Part shown: in pieces, positions 1-64,000 of the stretch
Numbering within the stretch: position 1 is the stretch's first letter
How the letters are laid out: every line of letters begins with the position of its first letter
Assembly: GCF_018873765.1 (NCBI RefSeq)
Contig: NC_057925.1
Location: forward strand, 60,586,970 to 60,650,969
DNA: 64,000 bases
From: Telopea speciosissima
Lineage: Eukaryota > Streptophyta > Magnoliopsida > Proteales > Proteaceae
Direction: 5' to 3'
Translations under genes and position numbers: made by a program
The notes under the pieces: model-generated
Told to the model about the DNA's origin: nothing
Seen by the model: only the letters and a program-made list of their open reading frames with translations
The model's database searches: none

Positions 1-310
1 CCAATTAAATGAGGTTGTCCTGCCGTACACCTTGGGAAACCCTATATAGGACAAAATGTAGGCCAAAGGCTTCCATTGGTCCACAAAGTCTCACGCTGAT
101 GCGGTAAATATCAGAAGCCCACAAGTGAATGGGCCTTAACTCTGTTGGCTTAAACTATGTGGGCTAAAGAGAAAATTGACGTTAACACAGATACAAAAGG
201 TATCAATATCAATAAGGGAGAGTGAGATCTACGTGAACACACTGCTCGCCAAACCAATAGTAAATAACAAAATGGTATATTTAACAAGAGAGAGTGAAGC
301 CCACATGAAT
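1..310. other. intergenic, nothing recognised
   Basis: No coding potential, RNA gene or repeat boundary is visible here. An open frame that begins near 176 runs into the foldback element that follows and has no protein-like features. Confidence 0.5.
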
Positions 311-478
311 CGGGATCCTCTACTGCCGTCTGCCCGTGTGGCCACGTACAGTTTTACACAGGCAGGGCCTGGGCCTCACCCAGGCAAAGTGCTTGGGCAA
401 TGGGTATGGCGGTCATTTTGCCCTGCTTGTGTGAGGCTGCACACCGGTCGCACAGGCAGCAACAGAGAGGATCCAAAT
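311..478. mobile_element. foldback MITE, family F1 copy 1
   Basis: The two halves are imperfect reverse complements: the left end carries GGATCCTCTACTGCC and the right end reads GGCAGCAACAGAGAGGATCC. Two more copies lie at about 59409-59580 and 63814-63984, with the same AATTTGGATCCTCTACTGC-type ends and different interiors. No coding capacity. It is a non-autonomous inverted-repeat element; the superfamily is not clear because no clean target duplication is visible. Confidence 0.7.
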
Positions 479-671
479 TGCATGAATAATGAGGGAGGAA
501 GGGATGTACATGTAACATGTGCTTCCTAGTCAACCGTTACTTCTACTAAAGAGAAGGTTAGCAAAGTGACCAGTTTTTACCCCAAAAAAACAAAACAAAA
601 AAAAAAAAAGAAGTAAAGTGACCAGCTACTATATTCTAAAATTAGGGCCAATGACTTTTTCACCCTCTGCT

Positions 672-690
672 CAATCCATATAAGGAGAAC
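672..690 (+). promoter_or_regulatory. candidate TATA box of the defensin-like gene
   Basis: CCATATAAGG lies about 65 bases upstream of the ATG at 744, a normal plant TATA-to-start spacing with a short leader. Inference from position and sequence only. Confidence 0.45.
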
Positions 691-743
691 TCTGGCATTG
701 TAATCAACTTGTATGAATGGAAGAGCTGTGTTGGGGAAGAAAA

Positions 744-1212
744 ATGGGGTCCAAGGTTGTCTCTACACTCCTCATTTTCTTTGTTGTCATGGCAATCGTA
801 TCGTCTGCTCACTCCTGTAAGTTGTAACTCTCTCCCTCTCTCTTGCGTGTATGTAGGTTTTAATTCATGATATCGGTCACTATTGATATTGATATCTATA
901 TATATTGCTTGAGTAGATCCGTATCGATCTGTCTAATTCTAAATTAGAAGATCTAGATCGATATTGGAATCGATTGATACCGATACACCAATATGATACC
1001 TCTCAATAACTCTCTTTTTTTCTCTCTCTCTCAAATTTAATTTTGTTAATTGTGTAGGGGGAGATGTGAAAGTGACAAGGAAGATTGCTCAGAAGAAAGA
1101 TCAGTATTGTGAACATCAATGCCCTTCGGACAATGAATGTAATGTGTTTTGTGTTCAAGGTGGACACTCGGGGGGCAAATGTACTAAAAGGAAAGGTTGT
1201 TGTTGCTACTGA
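744..1212 (+). CDS. defensin-like cysteine-rich secreted peptide (2 exons)
   Basis: Exon 1 is 744-816 and exon 2 is 1058-1212, joined by a GT-AG intron in phase 1, which gives 75 residues. Residues 1-24 form a hydrophobic signal peptide (STLLIFFVVMAIVSSAHS), so the product should be secreted. The mature part has eight cysteines at 42, 46, 52, 56, 66, 72, 73 and 74, in the pattern C-x3-C-x5-C-x3-C-x9-C-x5-C-C-C, with a GGKC gamma-core-like stretch. An intron right after the signal peptide and eight cysteines are typical of the plant DEFL family, whose members are antimicrobial or signalling peptides. The triple cysteine at the C-terminus departs from the usual C-x-C-x3-C ending. Which activity it has cannot be told from sequence. 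The gene stands alone, with a TATA-like box upstream. Confidence 0.82.
850..1000. repeat. ATCGATATCGGTATC-type repeat inside the defensin intron
   Basis: The intron holds several related motifs around GATATCGGT, GATCGATATTGG and GATACCGATAC. Related motifs recur near 12180-12240 and 29265-29300. It is probably a degraded dispersed repeat; borders are not defined. Confidence 0.35.
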
Positions 1213-1551
1213 ATCAGTCAATTTATAGGAATAAGACGTGGGGAAGTTCTTCTCCTTTGTTTTTTTTTTTATCCAACCTAATCGTCATTATCTTCATTGT
1301 TATTTGCATCACCATATTACCTCGGATATGGAATAATTTGGTCAAAGAATTCTCTCCACTGATAAGGAAGGTGGTTTCTCTTTAGAGATTTTTTTTCTTA
1401 TGATTTGCTTAGCATTTAGATGGTTAAGGAAAAGATTCAAATAATAGTATCATATAATGATTTTAGCTTTTGAAACTTGACAAATGACTAATTCGTGTGG
1501 TTTATCTAAAGGAAAGCTAACTGTTGCTATGCATGGGAGTGTATCTGCACT
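1213..1551. other. 3' flank of the defensin-like gene
   Basis: AT-rich sequence, probably the 3' UTR and then spacer. No clear polyadenylation signal or gene is seen. Confidence 0.4.
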
Positions 1552-1646
1552 CAGACACAGTCCAACATGAAAAGACCCGTGTTGCCCCTGGTACTTTTCG
1601 TCTTTTCAGGGGGCAATGTCAATCTTTTCTCATTGGACTATGTCTG
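1552..1646. mobile_element. small foldback element
   Basis: CAGACACAGTCCAACATG at the left pairs with CATTGGACTATGTCTG at the right, and the pairing continues inward through the GTTGCCCC and GGGGCAAT arms. About 95 bases, no coding capacity. It looks like a MITE; target duplication unclear. Confidence 0.5.
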
Positions 1647-1649
1647 GGC

Positions 1650-2009
1650 GCAAGTACATGCCCCAGTACAACACCGGTTGGTTAACGTAATTTCTCTCTT
1701 TTTTTTTAACTTTTTTACAATCACCAGTCACTCAGTCAATAATCAGCGGTTACCAACATGGCCGTTCCCGTAGCGAGCCTTAAAAGTTAAAACCTTGCAT
1801 AAATTAGGGATAAGGTGGGACTAGCAGAACAAACATTAAAATCTTGTTTGCAACACCCGATGGTTGGGATGTTGGCCGTAAAATAGGCCCCAAGGACCAA
1901 CATGCTACATGAGTGGACCCACTATAAAATGTGCATCTCATCTAACAAGTTTTTACACATGCTTATCATCAGTAAAATCTCTCCTTATCAAAAAAACAGT
2001 TACTTAAAG
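1650..2009. other. intergenic, nothing recognised
   Basis: No gene or defined repeat seen. Confidence 0.4.
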
Positions 2010-2433
2010 TAGGGTTGTCAACTGGTAAGGCCAGTTGGATTCAATTGGGCCTAATCAATCCCCACCAATTTAAGGACTTGCACTGTTACAAACCGTTTAG
2101 GTACTTGGGCCTCAAAGGCCAAAGCATGGACATGTTTCTATTTGATCAGTTGGTTATCGGTCCATAATTGGGCAGTGGGTAATAAAACTAATCAAGCTTT
2201 AAATGGGCTAAAAACGAGTCTTATGTAGGCATAAACAGCCTATAATCAGGCTAAATGCGCTTAAATGGGCTTATATAAAGGAAGTTAACTGCGTTAGCCG
2301 ATCTCAATTGGGCACCCGCCGGGCTAGGCCTAGCATCGGACCGTTTCCTAAATGGTTGGTCCAGTCTCGGGCTTTTACCGCTCAAGCCCTATTGGGGCTA
2401 ACCTACTGACTTGGGCCAACATTTGACAGTCTA
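2010..2433. mobile_element. non-autonomous hAT-type element (old)
   Basis: It begins TAGGGTTGTCAA and ends TTTGACAGTCTA, so the termini are inverted relatives. The flanking 8 bases, ACTTAAAG and ACCCAAAG, agree at six of eight positions, as expected for a degraded 8-bp hAT target duplication. Length 424. The interior is rich in GGGCTT/AAGCCC motifs and has no ORF. A related fragment lies near 3760-3870. Confidence 0.6.
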
Positions 2434-2825
2434 ACCCAAAGGACCATAAATTCCATACTCCTCATAGACGACCTCGTCGATGAGGGTCAATCACTGATGG
2501 GACTCCAGTTCTAGTCTAGACCCAATCCACTAGATCTCCAGTGATGTAAAAAGTAAGGCATTGATTGGTAACACTCTGAAAAAATTTGATTTCAGTGTTT
2601 TTTGATTCACGGGAGTAGTTTGGGAGTGAAATTCTACTTGGTGCATCCAGTCTAATTCCATGCTCCCACGAATTAAACTGGCTCCAAATATGCTCTGGGA
2701 ACATGTTTACAGAACATTTGTAAAATGTTTCGTGATTCGGAATCATAAAAGGAGGACAAATAATCCATAAAAGCCCGACATTTTGCTGAACACAACCTAA
2801 CTCTGAAGATGCAAAGTGTAGAGGA

Positions 2826-3500
2826 TCGACGAACTTGAGGAGCCACATACCATCGTCTTCCCCAACACAACCCTAACTTAGACCGATGAACGTGATCACT
2901 ACTATGGCCTCTTCTTCTTCTTCTTGTTCTTTTTCGTCTGCTACTCCTCCTCCTTTTGTATACCATGCCAATGTTTTAATGAAAACCATATATTAGGTAT
3001 TTTTTTTTAAATTAATATCATCTTGTAATTTATTTATAATGTTACTTTTGGAGGGAATTAGAACCCTTTTCAAATCAATTCCACCAGAGCATCGATTCAT
3101 TTGGTAGGTATCTCAAAACCTAAAATTTCAATTATTTCCCCTTTTAATTCGATATGTAATTGAAATGTATGATAGAACTTGAGGAGCCTTCTATCGTTGT
3201 CTTACCCAACACAGTGAGTATTGCTACCGCCTCTTCTTCTTCTTTTCCTCTGGTCCTCGTTCTTCTGTAAATCTTGCCATTGTTCGAATTAAAACCCTGG
3301 AACGATGGAAAATTAGGCTTTTTTTTGGAACTTGATGTCAACTTGTAATTTGGGGTGAATGTTATTTTGTAGGGAATTTTTTCTTCGGATTTCGAAACCA
3401 CCATTCCACCAGAGCATCGATTCATTTGGTAAAGATCTCTCAATTTGAAAATTTTAATTTCCCCCTTATCATTTCGGTATGTAATGGGAATGTATGATAG
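2826..3500. repeat. two-copy tandem repeat, period about 343
   Basis: The block from about 2829 (GAACTTGAGGAGCC...) recurs from about 3173 with the same order of landmarks: a CTTCTTCTTCTT tract, CTTGCCATTGTT-like text, TTCCACCAGAGCATCGATTC and a TTTCGGTATGTAAT-like end. The reverse strand is open for 110-140 codons in places, but the reading is low-complexity and not protein-like. Possibly decayed gene or transposon sequence. Confidence 0.6.
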
Positions 3501-3547
3501 AATCCCAAATACTTGATTATGTCCTTGATTTGAACTGGCAAATCTTA

Positions 3548-3672
3548 AGTTGTGTTTGGTATGCATTCTTGGAATATATTATAGGTCGATTTTGCATTCT
3601 TGAACGATAAAAACAACTATTTTTATCATCCAAAAATGCAAAATCTACTTAGGATGCATACCAAACACTGCC
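3548..3672. mobile_element. Tourist-like foldback MITE (PIF/Harbinger)
   Basis: The termini are AGTTGTGTTTGGTATGC and GCATACCAAACACTGCC, flanked by TTA on both sides. The whole 125-base element folds on itself. Relatives are at 29665-30142 and, in part, 44455-44620. Confidence 0.72.
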
Positions 3673-3675
3673 TTA

Positions 3676-4286
3676 ATCTTCTTTTCATAGAACTAAGGTT
3701 GCTGTTGGAATTTATGTTAGAATATAGCTTGTAATTGGAATGTATGATTGTTTACTAACCGGTCAGTTTGTATCGGGCTTTTACCTGTCAAGCCCGTTTC
3801 GAGCCTAACCTGTGTGGGTCGATCACTGATGGGCCTCTAAATCCAGTCCAGGCCCAACCCACTAGATCTCCAGTAAATTTATTTTTGTTGGTAAACGATG
3901 TCCAGTGATTCGGTGACGTAAAACGTAAGAGTAATAAAAGCTTCGCATCATACGCCGACTCGTGCCAACTCAAACGACAGCAAATCCAATTTAAACCCTA
4001 AATTCCAAATCATTTTTCATTGGCTTTATTTATTTATTTATTTATTGCAACTAATAATATATGTACCCCTCAATCAAGTCGGTCTTCTCTTTTCGAGACT
4101 CTTCCATTCGTTGCGTCTCCTGCAAACCCTAGGGTTTTGCCTTTCCCTTCCTTCTATTTCTAAGGTTCTTACTTTGTAGGGTTTAGCGTTTTTCCCTACT
4201 TCCTGTAGTGGCTTCAGTTCTATCGTACTCTCTTTTATTCGTTTCTTTGTTCGATTTCTTTCTATTTCGATCTGTGCTGGTAGAAG
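3676..4286 (+). promoter_or_regulatory. upstream and 5' leader region of the CCCH/KH gene
   Basis: The first part (about 3760-3870) resembles the AAGCCC-rich interior of the 2010-2433 hAT element. A TTTATTTATTTATTTATTTA run sits at about 4027-4046. From about 4075 the sequence becomes pyrimidine-rich with AACCCTAGGGTTTTGCC (telo-box-like AAACCCTA motif), typical of plant 5' leaders of housekeeping genes. No unambiguous TATA box is seen. Confidence 0.45.
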
Positions 4287-7200
4287 ATGGATCATTTTGG
4301 ACCTGCTCGTAAGAGGGGGAGACCGGGCGCTGCTCTCAATGGCAATGGAGGACCTAAAAGATTCAAGCAAGGTTCGTGCTTCTTCCATCTTTGTATTGTT
4401 TGTTTTTGCTTGTAAGGTTAGGGTTTTCAGTTTTTTTTTTTTTTGGTTCACTTTTTTTTATTCCCTTTCTGGTTGCTGCTTTAAGTCCTTTGGTGTTGCC
4501 AGGATTTGCTTTTCAAGTGACTGAAGTTTAGTATTTAGGTCTCTTCACTTCTGAAGAATGCTTTATTTGTCATGTTGGGAGTATTTGTGGTGTTCGTAGA
4601 TCCATTGGTTGTTTAGTTCTTTTGTGTTGAGTTTTAGATTTCCTTTTGAGTGAGGTGTAGGAGCATTCAAGTTTTTCGAGTGATAGAGGTTCTTTGTGAC
4701 TTGAATCTGTGTGTACGGGTTATTGACTGCTTAGATTCTGTTTGGCCATAGCTTGCGGTCTTTGATTTCTGTTTATCCTCGTCGGTATATATATATATAT
4801 CTATATTTTTGTTTGGTTAAGACTAATGTGTTTCTGTTGCAGCTCCAAGATTCTATCGGTTTCCTATGTATGCATATTAAATATAGGAACACTGTTCTCC
4901 TTTTCTAAGACTTTAACATGGTAAACGGGGAAGCAAGTATTTATTGTTGTCGTTTGCCCATGTCCACTTGTTTGCCCTTGTCCAATTGTTTGATGCCGTA
5001 CCTTAAACCCAAAACCTTTGAAGGGCTTAATCACCGTTTATTTCATAAACAATGAATGAATGGAACTATATCATTTGAAAAGACTCAAACCTTCAGGCCT
5101 AAAGTTTGGAGATAATTCTATCAGATTGTGAATCCAACATGGAAAAAAAAGTTCTTGAACCTTCAAAGTACACTTGCTTTTCTATATTGTATACCACGAT
5201 TTTGGGGCCTTATGTGGTGGGTCAAAGCTATTATTTGTATCATATTTACGCCGCTTAATGGAAATTTTGTGGACTTGTAACTTGGGTTAAAACGGGATGG
5301 CCTTTGCCTTCTAAATCGGTGGTTATTTTTTCCCTTCTGTTGAATATTAATATTTGTTAAATTGTAGAAAAGGTCAAATTTGCCGATAATGTTAAATAAA
5401 GTTTCGTATTGAATATTCTTGAAGTTGCCAGATTAAAAACTCACTGAAATTTTAACTGAAGAATAGTAATTAATGTTCTGGAACAGAAATGGAGTCTTTT
5501 CCAACTGGTATAGGAAGCAAATCGAAGCCATGCACCAAGTTTTTCAGGTTCTAATCTTAACTTATCTAAAATAAATATTGTAAACTCAATGTTATCTCCT
5601 TTTAATGCTTACTATATAATTCTGGTAATAATTTCATTTTACCTTTCTCATAAGCAATAACAGTCATCCAAGTCTAATGAATTGGACATCTAAGTTGCTA
5701 CACAGGTTAACATTCATGTGCTCTAATCCGGCTAAAGAAGATGATTGAACTCAGATAACATGTTGATCAACAATAGCAGTGTGGTATATAATCACGTGTG
5801 AGGCTGTCTGTAGATCAAGATCATTTCAATTGGGATGGAAGGATATCTCTATATAATGGTTATATTTTGTAGCGTATGGTTTAAATAATTGGTACATGAA
5901 TTTAGTTATTTGCGTTTCAGATTTAGTGGTTTGAGACAGTTTTCTCAATTCATTTGATCCACTGCTTAAACAGACTTAGTTGATTTAGGTAGGAACGTTG
6001 ATTAGTTCCGTTCTTCAGGTAATAGACACCAAGATCAGAAAAAAACTTCAATACATATATATTTTTTTATCACATTGACTATTTGTATTTTATTTAATAT
6101 GACGAAGTGTGAGACTGGTTAAAGGTAATGCCTCAATTTCTTTATGAATCTTTATTCTCTAGTATCTGCACATTTCATACCGTTAATGATTTTAGCAAAT
6201 GCAGAAGGTTTTTTACACTACTTTTGTTCCCTGTATTTTCAGCTTTCAAACTAGTGGAGGGTTGATACTTATCTTATAAAAAGAAAACCCAGTGACGAGT
6301 ATTGGACACATAATTAGCACAACTATAATGTAGGGACCATGTAGATTGGACTTCTGTTAGGTTATGAATCTAAGCTGTTATCATATTAATTACTGTATAT
6401 TTTTCCTTGCCCTGAGCATTGCCACCTTTGCTACTTCATGTAATTTTTTTGAGTTTAATTTTGATTGGACTCGGGGTGATGTAGATGTCTCATCTATAGA
6501 ATTTGAGCTCCAAGATGCTATGTGTCAGATGGAAGTGCATATTATAGCATATTGATGATATATCATGTAGATTAAGAATGGTGATGATTCTGTTAAGAGG
6601 CAAAGAAATTTGTGGTTGGTTGGTTTATTTTTATTTTTTCTTTGTTATCCAGAAGATTCTGTGCACTTGTTAATATGCAACAGCCTTTGATTGTTGCTGG
6701 ATTGCACATTACATTTGGTACCATGCCAATTGTATTTTCTGTAATGTTTATATTATACATATTGCTGATCCTTGCTATTTTCTGTGGACAACAACAAAGT
6801 TTTCTTTAACATAAGATTGTGTTCCAGATTAAAATGTATGAGCATAAGCTTCCAATGGTGGCAGTGGATGTATAACAAATATCTGAGACTCTTACAAGAT
6901 TTTAAAATGTAGTGAGATTTGTTGTAAATATTTGCATTGAATGATTTAGTTTACCGTTGACACCCAAGACTGTGTGAGGGTGTTGTGTAGTATATCTATT
7001 GCTTATTTAATTAGCTGCTTATGTACCAGTGATGTGGGTAGGAAATATTGAAGCCTCCTTCCAGTTACATGGAAAAAGTAGGAGCTGGTAAAAAATAAGT
7101 TTTATCTTTACATTTTGGAACTTTTAAGATTGCTGGTCATTCTTGCTAATATGGAAGTCTAGAATGGCTTGGTGTTGATGTGAATTCTGTTGATTATAAA

Positions 7201-10200
7201 ACTTTTACGATAGGCATATTAATTATAAACTAGAAAGTATAATTTTATTCGCTGTAAAGGGAAGTATAATTTATGCCTTGGGAAGGGATTCCATCAACGT
7301 GATTAGGGTATAATTTATTCCGTGGGAAGGGATTACATTAATGTGACTAGGGTAAGCATTGACATAAAATGTGGGTGCAGGTAGAAGTAATTTTTTCAGA
7401 AGCTATGATCTTTGTCAAAAATTTGCCTTGTCCAATTGGGTTTGGGGGTGGGTAGTGTGTCTTCATTTGAAAGCATCTCGAGGACATGTACGTTTTAAGC
7501 AATGCCTCTCACGTTTATCTAGATGCTTTTACCCCTATATTAAGTCGTTCTTTGCAAGCCACTGCTTTATATGGGCTGGATTTTTTGCAATTTATGATTT
7601 GAAAGTTATGAAATAAACTCCATTATTCATTAATCTCATTGGGTAAAATGATACGTTTTTTTTTTATGACTTGATTTACTAGTATATGTGCCTCTATGTG
7701 AGTATGCCTGCTATTTACTTGATCTATCCTTACTGTTGAGAATTTGTCAAATTAGACGTTCATAAGTATAGGAAGAAAAGGCACTGGCCGCAATTCCCCG
7801 ACTGTTGGATAGAGAGGATGTGATCTGGATTAGCCACGTTTCGGATTTCAGGGCCTGATTCTATCAATGCTTGCCCCTCTATTGGCATGCATCCCCATGT
7901 ATGTATATGCACACCTACAGTAATCCAACCACTACTATGCACTCTCCCATAGCCCTGGGCTTCAAAACTCTATTTGGCTGACACTTGACATGTAAGCAAG
8001 GGTCCTATGAGTCTACCTGTACACGTTTTTTTTTTTTTGGGGGGGGGGAATTGATACTGAAGTTTATGACTGCTAGCATTGCTTTGAGAATCAAGATGAT
8101 GGAAGGGGGAAAGTAGAAAAAGGAAACGAAACCAAATGCAAGTAACAATGTTTGATAATGCTGTGTCTTGTGTTTTGAAGACCAATCCTCTGTTTTATGC
8201 AAGTAATAAGGTGCGTTGCTGCTTTAATATGCCTGTGCAGACCGTTGTGTTGCTTGCTAATGTTCATCAAATGAGTGATCTTCTGTTTTGAAGACCAATT
8301 ATCTGTTTTATCTCAGCTCTTCTGCCTTCTTAAGACTCTTGCATTGCTTGCTAGTGTTCATCAGATGAGTGATCTTCTCATTTTGAAGACCAATTATATC
8401 TCAGTTCTTCTGCTCTCTACGAGTGTAGTGGTAATGTTCATGATGGGTTTGAAAAATAATTTCATGTGTGCGGTATCCAGATTAGTTGTTAAATTTGTGA
8501 TTTCCTTTTGAAGGGGCTCACAAATGGTATAACCTGAGATTCATAGCTCTTCCATGTTCATTAGGTAGTGTAGAGCTGATGGAATTTCTTATTACATTTA
8601 GCTGAAATCCATTTGTGTTGGCCCTCTGAAGTAGTTTTGAGTAAATGATGCAACAAGATGCTTTGTCTAAATATTAGTTTTGTGACTGAATGATAGTTGC
8701 TAAAACAAATCTGGTGTTATAACATAGTTCAAAAACTCCCCGAATTTTCAAAAATTCCGGTGATTTTGACCAGGCCAAGACAAAATAACAGGCGAATCAA
8801 GAAATCAGCACTATTTTGGAGAAATTTCGGTAAATTTTGGTCATTTGGTCATGTCTACATCATTGATAAAAATGTACAGTTTTGTCGAGAGACTGTCAGT
8901 TCAGTAAATTTTGGTCGTGTCTACATTGTAGGCAAAATATGCACTGTTTTGGCCAAAGTTTGCCAATTTCGGTGCATTTTGGTAATTTTAGTCATCGAAA
9001 TGGCCGACTGAAACGAGTTTTTGAACAATGAATTATAATTTATAAACATGATGCTTTTGCTGGACATGGCATTCGTTAACCATTTCCTATGTATTGAATA
9101 AAACACGACAATATATTACTTGGCAATATGTTAAATTTTAAGGAAGTTGCATTGATTGTCGTGTGATGTATTAAATTGTTGGAGAAGGTTTAGAAGAAGC
9201 TTGTGGAGCAACTCTTGTTTTGTTAATAGGTTGTTTAGTTCTATGTTTCTTGGACTTTAGTTTCAGGCATTATGCTTAGGTTTCTTGTGGTGATGTTTCC
9301 CAGTTTTTTTCTCCTTTTTGATGTACGTTTTTGTGCATTTGTATTTATGCTGTAATTTCTGTGATTCAGAGATTCTGATTGGTGTTTTGAGGTAAGAAAA
9401 TAAAGGAATCTAATGTTTCAACTCCCTTTATGGATTGGACCATTACTCTCTTAAGGAGTTCATGGATGTTGATAGATTGGCTTTTGGGAGAGTTCTGAAC
9501 TCCAACCTTTGGGGATGTATTTTTTAGTTTTTGTGAATCTTTAATATTGGAGAGGGTGAAGGACCATAGTAGAGACTATGATGTCCATACATAATTAAGT
9601 ATATGAAAGATAATTGTTTGTCCTCGGATGGGTGGGATTCAGCATTGAATTTGCCCACTATTATCGGTTCTCACATGAATGTTGGTCCAATGCAACCAGT
9701 TCTGTATTCAACGGAGCAACACACTCGTAAAACCAACTATTTAATGAGACAATGTTCATGTATAGCACACTCATTATTTGTGCTTTTGTTTGTTTAAGTT
9801 GATAAGTTGATTTCAATTTGTTTGAGCGGTTTTGACAAACTTTTTTCCGCTTCTGTTATTAATAATGTGGTATTTGCTTTGGTATTTTGTCTATTTTTTT
9901 AAGCTTAGAAATGCGGGAGTCTCCTTTTTTGTGCGGCTGCTTCATGTAGGGTTAAAAGATATTTGGTTTTATTTTCGTACCTATGCACATTATTTTGCAA
10001 AGATTGACTAGACACCTATTGTATTTGATTCTCTCCCAATGGGCTCTGAAATTATTGGATCATGGTTTGGATGCAGTACTGCTGGATGCCCCTTTGGTGA
10101 AGGCTGTCACTTCTTGCACTATGTTCCAGGTGGCATTAATGCTGTCGCGCAGATGACCAATTTGGGTGGCAACCAAACTTTACCTCCCCCCTCAAGAAAC

Positions 10201-10836
10201 CCAGTGGGCCCACCATCCATCCCTGATGGTAATTCACCAGTTGTGAAGACTCGTATGTGCAACAAGTTTAACTCTGCAGAAGGTTGTAAGTTTGGGGACA
10301 AGTGCCATTTTGCCCATGGTGAGAGGGAGCTGGGAAAGCCATATGCACCTTCACATGATGACCCTCGAATGATGGGGCCGATGGCAGGCAGGTTGGGAGG
10401 GCGAGTGGAGCCGCCTCCACCTGGTCTTTCTGCTGCAGCAAGCTTTGGTGCATCCGCTACTGCCAAGATCAGCGTGGATGCTTCCCTTGCTGGAGCAATC
10501 ATTGGAAAAGCTGGTGTCAACTCAAAGCAGATTTGTCGGTTCACTGGTGCCAAGCTTGCTATTAGAGAGCATGAGTCGGATCCTAATTTGAGAAACATTG
10601 AGCTGGAGGGAACCTTTGATCAGATCAAGCAAGCCAGTGCTATGGTAAGGGAGTTGATTGTAAACATTGGTTCAACAGCTGGTGCCATGAAGATCTCTGG
10701 AGGTACCGCACCTCCTCCAGCAGCAAGCAATTTCAAGACAAAGCTGTGTGAAAACTTTGCTAAGGGATCATGCACTTTTGGTGATCGTTGCCACTTTGCT
10801 CATGGAGCCAACGATCTTCGTAAGCCAGCAGTGTGA
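4287..10836 (+). CDS. CCCH zinc-finger and KH-domain RNA-binding protein (3 exons)
   Basis: Exons 4287-4371, 5487-5547 and 10077-10836 join in frame to 301 residues. The N-terminus MDHFGPARKRGRP is a basic, nuclear-localisation-like stretch. Three CCCH fingers are present: C44-x8-C53-x5-C59-x3-H63, C110-x8-C119-x5-C125-x3-H129 and C273-x7-C281-x5-C287-x3-H291. A KH domain between the second and third fingers has the GKAG loop at 192-195. The layout matches the Arabidopsis proteins I recall as At3g12130 and At5g06770, which are taken to bind RNA; its targets are unknown. The first finger is split by intron 2, since exon 2 ends inside the serine codon before TAGC. Intron 2 is 4.5 kb and holds a MITE and two tandem repeats. 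Frame, splice sites and all zinc ligands look intact, so the gene is probably functional. Confidence 0.9.
7264..7351. repeat. 44-bp tandem duplication in intron 2
   Basis: GTATAATTTATGCCTTGGGA and its neighbours are repeated 44 bases downstream, starting at 7308, with few changes. Confidence 0.6.
8173..8430. repeat. about 100-bp tandem repeat in intron 2, near three units
   Basis: TTTTGAAGACCAAT starts at 8173, 8286 and 8381. The intervening text (GCTTGCTAATGTTCATCA, GAGTGATCTTCT) is shared between the units. Confidence 0.6.
8727..9026. mobile_element. 300-bp MITE in intron 2
   Basis: It starts GTTCAAAAACTC and ends GAGTTTTTGAAC, an exact 12-base terminal inverted repeat. Inside, a unit around AAATTTTGGTC...GTCTACAT occurs twice. 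Non-coding. The superfamily is not certain because no clear target duplication is seen. Confidence 0.65.
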
Positions 10837-12939
10837 GTGCTTTTCTCGTCTCTCATCCTCCGTTGCATTTTCCTATGGATGGCGACAATTTCTTCAAATC
10901 TATATTGTAGTTGTGAGAGCCCGGTATGAGTATTGGTAATGATGAGCAGTTTTTTTAGAGGAAAGAAAATTTGACAACTATTAACGGTAGTAAAGATTTC
11001 AAGGTTCTTCACCCTCCAAACAAGTGATCTTAGCTCTATATATATTGTGTTAACCCCTTTATCTCATGGTCCTAATTTTGTGATGTGTCTTGATTTTGTA
11101 CAACCAAACCTGGATTGATCAAAGTAAGAAAATTCCATTTTCTGGTAGTATTAAAAAAACAAAGTGATGGGAATTTATTTGCTTGGTATTTTAAACATTT
11201 TAGATCTGAATTGATCTATACTCCTTTGTTATTCCATTTACCTCCTGTCTGGCCAATTCTGATTGATTTGAATCAGAATTGATGGATGCCTGTTTCTGAG
11301 TTTTAAAACCTTGGTCGTACCCTGTAACTTGGAGGAACAAACTGCTAAATTGGATCGAGGTTTGGTCAAGGGTACAAAATTAGAACTCAGCCCACATCCT
11401 GTCCAGGTCTTGAAGCTTATTTTAGTTTCAAATATAAAATCCTGGTTATGGCTTTTAAGTTGAATTGTGAAGTAGTGTTGTTAACTGGAATTGTGACGGT
11501 GTGTTAATCTGAATTGTAATTGTAGCTATTGGTCATAGGTCTGGCTTCTTTGGTAATGCTTGTGAGATGCTTCTAATTGCTTTAGAAGGTTTAACTGTTT
11601 AAGGCTAGTGAAACAAACATGATTGTTAGGGTCGGAATATATGTGGCAATGGTCTTCCTTAGTCCTAGTGATTGTTTTGGATTGGGGAAGGGGGGGTGGT
11701 TGATGGTGGTGTTTCTATACTAAATTAGGGTTATATATCTTTTTGGGTTGTATATCTTTTTCCTCATATTCCAATGAAAATGCACCAATTTATAGCTATA
11801 AATTGTGGTTTTGCTGCCAACTCTACGGAAATGAACTTACTAGTTGTGTATCATGGTCCTATCCGAAAGTGATTGGAAGACAATACATAGGGGACCTGGG
11901 CCTCTAGAGTCTGCACGTGCACACAGGACAATGGGAGCATGCACACAAGCATCACTGGGTGGAATTTTCTGCCTTTCCATGGGGCAGTGTGGTGCTTTTA
12001 AAAGTTTGTGTGTCTAGTCGTAGGAGCCATGTGGGCTACGAAGTAGTATTCTTTTTCCTTAAAAAATGTTAAAAATAAAATGCATTCCCACATTGTTCTC
12101 CTTCTCACTTTAGGCTTAGCGGCTCAACTCTCTCTAAGTTCATTTCATTTGCACTCAAAGGACATTTTTCCATCATGGTTATCAATATCGGTATAAGGAT
12201 CCTTATGGTCTTGGTCTACCGACGTAGGAGTATTGATGGTTTTTTTTCAATTTCAATAAAAATTATTTTTTTAGACAAATTTGCCATTAATAAGAACTAT
12301 TATGCCGGCTAGGTATTAGCCTATTTCATAATAGCTTGGGAAAAAGGACTGCCTAAATGTATGGACCACGCAGCTTACTCGAATAGCCCAAGCCCATGCT
12401 GCAAAAGCCCAACCCAATGTTGGGGTGTGATGGGCAGGGGTTGGATTGATGTGTTCCCTCGGTAATTCGAATCCGCCCAAGCATGAGCTTAGAAAGATGC
12501 CTGAGAAAAATCAATGCCTTTTATGTACATATTTATGGTATTACTTTAGATGTTATATGTTCCAATGGTGGTGGAATTTATTGATTTGGATTTTATCATT
12601 TCGAAGGAAAGGCTGAAATTCCTCATTTAATTAGTTACATATTTCAAAAATCAGATTGGAATCGGTCAAATTCGAGTCGGGATCAATTAAGGTTGATTTC
12701 AATTTCAAATAAGCTTCTCTTGATCATGTTTCTCTTGAGATGAAAGGAAAGATAGGCAATTTCTCTTTTTAGGGTTATCGACCTACTACCTCATGATGTG
12801 CTTGACTGACGAGTCTATTGTCTCCACAACTTTCCTTTTCGCGGCCTGCTCTTCAAAAAGGCCTTAAGAGTGCCGATCTTTGCTTAAGGCGGCTCTAAGG
12901 CTCTATGTGCATCTTCAAGTAACCAATACCTTCCATTGA
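10837..12939. other. 3' UTR of the CCCH/KH gene, then intergenic
   Basis: No convincing gene. The first few hundred bases are probably 3' UTR. GGTATAAGGATCC-type repeat text is seen near 12190 and GCCCAAGC-rich hAT-like text near 12370-12480, both without borders. Confidence 0.4.
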
Positions 12940-15900
12940 TTTTTTTTTTTTGATAAAAATATTTCATTAACGAGGGAACAACGTTCCCGAAGCATCAGCA
13001 AATAATAGGGGGGATAAGAAAGACGGGGGCGGGGAAAACCAACATCTAGCATGTTGGGAGTCTGCTGCCGAAGACGCGAGCAGGTCAGCAACGCTATTAC
13101 CCTCACGAAAAACATGAACAAACAGAATGTCTAAAAAGATATGGAACGACAATCAGACACTATAGCAGCAATTCTCCATGGCGCTTCCGCAATCTGCCCA
13201 TTAAGAAGGTTAATGAGAAGTAAATTATCACTCTCAATGATGACGTGTCTCAAATTTAGGTTCCGAGCAATTGACAAAGCTCGCCTAGCAGCTAGAGCTT
13301 CAGCAACTAAAGCTGAGTTCCACCCTACACCCTCAAAGAAAGCACAAATAAACCTTGCCTGACTATCGCAACAGACTCCTCCAATTCCGGCTTCTCCTGG
13401 GTTCCCTCTGCTCGCACTGTCTATATTGAATTTCAGGAAAGGAGAAGAAGGTCTGCTCCAACTGATGAATCTAGTTGGGTGATGAATGCGAACTTTGAAG
13501 TGTTGAAGTGTTTCCTTAGCAACAGTGATAGCTCTGAGTAAAATTCTATTTGCAATGAAAGGCTCGTGTCTGAAAGTATGATCCCAGTAACCAACCCAAA
13601 CATACCATAAAATGCTGTAAACAAGCGCGGTATATAAAATGCTGTCTCTGTTAGCAGTATTAAGGGAAGTAATAATAGATTCCAAAACTGTGATGAAGTT
13701 GTTGTTCCCTAGAAGATGAGTTATACCCACTTGATTCCAGATCGGTACTATAAGGGGACATTTCATGAACAGATGCTCCGTGGACTGCCTTGGCTCATCA
13801 CACAAGTTACATCTAGAGCTAATGTTCAAACCACGATTTAGAAGCAGATCAGGGAGGGGAAGCTTATTGTGAATTGTTTTCCATAGCAAGTGTTGAATCT
13901 TTGGAATGGTAGGTAAATGCCAGATCTTTAACCACTTGCTTTGAGATTGATGCAAGAGACCCTTCAAAGATATGCTATAGGTAGAAGCCACAGAAAAATG
14001 TCCCTTTGAAGTGACAGACCAAATGTACTGATCTTCCATAAATGAGAAGGGGAGTGGAATAGAGATAATTTTCCAAGCGATATCAGGTGGCCACCAATGG
14101 AAAACTAAATCTCGCTTCCAGAGCTCTGAGACATCAATAAATTCATGGACTGTGGAAGGAGCTTGGAGTGGATAAGGTGCAGCTGAAGGAGGATGCCCAG
14201 GATCCAAAAGTCCAGCCAAGGATTGAAGACATTCCCTACTTTAATGAAAATGCCTTTTCGAATAAGATTTCTGAGCAAATAGATTTCAACCCACGAAGAG
14301 GTAGAAGGGCACTTGCATGTAGGAAATTGGAAGTAGGAAAATATTTACTTTCATGATCCTGCCCAAAGTGAAGTTGGTGAGACAAGGAGTTCCCAAGCCT
14401 TTTGGCAAAATGTCCAGCCAATGATTGATGTTCAGACCATTCCCTACTTTAATGAAAAGGTATTTTCGAATAAGATCTCTTGCTGAGCAAATAGTCTTCC
14501 ATAATTGAAGTTTCCTAGAAACCCGAGTAATGAGATTGGAGCAATGAGGACTTTGTGAACTTGCTCTGCAATGTAAGGAATTCTAGGTAAGTATCAAGTG
14601 CGGCTGTTGGACTTATTTGAAAATAATCTCGTTGCTGCCTTTTTACACTAGCATCGACATTGGGGCTGAAATGAGCTCTAGTTTTAATAATATTAATAGA
14701 TTGCCCGAGAATACTTACGCAGTACTCATGTAAAACATCATTAATGCTCTAGCCTCCACTCATGGACGCCTCACCAAAGAGAATGAGATCATCAACAAAT
14801 GCCATATGGGATATTCTCTCTCCACCCCTTTAATTTGAATGCCATGAATCCTCTTTTCTTGCATCGCTTTTTCAAGCTGTGTTGAGAGCACCTTAGCACA
14901 AAGAACAAAGAGATATGAAGAAAGGGATCACCCCGCAGGATACTTCTGGACAGACTGAAGAAAGGAAGCGGAGATCCATTAAGTAAAATACCAAGTTGAG
15001 TGCTTTCCACACAAAAACATTATTTTTTGACCCAATCTTGATCAAAACCATATTTCAGAAGAGTCTCCTTGAGAAAGGACCATTCCAACCGATCATATGC
15101 TTTATGCATGTCAATTTTTAAAGAGAAGAATCCTTTATTTCCCCTTCTTGATTTCTTAATTTTATGAAGAAGTTCATGACTGATCAACACATTATCTTGG
15201 ATGTGACGTCTCTTAATGAAACCATTTTGATTGAAGGAAATAATCTTATGCAATATCGGTCTCAATCTCCTGACCATAATCTTGGAAATGATCTTATAAA
15301 TGAAGTTGCATAAGCTGATAGGTCTGTACTCATTCACAAAAGTTGGATAATCAACCTTAGGAATTAAAGAGATAAAAGTGAGATTCATTTGAAGGGAAAA
15401 AGAACCTGCCTGAAAGAAACTCTTGACGCAGGAAATAACATCTGGTCCAATCACATCCCAAGTTTTATGATAAAACATGCCTGAAAACCCATATGGACCA
15501 GGAGATTTATTGCAGGCATAGATTAGTGATTTCATCACTGGTAACCGGTCTGGTGAGAGCCAAATTATCCTCCAAAGAAACACGATGACCAAAAGAAAAG
15601 AGATACTCTGAAGCACTAGGCCGGAGGATTTTGAGTAAGGAAAATATCTTTGAACACTCGTGAGAACTCCCTACCAATATCCGCCTCTTCTGTGAGGGTA
15701 AGCCCACCTGCATTGATAGATTTAATCGCATTTCTCGCTCTCCTTTTGACCGTTGTCTGTTGAAAAATTTTTGTATTTCGATCCCCATGTTCATACCAAT
15801 TAGAGCGAGATTTATGCTGCCACAACAATTCCTCTTGATGATTCAATTTTCTCAAAATAGCAAAATGATACTTTTCAGACATGAACCAATCATCATTTCG

Positions 15901-16640
15901 AAAATCTAAGGGAACCTGGTACAGAGTGTTGAGGATTGCATGGGTTTCCTCGATCTTGTTGAACACATTCCCAACGCAGTTCTTATTCCAAGCTTTTAGA
16001 GTACCCTGAAGAATTGATAGCTTCTTGTAGCATTTGAAAGAAGCAGATCGACCCTCGAACAGTAGAAGAATTCCACTTTGATGCCACGACATTGTTAAAG
16101 AGCTTCTAAGCGGAAAGGACAGCTTATTTGAGGGTCTAATGTCATCAGTGAAAAGAATGATCGCTCTGTGATCTGATGAAGCCATGAGTTCAGATCTAAC
16201 AATCGCTCTAGGATGATCCTCAAACCATTCAGCGGTTGAGAAGCAAAGGTCAAGTTTAGCCGCCTCAATATATACGATTAGTACCTGCTCGCCTATTATT
16301 CCATGTAAAATTAAGGATGACCAATTAAAGAAATCTCAGATAGACAGGCCGAGTTGATAAAATGATCTAATCCACGTATCTGAGCAAGAGACACAGGTCG
16401 ATCTACCTCCAATCTTATCTGAAGGGGAGAGGTATGAGTTCCGATCCAATCACCCAACAGAAGCCACGGATATTGAGCAAATTCATCAATCTTCTCTCTC
16501 TTTGTCGAAGGTTGACCAAGCCCTCAGTTGCACACGTACAACTTACCCACAAATGCAAACACTGGAAGGTTAGCAAGCAGAGGGGGGTATGAGAGGGTTT
16601 AACCTTGCTAGCTTCCTCCAAAGACTTGAACTAAAGAGGA
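12940..16640 (-). mobile_element. L1-type LINE, 5'-truncated and broken
   Basis: Read on the minus strand it ends ATCAAAAAAAAAAA at 12951-12940, the usual plant L1 tail. From 5' to 3' there are the following parts. Part of the endonuclease (about 16640-16190), with a LDLCFSTAEWF-like stretch and SSDHRAI at about 16185. The endonuclease-RT linker (to 15616). Reverse transcriptase (15616 to about 14760), with SPGPYGFSGMFY, YRPISLCN, KIDMHKAYDRLEW and the catalytic FVDD near 14790. A zinc-knuckle RVT region with CNLCDEPRQSTEHLF (about 13800). RNase H (about 13440-13100), with FNIDSA, an AEALAARRAL glutamate, ESDN and NSVADLLA. ORF1 and the start of the endonuclease are missing. Frames change at least at 15616 and near 14200-14500, where about 85 bases are duplicated at a spacing of about 207. 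It is not a host gene and cannot be active. No target duplication was found. Confidence 0.9.
14200..14495. repeat. internal duplication in the LINE
   Basis: The text CCCTACTTTAATGAAAA...TTTTCGAATAAGAT...GAGCAAATAG occurs at about 14230-14282 and again at about 14441-14491, with matching GTCCAGCCAA upstream of each. This is a local duplication within the RVT/zinc-knuckle part of the dead LINE. Confidence 0.6.
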
Positions 16641-17814
16641 TCGAGGATCGATCTACCCCAAGCAACTCCATGATGAACCTTTAGCTTCCGCATTCATGCA
16701 AATTATGAATGATGGTAATTAAACCAGTTCATAAGGTTCCGCTCCACTCTGAGAACTTAGTTTCTTGGTAATTAAGTTGATAAGGTCAAGATTGAGAAGA
16801 AATCAAGCATGAACGCCGTGGAATCTGAAAAATTCAGGCAGAAAAACGACGAGCTGAGGAGCTTTGGTTACTCCGCTTGCCGTCCTCTCGGTTGCTCCGC
16901 TCTTTCTGGAATTGAGAGAGAGAGAGATATGATACAAATTGTTTTGGTAAACGGACCAACATTGCTGAATTCGTTTGAGTCATTCCTTCCATTGATTCTA
17001 TACAACCAAAAATGGATTTGTAAAAAAAATTTAAAAAAAAAAAACTTCACTTCTGGGGTTTGTTATCTTCTTTTGATCAACGAAAATATAGAAAAGTGAA
17101 GAAAGTTAATTATTTTACTCAAATCAACAAGTTTCTTGAAACAATTACTCTAAAAATTTTTAAGACCTAGCTAGAGAGATCTATCCTCTTGGATTCCATT
17201 TTCCTTTCGTCCGATTGATTAGAACCAAATCCAACGGACTCAAAACAGAATCAATGGAGACCGATCACATGCCCCATTCCAAATTTTAAAAAACGTGCTT
17301 AGTGAAGTTGAGTTGAGCTCCATGAACTAATGCAGACTTGTGAATTGTGATTTAGTTTTTAGTATGTGGCTTTGGATCCGTGAGGCAACACAACCATTAA
17401 ATTTGACATGTGACTTACCTAAAGAATTCCTTATCTACCTAATAATAGTTAAGTATTACAAATTAAACATGTAAAAGCCTATTAAGATATAGAGTATTTA
17501 TTTGTAAGAATAGCAAAATTGAATATAAGGAGGAGGAAACAAAGCAATATGGGCATATAGATAGGGAAGCATTTTGGGCTTGACTTTTTAACAGCTGTAT
17601 ATAAAAAAAATTTGGGGCCCTAGTGTCCTTACTTGTCAAAGAGAAGAGGAGGGAAAGGGTGAAGGTGAATTGAAGGAAACTTAAACGTTAGACTCTTAGG
17701 GCCCACAACAACCTGTAAGAAATATCAACCAACTAAACTAGCAGTTGTTTTTTGTTAGGATTCTCTTGAGATAATTTCTCGGATTCAAGCTGTTGCTTTT
17801 TTCTTTATTACTTG
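16641..17814. other. intergenic, nothing recognised
   Basis: AT-rich, with a few short frames that lack protein-like features. No RNA gene or transposon border found. Confidence 0.4.
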
Positions 17815-19240
17815 TACATTATAATATGAGATAGGATTCTCCCACGTCACACCAATAGTGATGTAAATATCTTTTTACATGGGACCCACATAGTGAAGTT
17901 AGGAGTGAGAAAACAATAAAAAACCCATGTGAGAGAGCGATAGTACAATGATTTCGTGATAAACATTTTTCAAATAATGTACTTGTGAGAGAGGGCCGGG
18001 TTCTCTGATCAAACGGCATAGAGGAGCACATCAATAAGGTGCGACAAAACGTTATCGTACTTTGGAGGCCTGCGAGTAAGGGTGTCAATTGGGATGGTTC
18101 CCGGTATTTGGGATGGGGCGGTACGGTATCGGTATCAAAAGTGCCAATCGATGCATCCCATTTAGTTAACAGGACTAAACCTAGATCCGATCCGATTACT
18201 AGCGGGATGGGGCGGTACCAGTTCTTAAATGGTTCTAGCAACTTTGTAGAAAAAGGGAGAAGAAGTTTAATTGTTTCTAACAAGGCGGGTTTATTAATGT
18301 TGTAGAATTTTTCACTATCATGAAATCTAAGTTGTCTCTTGCTTTTTATAAAGCAACTTAAATTATGAAATCATAGTTTTACTTCTTCAAACTCCCTAAG
18401 ATCACATGTAATAAGCTTCTCATTTTTTAAATCTAGAGAATTCCTACAAAATGGAAGAATCTTGTTGTGTTTCCTCTTTGATTTTCCTAAACAAAACTCT
18501 ATTTATCACACATGTCACATGGTAGTATGGTGCAAGTGAAGTGCAAAAAGGAAGAACCTGGTAGATGTAGTTGGTCAAGGGAGGAGGAAGTAGCATGTAG
18601 CGGGTTCTGTGAGGAGAGACTTCAAGCTACTACTGTTGACCTATTGTTCCTCTTCGTATTCAAAAGACAATTAGTGAAATCCTAATGAGTCGTAATTCTT
18701 ATACCCTTTCTTTTTTTTTTTTTTAATCTTATATACTCTTTCTTTTTAAAAGGTACTAGTAGTTTCGGTACCATTCGGTACCTAATTGGTATTTCTGTGT
18801 ACGTTGGGAATCCATCCGAACCGTCCCGTCCCATTTATCATTCGGTTCCAAAATCGAGATACAGTACCATCCCATTTACTAATGGGACGGTCCGTACGGG
18901 TTTTAAGCGGAGCAGTATTGGGACGGTTCGGTTCTAATCCCAAATTGACACCCTTACCTGCGAGGTCATTTCATGTAAGGAGGAGAGATGTAAACATAGC
19001 GGTGCTAGCATATCCTCTCATGACGGCTCAAATTAAAGTAACTTTTCCCATATAATAAATATGATAAAATATTTTGTCTGCGCCACTGCTCTCTATGTCT
19101 ATCTCTCTCCTCTTTCCTATGAAATGACATCTCTGCCCTTCCATGCGGGGGGGGGGGGAGGAGAGAGATAGACCCAGGGATCCTACCGTAGGCCACACTC
19201 TCAGTTAGAAGACTCCTCCCCAATACATATTCATGAATTA
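17815..19240. repeat. GATA-domain segmental duplication, downstream flank, copy 1
   Basis: Outside the hAT insertion at 18077-18956 this aligns base by base with 28200-28795. Shared landmarks are ACATGGGACCCACATAG, CCCATGTGAGAGAGCGA, GGCATAGAGGAGCACA, CATATAATA and CTCCTCCCCAATACATAT. It lies just downstream of GATA gene A, as copy 2 lies downstream of gene B. Confidence 0.85.
18077..18956. mobile_element. 880-bp non-autonomous hAT element with perfect 8-bp TSD
   Basis: The ends TAAGGGTGTCAATTGGG and CCCAAATTGACACCCTTA are inverted repeats. CCTGCGAG flanks both sides (18069-18076 and 18957-18964). The paralogous segment near 28467 has a single GGCTGCAAG with no insert, that is, an empty site. 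The subterminal parts are rich in GGGACGGT/ACCGTCCC-like and GGTACC motifs. There is no transposase ORF. Confidence 0.92.
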
Positions 19241-19319
19241 TTCAAAGTCTAGAACTATTCATCAGCAGAAGTATCTAATGAGCTTTACCGGAAAAAAAAA
19301 GAGAGTATCTAATTAGTAA

Positions 19320-19641
19320 GCTAAACAAATCTACATATTGAAGGTCCAAAGTACCCTTCATCATTGGTCCACAGTGAAGGATTCATCCACAGTGAAGGAT
19401 TGGTCCACAAATCTAAGTTCGTCATTTCTTTCCATCTACATATTGAAGGTCCAAAATGCCCTTCATCATTCTCTGCCATTGTCCCTCTCACTCCCCTCTA
19501 TCTTCGGATCTGGCTCTCCTCCAGCCGTGGCGGGAGATGGAGGGTCCAACCCAAAAAAAAAAAATACAGCACCACAATTCAGTTTTATTTCATGTACCAT
19601 ATAGATAACCCCTTATTCCTAATCGTCATATTGCTTAACCG
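19320..19641. other. 3' flank of GATA gene A
   Basis: It contains GAAGGTCCAAA...CCCTTCATCAT and GTGAAGGATT...GTCCACAAATCTAAGTTCGTC, which recur downstream of gene B at 28985-29100. About 19508-19556 is one arm of foldback family F2 (GGCTCTCCTCCAGC...GTGGCGGGAG), which is complete at 32288-32450 and 36730-36902. Confidence 0.55.
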
Positions 19642-20367
19642 TCACTTCCTAATAATATTTCTAGGCCCCGGGAAAGCCTCTGTGATCCCAGCAAGTCTCC
19701 TTTGCAGCTTCTGAAAGCGAAGGCCACAAGCATTGCATAGGGTCTGCAAAGTAACAAGAAACAGAAAATTAGGGTTTTTTTTTTTTGGGTGAATAAATAT
19801 ACTAAGTGCTGAAACAAAGGGCACAATCTAAATGTGAACAAATTTATCAAAAAAAAAAAAATAAAAAAATTGTGAACAAAAAACAGTTAATGAAGCTTCA
19901 TGCAGTCTCGAGAATGAAAGGAATAATTTTACCTTGCGGCCAAGAGGACCCTTGCGCCAAAGTGGAGTTTCTTTCCTCTTACAGAATGTACATGCCTTGT
20001 CTCCACTGGCGGAACTCGAGGTAGCTCCTGAGTCTCTCTGTGGTGGTGCCAAACTCAGAGTATGTCCAGCATACTTAGCAGAGAGTAAAAGGTTGCAAGA
20101 AGGAAGAGGAGGAGGAGGAGGAACAGATCCCATCACAGGGGTTGAACCCAAGAAATCAATGACCTCAGGAGTTTGGTTATAATTGTTGGGGAAAACCCAA
20201 CAATCAAGTTCACTGTTTGATGATGATGATGATGATGTTCCTACTCTTCTTATTAGATCAAGTTCTCTTTGCGCCGTTACATTCATCGTCCGTTCTCTTT
20301 TCATCATAAACATGATTGTTATTAGGTTAAGAATGAACTCCATCTCTACATCAATGGTGAAAAACAT
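19642..20367 (-). CDS. GATA zinc-finger transcription factor, gene A (HAN-like, short)
   Basis: The coding exons run 20343 to 19933 and 19743 to 19642 (minus). From ATG 20341-20343, the start shared with genes B and C, the protein has 170 residues. An upstream in-frame ATG at 20365-20367 would add 8; B and C have TTG there. The GATA finger is C118-x2-C121-x18-C140-x2-C143 with TPLWRKGPLGRK and TLCNACG, split by a GT-AG intron just before TLCNACG, as in class B plant GATA factors. Upstream are [10 protein letters not shown], a proline run and [18 protein letters not shown] recalls the CTLSLGTPS motif of HAN proteins. It would bind DNA in the nucleus; targets are unknown. Unlike B and C, the region spanning intron 1 is absent and the reading passes from ELDC straight to WVFPNNYN in frame. 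The TATA box and leader acceptor also differ. Possibly functional but changed. Confidence 0.78.
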
Positions 20368-20408
20368 TGTTAGCCCAACACCATGCAAAAAAAAATAATA
20401 ATAATAAA

Positions 20409-20410
<2 letters not shown>

Positions 20411-20439
<29 letters not shown>
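20411..20439. repeat. (GA)n microsatellite in the leader of gene A
   Basis: An uninterrupted AG run of about 28 bases. The same position in gene C (about 37540-37562) also carries a GA run, and gene B has a broken one, so it predates the duplication. Confidence 0.85.
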
Positions 20440-20442
<3 letters not shown>

Positions 20443-20460
20443 GAGTTTAGGACTTGGCTC

Positions 20461-20549
20461 CTGTCCAGCACTCTGCCCGAGTTGCACATGCAGCGTTGGA
20501 CAGAGTGAACCGTGAAAAGACCGTCTCACCCCTGTCCAGGTGCTGGACA
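20461..20549. mobile_element. 89-bp foldback element in the leader of gene A
   Basis: CTGTCCAGCAC and GTGCTGGACA are terminal inverted repeats. Genes B and C lack it at the matching place; there GAGAGTTTA... continues to ATGGTTAAAGGATGGATTAATGG. Confidence 0.55.
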
Positions 20550-21047
20550 TGATCATTTTGGGTGGTTAAAGGATGAATTAATGGAGAAAGAGAGGACGAT
20601 AAGAGGGACTGGAGGAGGGTTGTACCGGACGAAAACACAAATAGCTGGAAAATCTGACACAAAGAGAGGTTTACGTGCATGGACACGTTTTACAGGAGAG
20701 AAGAGAAGTTCACTAAAAACACTGGAAGTAACTGAATATCACAATTCTTTAGACTCCATTAACAAAACAAAAGTTAGAACATTCATTTCCATTTGCAGAG
20801 TGTGATCCCATGACCTACTCTGGAAAATGATAAAAAAAAATACCCATTTGGACATTTCAAGTTACAAACGGATAGAAAGAGAGAGGACTCTGGAAGTAAT
20901 AGAATATAACAATTCCTTAGATTGACCCCATTAACAAAGGCTTAAGCATTCATTATGGTCTTCTCTGGTAACTAATAAAAAAAAAAACCCATTTGGGCAT
21001 TTCAAGTTACAAACGAGAGAGTGAGAGAGAGAGAGAGAGAGCTTACT

Positions 21048-21216
21048 ACTGTCTTTTGCAGAAGCAAAGGTATCGGAAACCAGGTAGAGACAGAGAGAGA
21101 GGGGGTGAGTTGATGGCGAGGAAGATATGAGAGAGTAGAAACCAGGTAGAGTGATGTGAGAGAGAGAGAGGATGAGTTGATCGTGACGAAGAAATGAGAG
21201 AGTACCCCTATTTAGG
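21048..21216 (-). promoter_or_regulatory. leader exon and core promoter of gene A
   Basis: By alignment with B and C, a non-coding leader exon ends near 21050 with a donor-like GTAGTAAG (minus strand). The TATA box of C (CCCTATAAATAATGG) corresponds here to CCCTAAATAGGGG near 21207-21217, a weaker TATA. The leader acceptor CTAACAG of B and C reads CTAACAATG here, so it has no AG. Confidence 0.5.
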
Positions 21217-21493
21217 GAGGTTTTGGAGCGAATATTCGTTTGGGATCCTAGCTTTATGTAGATCATCTCTATTAGGACATGCAAAATGCAAAGGATCCAC
21301 ATCCTCTACTTTCTCTAGTGGTACTTCCATCCTACTTACCTGGCTTGCCAGCACGTCACCTGATTTTATAAAGATCTAACGGCTCTGAAAGAATGAATTC
21401 AACATATTTTGAATTTTACCTGAGGCATGTCTGAACCATCATCAACAACCCAAAACAACCCAACCTGATCGATCTAGTCCTAACCGAACCATA

Positions 21494-21772
21494 CCCTATC
21501 AAACTAAACCCATCTTCATTTTAGATCCCCATTTCAAATCGATCAAAAAGCCAAAGCCCTAAAATCTACTTGCAGAACCATGAGAGGGAAGGGATGTGGG
21601 GCGGAGGGAACTGGACGAGGAAGAGGAGGGGAGCTGTCTAACGTTGTTGCAAGCCCTATCAAACTATACCCATCTCCATTTCAGATCCCCAATTCATTTC
21701 GATGGAAAAGCCAAAGCCCTAAGACGAAGTTGCAGAACCGTGGGAGGAAAGTGGGGCAGAGGGAACTGGACT
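21494..21772. repeat. 160-bp tandem duplication upstream of gene A
   Basis: CCCTATCAAACTA...CCCATCT...CCAAAGCCCTAA...TTGCAGAACC...GAGGGAACTGGAC occurs at 21494 and again from 21654. Confidence 0.65.
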
Positions 21773-23328
21773 AGACTTGGTTATTACCCTCTTCAGAAAC
21801 CACGGATTCACCAAAGATGGAAAGGTTTTGTTCATCAGCTTAGAAAACAAAATCATCAATCATAATCGAAAAAGAAATTAATGTAGTAATTTTTCATAAA
21901 TACAGGCCAAAAATGAAATTGAGCATATTTACTTACGGTCTTATCCCTTACCTCGGCTCCTCAGTAGTCAATGGGAAGCTGCACATGATGAATTCACAAC
22001 TAATCCTCACCTTCCACGTGTCTTTTATTGGCCTCGGTTCTTCGTTTTTGGGCAATTTTATTTTTATTTTCTTTTTGTGATTCTGTATCTCATTAATTAA
22101 TTAAATTTTCCATTGGAACTCGAAAACTATGATTCTCTATCTCATTATCTTTTTTGATTTTCTCGAAATTGAAGTTTCACGATTCGATGTCAAGATCTTC
22201 AAAGTGATCCTCCTCTCCCTTGGTTCTTTCTGCCTCTTATTGGGAGATTTAAGGATGGTCATCATTGATCATATCTGGGGGTTTCTACTCCCCCAACTCG
22301 CTTTTTTTGTGTTCTTCACCTACTCATTTATTATCTATTCTACTGTCCTTTTTGTTCTTTAATCTCTTATAGGCAAAATTTTTCGTATTGTGAGAAAATA
22401 CTCATTTTCTTGGGTAAAAAAAATCATAAATGACATTTGGTTATTCCATTCTAGCCCGTAAATTATTCGATAATCAAAGACCTTTTCTCCCACACTAAAA
22501 TAATGGATACCATAACTAGTTTTTAAGCTTTAAATTATATTTTACTCACTATCCTATTAGATAATTTTTGTGTTCAACACCCCCTTTGAGATGGATTTTT
22601 ATATAGAAGCATATTTGCAATGATATTCTGTTAAAATATATTTTCGAAATATAACAAATCATTACATACATGGATATCGTTTGGCACAACTTCAAGTATT
22701 AAAGTCCACATTATTACGGAAAGTAATCTTACAAGATTTTGTTTTACCAAACACCGATATATTTATTAAGTTCCTTTCTATGCTCTGAAATTTCCTGTTT
22801 TAACAATTTCTTTATGTTGTTACCAAAAATGTCAAACACTTTAATCTCTAGTCAATAGAATATCGTGTAAATTTTGTGGGGGAAGACACCTCTGTCCCCT
22901 TCGCTGTTCTCTCGCTTGAGGAAGGGTGATGATTGGGTTTCTATTTATGTCAAGGAATTGCCTACTAGATAAGGGTCTAAGACTTGTATATGTCTCCTCC
23001 TCTCGGGGGAGAGAACTGACTCACGATGGATAATGCAAGGGTCTTCCTAGATCTATGGGTAGATTCAAAGTTACGTGTTGAGAAGTTTTTACATACCCAT
23101 CCCTGCCTAGTCAGAGGTCAGTCCCTTTCTATTTAGACCATTCACACTTATACTATTTATTAACTCGCATGCATCATAAAGTAGTAAATCTAATCATAAT
23201 CTAAGTCGTTAGATTTAGTATATGGGGAAAACAGAAAAGGGTAGGATGACCAAAATTGGGCATATAGTATAGCTACCTAGACTGCCTATGTAAACTTACT
23301 AAGGAACATGTCGAACATAGTTTAAGAG
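21773..23328. other. upstream flank of gene A with duplicated tail segment, copy 1
   Basis: About 22380-22876 is the tail repeat: GAGAAAATACTC, GATAATCAAAGACC, ATGGATACCATAACTAG, ACAATTTCTTTATGTTGTTACCAAAAATG, ATATCG.GTAAATTTTG. It recurs at 24330-24870, 32510-32720, 34160-34560 and 38905-39130 with 40380-40640. About 22877-23323 is not in the other copies and is unidentified. Confidence 0.6.
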
Positions 23329-23956
23329 CGTTGCCGTCGAAATCTGGCTCGATGATGTGGAAACCTGTAATATGCAAGTAGCACAAGAGAGGCTCAGAGC
23401 GTACTTCGAGTGGGGACCCTTTGATGCTTAAGTAAGTCCGACAGAACAATTAAGTGCAGAGGGAGTATGGAGAAAGAGAGTAATAAGAGAGTAAAATTGT
23501 GAGTTAGTAGTACCTGGGTCCCCCCTTTTTACTATTTAAAGGAGGCGTGGTTATCGAGATGGTTGTTGTGTCCCCTGGTAGCAACCTTGCTAGATACTCC
23601 ACCGACATGTCAAAGAGGGGGTAGTTATCCCCATGATTCCAGGGGCATGCCCTGTAAGGGAGGTTAGTCATTGTTGAGGTTCGGCTGTACGGGGGCCATG
23701 ATGTGACAATTTGCCTCAACTGTCCCTGATCGTGTCTGATTGGTCCTCCTTTATTTGTGAAGAAGTTACAAATCTCGATGTTCTTGCTAACACTGGTGGT
23801 GTTGACGTGGGCATTTGCAACCTGTATCTTGAAGTAATATTCCTTGATGACCTCACACCCTTGATGAGGTTCTCGACATCTTAGGTACCGGCTCCTTGCA
23901 GGCTGATTTCGTGTCACGTGTTGAGTGGCTGTCAAAGGGGTGTTTTGTGCATATCA
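23329..23956 (-). mobile_element. solo LTR fossil, Ty3/Gypsy-like
   Basis: A 628-base LTR-like unit flanked by AAGAG on both sides (23324-23328, 23957-23961). Read on the minus strand it has a TATA-like TTTAAATAG and, downstream, GGACTTACTTAAGCATC, the kind of R/U5 text common in plant Gypsy LTRs. The same family occurs at 39136-40374. No internal domain is attached. Age: older than the Copia-like solo LTR at 39506 but with an intact target duplication. Confidence 0.75.
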
Positions 23957-24329
23957 AAGAGAAATTTGATAGTTAAATGCTATAATACACATGGTAAGAT
24001 ATTGAAAATAAATAACATAAACCTAAATATCTCGTTTAGAAGCCCGAAAATGTAGGAAAAATCTTGATCACAAAACTACCCACCTCGTTACTTTCTGATT
24101 TTACATTTTATTTGATGATTTCAATTTGTTATCGATCATGTTAATATTATGGGTTGTTGTTCACTGTAAGGGTGTGTGGCCCTTGTATGTACGCACGTGC
24201 GCGGAGGTGAGGGCAATGAAAGTGCATACATTGGCATCATGGGACGTTTATTTCATCGCCCCTTTTGTGTCTGGGCATGGGCGGTACACCCCCATAGAGA
24301 ACTTTCTTCTTGATATTATACTAGCTAGT

Positions 24330-24870
24330 CTCGCATGAGAAAATACTAATTTTTTTGAATGATAAAACTATAAATGAGATATGATTATTCCATTCTAACT
24401 CATAAGAGTAATTGAATAATCAAAGGACCTTTTCTTATCTCCCCTAAAAAATGGATACCATAACTAGTTTCTAATCTTTAAATTAATTTTTATTTTTGTG
24501 TTTATCCCCCCCTTGAAATAGATTTCTATACAGAAGGATGTTCCTAAAAACATTCCCGTTAAACTACATCCCAAAAATGTGATAAATCATTGGAAACATG
24601 GATATAATCTGACATTGCATGAGGAATTAAAGTCCACGTTATTACAAAAAGTATCTGACAAGAAATTTTTAACCAAAAACCGTTACACTTATTGAAATCC
24701 CTTTCTTGGCTCTAAATTTTCCTATTTTAACAATTTCTTTATGTTGTTACCAAAAATGCTAACCCTTTTAATATATATATATATTCAGTGGACTATCGAG
24801 TAAATTTTGGATAATAAAAACGTTAATATTTTATAGTAAGAGGTTTTTTTTTTTATTTTTTATTTTTATT
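24330..24870. repeat. duplicated tail segment, copy 2
   Basis: It matches 22380-22876, 34160-34560 and others, including ATAGATTTCTATACAGAAGGATGTTC, ACATTCCCGTTAAACTACAT, ATGGATATA and GGATAATAAAAACGTTAA. No gene here. The flank before it (24150-24320) also resembles 38800-38905. Confidence 0.7.
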
Positions 24871-24995
24871 AAAACAATATATTGGAAGTACACATAGCTT
24901 TTACATGACTAAAGACTACAAAACACTACAGACTATAGAACTACAAGATTACAGAACTACAGAGAGCCAGTTCGAGAGATCTTGGGGATCAGAGG

Positions 24996-25235
24996 TAAGA
25001 ATAGCCGAAATCAATCCGTGTCCATATCCGTTTAACACTATCCTAATCCGTCCGAAAACTAAACGGACGCGGATACAAATAGGCTATTGTTATTCGAAAA
25101 GCTATATTTACATGTAAACGGATAAAATATTTGATTTGTATCTGTTTAGAACTATCTGAATCCGTCCGAAAGCTAATCGGATGTAGATGCGGATATAGCA
25201 CCATCCGAGCCGAATCCGATCCGTTTACATCCCTA
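24996..25235. mobile_element. hAT MITE, family H copy 1
   Basis: It ends GATCCGTTTACATCCCTA. The flanking octamers ATCAGAGG and ATTAGAGG differ by one base, so this is an 8-bp hAT duplication. The left terminus is shortened compared with copy 2 at 25561-25818. The paralogous DNA near 41205 lacks the element. Confidence 0.75.
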
Positions 25236-25287
25236 ATTAGAGGGTGAAGTTAGAGTGTGGACAATCAAGCGGGAGGAGATCTCCAGT

Positions 25288-25289
<2 letters not shown>

Positions 25290-25354
<65 letters not shown>
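25290..25354. repeat. (GA)n microsatellite, about 65 bases
   Basis: A pure AG repeat. The paralog at about 41245 has only a few units, so it expanded in this copy. Confidence 0.95.
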
Positions 25355-25355
<1 letters not shown>

Positions 25356-25560
25356 CCGACTCCTTGTGTCATCCAACGTCATTACGGCATCTATCTCTAC
25401 GCTGGTGTAGGGAGGAAGACCTCACTATAGCTGCACCGAAGCCCATCAATGATTTAATTCATCGTTGGTTGAATTGTTGAAGTATAGGCTCGAACTCGAG
25501 ACTTGTTCAATGCTAAGAAAGGAGCTATTGCATTTTATGGTAATATTGATACAATGTGTG

Positions 25561-25818
25561 TAGGGGTGTAAATGAATAGCCAAAATCCGTTTCCGTATCC
25601 ATTTAGCACTATCTGAATCCGTCCGAAAGCTAAATGGATGCGGACACGGATAGGCTATAGCTATCTGAAAAGTTATATTTACATGTAAACGGATAAAATA
25701 TCCGATCCGTAACCATATCAGTATCCGTTTAGCACTATCCGAATCCATCCGATAACTAATCGGATGCGGATGAAGATATAACACTATCCAAGCTGAATCC
25801 GATCCGTTTACATCCCTA
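25561..25818. mobile_element. hAT MITE, family H copy 2, perfect TSD
   Basis: It starts TAGGGGTGTAAATGAATAG, ends ATCCGTTTACATCCCTA, and is flanked by AATGTGTG on both sides (25553-25560, 25819-25826). 258 bases, non-coding, the same orientation as copy 1 some 325 bases away. Confidence 0.9.
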
Positions 25819-25826
25819 AATGTGTG

Positions 25827-27275
25827 AGAATACATGATTATGTGCAGCATTGTGTGTATGGTTTGAAAACCCAAAATTGGGTCATGTCGATCCGATCGGC
25901 TTCCTCATAATTGGTTGGAATTCGTAGGAACAAAAATTAGGGTTTAGAAATAGTGAAATAAAAATATTAGTTGTTTTTATTTTATTTTAAAAATCATACA
26001 TGTACACAACTCGTCAAACCATCCTCCTTTCTCTTTTCCTCCCCGCTGTCACCTGTCCTCCCTTGTCATCCATTACCACCGCCAAGTTTCTTCTCCATCT
26101 CTGATACCAAGAACCTCTAGATGGTTAACCTCACCCTCTACTAGAGTGTGTTCGCAAAACTTTGGTGAAGATGTTTGATTTCATCATGCCTAGAACAAAG
26201 CAACGAAAAATAAATTGAAAATGTGTGTGTGTGTGTCTTTGTTAGTGAATTTTGAAGAGGTTGTATAGCAGTTTAATGTATTTCTACATAAAACCTCATT
26301 CCAATACAACATATATAGGAAGATTCTTTGTACAACAAAATCAGGGGTGGGGTGATCATTTCACAGTTAGGTTCCCTCTCACCACGGTTGGATAGGAGTC
26401 AGGTCCGGTAGTTGCCCCTTTTCCCCTGGCTAGTTCATGACTTATATCCTCAAACAATAACGGCTAAAACCGAGGGTGGGATGGTCATTTCAAAGAAAAT
26501 CTCTCTCACTCTCTCTCACACACATAATATGAAACTTTTTCCACACGTGCCAGATTCTTTGACTGTGCAAGAGATGGAAAATAAATTCTCATGAAAAAAA
26601 TGAAAAAAAAGTAAAAAAATCAACTAGTTAAACAAATGAAGAAGAACAAATAAGGAAAGAAACATTAATTAAATATGGGTTTAAAGAAAAAAATAAAAGT
26701 GATTTAGTAAGGTAGAAATAAGGAAAGAAGCATTAATAAAATCTGGTTTTAAAGAAGAAAAATAAAAGTAATTTGGTAAGGTAGAAATAAGGAAAGAAGC
26801 ATTAATTAAATCTGGGTTTAAAGAAGAAAGATAAGAGTGATTTGGGAGAAATTTTTATCACCTCTAGTATAGTACATCTCAAGTGCACAAAAAGGACGAT
26901 GTACCTTAAAGTGCTTTTGTTTAAAACACTCCCCCAAGTGCACGTGCACCATCAGCTTTGGGTTTGAGATGCTTGCATCTATCGACGTAACTGCAATAAC
27001 CGATTGCAAAACCAGAAGGTGAATGTGAGGTGCAAGTGTAGGGGAACGTAACAACAATAATTGATTGCAAAAGCCGAAGGTGCAGAGAATCCTAGGAGAG
27101 AAAAGCATCACAAGGACACAATTGGAAAGAGATCAATAACAATAAAAAATAATAAGGAAAAAGAGGTAGTACTGCACCCCAGACACATAGAGGTGAAATG
27201 ACCACCCCACCTCCCATGAAAGGCAAAAATAATCATCCTATTTTCCCGTGCGCTCTCCCATTGGCCCCTGTTAGT
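25827..27275. other. spacer shared with the domain after gene C
   Basis: No gene. 26230-26330 matches 41310-41390 (GGAAGATTCTTTGTACAAC), and 26590-27130 matches 42595-42940 (GCAATAACCGATTGCAAAA). The repeats TTAAAGAAGAAA...GGTAAGGTAGAAATAAGGAAAGAAGCATTAA occur three times at 26640-26840. Confidence 0.6.
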
Positions 27276-27890
27276 TGTAGATAGCTGTAGGCTGACTCAA
27301 TACAAGACAAGGGACACTTCTTTTGCCTCATGATGTTTCATGTGAATATCAGTTGGCGGACCTTTTTACAAAAGCTCACACAATATGTGCATCTACGGTT
27401 TCTAGTATTAAAACTTCAATTGGTCAGACCTTCATAACATACTCAATACAAGATAAGGGACACTTCTTTTGTCTCACGTTTCATCTGAATATCAGTTGGT
27501 GGACCTTTTTACAAAAGCTCACACAATATGTGCATATACCGTTTCTAGTATTCAAACTTTAATTGGTCTGACCTTCTTACAAAAGCTCACACATTTGTGC
27601 ATCTACAGTTTGTAGTATTCAAACTTCAATTCGTCTCTCATCAACCGTCTTGAGTTTGAGGAGAGGAGAGGAGAGGAGAGGGGAGGGGGTTAGCTGTAGA
27701 TAGCTGGAGACCTTATCTTGTATTGAGTACATTTTCTTGTGTTGAGTCAGCCTACAGTCAGCATATCTTGTATAGCCACTAACTTGTATAGAAACATACC
27801 TTGTATAGTGTATCCCCTCTTGTATTTATACATATCTACATTATAAATACAATATACAAAAATACAGAATTATAATATCTATTGTCAGCC
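27276..27890 (+). mobile_element. Ty1/Copia fossil, 3' end of pol and LTR-like part
   Basis: A short stretch reads EYQLADLFTKAHT, the end of the Copia RNase H domain. It is followed by TATAGTGTATCCCCTCTTGTATTTATACAT text typical of Copia LTRs. The pol-end segment is present about three times in tandem (near 27300, 27450, 27560). Broken, with no coding potential left. A related fossil is at 43040-43530. Confidence 0.7.
27656..27690. repeat. GAGAG minisatellite
   Basis: GAGAGGAGAGGAGAGGAGAG followed by GGGAGGGGG inside the Copia fossil. Confidence 0.7.
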
Positions 27891-28035
27891 CCCCACGTGG
27901 TATGAAGGATCATATATGATTATTTATCCAATGGTTATTTGGATCCGAGCCAAAGTGAATCAAATGTAGATGAAAACCTGATCCGTTGGTAGACCTAACT
28001 TTGATGGAAACTTTCAACCAATATGACCCATGGGT

Positions 28036-28058
28036 CTCTCTCTCTCTCTCTCTCTCTC
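28036..28058. repeat. (CT)n microsatellite
   Basis: A run of CT dinucleotides. Confidence 0.85.
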
Positions 28059-28199
28059 ATATGCCTGTATGTTTGGCAGTGTGGGTCATACCATTGCAAC
28101 TGCCGTTGAGGGTATCAAATATCAAAGAGAAGAGGAAGGATAGGGTGATGGTAAGCTGTTCTCTTTTTCTTGGTTTTTTTTGTGTTTTCTTTTCACTTG

Positions 28200-29105
28200 T
28201 AAATATAATATGAGAGAGGGTTTCCCATGAAGCCAGTGTGGGAGGAATCTCGCATGCCACATCAATAGTGATGCAAATATCATTTACATGGGACCCACAT
28301 AGTTAAGTTAAGATTGAGCAAACAATAAATAAACCCATGTGAGAGAGCGACAGTACATTAATTTCATGGCAAACTTTTTTCAAATAATATACTTGTGGGA
28401 GAGGGCTCTCTGAGGAAACAGCATAGAGGAGCACACCAATAAGGTGTGACAAAACGTAATCTTACATTGGAAGGCTGCAAGTAGGTCATTACATGTAAGG
28501 AGAGATGTAAACACAGAAGTTCTATTCTACCAAAAAAAAAAAAAAAACCATAGAGGTGCTAGTGTATCGTGCCCTAACGGTTCAAATTAAGGAAACTTTT
28601 TCCCATATAATAATATGATAATATGTTCTGCCTGGGCCACCGCTCCCTACGTCTATCTCTCTCCTCTTCCCTCTAAAATAACATCTTTGCGCTTCTATTG
28701 GGGAGAGGAGAGAGATAGACCTAGGGATGCTAGAGTAGGCCACATTCTCGGACAGAAAACTCCTCCCCAATACATATTTATGAGTTATTCAAAGTCCATA
28801 ACTATTCATCATCACAAGTATTTAATTAGTATGCTAAACAAAATCTCCAAAGCAACATATATATAAGTTCCATCATTCATAACACAAAGATCCAATGCAA
28901 TAGTTTAAAGACCTAACACACCTTTCATGACATAGTACACAAACAAAATTTGGACCCTTGGCCTAAGATGGACATGGTGCAAAAGTACATGTGTTTGGGA
29001 AAGTTTTCCTTCATCCACTGTGAAGGATTGATCCACAAATCTAAGTTCGTCATTACTTTCCCATCTACATGTTGAAGGTCCAAAATACCGTTCATCGCTC
29101 TGACA
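28200..29105. repeat. GATA-domain segmental duplication, downstream flank, copy 2
   Basis: Paralog of 17815-19460 without the hAT insertion; see that entry for landmarks. It carries a poly-A run at about 28531-28547 that copy 1 does not have. Confidence 0.85.
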
Positions 29106-29483
29106 CCCATCCAAAGCACAATGATGGCCATATATGATAAAATTCCTTCTAAATCATAGGTATAGATCGGATGGAATTGCCCTTGCTTTTTAATAAAAAT
29201 CTATTTTTATTACTTCTTTACCCTTGAATTGTACCAGTGGATCGGCATCAAGTCAGCCGATATTTTGGATCGGTCTCAATCGATACCGATTCGATTCAAG
29301 TGAATCAACTGATCCAATCCCAAGATTACGAACCATGGGTCCGAGTGACCTGCCTTCCAATCCAAGCATCCCAAATCGAACTTCTTCATCATTAAAGGTT
29401 TTCAATTTGGTATATATGGTTCATCATTTCATGCCCTGTATAGATAACCATTATTCATCATACAACATTACTACATAGTCATC

Positions 29484-31369
29484 TCAATGGTTTGGTTTTT
29501 TGATCATGTTTCGAGGTTTCAGGAAGGCTTCATTGTTTCCTTGTACTCTCTTTTCTAGCTTATTGAATCGGATCCCACAGGCATTGCACAGGGTCTGCAA
29601 AGTTACAAGAAACGAAAAAAGTTTTACTACATTAGGAACTAAATCAGTCACCAAATATCATTTAAGATTGTGTTTGGTTTGTATTCTTGGAATAGATTTT
29701 GGATCTAAAACACATTTTGAAATTAGAAAATAGAAAAAAATTGGGTTTTAGAATGTATTGTAGATCCAGATAAGGTCAGGCTTACCCAAAACCCTAGCCC
29801 AATCACTGCCCACTTAGCAAAGAGGCTAGACTCGAAACCAAAGATCACTTGGTCATAATAAATTAAGCAACCTTGACCATTGCACCAAAGCACATTCCCT
29901 ATATAATTTATAAATATATATTATATAATACAAGGTCAAAGGGTCAAGGCCTCAACCTAGGCTCGGTCCGATCCTGCCAGGGCCTTGCAAATATCAAACC
30001 CATACCGACCCTTGCTTATCCCCAGGCCGACCTAGCCTTGTCCGAGCTCAACGCAGGTTTGGGCGGGCTCGGGTTGGCCGGGTTTTTTTGACACCCCTAG
30101 ATCCAGAGTAAATTACGAGAATACATACTAAACACAACCTAAATAAAGCTATATGAAGTCTCAAAAATAAATAAAAAAGAGTGTCCTAGTTCACAAGGCT
30201 CCCGCTACTACAGAGTCTGGGAAAGGCAAATGTACACAGTCTTATCCCCTGTTTCGTAGGAAGGGCTTCCAAAATTTTAACCTGTTACTAACAAGTTGCA
30301 ATAGCGCAACTTACCTAACCGTTGCACCAAGAATGAAATTAAGGAATAATTTTACCTTGTGGCTATGAGGTAAAATGTTTCAGAATGCGTTTTAAACCGG
30401 AAATATATTCTATAGACTACATACCAAACACAATCTAAATTTGAACAAAAGTTAATGAAGTTTCACACAATGTCAAGAACGAAAGGAATAATTTTACCTT
30501 GCGGTCAAGAGGCCCGTTGCGCCAGAGCGGGGTATTGTTGGTCTTGCAATTCATACATGCTTTGTTTCCATCAGTAAGTTGAGGTGGTGCCAAACTCAGA
30601 GTACGTCCAGCATACTTAGCAGAGAGTAAGGGGTGGCAAGGAGGAGGAGGAGGAGGAGGAACCGATGCCATCACAGGGGTTGAACCCAAAAAATCAATGA
30701 ATTCAGGAGTGTTGTTGTTGGTGGTGCGCGCCACATTGTCAGAGTTGGAGAAACTCCATGGCCGGAATCCGCTTGCTCCAGTTATCATATTTCCATGGTT
30801 AACGTTGTTCCCTACCTGTTACAACAAGCAAAAACGTTAATACAGAGTTAGCCGTCACTCAATATGAGCAGCAAAGCTATTACGTACACGTTCACGAGGT
30901 GAATCCGCCGCGTCACCAAGCCGTCAAAGCAATTTCTCTTAAAAATTTCTAAACTAAGAAATCATTGTTGGATTTATTCTCAGAATTTGAAATATCCTTT
31001 CCAAAGAAATATAGAGAATCTATTCTCAAAATTTGAACTATCAAATGCATTTTTTTTTTTTTTTTTTTAAATATTTCATATCGATTCAGTCAAAATAATT
31101 TCAATTTGTTGACCAAAAATGTATTTGTTGATTATTTCAAGAAATCAATCCAAAAATTGAAATAGAAATCATACCAAATCAAGCCTAAAAGGATATGTTT
31201 ATACCTGTGGAGGAGGAATTGATGAGGAACCATAGAAGACAGTGGAGGGATGAAGATGAGTTGGGTTGTTATCGAGCAGACAATCACTATCTGACGATTT
31301 TCCCAGCCGACCAATCAGATCAATTTCTTTCAGTTCCCTTGTCTCGCTTTGCTTCGTCATCTGCTCCAT
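29484..31369 (-). CDS. GATA zinc-finger transcription factor, gene B (HAN-like, short)
   Basis: Exons (minus): 31369-31205, 30815-30498 and 29594-29484. All junctions are GT-AG and in frame, giving 197 residues. The start is the first ATG shared by the three paralogs (MEQMTK); the codon eight positions upstream is TTG. The finger is C142-x2-C145-x18-C164-x2-C167 with [20 protein letters not shown] and [12 protein letters not shown], close to HAN-type class B GATA factors. [13 protein letters not shown], a proline run and SAKYAGRTLSLAPP precede it. The C-terminus (RNMIKKPNH) is three residues longer than in A and C. Intron 1 is 389 bases. Intron 2 is about 900 bases because of a MITE, a hAT inserted in that MITE, a SINE-like piece and a duplicated donor. 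A nuclear DNA-binding role is inferred from family; target unknown. Likely functional. Confidence 0.85.
29665..30142. mobile_element. Tourist-like MITE in intron 2 of gene B, split by a hAT
   Basis: The outer ends AGATTGTGTTTGG and TAAACACAACC are inverted relatives of the 3548-3672 element, next to a TTA/TAA target. The two halves are separated by the insertion at 29771-30099. Confidence 0.65.
29771..30099. mobile_element. 329-bp hAT-type element nested in the MITE
   Basis: It ends TTTGACACCCCTA and starts TAAGGTCAGG. GATCCAGA flanks both sides (29763-29770, 30100-30107), an exact 8-bp duplication. The interior has CTTGTCCGAGCTC and GGCTCGGGTTGGCCGGG text and no ORF. Confidence 0.8.
30178..30340. 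mobile_element. Au-like SINE fragment in intron 2 of gene B
   Basis: The run AAGGCTCCCGCTACTACAG, AGTCTGGGAAAGG, TGTACACAGTCTTA and CCCCTGTTT, ending in CGTTGCACCAAG, resembles plant Au-SINE sequence. Ends are not clear. A second, shorter SINE-like tract is near 29845-29890 (CACTTGGTCA...CCATTGCACCAAAG). Confidence 0.55.
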
Positions 31370-31400
31370 CTCTAGTTCAATGGTCAAAGACAAATATTTA

Positions 31401-32005
31401 CTGTTAGCTCAATACCATGCAAAAAGGAAAAAAATAAAAATAAAAAGAGAGAAAATGTCATACTGTTTAAACTGCAATCAAGAAAACAAAACAGAAAAAG
31501 ACAAATAAAAGAGAAGAGGAGAGAGAAAGCGATCATGAGAGTTTACCTATGGTTAAAAAATGGATTAATGGAGAAATTAAGAGATGAAGATAAGAGGTAG
31601 TGAAGGGAATTTTTTGCACCTTTAAAATGCATCAGACTGTGCACCATTAAAGTGCATTGGATTTTTATCTTTTCTCAAGAGTAGTGCCTACCGTCCGATG
31701 CACTGACACTTGAGAAGATGTAAATCCGAGTGGAGAAGGGTTGTACCAGGTAGTAACCAATGGCGAAATCAGAAGTAGCAGGGAAATCTGACACAAGCTA
31801 GAGAAGTCCACATGCATGGACATAGTTTGTAGGAGAGGAGAGAGGGCCATTAAAAACACTGGAAGAAGTAACATAAGGTCAAAATACTTTAGACTTGATT
31901 AACAAAGTCTAAAGCATCCATATCCATTTGCAGAGTGATCCCATGGCCTTCTCTGGAAACTAATAAAAAAATACCCAAGAGAGAGAGGGAGAGAGTCTTA
32001 CTACC
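31401..32005 (-). other. 5' leader intron of gene B (inferred)
   Basis: On the minus strand GACAG followed by GTAGTAAGAC at 32004 is a good donor, and CTAACAG at 31401-31403 is a good acceptor 32 bases before the ATG. Gene C has the same sites (donor at 38110, acceptor at 37488-37490). The intron carries GA-rich text and, at about 31600-31725, a foldback-like insertion (TGCATCAGAC... and GTCCGATGCA). Confidence 0.5.
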
Positions 32006-32093
32006 TGTCTATTGTAGAAGCTAAGGTAGGGAAAACCTAGTAGAGAGAAAGAGAATGAAAGATGATGGTGAGGAAGAAATGAGAGAGTAGCCT

Positions 32094-32104
32094 TATTTAT
32101 ATGG
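32094..32104 (-). promoter_or_regulatory. TATA box of gene B
   Basis: CCATATAAATA on the minus strand, at the same place as TATAAATA of gene C (about 38258-38267), some 90 bases before the inferred leader donor. Confidence 0.55.
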
Positions 32105-32287
32105 AGTTTTTGGGGAGAAGATACTTTGGGAACCTTAGATTTTATATAGATCATCTGTGGCTATCGATCATTCAAACATGAAAAATGCAAACCAAGGTGT
32201 GAAAATAGAAAGAAAAAGAAAAAGGAAGTAATAATTTTCCATAAATACAGGCCAAAAAAGAAATGGAATATCTTTGTTTATCAATTT

Positions 32288-32450
32288 GGCTCTCCTCCAG
32301 GTGTGGCGGGAGTTGGTGGATCTAGCCTAACCAAAATAGGGGTGTTTGAGTCATTTCACAGGCGGGCCTCACCCTATGAAATGACCAAACCCCCTGTTTT
32401 GGTTGGGTTGGATCCTCCAGCTCTCGCCGTGGCTGGAGGAAAGCGAGGTC
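32288..32450. mobile_element. foldback MITE, family F2 copy 2
   Basis: The left arm GGCTCTCCTCCAGGTGTGGC and the right arm CGCCGTGGCTGGAGGAAAGC pair. The inner text CCAAAATAGGGGTGTTTG pairs with CAAACCCCCTGTTTTGG. Copies at 36730-36902 and a half copy at 19508-19556. Confidence 0.7.
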
Positions 32451-32509
32451 CTTTGTTTACAGTCTTATCCCTTTCCTCGGCTCCTCAGTTGCCAATAGGA
32501 GGGTTGTCG

Positions 32510-32720
32510 TAAAAATTTTCTGTTAAACTACAATTTCCGAAATGTGACAATTCTTAGGAAACATGGATACAGTCTGGCACCGCTCTGGATTTTCCTCTTT
32601 TACCAATTTCTTTATGTTGTTACCAAAAATGCTACACCTTTTAATTATAATATATAGTCAAAGGAATTTCGAGTAAATTTTGAATAATAAAAACCTAAAC
32701 TTTTATTATAAGAGGATTTT
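32510..32720. repeat. duplicated tail segment, copy 3 (partial)
   Basis: Contains CTGTTAAACTACAATTTCC, ACATGGATAC, TACCAATTTCTTTATGTTGTTACCAAAAATG and TTTCGAGTAAATTTTG, in the order of the other tail copies but shorter. Confidence 0.65.
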
Positions 32721-33840
32721 TTTTTTGGATAGTTTAGACGATAAATTTGTTATGTCTCCTAGCGATGATGATAACAAGACGTGGACTGACATTTGTATCA
32801 CTCTCAAAAAGGACTTGCTCATGCACCAATACCATATCACCCTCATATCCATGATAACAATGATAGTAAGGATTAAAAAGATCCCTTTTTATTAGGTATA
32901 TGCCAAGGCAGCAGGAGGTGTCCACAGCGCGTACTTGCAACTCCGTACTTGTGAGTTGTACTAAGATCCTCACGACATCGCAAGTACGACCTCCGCATTC
33001 GCGGCACTACATGAACCTTTTCTACGACATTGCAGATGTACAAAGTACACTCTATGGAGCCCACAGAATCCTAGGGAACCTCTATAAAAGAGGACCCTCC
33101 TTACTTCAAATAAAGGACTTTTAAGCCTTAGGAGGCGTGCTCAAGACATTTTCACCCCCTTTGTGCCTTCTTAGAGTTCCTAAGGCTCTTCCCTCTCACA
33201 GACAGTCTCTTAATAGTGCCTCGGTGCCCCAAGATCATGAAAAGGAAAATTCTCAAAGTTGTCTTAGAACTACGTGCCTGATCCACTTCTTAGCCCGAAA
33301 TACCCTAAGAAATGTAGTCCTTCAAGAGAGAGAGAGAGAGAACCAGATAGCTGGTCCGTCTCCACCTGAGTTTGGAGATTTTATACATTCATTGTCTTCG
33401 GAGCATAGAGGCCCTCCTCTTTCAACCCTAATCAAGGGTTGACCTCAGGTATAATTTTCTTTGCTTCTTTTTTTTCCATTTGGCACAATGTAGAGCATTA
33501 AAGCATCATGTTTTAATGTAAAAAGTAGTATGTATGTGTAGAGATAATTGTCTTTTGATGTAGTTGATGTGTGATAATCAATCATATGTTAGCCTTGCAT
33601 ATTGGTATAGGGTGTGTTATTATAGGAGAATGTTTGAACTTTAGATTTTAATAGAAAGACCGGTTTAACTAGGCGAGATAGGTGAGTAACACCTTCCCAC
33701 TCTTGTAACCTGATCTCTTAAGATCCGACCAAATGGAATCATACGTAGCTCTTTCCTCACCATGAATGGGGTTACCACTTTTGGGTCTTAGGCTCCAATC
33801 CTGGGATCAGACGTTCTTACTTATCATTTTGATTTTCTGA
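32721..33840 (+). mobile_element. Ty3/Gypsy-like LTR fossil with adjoining internal text
   Basis: A TATA-like CTATAAAAGAGG at about 33081 is followed by leader-like sequence and CATTGTCTTCGGAGCATAGAGG at about 33390, which resembles plant Gypsy R/U5 text. 33655-33800 (ACCGGTTTAACTAGGCGAG...GGGGTTACCACTTTTGGG) resembles non-coding internal Gypsy sequence. Broken, with no domains; outer borders are not certain. Confidence 0.5.
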
Positions 33841-34159
33841 GAAATTAAAGTTTCAGTCATCTTCAAAGTTATCTTCGAACCTGGGTTTTAAAATTGCTCG
33901 ATTTAGTGATAGGTCTCATGTTCTTAAAACCATCTCTTGATTTAACCCTTTACATTTTATTATTATGAATATACAACTGCGATTTTTAATGGGTCTTTCT
34001 AATCATTTAAAAATTTACATTACAATGATAAAAACTATTTATAGTTATAATTAAGGCGACCGAATCAAAGAGATAAAGCATAAGGTCATTGGTCTTTAGC
34101 TTCTAATTTTACATTTTATTTGGTGATTTCAGATTTTTATAATGTTAATATTATATTAG

Positions 34160-34560
34160 TCTATCATGATAAAATACTCGTTTTATTTTTTGTGATAAAA
34201 TAAATGAGATATGGTTATTCCATTCTAATTCATGAGTCGTTAGATAATCAAATGACCTTTTCTCTCCCCCCCCCCTTCCATTAAATAATAGATACCATAA
34301 CTAGCTTTTAATCTTTGAATTATTTTTTTATTAACTATCTATTAGGTAATATTTGGGTTTAGCACCTCCTTGAAATAGACTTCTATACAGAAGGATGTTC
34401 GTAAAAACATTCACATTAAACTAAAATTTCCTAAATGTGACAACTCATTGGAAATATGGATATAGTCACATTGCTTGAGGAATTAAAGTTGACAATATTA
34501 CATTTTCATTAAAAAAAAAAGTTGATGTTATTACAGAAAGTATCTGACAAAGTTTTTTCA
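34160..34560. repeat. duplicated tail segment, copy 4
   Basis: Matches the tail at 24330-24870: GATAAAATAAATGAGATATGGTTATTCC, ATAGATACCATAACTAGC, GACTTCTATACAGAAGGATGTTCGTAAAAACATTC. It shows the un-inserted state of the site that holds the Gypsy LTR at 39136. Confidence 0.7.
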
Positions 34561-34616
34561 AAAAACAAAAAAAAGTTGTGATCATTCTCACATTCAGATA
34601 AAGTTTTGCTTTTACT

Positions 34617-34769
34617 TAGGTCTACAAACGGATCGGATTCGGCTCGGATATGGATTGGATGTGATCAGATCCAGATAATCCCTAGCCGAATATGAATACC
34701 TCTAAACGGATTCGGATGGATTTGGATGCAAATTGAATTCGGATTTTTGACCATCCGTTTACATCTCTA
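34617..34769. mobile_element. hAT MITE, family H copy 3
   Basis: Ends TAGGTCTACAAACGGAT and ATCCGTTTACATCTCTA, relatives of the 25561 element. No matching octamers flank it. A further degraded piece lies at about 34925-35065. Confidence 0.55.
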
Positions 34770-35313
34770 CCTTGTGTAACCCAAACCTTCCTCCCCCTAG
34801 CGGATACAATTCACTCTCAATCCATATCTCTTAGAACATGATTATCTATTCCTCATATTTTAGAACCTGTTGAAGCTTCAAAACCCTCAAGATTATTATT
34901 TACTTAATTTATTATTATTAAGTATTCAGATATTTTTCCTGGCAGATTTTATTGGAGTATTCGGATTTTTTTCTGGATATCTCTAAACAAATACGGATGT
35001 CCCTAAATGGATACAGATGCAGATCGAATTCAGATTTTTAGTTATCCATTTACAACCCTAGTTTTACCCCTCATAGCAGCCACAACAAATTTTTGATCTG
35101 CATCTGTATCCATTTAGGGACATAATCGTAAATCTCAGTTGATTTAGTACATAATGTTTTGGTATGGTTCATCATATCTTGTACAATTTTTACCCAAAAA
35201 AAAATATAACACCACAATTCAGCTTTATCTCATATCAAGTACTATATACAAACAACACAATTGAGCTTTATAGATAACCTTTATTCCTAGCTATACGACA
35301 TATTACTCCACCT

Positions 35314-37456
35314 TCACTTCCTAATAATACTTCTTGGCCTTGGGAAAGCCTCTGCGATCCAAGCAGCTCTCCTTTTCTGCCTTTGAAAGCGAATGCCACA
35401 CGCATTGCATAGGGTCTGCAAAGTAACAACAAACAGAAAATTAAGTTTTTTTTTTAAGGTGAATAAATATACAAGGTGCTGAAACAGGAATTTTATTCTC
35501 GTCCAGTCCATCTCATTTGAGAATTCAATCGTACACTCAACACTTGAGAAGATAAAAAGACATCACTTCTCAAAAATGAAAGGAATAATTTTACCTTGCG
35601 GCCAAGAGGACCGTTACGCCAGAGTGGAGTTTCTTTCTTTTTACAGAATGTACATGCTCTCTGAGGTAATGCCAAACTCAAAGTATGTCCAGCATACTTA
35701 GCAGAGAGTATGGGGTTGCAAGGATGATGAGGAAGAACAGATGCCATTACAGGGGTTGAACCCAAGAAATCAATGAACTCAGTAGTGTGGTTATTGTTAT
35801 TGCTGGTGGTGTGGGCCACATGGTCATAGCTGGGTAAAACCCATGACAGGAATGGATTTGCTCCAGTTATCATCACTCCATCGTTGTTCCCTACTTCCTG
35901 TTAACAGCTAAAACGTTAATACTGAGGTGAATCCGCCACGTCATCAAGCCGTTAAAGCAATTTTCTTTAAAAAAAAAGTCGATACTAGGAAACCATTTTG
36001 TACAACATACAACGCAACACTATCATGATGATGCAGATGAAACCTTAGTTCGACTCCGAGCCTCAAATGTAGGTCCCATAATTGGGATCTGAATCCGTCC
36101 TAAATCCGTCAAGATCAGTGAGGAAACGATCGGTTTTGGTATTAGGAATATAATTGAAAAATCGGGTTTTGAGTAGGGGAGTCGCTTGAGTTGAGTCAAA
36201 ATTTTGGAAATTTGGTCAAGAGTTATGTAGACTAAGCCATGGTAAAAAAAAAATGAAGAGACTGGGTTATAAATCGTTCAAGTTAAATAAGACTTTGTAT
36301 TTTTATTTGAGTCCTGACAAACTCGATGAGTTTAGTCATTTTAAAAATAAAAAAAACCATAAAATTGAAACAGTTAGAAACTGAATTGATTAAAATAATA
36401 AAACTATATTATAATTCCCTTCTCTCGTTCAATGGTATAAATTCAAAATTCATTGATATGTGATTCCTTTATTTTATTTATTTTTTATCGTTTTCCCATA
36501 TTTTCCATGTATTTTCTTATTTTTTTAATAATATAAACATATTCATAAATCAAACAAAGAAACCTAGAATTCTCCTTTTTTTTTCTTCTATTCTTTTATT
36601 CCTTGCGTCCAAGGTTACATCCGGGACCATTAGATAGGAATTCGAAGATGAAGAGCGAAACAAAAAATATCACTACTGTGTAAACGGAGAATTTGAGAGT
36701 AAGCATTACAATCTCCAAGACCTTTTGGGGTTTGGATCCGACTCTCTTCCAGCTGTGGCGGGCGTTTTCACCCCAACAAAAATAGGGGGGTTTTGGTTAT
36801 TTCATGGGGGGCCTGCTAGCCGCATGTGAAATGTCCCAAACACCCCGTTTTTGCTGGGTTGGATCCTTCTACTCCCACTACAGCTGAAGGAGACCCGAAT
36901 ACTTTGGGTTTATATTAAAATATAAAAAACAAGTCTCGCCTTGATCGGGTTTGATAAGAGCGAATCACCAAGTCTTTCTAAAAGACGAGTTGAGTCAGAA
37001 AACCAAGTTTTCCAACTATGATTTAGGATCGATTGGGATAAATTGGCTGGAATCGAGATTAACCTTGTCAAATTCCAATCCAAAGTGGTAGGTTTCCTTT
37101 GATCCATAAAATTCGTCAAAAAGAGGAGAAGGGTTAGGGAGACGTTTGCGTTGCAATCATGATAGGAAAGGAAGGGGATCGGTCACCATGGATCGGTTTT
37201 TGTGACCGAAACATGAAACAGATTAATTAAAAGGTTATGCAGCTTATACCTGTGGAGGAGGGATTGGGTTGTTATCGAGGAGGAGACAATCCATATGGAA
37301 ATGGGGATGGTCACCACCCTTATCATTAACAGATGATTTTTTTCCGACATTATTTATGAGATCCATTTCCCTTGGCGCCCTTACATTCCTCATCCGGTCC
37401 ATCTGCATCGTATACATAACCGCCATAAGGTTTAGTGTTGCGGCTGTGAACTCCAT
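35314..37456 (-). CDS. GATA zinc-finger transcription factor, gene C (HAN-like, short)
   Basis: Exons (minus): 37456-37250, 35897-35595 and 35415-35314, all GT-AG and in frame, giving 203 residues. The start is the shared ATG ([11 protein letters not shown]); the upstream in-frame codon at 37480 is TTG. The finger is C151-x2-C154-x18-C173-x2-C176 with [20 protein letters not shown] and [12 protein letters not shown]. The [13 protein letters not shown] and [12 protein letters not shown] motifs are kept, with a shorter proline run than in A and B. Intron 1 has grown to 1352 bases and contains the F2 foldback element; intron 2 is 179 bases. The C-terminal PRSIIRK matches gene A. Class B, HAN-related by finger and intron position; a nuclear DNA-binding protein of unknown targets. 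No lesion seen, so likely functional. Confidence 0.85.
35898..37249 (-). other. intron 1 of gene C
   Basis: 1352 bases against 389 in gene B. It contains the F2 foldback at 36730-36902 and AT-rich unique DNA. No other gene is seen inside. Confidence 0.6.
36730..36902. mobile_element. foldback MITE, family F2 copy 3
   Basis: The left GGATCCGACTCTCTTCCAGC pairs with the right CTGAAGGAGACCCGAAT region, with AAAATAGGGGGGTTTTGG in the centre as in the 32288-32450 copy. Confidence 0.65.
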
Positions 37457-37487
37457 CTCTGCGTCAATGGTGAAACACAAATCTCTA

Positions 37488-38110
37488 CTGTTAGTTCTAC
37501 ACCATGCAAAGAATAAATAATTAAATAAATTAAAGAAAGAAGAGAGAGAGAGAGAGAGAGAAAGAGATCGAGATCATGAGAGTTTAGTTTAACTATGGTT
37601 AAAGGATGGATTAATGGAGAAAGAGAGGAAGATAAGAGGGAGTGGAGGAGGATTGTAACGGCAGTAAATAATGGCGAAAACAGCAGTAGCAGGGAAATCT
37701 GACACAAGAGAAGTTCATGTGCATGGACAGGTTTTGTACGAGAGGAGAGAGGGGAATTTTTTTTCTGTTCGGTTTCCTGCTTGGTACGGTTGTCCACTTC
37801 CTCTCATAGGGAGTCGGTGTGTTTCGGCAGGGGGTTAAGTCCTCATTTCCGGTTTCCTGTGAGAGGAATCGGACAACTGTACCGATAGAGAACCGGAGAG
37901 AATAATGATCGGGAGAGAGGGCCCATAAATACACTGGAAGTAACTGAATATCACAATTCTTTAGACTCCATTAAAAAAGCCTAAAGCTTCCAATTCCATT
38001 TGCAGAGTGTGATCCCATGGCCTTCTCTGAAAACTGATAATAAAAAAAAAAACCCACTTGGACATTTCAAGTTGCAATCGGGGAGAGAGAGAGAGAGTCT
38101 TAATTATTAC
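37488..38110 (-). other. 5' leader intron of gene C (inferred)
   Basis: Donor AAAG|GTAATAATTAAG at 38110 and acceptor CTAACAG at 37488-37490 (minus), matching gene B. It contains a GA run (37540-37562) and the MITE at 37754-37911. Confidence 0.5.
37754..37911. mobile_element. 158-bp foldback MITE with 9-10-bp TSD
   Basis: The arms TGGTACGGTTGTCCACTTCC and GGAATCGGACAACTGTACCG pair. GGAGAGAGGG flanks both sides (37744-37753, 37912-37921), which suggests a Mutator-type 9-10-bp duplication. Absent at the matching place in genes A and B. Confidence 0.75.
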
Positions 38111-38146
38111 CTTTCTATTGCAGAGGCAAAGGCAGGTATGTGAAAC

Positions 38147-38152
<6 letters not shown>

Positions 38153-38178
<26 letters not shown>
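38153..38178. repeat. (GA)n microsatellite in the leader exon of gene C
   Basis: A GA run next to AGCAAAGGTATGGGGAAACC, which repeats AGGCAAAGGCAGG text just before it. Confidence 0.8.
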
Positions 38179-38182
<4 letters not shown>

Positions 38183-38257
38183 CAAAGGTATGGGGAAACC
38201 AGATAGCAAGAAAGAGAAAAGGTAAGTTGCTGGTAAGGAAGAAATGAGAGAGTACCA

Positions 38258-38267
38258 TTATTTATAG
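38258..38267 (-). promoter_or_regulatory. TATA box of gene C
   Basis: CCTATAAATAATGG on the minus strand, conserved in position with gene B. Confidence 0.55.
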
Positions 38268-38299
38268 GGAGGTTTTGGAGAGAAGATTCGTTGTGGACC

Positions 38300-39130
38300 C
38301 TAGATTTATGTAGATCATCTTTAGGCATCGATCGATAAGCAATGCAAAATGCAAGCTAGGGGGTGGAAAAGGGAGGTAATATTTTTTCATAAATACAAGC
38401 CAAAAATGAAAGTGAACATGCATCTTTATTTACAGTCTTATCCCTTACCTCGGATCCTCAGTAGACAATGGAAAAGCTACCCATGAAGTCACAACCAATC
38501 CTCACCTTCCACCTGTCCTCTATTGCCCTCAGTTAACGTTCTTCGTCTTTGGGTAATTTTATTTTCCTTTTTCTGATTCCCATTTCATTAATTAATTAAA
38601 AAATTTTGCCATCGGAACCTAAAATTTATCACATTTAATGATATACAAAATTAAGCAAAAAAAAAAAGAAAATTTCAAAAACTGGGATCGGATGTTCATC
38701 TCTTTTAATTTTCTTGGAAATTTTAGTTTTACGATTGGGTATCATATTCTTCAAATTGTTTCTTCTCTTCCCATGGATAAGCAGAAATCCCACTCCCCAT
38801 GATACTTGCGTGCATACTTTTATTGGGCCCGGGCCCTACCCTAATGCAGGGGCCACTCGACTAGGTAGCGTTCTTTTCCTTAATATTATACTAACCAGTG
38901 TAGCGTGAGAAAATACTCATTTTTTTAGTGATAAAACTATAAGTGAGATATGGTTATCTCATTCTAACTCATAAGAGTTATTGAATAATCAAAAAGACCT
39001 TCTCTCTCCCCCCCCCCCTCCCCCCAACACTAAATATTGGATACCATAACTATTCTCTGATCTTCAAATTAATTTTTATTTTTGTGTTTAAGGCACCCCT
39101 TGAAATAGACTTTGATATAGAAGGAAGTTC
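38300..39130. other. upstream flank of gene C with tail segment, copy 5 (first part)
   Basis: No gene. 38380-38560 matches the upstream of gene A (CTTATCCCTTACCTCGG, TCCTCACCTTCCAC). 38905-39130 is the tail repeat, interrupted at 39135 by an LTR and resumed at 40380. Confidence 0.6.
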
Positions 39131-39135
39131 GTAAC

Positions 39136-40374
39136 TCTTGCCACCAGAATCTAGTTTGATGATGTGGAAGACCAGCAAAAGGTGAAAGGCACAAGAAGAG
39201 ACCTAGAACGGACTCCGAGAAAGAACTCTCTAATGCCTAATTCAGATCCATACAACAGATAATTTGAAGAGGGAGTATGGAGAGAGCAGTAAGTCCAAAT
39301 AGTTGTGAATAAATAGTACTTGGGTCCTTCCTTTACTATATAAAGGAGGAGCGGTTGCACAGGTGATTGTAGAATCTTAATGGAGATCGGAGTCCTTTCT
39401 TGGTCTGGAAAGTTCAGATATTCCCATGTGCGTGATTGAGTGAGCTTTGTGTTTCCTTTGATTTGGGAAATGTGCCCTATCTTCTCGCGAAGAGAGTGGA
39501 GTTTGTGTTAGAATTTTAGTTCTAATAAAATTCTATATGGACATAATTAAATCTCTAAATCAGGCTAATTAGGGTTTTGGTCTAATAAAGTGGGGTCATT
39601 AAGTTATATTAAAAGTCTAATGTGGAATGGCTTAGTGTGGGCCAGATAGATTCCTATTGGGACTGTGATGAGTCAGACCCTATAGGGATTACTATATAAG
39701 GAGAGCTAGGTCCCCCCTCTACCCATCACAACTTATTATTCTCAATTGTTATTGAGGAGTGCATTCTTGAAAGAGAGGGAGATATTCAGTGTTCATCGTC
39801 CCTGCGCATTCGGTATTCTCATCAGGCCAGTTACTTTGAGAATAGAGGGGAAGCACCTAGATCTTTGTTCTTTATTTTCCGCTGCAATCATCATCACTAT
39901 GGATGCGAAACAAGGTTGGTGGTTCTATCCCTATTTTCTATTATTTATTTGATTGTGTTCTTGAACACTCTATGAAAATTCTAGCTTTTAGAATTTTGTT
40001 CCTATTCGGATCGATTTATTCTATCAGTTTGAGCCCATCCCAACTCTACTAGTGGAGAGTATGTTGTTGCACGAATTTGAGTCCTATCAGGGCTCTGATG
40101 CCGCAGGACCCGTTTCCTACAACAATTCCCTCTTCTACGACATGACTCTTCCATTGACTGGTCTCCTTCTTCCAAGGAATTTATGAATCTTGATGGTCTT
40201 CTTGTCGTTGGTGATGCTGGGACTGATGGGGAAGTGATCATATGTGAACTTCACCCAATAGCGGTAGCCCTTGGTGATGCCCTAGATGAGGTTCTGGATA
40301 CAGTTGACGGGTGTCCGGATCACAATAGTCTCACATGTCAATCGCTCACTGGAAGGTTATTTTTATGTACATTA
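39136..40374 (-). mobile_element. solo LTR fossil, Ty3/Gypsy-like, with a nested LTR
   Basis: GTAAC flanks the unit on both sides (39131-39135, 40375-40379). The un-inserted site is seen in the tail copies at about 24545 and 34400. Without the nested insertion the unit is about 713 bases. It is related to 23329-23956 (GATGATGTGG, GAGGGAGTATGGAGA, ACTTGGGTCC, ACTATATAAAGGAGG). Read on the minus strand. The older layer of the nest. Confidence 0.75.
39506..40026. mobile_element. solo LTR, Copia-like, nested in the Gypsy LTR
   Basis: It starts TGTTAGAATTTTAG and ends TTCTATCA, with GTTTG on both sides (39501-39505, 40027-40031). 521 bases with a TATATAAGGAGAG box near 39700. Looks whole as an LTR; no internal part. 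Younger than its host LTR. The family is assigned from its general look only. Confidence 0.75.
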
Positions 40375-40379
40375 GTAAC

Positions 40380-41579
40380 AACATTCTGTTAAACTACATT
40401 CCCGAAATGTAACAAATCATTACATATATGGATATTGTCTGCCCTTTTTTGAAGAATTAAGTCGACATTATTCCCGACAAGTATGTTAAACCAAACAGTT
40501 ACATTGATTAAGATTCCTTTATTGGCTCTCGATTTTCCTATTTTAGCCATTTCTTTGTGTTGTTACCAAAAATGCTAAACCCTTTAATATATAGTCAGTG
40601 GAATATCGAGTAAATTTCGGATAATAAAAACGTTAACTTTTATAAGAGTTTTCTTTTGGACAATAGATTAGAAGTGCATAGTTTTTACAGGAATATAGGT
40701 CTACTTAACACTACAAGAGATTACCGTGTTAGATGAAAACACTATGGGTTTCAAACCATGAAACCCTAACCCAACAAAATAATCAAGAACACGAATAAAT
40801 GATTACATGGTACAAGAATTAAATGTTGTACCTTGCACCATGTATGTTGATGATGATTAATTTTGTGAAGCACACTCGTCGCAACTCTGTCAATCACGTC
40901 TTGACTTGAGTCTTCCATAGTCTTTTGTCATTCCACAAATCTCTTCTTCGTGGGAGAAAGAGGGGAAAATATGTCGAAGGCTGCAGGGACCCAAGACTAG
41001 TATATATAATATTGTTTCAACTCGAATCTCAGTTCCAAAGTGGTATTGGGTTGATCTATCTTTGTGTGTGACGAATCGAACCGATTCATGCATAGACTCC
41101 CACTAAGTGACTAATTCATTAATTAATTAAGCCCATAATTAGAAACTTCTAACATACAAAACTATAAGATTACAGTACAATAGAGAGCCAAGAGAGAGAT
41201 TTTGGGGTGTGTAGACAATCAAGAGGGAGGAGATCCCCAGCAGGAGAGAGAGTAGGCGAGTCCTTGCATCATCCAATGACATTGCAGCTCCATCTCTACA
41301 CAGGTTTAGTTGTATAGAGTTGAATGTATTCTTACATGGAATCTCATTCCTATACAAAACATACATAGGAAGATTCTTTGTACAACCCTAATACATGCCA
41401 ATATATGGGTAGATCAATAGGAGCTCAAATTTTTTAGAGATTTCGACCAAGGGTCCCTTGCTAGCTCACAAGTTAAACTTCATTGTTAATGAACTTAAGC
41501 GCTTGTCGAGATAAAGTTGTGTAAGTCCATCACAAAATGGAAATGATTGAAAAAAAATGGAAGACACATATATTGGAGG
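40380..41579. repeat. tail segment copy 5 (second part) and shared spacer
   Basis: 40380-40640 resumes the tail repeat. 40660-41400 matches 24880-26330 without the family H MITEs: GAAGTGCATAG, AGAGAGCCAAGAGAGA, GACAATCAAGAGGGAGGAGATC, CTCCATCTCTACAC, GGAAGATTCTTTGTACAAC. No gene recognised. Confidence 0.65.
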
Positions 41580-41996
41580 TCGTCCATAGGGGGCGGGGAG
41601 GAGAGAGGACCTGACGACATAGTTTGCATTAACAGCTCAGAGATAGATTTTTTAAATTTAGAGAATTCCCTCGACATTAAAGTAGTAAATCGCATTGATG
41701 AGAAAGCCGGAGACAAATTCATTCATTAGAAAACCTATATTTCTATTAGGAGAGAGAAGAGTGTCACTGTGAACCCTACATTTCATTATGTTTGGGCGTG
41801 TGAAAAAACTGCATAACATATAGGATCAGTCCATACCGAGATCCGATTTTTAAATCCCTAAAGCAGGTTTCTTCTTTTTCCAGACTCAAAAATGAATTCT
41901 CCAAAACATTAACGTTGTTTCAGCATTTGATGACAACCGTTATAAAGGTCCAGCCTAATTGTATTGGCAAAGAGATTTACGATTGTATGAGTAATA
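41580..41996. repeat. inverted duplication arm 1 (partner 54062-54488)
   Basis: The sequence from GGGGGCGGGGAGGAGAGAGG to GAGATTTACGATTG is found reverse-complemented 12.5 kb away with about 10 percent difference. On the minus strand it is open from 41722 for 75 codons (MRFTTLMSREFSKF...), while arm 2 keeps the same start but closes after EFSKF. The protein is not recognised. Either a dispersed transposon or a copied exon. Confidence 0.7.
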
Positions 41997-42224
41997 AAAA
42001 CATGATTTGTGTAGCTGAACCCATTTAATTACAGTAAGGCTTAATTGAGTTGTATTGACAACAAATGTAGTAAAAAACATTATAAGGGGATATATATCAA
42101 TAAATGGGGGGAAATAAAGTTGAATTTCACTTGAAATTTGACAGGTGATCAAAAAATAAGGCAAGTAAAATCTCTCTCTCTTATACACACATAAATGGAT
42201 AAATAATGGAAACATGTAGTTACA

Positions 42225-42430
42225 AATGCATCAATGCACTCCCATAGGTTTGCTTGGCTGGTTTAGAACGATGTTCTTCGATCACGGGGTCCCAAGTTGA
42301 AGTTCCTACGAATGAAGCGTTACATGGGGTGGGGGGAGGCTTCATGTAACCGGGGTTTCCTTTTGGACCCGAACCATAAACCTGGACAGGTTCAAAGGTT
42401 TCCTCGTTAGCAAAAAAAAACAACCTATAA
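42225..42430 (-). CDS. possible last exon of an unknown small gene
   Basis: On the minus strand an open stretch after CTAACGAG reads ETFEPVQVYGSGPKGNPGY, then PPPTPCNASFVG and ends SKPAKQTYGSALMHL. A donor-like GGGTAAGT near 42485 and the acceptor-like site suggest two exons, with an upstream piece reading LPKLKGVKPTQLG. I do not recognise the family and no start codon can be fixed, so this may be a gene relic. Confidence 0.25.
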
Positions 42431-42444
42431 ATGCATATACACAA

Positions 42445-43039
42445 TGCTCAATGTTTGATTCATCAATCGTTTGGTTCAAAAAACTTACCCAGCTGAGTTG
42501 GTTTGACTCCTTTTAGTTTTGGTAGTCACTCGTGAGAACTTATATGTAATGCCGGGTGAGATACGAAACTTCACGTACTGGATTCTTTGACCGTGCAAGA
42601 TATGAAAAATAAATTCTCATGCAAAAACAAAAAGAAATTAAAAAACAAATAAAGAAAAAAACATTAATTAAGTGACTTGGTAAGGTACAAATAAGGAAAA
42701 AAGCATTAATTAAATCTGAATTTAAAGAAGAGAAAGATAAAAGTGATTTGGTAAGTTGAGAGAGCTTTAGGTTTGATATGTTTGCATGCACGGACGTAAC
42801 GGCAATAACCGATTGCAAAAATCAGAAGGTACATGTGAGTTGCAGGGGCACGTAACGGCAACAATCGATTGCAAAATCCAAAGGTGCATGGAATCCTACG
42901 AGAGCAAAGCACCACATGGACACAATTGGAAAGAGACCAATAAAAATATAATTAAAAAAAGGGAAAAGAGCGTGCACAGTGCGCCTTAAAAGTATAATGA
43001 CCGCCCCACCTCTAATGAAAGGGAGTTCCTATTGACCCT
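42445..43039. other. spacer shared with 26590-27130
   Basis: GGCAATAACCGATTGCAAAA and GCATGGAATCCTACGAGAG correspond to the spacer after gene A. No gene. Confidence 0.6.
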
Positions 43040-43530
43040 TGGTAGTTGTAGATAGTTGTAGGCTGATTCATTACACGATAAGGGACACTTCTTTTGTCTC
43101 ATGTTTCATCTGAATATTAGTTGACAGACGTTTTTACAAAAGCTCACACAATTTATACATCTACGGTTTCTTGTATAGATATTTGTAGACCTTATCTTGT
43201 ATTGAGTCAGTGTACAGTCAGCCTACTTTGTATTCCAACTAACTTGTATAGAAACATATTTTGTATAGGGTATTCCCTCTTGTATTTGTACATAGAGAAA
43301 ATCTTCATTGTGCCGTGTGTGTAGGTTGCACCCAAACATGGTGGGTGGGTCAGTGGGTGAAATGACTGCCCCGCCCCTCTGAATGGTGGAAATACCATTC
43401 TCACATGTCTAGGCACAGCCTGCGTTGCGGCACAAAGAACAACAACCCTTATACATATCCACATTGTGAATACAATATACAAAAATACAAAAATTATATT
43501 ATCTATTGTCAGCCCCACGCGCACACAAAG
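43040..43530 (+). mobile_element. Ty1/Copia fossil, second copy, with nested MITE
   Basis: Paralogous to 27276-27890 (GGGACACTTCTTTTGTCTCA, TTTTTACAAAAGCTCACACA, CTTGTATAGAAACATA, AATACAATATACAAAAATAC), with one pol-end segment instead of three. Broken. It is interrupted by the element at 43295-43449. Confidence 0.7.
43295..43449. mobile_element. 155-bp foldback hAT-like MITE in the Copia fossil
   Basis: TTGTGCCGTGTGTGTAGG pairs with GCCTGCGTTGCGGCACAA. The flanks TGTACATA and TATACATA agree at seven of eight positions, and the Copia copy at about 27830 shows the empty site. A relative is seen near 50165-50260. Confidence 0.75.
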
Positions 43531-43559
43531 CTCATATTTCCCCATAGAAAACTTTTCCT

Positions 43560-44129
43560 CATAAAAAAAAATTTGAGAAAAAGAACGCTAAGCACAAAGA
43601 ACACCAACAGAAACTACGGCACATTATCAACAGCTCCGTATAACCGGTACTTGTTTTAATATTACTGCAACAGATTGGTGGCACTGCTTACAATTAAAAG
43701 CAATTGGAAGAAAATAAAAATTCAGATTGACATCCTTTTAAAAAGATTCATGTTGATATGAAACACTGAAAGTATGTAATCAATCTCCCCAATTTGTAAA
43801 TATTGTTCCCCTGTTTTGTTCCTACTAACCAAATATTTGAAGTTCTACTTATAAGAGAAAAAAATTAGAATTCCAAAACATATTTTACTTATCATTATGA
43901 TGTATAAGGGCTGAGAATTGCAGAAACAGTTGATGACAAAGATGAAAAAACTAAAAAAGCTCAAAGAGGACTGGGGTGACAAAATATTTAATTCTATGAC
44001 CACGGCATTGTTAGAGTTAAATGAGTACAATGCTAGTGGGAGAGATTGGTTCCAGAACTGTGAAACTTTAGGGAAGAAGAAAAGCCAGTTTGAAAGAGGT
44101 TCTTCAACACAATACACCATTTAAAGCCT
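43560..44129. other. intergenic, nothing recognised
   Basis: An open frame of 68 codons at 43918-44124 is lysine-rich at its start and has no family resemblance. Confidence 0.35.
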
Positions 44130-44302
44130 GTTTAGGTTTAAACAGGTCTATATCCCGGTTCTGCACAGTATAACGCCCCGATTATAGCCCGGGTTCGATC
44201 AAGGCTCAGTCCAATTATATAAACGGCCAGTCACAATGCAGGCTTTAAAAATCATGAGGCCCATCTAGGCTTGATCGAGCCCAACCGGTTGACACCCTTA
44301 CT
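44130..44302. mobile_element. hAT-type relic
   Basis: It ends GGTTGACACCCTTA, as the 18077-18956 element does, with AGCCCGGG/GAGCCC text before it. The left end is degraded. Confidence 0.45.
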
Positions 44303-44454
44303 GTTCATGCAACTCAAGAATTGAGAGGCCCTTGTCTTTAGGACCATTGTGAGTTCAAGGTCAGTTATTCTCTAACAAAGTCCACTTCACTCTTCTTGTT
44401 GTAATTCTTTTGAAGCACACCCAAAATCTCTCCCGGCCCTCTCTCTCTTTAGGT

Positions 44455-44620
44455 GAACGTTCTTGAAATAGATTTTGAGTCTAGAACACATTATGAAGTG
44501 AGAAAAATAAAAAAAAATCTTGTTTAAGAGCACATTCTAGATTCTAGGTTTATAACATATTCTAAAACGAGAAAATAAAGAAAACTATCTATTCCAAGAG
44601 CATACCAAACACAGCCAAAA
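44455..44620. mobile_element. Tourist-like MITE relic
   Basis: The right end GCATACCAAACACAGCC matches the 3548-3672 family. Inner arms ATAGATTTTGAGTCTAGAAC and TCTAGATTCTAGG are partly paired. Confidence 0.5.
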
Positions 44621-44696
44621 TTCCCAATTGGGTCAATGTCTCTTAAAGTGTTTGTGCTAAACCTTGATTAATCCTTCACTTTTAAGACGTTACTTA

Positions 44697-45195
44697 GGCT
44701 CTCTTTGAGATAATTTATATTTATATTTATGATCTATTTATGAATAATCAATTATGATAATTGGATATGGGCTATAAACAATAACCATTTGGTTACTGTT
44801 AGAGATAATAAATTATAGGGATCCTTAGATTATATAATAAAAAATAGATTTGATATGTTTAAGTGAATAATATATTAAATATTACGGTGGGGACAGCGTG
44901 GGGTTGAGGAAAGGGAAAACCGAAGAGGCTTTGTTCTAATTTTTTTTTTTTTTTTACTAATTTACCCTCACTTAAATAATGATTCTACACATACTCATTA
45001 ATGATCCCCGCATAAACAAACCTTAACAATTTATGATGATAAATCATAAACAACTCTTGAATTATTAATGAATTTATGCTTATATTGATTTATTTTAATA
45101 AAAAATAAGGATCATAAATCATACCAAACACATAACACATCTATTTATGTCTTTCTATCAGATAAACATAACTTTAAACTATACCAAAGAGAGCC
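44697..45195. mobile_element. Tourist-like MITE with TTA duplication
   Basis: Ends GGCTCTCTTTGAG and CCAAAGAGAGCC, flanked by TTA (44694-44696, 45196-45198). 499 bases. The interior is rich in TTATGATC/GATCATAA inverted text. Confidence 0.75.
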
Positions 45196-45199
45196 TTAA

Positions 45200-45682
45200 G
45201 CTACCAAAGTATTTCTATTGGAACAATCACTCGTTTCTGATCAAATCCGAAACACATAAGTTATATCGTCCATCAATAACAATTTCTCCTAGAATTTGGG
45301 GATTTCTATTGTATTAATTCTAACTGTTGGATGCAAAAGAACCGAATTCAAAACCCAGAAACCTCCTTGTATAGCTTCCCTTTTTTAGTAGATGTTAATC
45401 GATTTCAGGGTGTTTCAGGAAACTGATTCGGTTTCGATTTGGTTCACGGTATGGAATGTAAAAATCAGAACCAAACTTTTTATTTTAAAGCCTGATAAAG
45501 AAATCTAATGCTACTGGGCATGAATAAAAACAGTTTTAATTATATAAATCCATTATGAAACACTCACACAGTCTAGACAATAGATGCTTACATACGATCA
45601 AAATTGAACAAAACCATTACTGGTTCGAAGGCCCAGTGGCAGCCCAGCCTAGTCATCCAGCATGCCGGCCGACCCATTTGGA
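45200..45682. other. intergenic, downstream of the LEA gene
   Basis: Nothing recognised apart from the likely 3' UTR of the minus-strand LEA gene at its right end. Confidence 0.4.
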
Positions 45683-45964
45683 CTAGGTCTTAACATACTG
45701 CCCCTGTCGATTGACCAGGGGTTGTGTAGCGGACCTAGCGGTAGAGGATTCCCACCTCTCACCCGCGTTTTCTTCACGCGCCGCCTTCTTAATCCACTCG
45801 GCATCGTTGTACTTCTTTTCCTTACGCTCCGTGGCCATCTCCTTCTCTACTGGGTGACGGGTTGTTATCCTCTCCACCTTCTCTTGGACCTTTGCTTTGG
45901 TCTTCTTCAAGCCGGACTTAGCTGACGCTGCAATGTTGGAAGCTTTTTCCTTCATTGATTCCAT
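45683..45964 (-). CDS. LEA_1 family late embryogenesis abundant protein (short)
   Basis: One exon, 93 residues. [20 protein letters not shown], the K/E-rich helix [20 protein letters not shown] and [20 protein letters not shown] are diagnostic of the plant LEA_1 family (Pfam PF03760, D-113 type). These are disordered hydrophilic proteins that protect cells during drying and are usually ABA- and stress-induced. The conserved part ends near residue 66. The Gly-rich C-terminal tail with HPIG and NPRVGG, kept in the relative at 50336-50757, is missing and replaced by 27 unrelated residues. The promoter has ABRE-like motifs and a hairpin over the TATA box. Probably expressed in drying tissue; whether it works without the tail is unknown. 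Confidence 0.85.
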
Positions 45965-45980
45965 CTTCGCTTCAACACAC

Positions 45981-46028
45981 GATCTCCGTTTCGTCTATAT
46001 TATCTTATATATAGACGAAACAGAGATC
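45981..46028 (-). promoter_or_regulatory. TATA box inside a 48-bp palindrome, LEA gene core promoter
   Basis: GATCTCCGTTTCGTCTATAT (45981-46000) is the reverse complement, with one mismatch, of the arm ending 46028; the loop is about 6 bases. On the minus strand the second arm contains CTATATATAAGATA, a good TATA box 40-45 bases before the ATG. Transcription would start within the proximal arm. Confidence 0.7.
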
Positions 46029-46039
46029 CAAAGGAGCTA

Positions 46040-46143
46040 ACACGTGTACACAGATTGCCAGGTGGCAATCTTTATGTCGGTTTAATGACCCTTCTTCATG
46101 CGTACGTGGCAGTTTTGGTAATGTGTTGCGGTTCTTACGTGAC
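46040..46143 (-). promoter_or_regulatory. ABRE-like cluster of the LEA gene
   Basis: Three ACGT-core motifs: ACACGTGT (46040-46047), TACGTGGC (46103-46110) and ACGTGAC (46137-46143). Such motifs bind ABF/bZIP factors and fit ABA control of a LEA gene. The pseudogene at 50757 has similar motifs upstream (CCACGTCG near 50884, TACGTGGC near 50940, GACGTGTC near 51000). Confidence 0.65.
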
Positions 46144-46559
46144 ACGTACAGGTTGTTGCTTGGCCATGTGTTACTTTAAATTATGTTTTTTTTGGTAGTG
46201 TTGTTATAATTTTTTAACACTAAGACTTTCTTCTTTCTCCTGTTATTAGAAGACAAATTTTTTTTTTTTTTTAAATTTTGGGTAAATTATACTTATCTTG
46301 AGATAAGACTTAATTACACTTTCACTCATGAGTTTTGGGAAACTACACATACCTCTCCTGAGGTTTGACCTAAGTAACAAAAACACCCACTCCGTTACTT
46401 GTACACGGTAGTTGCTAACAGTTAGAATTTTTAAGCTCTGTTATGACCAATATACCCTTGATGGGGTTAAATGACATTAATGTCCTCTTCTTCTTTTACA
46501 AATGTAAATACACAATACTACCACCACCACCACTGCCACCCACCATTACCACCATCATC

Positions 46560-47095
46560 GCCGTGTAGCCCCATCCCATGGCGAAGGGGTCCGTTCCTAC
46601 GCTGACGAACAAGGAGGGGGTGAAATGAGAGGATTTTGTGTCGTTGTCGCCGCTTTCGAAGCAGAGCTGGAGCTCGTCTTGGGAGTTTCCTTGTAGACAA
46701 TCATGGAAGGGGCCATCGATATCAGAGGAAGAAAGATGGTGTACACGATCTGGTTCTCTTCATCACCATTGTCTGATTCTAGGTGAGATCTTTCTCTAGT
46801 TTAGACTAGAAAGAATTGGGTCTCAAGAGGGATGTCTCGCCCTAGATCGCCCATTTTCTGTGCCATCTACCACAGCTTGAACCGGAAACAAGTCATGAAT
46901 GGGACATCTCTACAAAAAAATTTAGATACTAATCAATGAAACGCCTAGATCAAAGATGCGAAATTAATTCTAACAGAAATTATCAATAATTTGAGTACCT
47001 AAGGGTGCCAAGAGAAACCACATGTCGATTACTACTTTCATTAAAAGATGCGCCAATGGAGATACCTTCAATAGGGCCTTCAGTTGTGGCTCAAA
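46560..47095 (-). pseudogene. captured fragment of a raffinose synthase / alpha-galactosidase-like (SIP/RFS) gene
   Basis: On the minus strand one piece (about 47095-46996) reads EGISIGASFNESSNRHVVSL. After a GGTACTC...TTTGTAG intron the next (46914 to about 46560) reads RDVPFMTCFRFKLWWMAQKM, then RDIPLETQFFLV, ENQIVYTIFLPLI, LQGNSQDELQLCFESGD and SLFVSVGTDPFAM. These are the conserved blocks of glycoside hydrolase family 36 plant raffinose synthases and seed-imbibition proteins. The intron is still present, so genomic DNA was captured. A stop follows FFLV and the frame is lost after GTDPFAM. It lacks the catalytic domain and cannot be an enzyme. Confidence 0.85.
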
Positions 47096-47141
47096 GCGAT
47101 TTTGACAGCATTCGCACACACCAAATTAAGTTTGACTGGTA

Positions 47142-47261
47142 CATAACTCCTTCAATATAAACCAGATTTAAGCAATCTTGGACTTGTTGTAAAGCTATCA
47201 AAACAAAGCTTTCTAACAAATCCAAGATTGCTTAAATCTGATTTATATTGAAGGTGTTATG
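47142..47261. repeat. 120-bp near-perfect hairpin within the Pack-MULE
   Basis: Arms 47142-47188 and 47215-47261 pair over 47 bases with few mismatches (CATAACTCCTTCAATATAAA at the left). A 26-base loop lies between. Either a small MITE or a hairpin-RNA source. Confidence 0.8.
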
Positions 47262-47697
47262 TTCCGACCAAACCATATTCGATAGGATGTCCAAGAACAA
47301 TATACAGTATCATACTTGGCTCAAAACCACAAGTATTATTTTTACAGTTCTCTATGTGAAATTAATGCATGGATTGGATTTAAAATGTAAAAAATAAGCA
47401 GCACAACAAGAATCAGGGTTAAAAAACAAATTATGGGCCTCAAAACCAAGGTTCGAGTTAGCGTGGAGAAAGTTCCAAGTTTCGACCGAGATATGGTCGA
47501 AACCAAGACGAACTCGGATTCTGGCTTGTTGAAACCGAGTCGAAACCCGAGTTTTAGAATCTTATTCACTAGGAGCTTTCGGCCAGCGATCCTTACCGTC
47601 GGAGTGATCGTCATCTCCTTCTCCTTCTTATGATTCTTATGATTTTCTTTTTTTTTCTTTTGTCTTTCTTCCTTTTCAACAAACAGAGAACCTAACT

Positions 47698-48045
47698 CGC
47701 TGGTCTGTGATAATACAAATATTTCAAGATCAGATTAGCCAAACCTGCTTGAAAAAAAAAATTCAAATGGATCTTACCATTAACTTCGGTCTTAAACTCC
47801 AAAACTTTTTCCTCTGTTTTCTTTCCCTCTCCCTGAAATAGAAAAAACGAAGAAGGAGAGGAGGTTGGCAGCTGGTCTGTGATAATGCAAACATTTCAAG
47901 ATCATCTTCCCCAAACCTGCTTGAAAAAAAAAAATTTAAATGGATCTTACCATAAACTTTGGTCTTAAACCCCAAAACTTTCTCCTCTATTTTCTCCCTC
48001 TCCCGGAAACAGAAAAAACGAAGGAGAGGAGGTCGGTGGCTGGGG
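47698..48045. repeat. 172-bp tandem duplication within the Pack-MULE
   Basis: CTGGTCTGTGATAATRCAAA starts at 47700 and 47872. Each unit continues with CAAACCTGCTTGAAAAAAA, ATGGATCTTACCAT and a GGAGAGGAGGT end. Confidence 0.75.
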
Positions 48046-48423
48046 TTTGGTCATGGAAATATGGCTTGGCTAAGGGTTTGAAGATAAAATTGAACACTGA
48101 GATTAGGATTTCTGAAAGAAGAAGGTGATGATGGTCGACTATTCCTGAATCTAAATCCATTGAAGTGGATTTGCAAGATTTGGGAAAACGATATAGGGAA
48201 ACCAGGGACCTTAGGTTTTTCCAAACCAAAAAAATTTGGAGACGATGAGAGCATTTTGGTCAATTAAATAAAAAGTTTAACGTTTAACATCTACAGTTAA
48301 CAGAGTACGTGGATGTTTTTGTTACTTAGGTCAAACCCCAAGGGAGGTATCTATAGTTTCCCAAAACTCATGGGTGAAAGTGTAACTAGGTCATACCTCA
48401 GGGAAGGTACATGTAATTTACCC

Positions 48424-49702
48424 TTTAATTATTTGAATAATACAAAAGATTTGAAAATCGTCTCTTTTTGTTTGGTGAAAATTTTTAAAGCCGACATGTT
48501 CAAAGGTTTTTATTTATGGATTAACACGCTTATGTCATGTGCCAGGGTGATGTGGCAATTTAGGCGTGTTTGGTGTGGTAATTTTGTTAGTGCATGTATC
48601 GATTCTAGACATAATTTCATAGAGTTATCTTCTGTGGAATTATATTCCTGATAGATTAATTGTTTGATTATCCTGATTCTGTGAATTGCATCTTCCTGAA
48701 AAACTTTTTGGTTACCCTTATTCTGTCAATTGGATTCATCTTGAATCACTCTAAATAACTGTTTGTTTGCCATGTATTTGTTAATTGGTCAAGCTAAATT
48801 TTCTTAAGTCCGATTGCATATTATTTATCAAATCGACAACGAAGAATGGAGTTTCTTTTGTCTCACAACCCTTTCCTCCTTCTATTGTTAGAGATCGAGT
48901 TGGAGGTCGATGCTTTGAGAAGACCTCGCTTCTTGAGTTGTTTTCAGATTCTTGTCTGGTGGGTTGTCTCCTTGTGATGGCATACCGTAGATGGGAGTTT
49001 CGACCTTGCGCTTTTGTTGTTGTTTTGTTTTTCCCTGTTTTGTTTTCTCCGGGTGTGGATTCTTTTTCTTATCTTGATACAAATGATCTTTTATCAAAAA
49101 AAAAAAAAAAATTGTTTATATTATTCACCCCTTTAAAGTGGTCATCATGGCTCATCCTTCACTTCTCAGTGATTGAGTCTTCCCCTACGTTATTTGGGTT
49201 GGAGATTCTATATGTCTAAACTCTAAAATATAGAGATGCTGCAAGTTTGAGGGAAATGTGGATATATCTATTGCGAGGGTGAGTAATGTAGTCATCTTCT
49301 GGCCATTAATACTTCAAATATCTCCATTTAATAGGTTGTAGAAATATTTTTCTCATTTTTGTACAATATCCTCTTCTTTTATCGTCATCATTTTTAATAC
49401 ATTTAACATGATCAAAGTCTCTATTCTTTTTTTTTCTCATTTTAACGATATTTTATTGATAACTTTTTTCTCATTCCTTAATACGTGTTCAAATGATAAT
49501 AAAGATATTCATAGTTCTTTACTCTTACTTTCCCTGTAATCTTCTTAACTTCATTTATGATCATTTTATATTTCTCTAGGCCTTTTACATCCTTAGTCAT
49601 TTGTCAATTCTTAAAACTAATTGTCATAATCTTAATGGTTGCTTAAATCTCATCATCCCACCACAAACTCTTCCTAGTGGGATGCATGGTTTGAGAAATT
49701 AA
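48424..49702. other. intergenic, nothing recognised
   Basis: An open stretch of 144 codons at 48785-49219 (+) is hydrophobic and ends in a lysine run from poly-A; it has no family likeness and is treated as chance. Confidence 0.4.
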
Positions 49703-49857
49703 TATCGAATTGACCAAATCGCACAATTTTCTTCACTACATTTATGATCATCTTATATTTTTTTTATTTGATTTTTTTTTATCGAATTGATCAAATCACA
49801 CAATCTTCTTAGCTTCATTTATGATCATCTTATACTATTTATGTTTGATTTTTTTCT
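49703..49857. repeat. 77-bp tandem duplication
   Basis: ATCGAATTGACCAAATC...TTTATGATCATCTTATA is repeated from about 49780. Confidence 0.65.
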
Positions 49858-50335
49858 TTTTCTTTTTGACCGTGCAAAAAATTAAAACCCTAGTGGGATG
49901 TCGTTTTCCTTTCGATTTCAGAAGAACATCTTCAACAACCTTCTTAATACATATCATCTCGTTTCTCATGAGCTGATTCCAAGTTCATTACACTATAAAA
50001 CTACAAATTTCAGCACAAGCCACGCCAGCACTGCTCGCCACAAATGCACACAGAGATAGAGCTCATGAGTCACAGCTGTGCCACACACATTAAAGAATGT
50101 ATGACTGCCTGCGACAAAATACAATCGGACAACAAGTGAAGCAACAAAGAAAGAGAAAAAAATGTTCTCTGTGTCTCCGCTGCCACTCTGGGAACAGGAT
50201 GATCATTGCACGTACACCCATATGTCTAGGCGTAGCCTAGATCCCCGCACCGAGAACAATCCTCATATATATATATATATATATATATAGACTACTTCTT
50301 TGTAGTACAGTAACTAGTGAAGGTCTGGTCCTTCT
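49858..50335. other. 3' flank of the LEA pseudogene
   Basis: 50165-50260 resembles the foldback MITE at 43295-43449 (ATATGTCTAGGCGTAGCC...CGCACCGAGAAC). A (TA)n run follows at 50268-50289. Nothing else seen. Confidence 0.5.
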
Positions 50336-50757
50336 TCAATTGTAACCACCGCCGGTCCCATAACCAGTTTTTGTGTAGCCACCACCCACACGAGGGTTAT
50401 GAGAAGCGGTTCCACCCGAGCCTGTGTTGATCCCTATCGGGTGCGACTTTACCGACCTTCCTCAACCCTCTCGTGTGGACCAGCTCCGGTGCCGCCATGT
50501 CCAGGCAATGCCGACATTGGGTCCTGCCCAGTGGTTGTGGAGTGCTGTTTCGCTGTCGCGTTATGCTCACGCGCCGCCTGTTTGTTCAACTCTGCCTGGT
50601 CGTATTTCTCTTCTTTACGTTGCGTGGCCATGTCCTTCTCCATTGCTTCATTGGTCGTCATCTTCTCTACCTTCTCTTAGACCGTGGCTTTGGTCTTGTC
50701 CATGCCGGACTTGGCCGACGATGCCATGTTTGCCGCTGCTTCCTTCATTGACTGCAT
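50336..50757 (-). pseudogene. LEA_1 family pseudogene
   Basis: Minus strand. It starts MQSMKEAAANMASSAKSGMD like a normal LEA_1 protein, but codon 27 is TAA. After it the frame continues [20 protein letters not shown], then [18 protein letters not shown] and MSALPGHGG, and closes after VEEGR. The family's C-terminal tail (SHPIGINTGSGGTASHNPRV...YGTGGGYN) lies directly downstream in another frame and ends at 50336, so a frameshift occurs near 50450. With the two lesions mended it would be a full-length family member of about 140 residues with the Gly-rich tail. The promoter keeps ACGT motifs and a TATATA box near 50825. A short product from MTTNEAM is possible but unlikely to matter. Confidence 0.85.
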
Positions 50758-50809
50758 GTTCGTTATCCGAGATTCGGCTTCAACGATTCAGATTTCAAGG
50801 ATTACAAGT

Positions 50810-51010
50810 AAATCAGTACTTCCAATATATAGAAGAAGAAAAAAGGGTTTCAATGGGGTTGACACGTATACAAAAAGGAAGTGCCACGTCGTCCCTAATT
50901 ACAACACCGATGTCGATGTGTCTATATATAAGTTTGTTTACGTGGCAAATGCCTTTGCGGTGTCTTGCGTTATTCTGTGACACGAGTTTCAGGGTTATCG
51001 ACGTGTCAAT
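50810..51010 (-). promoter_or_regulatory. old promoter of the LEA pseudogene
   Basis: TATATATT at about 50825-50832 (minus), with GCCACGTCG near 50882-50890, TTACGTGGC near 50938-50946 and CGACGTGTC near 50999-51007. These ACGT-core motifs are like those of the intact LEA gene. Confidence 0.5.
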
Positions 51011-51059
51011 TTGTGGCATTTTACTTCCACAATATTAATTGGGAAGAGGTTTTTCTGTA

Positions 51060-51674
51060 AATGTCCGTTTGGTGATGCCTGGCAGATGGAACATCCTACT
51101 GTTCGAACTGCACCGTCTTATTTTTTCTTCTTTTTCTTTTTGAACTCTACACTAGTGGATGTCGTGTTTGCCAGATGTTGATATCTCCAGCCTGTACTAC
51201 ATTACACTGCATTTTTAAGGGATTTGAGAGAATTTTTTTTAAAACACACTTACGTGATCTGACAAAATAGTTTTATCTATAACAGGGCAACAAGGTCATT
51301 TCATGTCTCTCAACGGGTTAAGCAAATGATTCCTGTGTCAATCTCTCACTGCCTCATTCCATAATAAATCCATACTCGTGAATTCAATGCGAGGTTTTAG
51401 GACTTGGTATTGGATAAAGGATTGGTCTCCGCCAATTCCAATCTAGATAGCTTATCAATTTGGATGGAATAGATTTATCCTTGGTTTTTATTAAAAAACT
51501 TGATCTTTACTTTATTACCCTTTTTTTTGTAATAACAAGAAGTAAGAAGTGGAATTCCTGTGATACCAAACGAAATCCTCAAAAGATGAGGAACCAAGTG
51601 CCAAGACCAAGAGATTTTTGGAACAGGTAAAATATCAAGCAGTCTTTCTTTCAGACACCAGGTCTCCTTGATTC
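51060..51674. other. intergenic, nothing recognised
   Basis: No gene or clear repeat border. Confidence 0.4.
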
Positions 51675-51679
51675 GTACC

Positions 51680-52292
51680 TGTTATGTCATGAAACGACAG
51701 GCAATAAGAAGCTGACACATATATTAGGGACGAGCTGAGGCTATGCAGGACGAGCACGGGCCATCCCTATCCGTAAAGAACGAGACTTGGGCGCACACCC
51801 GATCTCAAAGGACATACGCACGAGGCCAGGTATCGTCAAAGTAGCGAAGGGTCATCTGTCGACCCTTTCTTAGAGCACGACTAGACCAGAACCGTGGAAG
51901 GAGAGGAACGACCTTATCAGGACGACCCAAACACCACACTCCACTAAAAGGGAACACGCCGCGAATCCCAGTGGCTCAAGATTATCACCCATATGGTGCC
52001 TAATAAAGCACAAAGGGATCAACGTTATCCCAAGAATTACTCTTGAATTCTCTCACTCCATGTCCATGACTCTCTTTTCCTAATAGGGCACTATTCTATC
52101 CACCATGCCTCGCTCATCGCCTATAAGTAATTGGGTAAATTCCTTCCACGATTATCTGAATTCAACTATTCTCATCTGTTACTAAGAGTTCTGACTTAAG
52201 CATCGGAATGGACAAACCGGCATTGTTCGGCCTTTTTTAATTAACTCTGTATTGCAGTAACAGGTCGTTCCAACACAGTTCTTGATGCAACA
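51680..52292 (+). mobile_element. solo LTR, Ty3/Gypsy-like, perfect TSD
   Basis: It begins TGTTATG and ends GCAACA, flanked by GTACC on both sides (51675-51679, 52293-52297). 613 bases. CCTATAAGTAA at about 52118 is a TATA-like box, and TCTGACTTAAGCATCGGA at about 52188 is the R/U5-type text of plant Gypsy LTRs. It looks whole as an LTR; no internal region. Fairly recent loss by LTR-LTR recombination. Confidence 0.85.
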
Positions 52293-52297
52293 GTACC

Positions 52298-52719
52298 AAT
52301 TCACCAATATAGGTTTTCCCAAGAATTGGTATCACGCTCCACCGATACTAATCCGTTCCGAGTGATACCTTCGATCTGCTACCGATCCCTATTGCCACTT
52401 GCTAAGGGAAGTTGGTAGTAAATGCTCACTGCTTGCATACCTACTCGGCTACTCCTCCCTTATTATTCCACGACATTTTCTCTTCTTCCTCCCGTATAGA
52501 CCCTCCTTGAATACGATTCGTGAGACATTTCCTCCCATACCCACATGTGCTTGACGTGAGGGATGCCAATGCATGTGGGGTAGCATGAAGACCCCTTCCG
52601 TCCCCAGCTGCCACCTTCACGTTATAGAGTACGGACATATTAATTTCCGTCAGAGTAGTTGTAGAGTACGAACATATGGGTATGGGAGGAAATGTGCACA
52701 CATGGTCGCTGTTACGGGT
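52298..52719. other. intergenic with a short repeat
   Basis: GTTGTAGAGTACGAACATAT occurs near 52658 and 53923, and a variant near 52622. No gene. Confidence 0.4.
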
Positions 52720-53793
52720 CTTAGTTAGTAAGTACATATATTAGACGTGTACATGAACTTTTGAACGAATAATATTCTTGCCCCTGTATTTTTTCGTAGT
52801 TTTATAAAAAAATGTGTTTTTTAATCGAGTGAGTATTATATTCGTATAATTCGGGTTTTATACAGTTTATACTTTGTAAGTTTTAACCCTAATGTTAAAA
52901 AAAAAAAAAAAAAACCCAAAAGATTAGAATTTAGAAACGATTTCACTTTTCCTTTTGCGATTTGCATCGAACACTCCAACCCTAGCAGGCAACAGCAGTC
53001 CCCCTCCATCTCCGTTCAACACCTGCGATCATCAAAGCTTCGACGACGACGGCAGCGACGACGTTTCTCCTTTGTGGTTAGTATTCCTCTCTTTATTTCC
53101 TATTGTTTGCTAATCAAACGAAAAATCACAAGTTCCAACTGCATCTCCATGGAAAATAGAAACGAAAAGCCTTTTTGATTCTCACCACAATCCACATTTA
53201 GCACTGAATACATCTGGGCTTTTCTTTCTAACTCTCTCTTTTGCTTGTATCTGCTTTAATTTTGCCCCTTCTTCCCTTTCAGCCTTTTCTATTTCCACTT
53301 CTAATTATAGCCTCACGCCCACATAAAAGTATATTCACAGGCCCATGAATGCCCCTTTAACCGCTATAGCTAGGTCCACATTCTGCAAATAAAAGAAATG
53401 TTTGCAGCTTTGGACGTATCCTCTGTAATAGACTATTATATTGATATTTTATGGTTTAGAGACTACTTTATTGATATTTTGGTATGTTAAATGATAATCT
53501 TAGAGATGTAATATAGGATATTATATTATTATGTTTATTTTAGTTCATAAAATCATGATATTATTTTGTTTATTAGGTGGTGAATGCATGTTAGATAATG
53601 AATATATGCACGTTTTTTTTAAAGTATTATTACCGTCTATGACGTATTATATATGTATTAAATGCATATCGTATTATTACCGTGTGTGTTTTAAGAAATC
53701 GGATTTTTAAAAAATATTATTACCGTCTAGTCCGTTTAATTACCGTACGTATCCGTTCCCGTTCAATTGCCATTCCTGAACTTATTAATTAAG
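52720..53793. mobile_element. non-autonomous hAT-type element, family P copy 1, carrying a gene leader
   Basis: It starts CTTAGTTAGTAAGTAC; the other end is its inverted relative (CTTATTAATTAAG on the plus strand). The 1074 bases align along most of their length with 59757-61122. Flanking octamers TTACGGGT and TCATGGGC differ only by transitions. Subterminal TATTATTACCGT motifs repeat near the right end. Inside, about 52975-53080 has the GC-richer CCAACCCTAGCAGGCAAC...ACGACGGCAGCGACGACG tract ending in GGTTAGT, like a host 5' leader exon with donor. Confidence 0.75.
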
Positions 53794-54061
53794 TCATGGG
53801 CTCCACTGTACACACATGGTCACTATTGCGTTACACAATGCGCACAACAACACTCAAGTTACAGCAACCGATAAAGGTCCTCCTGATGTCTGCCCTTCGG
53901 TTAGTCAAGGTCCGTCAGAGTGGTTGTAGAGTACGAACATATTAATTTTAGTATTTATTTTTTGGTAGAATTAAGTACTATTTATTACTCGTACAGTTGT
54001 CATATTTATTTTTTGGTAGAATTAATCGGTATTTATTACTTTTCACCCAAAAGAAGAAAAA
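53794..54061. other. spacer between repeats
   Basis: TTTATTTTTTGGTAGAATTAA occurs twice (about 53953 and 54003). No gene. Confidence 0.4.
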
Positions 54062-54488
54062 AAATCAGTATTTATTACTCGTTCAATCGTAAATCTCTTT
54101 GCCAATAGAATTAGGCTGGACCTTTATAACGTTTGTCATCAAATGCTGAAACAACGTTAATGTTTTGGAGAGTTCGTTTTTTGAGTATGGAAAAAGAAGA
54201 AATCTGCTTCAGGGATTTAAAAATCGGATCTCGGTAAGGACTGATCCTACATGTTATACAGGTTTTTCACACGTCCAAACATAATGAAATGTAGGGTTCA
54301 TAGTGACACTCTTTCTTTCTCCTAATACAAATGTAGGTTTTCATTTGAATGAATTCGTCTCCAGCTTGCTCATCAATGCGATTTACTACTTTAATGTCGA
54401 GGGAATTCTCTAAATTTTAGAAATCTATCTCTGAGCTGTTAATGCAAACTAGGTCGTCAGGTCCTCTCTCCTCCCCGCCCCCTATCAA
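54062..54488. repeat. inverted duplication arm 2 (partner 41580-41996)
   Basis: Reverse complement of arm 1. Here the shared frame starts at about 54350 (MNSSPACSSMRFTTLMSREF) on the plus strand and stops after SKF. Confidence 0.7.
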
Positions 54489-55024
54489 AGAAGCACCCCG
54501 AGCACTCTGTTATTGGTGGGCTATGGACACTGGCAACTCAGAAAACCCTCTCCCATAAAATTTTGTTCTTTTTCTATTCTCTTTTCTTTTGTACAGTGAA
54601 TGATTCGTGTTTCACATGATCATTTTTCTTAATCTTGTATTCTATGGTCCTGTCATTTAGAAAAACATGTCGAGTCCAGACCCGGACCACACCCCACAGA
54701 CGGTGTGGGATGGATTGGGATGGTTACCAATGGGAGAAGGTCAAGCAATCTTCTCCCATAGGTACACTATTAAATGATATCATATTTAAAAGGGTTTTTC
54801 TCAAATGTCACCCTCAAATTGCTCAAACGTATAAATGCACTCTTACTTTCCAAACTTTGTAATAATCTAATCCAGTCCGGTAGTTTGTGACGTTAGACTT
54901 TAGTTTCAGGGATTCTAATGATCAAAATACCCTTGTGATAAAAATCCACCAACATTAAAGAGTAAAGTGACCAAATTACCCTCATCTTCCCCAAATCTTT
55001 AGTCCTGCAGCTCTGATACATTCT

Positions 55025-55043
55025 CTCTCTCTCTCTCTCTAGT
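55025..55043. repeat. (CT)n in the captured leader
   Basis: A CT run just upstream of the captured start codon. Confidence 0.7.
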
Positions 55044-55150
55044 ATTTTTTAACTTTCAGTTTTTGGGTCTTTCAGCTTCAATTAGTTTCTCTTTTGAATT
55101 TCAATTTCAGTTCGTTTGACTCATTTTTTCAGTTTCTTCTTTCTTGTGGA

Positions 55151-55330
55151 CACCAATGGAATTCCAGGGGGATTTTTTCCGGGCATGGCTTCTGGAATGC
55201 TGGGTTTAGAGATGCACAACACAAGCACCAGCAGATGGTGAACTTCCCTACTCTCGACATTGACTACCACTCGCAGTCTCCCAACGCAGATCCCTCAACT
55301 ACACCCTTCCCTTGGGAAAACCCCTGATAT
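55151..55330 (+). pseudogene. captured N-terminal gene fragment, unknown family
   Basis: After a leader-like CT-rich tract, an ATG at about 55156 opens MEFQGDFF. A second frame one base off reads FFPGMASGMLGLEMHN, and a later stretch in the first ORF frame reads VNFPTLDIDYHSQ and ends PFPWENP. The pieces look like one coding exon with frame shifts. I do not recognise the family; the MLGLEMH-type start recalls plant transcription-factor N-termini, but that is only an impression. Confidence 0.45.
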
Positions 55331-55831
55331 GCCCAGCTTGAAGGACTATGCTCCTTAAGCTGGTGTTGCATAACATCTAAACAAACAATCTTGGCCTAAA
55401 TGGCATAACTTTGTGACGATGAACCAAATGAACTGCACAAAAATAGGGGAAAAATTATCGAATGGAAAACCTTTAATGCATTCCCCTTTCAAACTCTTTG
55501 GCTTCTTAAACTGAACAATTCAGGAGCAAGGACAGTTGCAGCGTTAATGGAGAAAAATTTTCTGTTTCAAACCCTAATAAACGATTTGGGGAAGATGAGG
55601 GCAATTTCATCACTTTACTCTTTAATTTTAATGGGTTTTTATCACAAAGGCATTTTGATCAATAGATTCCCTGAAATTAACGTGTAACTGGCCCAGACTA
55701 ATTGACTAGACTAGATTGTTATAAAGTTTAGAAAGTAGAAGTGCATTTAGAATTAGTAAAATTTCAGGGGTGTATTTATATGTTTGGATAATTTGAGGGG
55801 GGCATTTGAAGAAAAAAAAATCCATTTAAAA

Positions 55832-57300
55832 TAAGACAAAAGAGGTCATTTCATATGAGAAAGAGAGAGATAAACATACCAAAGTGGTAGACATCCTTTT
55901 CTCTTAAGTACAAGATTTGGTGAACATCAAGTTTTAGTGTAAGGCATGTTTAATTGGAAACCAGTCACCCATTAATGAAGGACGAATCCAAATCCTCTCT
56001 AATGATATTTAACCACCAGAGTCGATGCCCCACCATCCATTGGGTGTGGTCCCCATACTTCAAAGGTGATTTCAAAAGAAACTGTCGCTTATCTTAATTC
56101 TAAAAACTCTTTAAATCAAGGGTAAAATATGTTTTCAAAATTACTTGAAAGCCTATATGGTTATATTCTTCTAAAAAACAACAATCATTGTTTCGCATTC
56201 TTTTTGGGCATGTATGTGAACTAATAAGATTTTATCCTCATTGAGAGAAAAGTGTGTTGCACAAAGAGGGGAGAAAAAAAGTAATAAATTATTTGAGATA
56301 GATGTATAAAAAATCTTTTCTATTAAGGATCACTTTGGTTGGATTTCTATTTCGATTTATGGGGTGATTTCAATTTATATGAGTGTTTGGTATAATTTTT
56401 GCACCTTATTTACAAGAAATAGAATGCAATGGGAATCAAAATTTTAAAATAGCTGACGAACTATTTCGAGGTTTTTTTTAATGATATAAAAAATTGATCA
56501 TACTATGAAAAAATAGAGATTACATTCACATTGTCTCCATAAATCAAGAGACTCGACCTCCCTTTCATGGCTCTACATGTCATATACTTAAACAGCTTAA
56601 TGAAAACACACTTAGATATTTACATAAACAACACCATTAAATAGACAAGAAATCTCTAAACAAGGGTGTTATACTAGGCATATACTGTAAGACAAAGCAG
56701 ATATACAGAAATAGAGAAATACCTGTTATCGCACACCAGTTGCAGAGTGAAACGAACCAGAAAGGAAGAAGCACGGACAATCGAGTTGAGTCGTATCTGA
56801 AAGATACTTTCCTTAAGGATTTAGATGCCCCCTCTTCTGCAACGGGGTTGACCTTGCACCTTACCCTCCAAGATAAATACAACTCCTAAACGTATAGGTT
56901 GCAGAACCTAATACGAGTACCAAGGATACCAAACGGCTATACAACCCTCTTATTACTTAAGCGAAAATACGATTCTGTCTCTCGGAGCGGATCATTGCGG
57001 GGACAATACGTTTCGTTGTCTATATCAAATGCGAGGCATGACATGGTATATATATATATCTTGGAGTACCCTTTCATGAAGGGATACATCCGTATGAATA
57101 CAGGTGATATACGTACAGGGGTGTAACCCTTACATGGGAGGTGTGACCGTATGTATACCTCCACGTACAGGGAGGGGGTGTAACTATTCATATATATGTA
57201 CGAATAGACAAGTGTGGTTCAACCGTATAGATGAACCAAATCGAGTTTTAAACAAAACATTAAAACTCCTATAAGGTTTTGTCCACACCCACACCCACAC
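55832..57300. other. intergenic, no gene recognised
   Basis: The region from 56880 to 57240 has TACGTACAGGG and TATACCTCC text like LTR or other repeat DNA but no borders. No coding frame has protein-like content. Confidence 0.35.
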
Positions 57301-57302
57301 CC

Positions 57303-57343
57303 CGACCTCGACCTCGACCTCGACCTCGACCTCGACCTCGACC
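57303..57343. repeat. (CGACCT)n hexamer microsatellite
   Basis: Nearly seven copies of CGACCT, next to a short CACACC run at about 57284-57301. It produces artificial Arg-Pro or Arg-Gly ORFs on both strands. Confidence 0.95.
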
Positions 57344-58419
57344 ACGGCCCGGCTCGACGCGCGCTCGATTCAAAAGCACCCCAAGGACCCCCCACACACT
57401 AGAGAGTAGGGTGTCTTCCTCTCCAAAAGGCTCACACCTTAAGGAAACAATCCTATATATATACCCCTCAAGTAACTCTCCCACAATCAATGTGGGACTA
57501 TTCTTGAGATCAATTCTAGCCTCTTGCACACAAGAGAGTACAACCAATTTCAAACAAAATAGAGGAGGGAAACAAAAGAGGAGGGAATGAAACAAAACAC
57601 AATTTTGAAACTTTGACACACACTTGAAAAAGTGCTTTTTGAAACAAGTGCTTTGACCCAAAGTGCTTCTATAAAATAATAATACAACAAAGGGGGAACA
57701 AAATTCCAACGCTACGCATTATTCGGCTTAGGCACAAGGCCCTTGTCATAATATAACCTAAATACTTATTTATATCAAAACAAATCGGCATTTCAAAGAT
57801 GGGTCAGTTACAGACTTACAGATGAACCTTGCCCCTATGTCACTCTACCCCACCATTAACTATAGCCCCTTGACTGCAGCAACCCCACCACATCTCATGA
57901 TACTAACTTAGAAAAACTCAATCCTATAAATCGACTTACAAGGGAAAAGAATCCAAGATCATATCAACCCACATCAAATCGCCTTTTGTAAGCGATGTGG
58001 GATCACCCCCCATATGACTAATATTAGATCGTAACACAATTAATCCTCCCCTACCCTTGCAAATTGCAACCAATAGAAGATGCCCAGAAATTGGAAAAGC
58101 ATTCGGATGAGGACAAGGTAACCTAATCGAATAAATAAGATAACGCTTCAGATCCTCTACAATGTAAGACTGCTTAATTTCGGTGGAAGAGTTGTGATAG
58201 TAAGAATCAGTACAATGGAGAGCGAAATACATAGATTGGAAAATGCTTCAGATCTTTCGCAATATAAGCATGCCATGGCTTCTCTCTCTCTATCGCTTCA
58301 AAGTCCCAATTCCAACTGAACATTTATCACTCCATGAGTGTCTTGGTTGTGTTGACAACAATGAGCAACACCATAGCCAAGCCACATTGCTCAATAAAAC
58401 TTTGGATATTATGGTGTAT
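57344..58419. other. intergenic with small hairpins
   Basis: CCCACATC and GATGTGGG pair at 57967-57998. No gene recognised. Confidence 0.35.
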
Positions 58420-58436
58420 TATTTGGGAATTGATAT

Positions 58437-58650
58437 ATTTTTATTTTTTTGTCAAAAAATGCTTTATCGAAGGGAAAGAAAACGGACTACACCAAGCTAG
58501 AAGTTCCAACTGGAACAAAAAAGCAAGGATCGGAAATGGGCCAAACAACCCTCTCCGTACAAGATTGGGCCCTCCTGGCAAGGGTATCTGCCAAGGAATT
58601 AGCAGCTCTTGGAATGTAATTGAAAATGCATACATCAAGATAGGAACTGA
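58437..58650 (-). mobile_element. short 5'-truncated LINE with 17-bp TSD
   Basis: TATTTGGGAATTGATAT flanks both sides (58420-58436, 58651-58667). On the minus strand the insert reads DVCIFNYIPRAANSLADTLA, the end of an L1-type RNase H domain, then a 3' UTR and an AT-rich tail at 58437-58450. Only the last 214 bases were inserted. The exact duplication shows it is fairly young. It differs from the 12940-16640 LINE. Confidence 0.9.
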
Positions 58651-58669
58651 TATTTGGGAATTGATATTG

Positions 58670-59408
58670 GATGGTATTAAATAACATGTCTTGGAACTTA
58701 TAATGGATCATATAATATATATTGATTAATGTTGGATGTTATAGTTGTTTTGAACATTAGAAGCAAGTACTCAAGTAAAAATTCCTCAATTTATATGAGA
58801 ATAGTGTTGGATTTTTTTTTTAACTTTTTTTTTTATATAAACGTCTAGAATTTACCGTTGTTTATTGTTCTCTATTTTTTTGATCGTTTTATTTGAGTAT
58901 ACCTTTGCACTTTTTTATCATTTGAAAACTGCACCATCCATTTCCGTTTTTGTACCATTACCGCTTTTGCTAACTATGCTTCAAATGACATTGGGGTAGT
59001 CCCTCTCTCTGCCGCTGCCTCTGCCATTTTTTCTCTTGTCTGGATTCGCTATCTTAGCTCCTAGTCCTCCAATCTTCAATGTATTCCCAAAGCTTTTGGC
59101 ACCAAAGCCGTTGCGAATTGCGATCCCTTCGTCAAAGGCTCCCCCACGATTTCCCTCCTTCGATCTCGAACCTTGATCAACACACAATACAGTGAAGCTC
59201 AAAATAGATTTTGTTTTTTCGGTGCAATCCAACAATTTCAATTATTTTAACAAAAATCCATTCATTGACTCAATTTTAAGAAATCAATCGGAAATCGAAA
59301 TAGAACCTAAAAGAGCTCGTGGGAGATGAAAAATCTCACCGTCTCTCTCCCATAGCACAAAAAGTAGTCCTTAAAGCATTATGGAACACTTTGCAACAAA
59401 ATTGGGCT
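58670..59408. other. intergenic, nothing recognised
   Basis: AT-rich. A minus-strand frame at 58981-59241 is arginine/glycine-rich and unremarkable. Confidence 0.35.
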
Positions 59409-59580
59409 AATTTGGATCCTCTACTGCCAAGCTGCTCGGTAGGACCGTGTTGTTCAGACACGATGCTCCGTGCAATATCTACCGTACCCCTACCTAAATG
59501 CCTTGCCCGAATGGGGGTAAGGCGGTCTATGCGCGCAGCACCGTGTCTGGACAACACGGTCCTGCCGTGGAGCTCGGCAG
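59409..59580. mobile_element. foldback MITE, family F1 copy 2
   Basis: Left AATTTGGATCCTCTACTGCC; the inner arms AGGACCGTGTTGTTCAGACACG and CGTGTCTGGACAACACGGTC pair well. It ends GAGCTCGGCAG. The far right end seen in copies 1 and 3 is missing. Confidence 0.7.
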
Positions 59581-59756
59581 TCGTGTACGATAAAACGGTG
59601 ACAGTTTTAAACATAACTTTGTGCATGGACACCTTTGCCCTTGCATGTCTTGTTGGAACTTCACTGAGAAGAGGGGCAGAATCTGAATTTTCAATAATTA
59701 TAAATGATTCTCCTACATAAAAGTGGATCACATCACCTGCCACTTGCAGACCTGCT

Positions 59757-61122
59757 CTTAGTTAGTAAATACGCATATTATATGTGTACCCGAATTTTTT
59801 AACGTATAATACTCTCGTCCCCATATTTTTCCATATTTTTATTTAAAAAATGCATTTTTTAATCGATCAAGTATTATACTCGTATAATACATGTATTATA
59901 CGATTTATACATTTTTTTTAAAAAAAAATACCCAAAAGATTAAAATTTAGGGAAACGATTTCACTTTCCCTTTCATCCCTTTCGATTTGCGTTGAACATC
60001 CAACCGTAGCAGGCAACAGTAGCCGCCCTCCATCTCCAATCATCCTCCCCATCTCCGTTCAACAAAGCTTCGTTGGCGACGGCAGCGACGACGTTTCTCC
60101 TTCTTCCACTGTTGTTCGGTTAGTATCCCTTTCTTTAGTTCCTATTGTTTGCTAGTCAAACCAAAAATCACAAAGTTCAAAGACCAAGAACTGAAGCTCT
60201 GCAATGCTTTGGGCAGCTCAAGATCTCTAATCCTCAGCTCTGTGAAGATTGCAGAAAGGTCGGTGGAGAAGAGAAATTTAATTTTTGGGAAAATAAAGAA
60301 AGAGAGAGGGAGAGAGAGTGTGTTCGGGCACTTTTTGTGTTTTTAGATCTTTTTTTACTTTAGCTTGTCATATGCGCGAGCTTTTATTGACGATAGAGAT
60401 GGATTTGGTTATTTCTTTGGGACCCACAACGCGGCACTTAAGTCTTGTACTCTCCTCTTGTTTCTCTGGTCTTTGAACTTTGATGGTGGTAGTGAAGCAA
60501 ATGAATCTTGTGTGACATTGGCGAGAACGGCTCAATCTCTATTCTATTTTATTCTTGTTTTTCTGTCTCTAGTAGCTAATCTGTACAGTGGAGATCCATA
60601 TCTGGAACTTTCCCTCTTGTCTTGTGTTGGTTAATTAGTGGGAACTCATCCCCCTTCACTAGAACACATCTAGTTAAAAATATTTGGTCATCTCATTGTA
60701 GATAGAAAGAAATGTAATGTTGGAATAATGATTTAATGATAAGGTAATCAACTTGCTCATCTCATTTTCAGACAATCTACATTCATTTATTGTGGATTAT
60801 TGATATTTTGGTATGTTAAATGATAAACTTAGAGATGTTATATAGCATATTATATTATTGTGTTTATTTTAGTTCATAAAATCATGATATTATTTTGTTT
60901 ATTAGGTGGTAAAGGCATGTTATATAATGAATATATGTCCCTTTTTTTTAAAGTATTATTACCGTTTATGCCGTATTATACCCGTATTAAACGCATACCA
61001 TATTATTACCGTATGCATTTTATGAAACAGGATTTTTGAAAAGTATTATTACCGTCTACTCCATTTAATTACCGTACGTACCTGTTCCCGTTCAATTGCC
61101 GCTCCCGAACTTACAAACTAAG
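59757..61122. mobile_element. non-autonomous hAT-type element, family P copy 2, carrying a gene leader
   Basis: Starts CTTAGTTAGTAAATACG and ends CGAACTTACAAACTAAG. GACCTGCT and GACCAGCT flank it (59749-59756, 61123-61130; seven of eight). It holds the same CCAACCGTAGCAGGCAACAG...GACGGCAGCGACGACG leader and GGTTAGTATCC donor as copy 1. About 290 extra bases (about 60180-60760) are absent from copy 1 and include a 65-72 codon open stretch and GA-rich text. TATTATTACCGT repeats lie near its right end. Confidence 0.8.
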
Positions 61123-61389
61123 GACCAGCTTGGTACCAACGTAGGCCAGATATTTGTCTGCGTGAATCAATCTCCACCGTCCAAAATCAGGATGCCACGT
61201 AAACTATGACTATGGACGGTTTATATTCTTTACTGTTCCACAAAGTACGTTCAGTGATTTGCTTGCTTTCGGTGAAACCAAAAATAAAAAACCAGCTAGA
61301 TCTAACCAATTACAAGTACACACGTGGAATGAAGCAGAGTTGAATAAGCTTGATTTCCAAGTTGATATCTGATGGGACCCACTAAGGGC

Positions 61390-61549
61390 ATTTCGAGGAG
61401 GGAAAGAAATAGCTTAAATACGGGCTTATGTGAAGGGCTTGAAAGGATAGAGTCACGCAGGCCAGAACGTGAAAGCGAGAAATCGAGGGAGAGACGGAGG
61501 GAAACTCTCGAAGAGTCGCCGAGCGGGAAGACGAAGGATTTCTTTTGAG
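61390..61549 (+). promoter_or_regulatory. possible promoter and first leader exon of a gene
   Basis: CTTAAATACGGG at about 61408 may be a TATA-like box. From about 61440 the sequence turns purine-rich and GC-richer (GAGAAATCGAGGGAGAGACG, GTCGCCGAGCGGGAAGACG) and meets a good donor, TTTTGAG|GTATTC at 61549-61550. This looks like a 5' UTR exon before an intron. No coding exon is recognised in the remaining 2.4 kb, so the gene may continue outside or be a relic. Confidence 0.4.
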
Positions 61550-61680
61550 GTATTCTTCTTCTTTTCCATTATTTTTCTGTACTGTCCTTTTTAAATTTGC
61601 TCTCCTCTATCTTTTCAATGTCAAAGTTCTCATATCTCAAGTTCGATTCCGATATTTCTTCGTCTCGATGAACTTTTCTG

Positions 61681-61707
61681 TTCAGAAGCCGTTCGACGGC
61701 TTCTGAA
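61681..61707. repeat. perfect 12-bp inverted repeat
   Basis: TTCAGAAGCCGT and ACGGCTTCTGAA around a TCG loop, in the region downstream of the possible leader exon. Confidence 0.8.
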
Positions 61708-63813
61708 TGCGGTATTTAAGGTAGATCTAGGGTCAATGGCTGGCTTTCCTTCAGCAATGAGTCGATTCAGACTCTTTGCCTCAATCTAAGATCAATTTTT
61801 TTTTTAGAGGTGGTGGAAATGCTGATTACAGGTTTTTCCAAGCTTACATTTTTTAGATTTTTTTTGGTTATTAACGTATCGTGTTCGCGATGATTAATAG
61901 AGCATCAACATCTCATGGTTGGATCTAAACTCTGGTTTAGCCAATGCACTTTGATTTTAGTTTATTTTTGGGTAAAGTCTCTTATTAGCTGTGGCAGTGT
62001 TGATTCGTTGCTCTGTTTTTCGTTCAACAGGATCTGTATCTGTTATTCTGTTTCTGCTCTCACTTTCTTTCTCGCTTCTCCTTTCTTTTTAATAATTATT
62101 TTTGGAAAAAATATCTGCCTTGGAGGTGTAGACTGAACCGGTGTTTGCAGTTCGCCTGAATTTCTGTTGCTTTATAAGAATGAAACAAAAACTAGTTCTA
62201 TAAAAAATAACTAATTTTTTTAAAAAAAAAATGAATGCTTTGTTTCCAGCTCCTAGGCCTTTAGTTAAGATATGGTTTACCAAAAATTAAAAATTGAGTT
62301 ATGGACCTTGAATTTATTTTTCTCCGGACACAATGGAGAAGGTCGAAACGTGGAGCTGATACGGCAGACGGCTGGAGTCTGGAGACATGATATCGTGTCC
62401 CTTTTCTCCCTCTCTGGGTCGAAGGAACAAATTCTTTTTTCCTTTTTCGGTTCTAAAGTCGCCACGATGAGAGTACCAGAAGCCAATTTTGGCTTTTGCC
62501 TTCGTGAATATAATAGACTGCAGTGGAGTGGACACGAGTCACACGACACGGCATGAAACAATTTGGAAAGAGGGGGGATAGTTTGGTCTTAGCATTTAGG
62601 GTTTTGTTTTTAAACCTCAAGTTCATTAGTGTATACATAAGGCGCGGGTGGGCCGGCCGATTAAAATGCCGTAAGAAAAGGCTGCAAAACAACCCAGTCC
62701 ATTCGCCTGATAATACGCGACTCCGTGACCCTATGCTGGAGCCACCAAATTTCCTTCCCCTGTTTTCTTTGTTTACTTTTCTTTCTTTAAGTCTCAGTTT
62801 TTTTTATCTTTATATGATAAATGATATGTTCTATATGTTTTCCTATTTGAGGATTCGAATTAGTTGAACTTTTTAACCTCAAACAAAGGAAGCCTAAATT
62901 GAATTTCGGGGAAGGGGAGGAAACTGGATGCAAGATTCTAAAACGGAATTGATTCAGAACTCTCTTATAAAAGCCCTAGAAAATAGAATCTGAAAGGATA
63001 AACATATATTTTTCATAAATTTTTTACGGGTAGGCGTTCTCTGTGCGTGATCAATGAAAGGATGTGCATCGACATCATAGAGGCTTTAACCAAAAAAGAG
63101 AAGCCGTATTTCAGCCTTTCATGGGATGGGTGGTCATTCCCCCCAAACCACCCCCCCCCACCCCTTGTTGGTCGTGTATAGAGAAATTTTCTCCATTTTT
63201 TACAGACAAAAATGTTGTCTTTAGAGCAGCACAGCCTTCACTAGCGCTTCCCATAGTGTATCTCTCCCTTCCCATGTGAAATTATTCATATGGGTAGGGG
63301 AAAGAGACAGAGACAAACTGGCAAGCATGGAAAACACTCCATTTTTTTTTATTTTTCGGAATTGTAGAGAAGTTTTATAAATTTTACTTTTCCAAGCAAA
63401 TTTAATTAATTTTCTGTTGTTTTATTAATTAAAATTAAAAAAATATTATTGGGAAAAGATTCTCTTACCTATCCAAGTAAACTTAATTAGTTTTCTGTTG
63501 TTTTACCTACCTTTTATTATTATTTAAAAAATTAATAATAAAAGACTGGTATGTGAGTGGGGCATACAAAACGCCTTATGTTTTTTATTTTGGGTAGAAA
63601 AAACGCCTTATGTTACTATTTTAGAAAAGAATTTGATACATTACGTGTTGGGTTTAGGGTGCGTTGTTTTGTTGTCACGTGCCTTTTTATCATTTAGGGT
63701 CAGCATAATGTAACGTTAGGAGAATGGATCATGTGACGTGCATGTAAACTTACATCTGACAGATAACAACATGTCCCACTTTGGGACCTATCCCCATCCC
63801 CTATCTTCTCTCG
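61708..63813. other. no gene recognised
   Basis: Several frames of 60-114 codons at 62270-62870 overlap on both strands and show no family signature. 63370-63540 has a loose tandem duplication around CCAAGYAAAYTTAATTARTT. Confidence 0.35.
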
Positions 63814-63984
63814 AATTTGGATCTTCTATTGCTGAGCTGTCTGGTAGGGCCTTACTATCAAGACAAAGCAAGGCAATAAATGATTGCTGACGCTTGGGCA
63901 GGGGTAAGATAGTCATTTTTTGCTTTGCTGTGTCTTGGCAGTAGGGTCCTGTCGGGCAACTCGACAATAGAGGATCAGGATCCA
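63814..63984. mobile_element. foldback MITE, family F1 copy 3
   Basis: Left AATTTGGATCTTCTATTGC and right GACAATAGAGGATCAGGATCC pair. The inner arms TCTGGTAGGGCC...CAAGACAAAGCAA and GCTTTGCTGTGTCTTGGCAG also pair. The centre CTTGGGCAGGGGTAAGATAG is like GCTTGGGCAATGGGTATGGC of copy 1. Confidence 0.75.
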
Positions 63985-64000
63985 CCTCCTCCCTTATTTA

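Follow-up and report, generated by a model that had tools for sequence, protein, structure and literature searches.

A tandem trio of HAN-related GATA genes with an eroded HAN core and diverging gene structure in Telopea speciosissima

Results and Discussion

Gene structure of the GATA trio

The 64,000-nucleotide stretch of Telopea speciosissima DNA analyzed here (the window) carries three GATA genes, G1 (19642-20343), G2 (29484-31369) and G3 (35314-37456), in tandem on the minus strand. Their frames are intact, and they encode unbroken proteins of 170, 197 and 203 aa, respectively, with GT-AG introns. The outer bounds given in a previous sequence-only reading were exact, 19642 being the last base of the G1 stop codon and 37456 the first base of the G3 ATG, and Pfam GATA was matched above cut-off in G1 (3.3e-13), G2 (1.8e-12) and G3 (7.5e-13). 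The coding exons are as follows.

19933-20343, minus strand: G1 exon (fused exons 1 and 2), start codon to the finger-splitting intron
19642-19743, minus strand: G1 last exon, with the second half of the finger, basic tail and stop
31205-31369, minus strand: G2 exon 1
30498-30815, minus strand: G2 exon 2
29484-29594, minus strand: G2 exon 3
37250-37456, minus strand: G3 exon 1, with the eroded HAN core
35595-35897, minus strand: G3 exon 2, with both shared blocks (including SAKYAG) and the first half of the finger
35314-35415, minus strand: G3 exon 3

The copies do differ in their introns, as had been claimed. Intron 1 is absent in G1 and measures 389 bp in G2 and 1352 bp in G3; intron 2 measures 189 bp in G1, 903 bp in G2 and 179 bp in G3. 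Different start codons, also claimed, are ruled out because the three genes share a homologous start-codon context, AGAGATGGA, and what makes G2 shorter is an in-frame deletion right after this codon. Read from the letters, the junction of the internal deletion in G1 lies between GATTGT (exon 1) and TGGGTTTT (exon 2). MAFFT places this deletion poorly, and local alignment, in which G1 resembles exon 1 up to position 116 at most and exon 2 from position 156 onwards, bounds the region rather than the junction itself. The coding alignment contains several length differences, and the frame is kept in them.

Class membership and loss of the HAN core

A second array of related genes, array A, is located at C10:3.80-3.83 Mb and consists of three open three-exon genes, Ab, Ac and Ad. 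All six genes of the trio and array A have one type IV finger of the form CX2CX18CX2C, which in the trio is interrupted by an intron immediately upstream of LCNACG; the other B-GATAs fetched from this genome have their intron at the same point, as read from their frames. The assignment to class B thus stands. The signature at the finger junction is GRK|T in array A as in the trio, except for DRK|T in G2, while HAN genes have PK|S there instead of RK|T. In a finger tree of 55 columns and 15 rows from one genome (class A genes L001 and L003 left out, and seven of the eight own-genome B-GATA loci L066-L073 included, L073 with SLCNVCG being omitted), the trio and array A form one group (98/100) that clusters with HANa and HANb (98/98); on the opposite side are the LLM genes, together with two class A genes. 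Among the rows compared, the trio is therefore one clade on the HAN side and not scattered over unrelated GATA clades. HAN (GATA18) is also the closest match among solved structures: the solved finger nearest in sequence to those of the trio, and to that of Ad, is 8j48, GATA18. From the tree it would seem that the fingers of the trio evolved faster, but relative-rate tests were not significant (largest chi-square 3.6).

With GNC, CGA1 and GATA15-17, the LLM-domain B-GATAs, the trio has in common the class B finger and its intron position, but not the C-terminus. No LLM motif was found at the C-termini of the trio, which end in IIRK or IKKPNH, whereas five LLM genes of this genome have LLMALSCG near the end, followed by four residues. 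With HAN/GATA18 the trio likewise share the class B finger and the intron before LCNACG, found also in the two own-genome HAN genes, yet the latter end in FLSWRLN, a part C-terminal of the finger that the trio does not have, and the trio has three coding exons (two in G1).

The HAN core, which reads SVDCTLSLGTPST in the two HAN genes of this genome, is matched at 13/13 residues in HANa and HANb and at 4/13 in each of G1, G2 and G3, with shuffle p values of 0.020, 0.195 and 0.038. Nominal p values below 0.05 in G1 and G3 make a faint trace of the core possible; the best window in G1 and G2 is the ELDL/EIDL stretch, away from the homologous place. Array A, unlike the trio, keeps the core (6-8 of 13 residues, shuffle p 0.0002-0.0044). 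In G2 and G3 the core has decayed, and from G1 most of it is deleted. Because it fails in all three genes, the trio are HAN relatives outside the HAN-domain type; the description of the genes as HAN-like holds for their side of the tree and not for HAN-domain membership.

Two blocks outside the finger had been named as shared, and both were recovered with probes derived from the trio itself: 10-12 of 12 probe residues for the first (10 residues named) and 13-15 of 15 for the SAKYAG.TLSLA block. Ac and Ad have a weaker form of the SAKYAG block (7/15), and Ab has none. As family-specific motifs the blocks hold up within this genome, being found in this family and absent from the seven other B-GATAs compared. 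The SAKYAG block is not the HAN domain, as the HAN core is separate from it and lies in exon 1. We found no open-access paper for the motif strings GRKTLCNACG, SAKYAG, DCTLSLG and the first shared block, nor one on GATA genes of Telopea speciosissima.

HAN-side B-GATAs whose HAN domain has degenerated have been named elsewhere, and it is a real possibility, which we put at somewhat less than even, that Arabidopsis GATA29 and cucurbit GATA16 are the orthologues of the trio and array A. Against this speaks their published finger, CX4CX18CX2C (PMC6499211): all six genes here have CX2C in place of CX4C, so the trio does not show GATA29-type spacing. We judge the kind to be already known, namely degenerate-HAN B-GATAs such as Arabidopsis GATA29, and the trio to be a variant thereof.

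Regulatory sequences

Upstream and intronic features of the three copies are listed below; leader splice sites are predictions made by eye from the resemblance of donor and acceptor sites among G2, G3 and Ad.

38255-38267, minus strand: G3 TATA box, CTATAAATA
32090-32102, minus strand: G2 TATA box, ATATAAATA
21205-21216, minus strand: G1 site homologous to the TATA box, two bases missing
37487-38110, minus strand: G3 leader, from the putative donor (first intron base 38110) to the first exon base after the putative acceptor (37487)
31400-32004, minus strand: G2 leader, from the putative donor (first intron base 32004) to the first exon base after the putative acceptor (31400)
20368-21048, minus strand: G1 leader, both homologous splice sites altered
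35924-36049, minus strand: G3 conserved element of intron 1, with TGATAG and TGACGT
30883-30966, minus strand: G2 conserved element of intron 1, shortened, without the TGATAG half

The promoters differ as claimed: TATAAATA is present in four of five aligned promoters (Ac left out) and absent only from G1, where the TATA box is broken. A common leader-intron layout fits the predicted sites of G2 and G3 but not G1. The intron-1 element was detected in five of the six genes (G2, G3, Ac, Ad and partly Ab) and is missing only in G1; its identity is 83% and 73% over 83 and 127 columns. A genome search with this element listed only G2 and G3, and such DNA searches skip common words; the search missed Ac, a known carrier, and we make no claim that the element is rare. 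Measured against the plan of array A, G3 is the most complete copy, G2 is without part of the intron-1 element, and G1 no longer has the TATA box, either of the conserved splice sites of the leader, or intron 1 with the element inside it. Of the proposed regulatory divergence, the part that concerns cis-regulatory layout is supported by the sequence.

Paralogous array and dispersed copies

Array A shares with the trio the three-exon plan, the TATA promoter, the intron-1 element and the neighbors of a duplicated block. The relevant parts of the window are as follows.

4108-11070, plus strand: stretch collinear with C10:3789082-3798979, beside array A
10039-10833, plus strand: exon of a CCCH-KH gene, anchor of the duplicated block
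22391-22876, minus strand: block upstream of GATA genes
24336-24809, 32582-32682, 34167-34501, 38906-39123 and 40383-40617: further pieces of the upstream block

The CCCH-KH paralogue at C10:3.798 Mb is 89% identical, has the same orientation and lies beside array A. Cross-array dS over all codons is about 1.2-2.2 (G2-Ab saturated) compared with 0.48 for the CCCH pair, and because of this excess the gene lineages in the two arrays may have separated earlier than the block duplication; with just the 39 finger codons, the lower interval limits go as low as 0.44 and are compatible with 0.48. The 486-bp upstream block has a cross-array identity of 69-70%, similar to the 66% of other collinear DNA, and we claim no constraint on it. 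Insertions were said to be numerous nearby, and the part of this that we checked is a LINE-like reverse transcriptase remnant at 13.1-15.7 kb of the window. Pfam gave no match at E 0.001 in the two frames scanned over 44-59 kb.

All four dispersed copies examined, on C1, C3, C7 and C8, are broken, and a further copy lies at C1:53.58 Mb. G2 groups with the C1 and C3 remnants, G1 and G3 with those of C7 and C8. Tandem triplication is accurate as regards the tandem copies, but too simple given these different groupings and a second paralogous array on the same chromosome. Spreading by a transposable element with a GATA fragment, for which the broken copies, the reversed exon-1 pieces of the C1, C7 and C8 copies and the tandemly repeated leader units on C7 might speak, is unlikely, as the C7 and C8 copies look segmental by their common flanks beyond the GATA gene and by an upstream block about 26-32 kb off on the same strand as their own exon-3 remnant, and this block has at least 12 matches in the genome (823 Mb).

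Selection on the open frames

Pairwise dN/dS is 0.56 for G1-G3 (95% bootstrap 0.35-0.93), 0.45 for G2-G3 (0.29-0.67) and 0.33 for G1-G2 (0.20-0.50). On single branches, in counts that leave 13 codons undetermined, G1 has 22 nonsynonymous and 8 synonymous changes and G3 has 22 and 10, both close to neutral, so that either gene could, by these counts, be a young pseudogene. More generally, G1 or all three could be decaying pseudogenes whose frames are open only through recent duplication, a reading that would also suit the losses of G1 (TATA, leader splice sites, intron 1) and the broken state of the dispersed copies examined. We consider it rather unlikely. Over all codons the intervals stay below 1 for every pair, although the finger codons by themselves do not suffice to place G1-G3 there, and the several length differences keep the frame. 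Simulated neutral substitution alone leaves the frame open with a chance of only 0.047 in G1, 0.053 in G3 and 0.004 in G2; with indels at 10% of substitutions, survival was 0/4000 for each gene.

Conclusions

The trio are probably local tandem, short B-GATAs of the HAN side that lost the HAN core and whose copies were unequally re-wired. The ancestral gene would have had a TATA promoter, a long leader, a HAN-type core in exon 1, a conserved element in intron 1 and a finger split by intron 2. Its locus exists twice in the genome, in two paralogous blocks on C10; the 3.8 Mb copies have kept the ancestral plan, and the window copies have lost the HAN core. Judging by their family, the fingers of the trio most likely still bind WGATAR sites, and the proteins would act without whatever the HAN domain recruits. 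G3 still has its promoter, the splice sites of the leader and the intronic element; G2 lacks part of this element; and in G1 frame-preserving deletions have removed the TATA box, the splice sites of the leader, and intron 1 along with the element. The element may be an enhancer, perhaps one that responds to GATA factors, and the copies may differ in expression. With promoter box, intron and intronic element lost from one copy, the trio resemble a small natural example of divergence between duplicates. Pairs of GATA genes in tandem are in themselves nothing unusual, two being described in poplar (PMC10532138).

A bolder proposal, which we regard as quite doubtful, is that the trio are lineage-specific, HAN-stripped GATAs that compete with full HAN at shoot and flower GATA sites, each copy with its own expression domain through stepwise loss of promoter, leader and intron. 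Waratah bracts are showy. A role of the trio in them is conceivable, because HAN relatives suppress bracts in grasses, according to a 2015 review (PMC4337238), where the biological role of the HAN domain is also called unknown. Two paralogous GATA arrays, one with the HAN core and the other without, offer a comparison within one genome, and the way in which promoter, splice sites of the leader, intron and intronic element are lost by degrees from G3 through G2 to G1 provides a clean prediction of expression.

Two GATA arrays on C10

The three tandem minus-strand B-class GATA genes G1, G2 and G3 span window 19642-37456; in genome coordinates the window is C10:60586970-60650969. Frames are open in all three models, and each matches Pfam GATA above its cut-off.

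Gene models of the trio (window coordinates)
20343-19933, 19743-19642, minus strand, G1
31369-31205, 30815-30498, 29594-29484, minus strand, G2
37456-37250, 35897-35595, 35415-35314, minus strand, G3

A search of the genome (822,943,500 bases in 1287 contigs) with G3 as query at E up to 10 gave 63 matches, other GATA fingers among them, and also revealed a second array at C10:3.80-3.83 Mb (array A) and copies on C1, C3, C7 and C8. Array A consists of genes Ab, Ac and Ad, each with exons 1, 2 and 3, and of Aa, a lone exon-3 remnant. The best paralogue of the neighbouring CCCH-KH gene (window 10039-10833), C10:3797957-3798745 with 89% identity, directly adjoins array A in the same orientation, and C10:3789082-3798979 aligns in order with window 4108-11070.

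The CCCH pair has a dS of 0.48 and a dN/dS of 0.12, while cross-array GATA pairs have dS values of about 1.2 to 2.2 over all codons, with lower limits of at least 0.83 (down to 0.44 on 39 finger codons alone) and saturation in the G2-Ab pair. Either silent sites have changed faster in the GATA genes, or two GATA lineages were already neighbours when the block duplicated and each block retained one of them. In an exon-3 DNA tree (102 columns, 11 rows), array A forms one group (100/99), G2 clusters with the copies on C3 and C1 (94/92), and a third group unites G1 and G3 with those on C7 and C8 (84/92).

Placement among B-class GATA genes

For comparison we fetched eight further B-GATA loci from the same genome (L066-L073). 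A full HAN core, the 13-residue HAN-domain motif, and a HAN finger were found in two of them (L066, L069) and an LLM end in five (L067, L068, L070, L071, L072), while L073 appears broken; the intron position before LCNACG, as read from their frames, is common to all eight. The sequence-only reading had described the trio as a HAN-like tandem array, and a finger tree (55 columns, 15 rows, including two class A genes) bears this out: the three are not split over unrelated GATA clades, form one group with array A (98/100) and together with it join the two HAN genes, HANa and HANb (98/98), with the LLM and class A genes standing apart. Among solved structures, 8j48 (GATA transcription factor 18) is the best relative of the fingers of G1, G2, G3 and Ad; it presumably comes from the SAP05-GATA18 crystal-structure study (PMC10850148). 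The finger junction reads RK|T in 6/6 genes of the two arrays and in 0/7 of the other B-GATAs compared.

Ab, Ac and Ad carry the HAN core (6, 7 and 8 of 13 residues; shuffle p 0.0044, 0.0006 and 0.0002); it fails in G1, G2 and G3 (4/13 each; p 0.0204, 0.1946 and 0.0382). The SAKYAG block outside the finger, probed with a form taken from the trio itself, is strong in the trio (13-15 of 15 residues), recognisable in Ac and Ad (7/15; p 0.0010 and 0.0020) and missing in Ab. It was not detected in any of the seven other B-GATAs, save a weak finger overlap in HANa (p 0.0155). A second block, IDFLG, has a similar pattern, with 6/12 in Ac and Ad (p 0.0005) and no convincing match in Ab or any of the seven other B-GATAs (lowest p 0.0465, HANb).

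Proposed ancestral plan and its losses

Features common to array A and the window were taken as ancestral. By this definition the plan began with TATAAATA, a CATTTCTTCCTCACC-like stretch and a long leader with donor and acceptor, followed by three exons; intron 1, between exons 1 and 2, contained a conserved element, and intron 2, between exons 2 and 3, lay inside the finger. TATAAATA is carried by Ab, Ad, G2 and G3, and the G1 version is two bases short. Putative leader donor (GTAGTAAG or GTAATA) and acceptor (CAG|TA) sites, read by eye, are present in G2, G3 and Ad and altered in G1, where alternative GT and AG sites nearby might serve. Exon 1 of G1 runs directly into exon 2, the intron being lost and the frame kept; judged directly from the letters, this junction also appears to lack about 30 codons.

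Identity within the intron-1 element is 83% for G2 and Ac (83 columns), 73% for G3 and Ac (127 columns) and 68% for G3 and Ad (130 columns); the longest collinear stretch of the duplicated block, at 66%, serves as reference. It is partial in Ab and the C3 remnant, and neither G1, nor the C1, C7 and C8 copies, nor any of the loci L066-L073 has a match. When the G2 form was searched against the genome (E 0.001), G2 and G3 were the sole matches listed; this search is not sensitive, as it missed Ac. TGATAG lies within the element of G3, Ac, Ad and Ab; the G2 element is without this half. Since HAN is reported to bind its own promoter, with repression of HANL2, GNC and GNL downstream (PMC4337238), the putative GATA site would fit feedback control.

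Constraint on the trio and fate of dispersed copies

Pairwise dN/dS values inside the trio are 0.33, 0.45 and 0.56 (upper limits 0.50, 0.67 and 0.93). With branch lengths assumed from dS values (0.165 each for G1 and G3, 0.35 for G2), simulated neutral substitution alone left the frame open with probabilities of 0.047 (G1), 0.053 (G3) and 0.004 (G2); with indels added at 10% of substitutions, open frames occurred in 0/4000 runs for each gene. Counting against constraint, the two youngest branches are near neutral, with 8 synonymous to 22 nonsynonymous changes for G1 and 10 to 22 for G3, excluding 13 codons that could not be polarised. Of five dispersed copies, the four examined (C1:54.26, C3, C7 and C8; the fifth is at C1:53.58) are all broken, the damage being stop codons, loss of cysteines, absent blocks, altered frames or pieces of exon 1 in reverse orientation. 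We read the trio as probably functional, weakly constrained genes, of which G1 is the most doubtful.

Exon-1 pieces alternate in orientation in the C1 copy (L042 5016-5491, C1:54.257 Mb), and the C7 and C8 copies likewise have such a piece reversed, an arrangement that resembles the outcome of template switching. On C7 (L044 5190-6820, C7:48.348-48.350 Mb) the GATA 5' leader unit occurs in tandem, with five long matches adjoining the broken copy; the C8 copy has one long and one partial unit, and G1 two partial units (window 20719-20885 and 20887-21031).

Other repeats in the window

A block, at most 486 bp long (window 22391-22876, with pieces to 40617), has at least 12 matches genome-wide, six in the window and two in array A; outside the arrays, those listed include one on C7, two on C8 and one at C10:38.52 Mb, the C7 and C8 matches lying some 26-32 kb from GATA remnants. 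Window 41586-42008 and 54062-54485 form an inverted pair (93% identity, 425 columns). A non-LTR retroelement has left a remnant at window 13137-15670, where the RVT_1, zf-RVT and RVT_3 matches each fall in a different frame. Two direct repeats (76% and 89%), at 52719-53793 and 59756-61122, lie about 7 kb from each other.

Relation to known GATA genes

B-GATAs with a degenerate HAN domain are already known, namely Arabidopsis GATA29 and cucurbit GATA16 (PMC4337238; PMC6499211); their CX4C finger spacing (PMC6499211) is unlike that of the arrays here. The 2015 review gives no information on a role of GATA29 (PMC4337238). Within the open-access literature, no paper was found on the motif strings of the trio or on Telopea speciosissima and GATA. 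Pairs of GATA genes in tandem are commonplace (PMC10532138). A less common feature here is that a single module has been lost by degrees over three neighbours, with the ancestral state preserved in a paralogous array.
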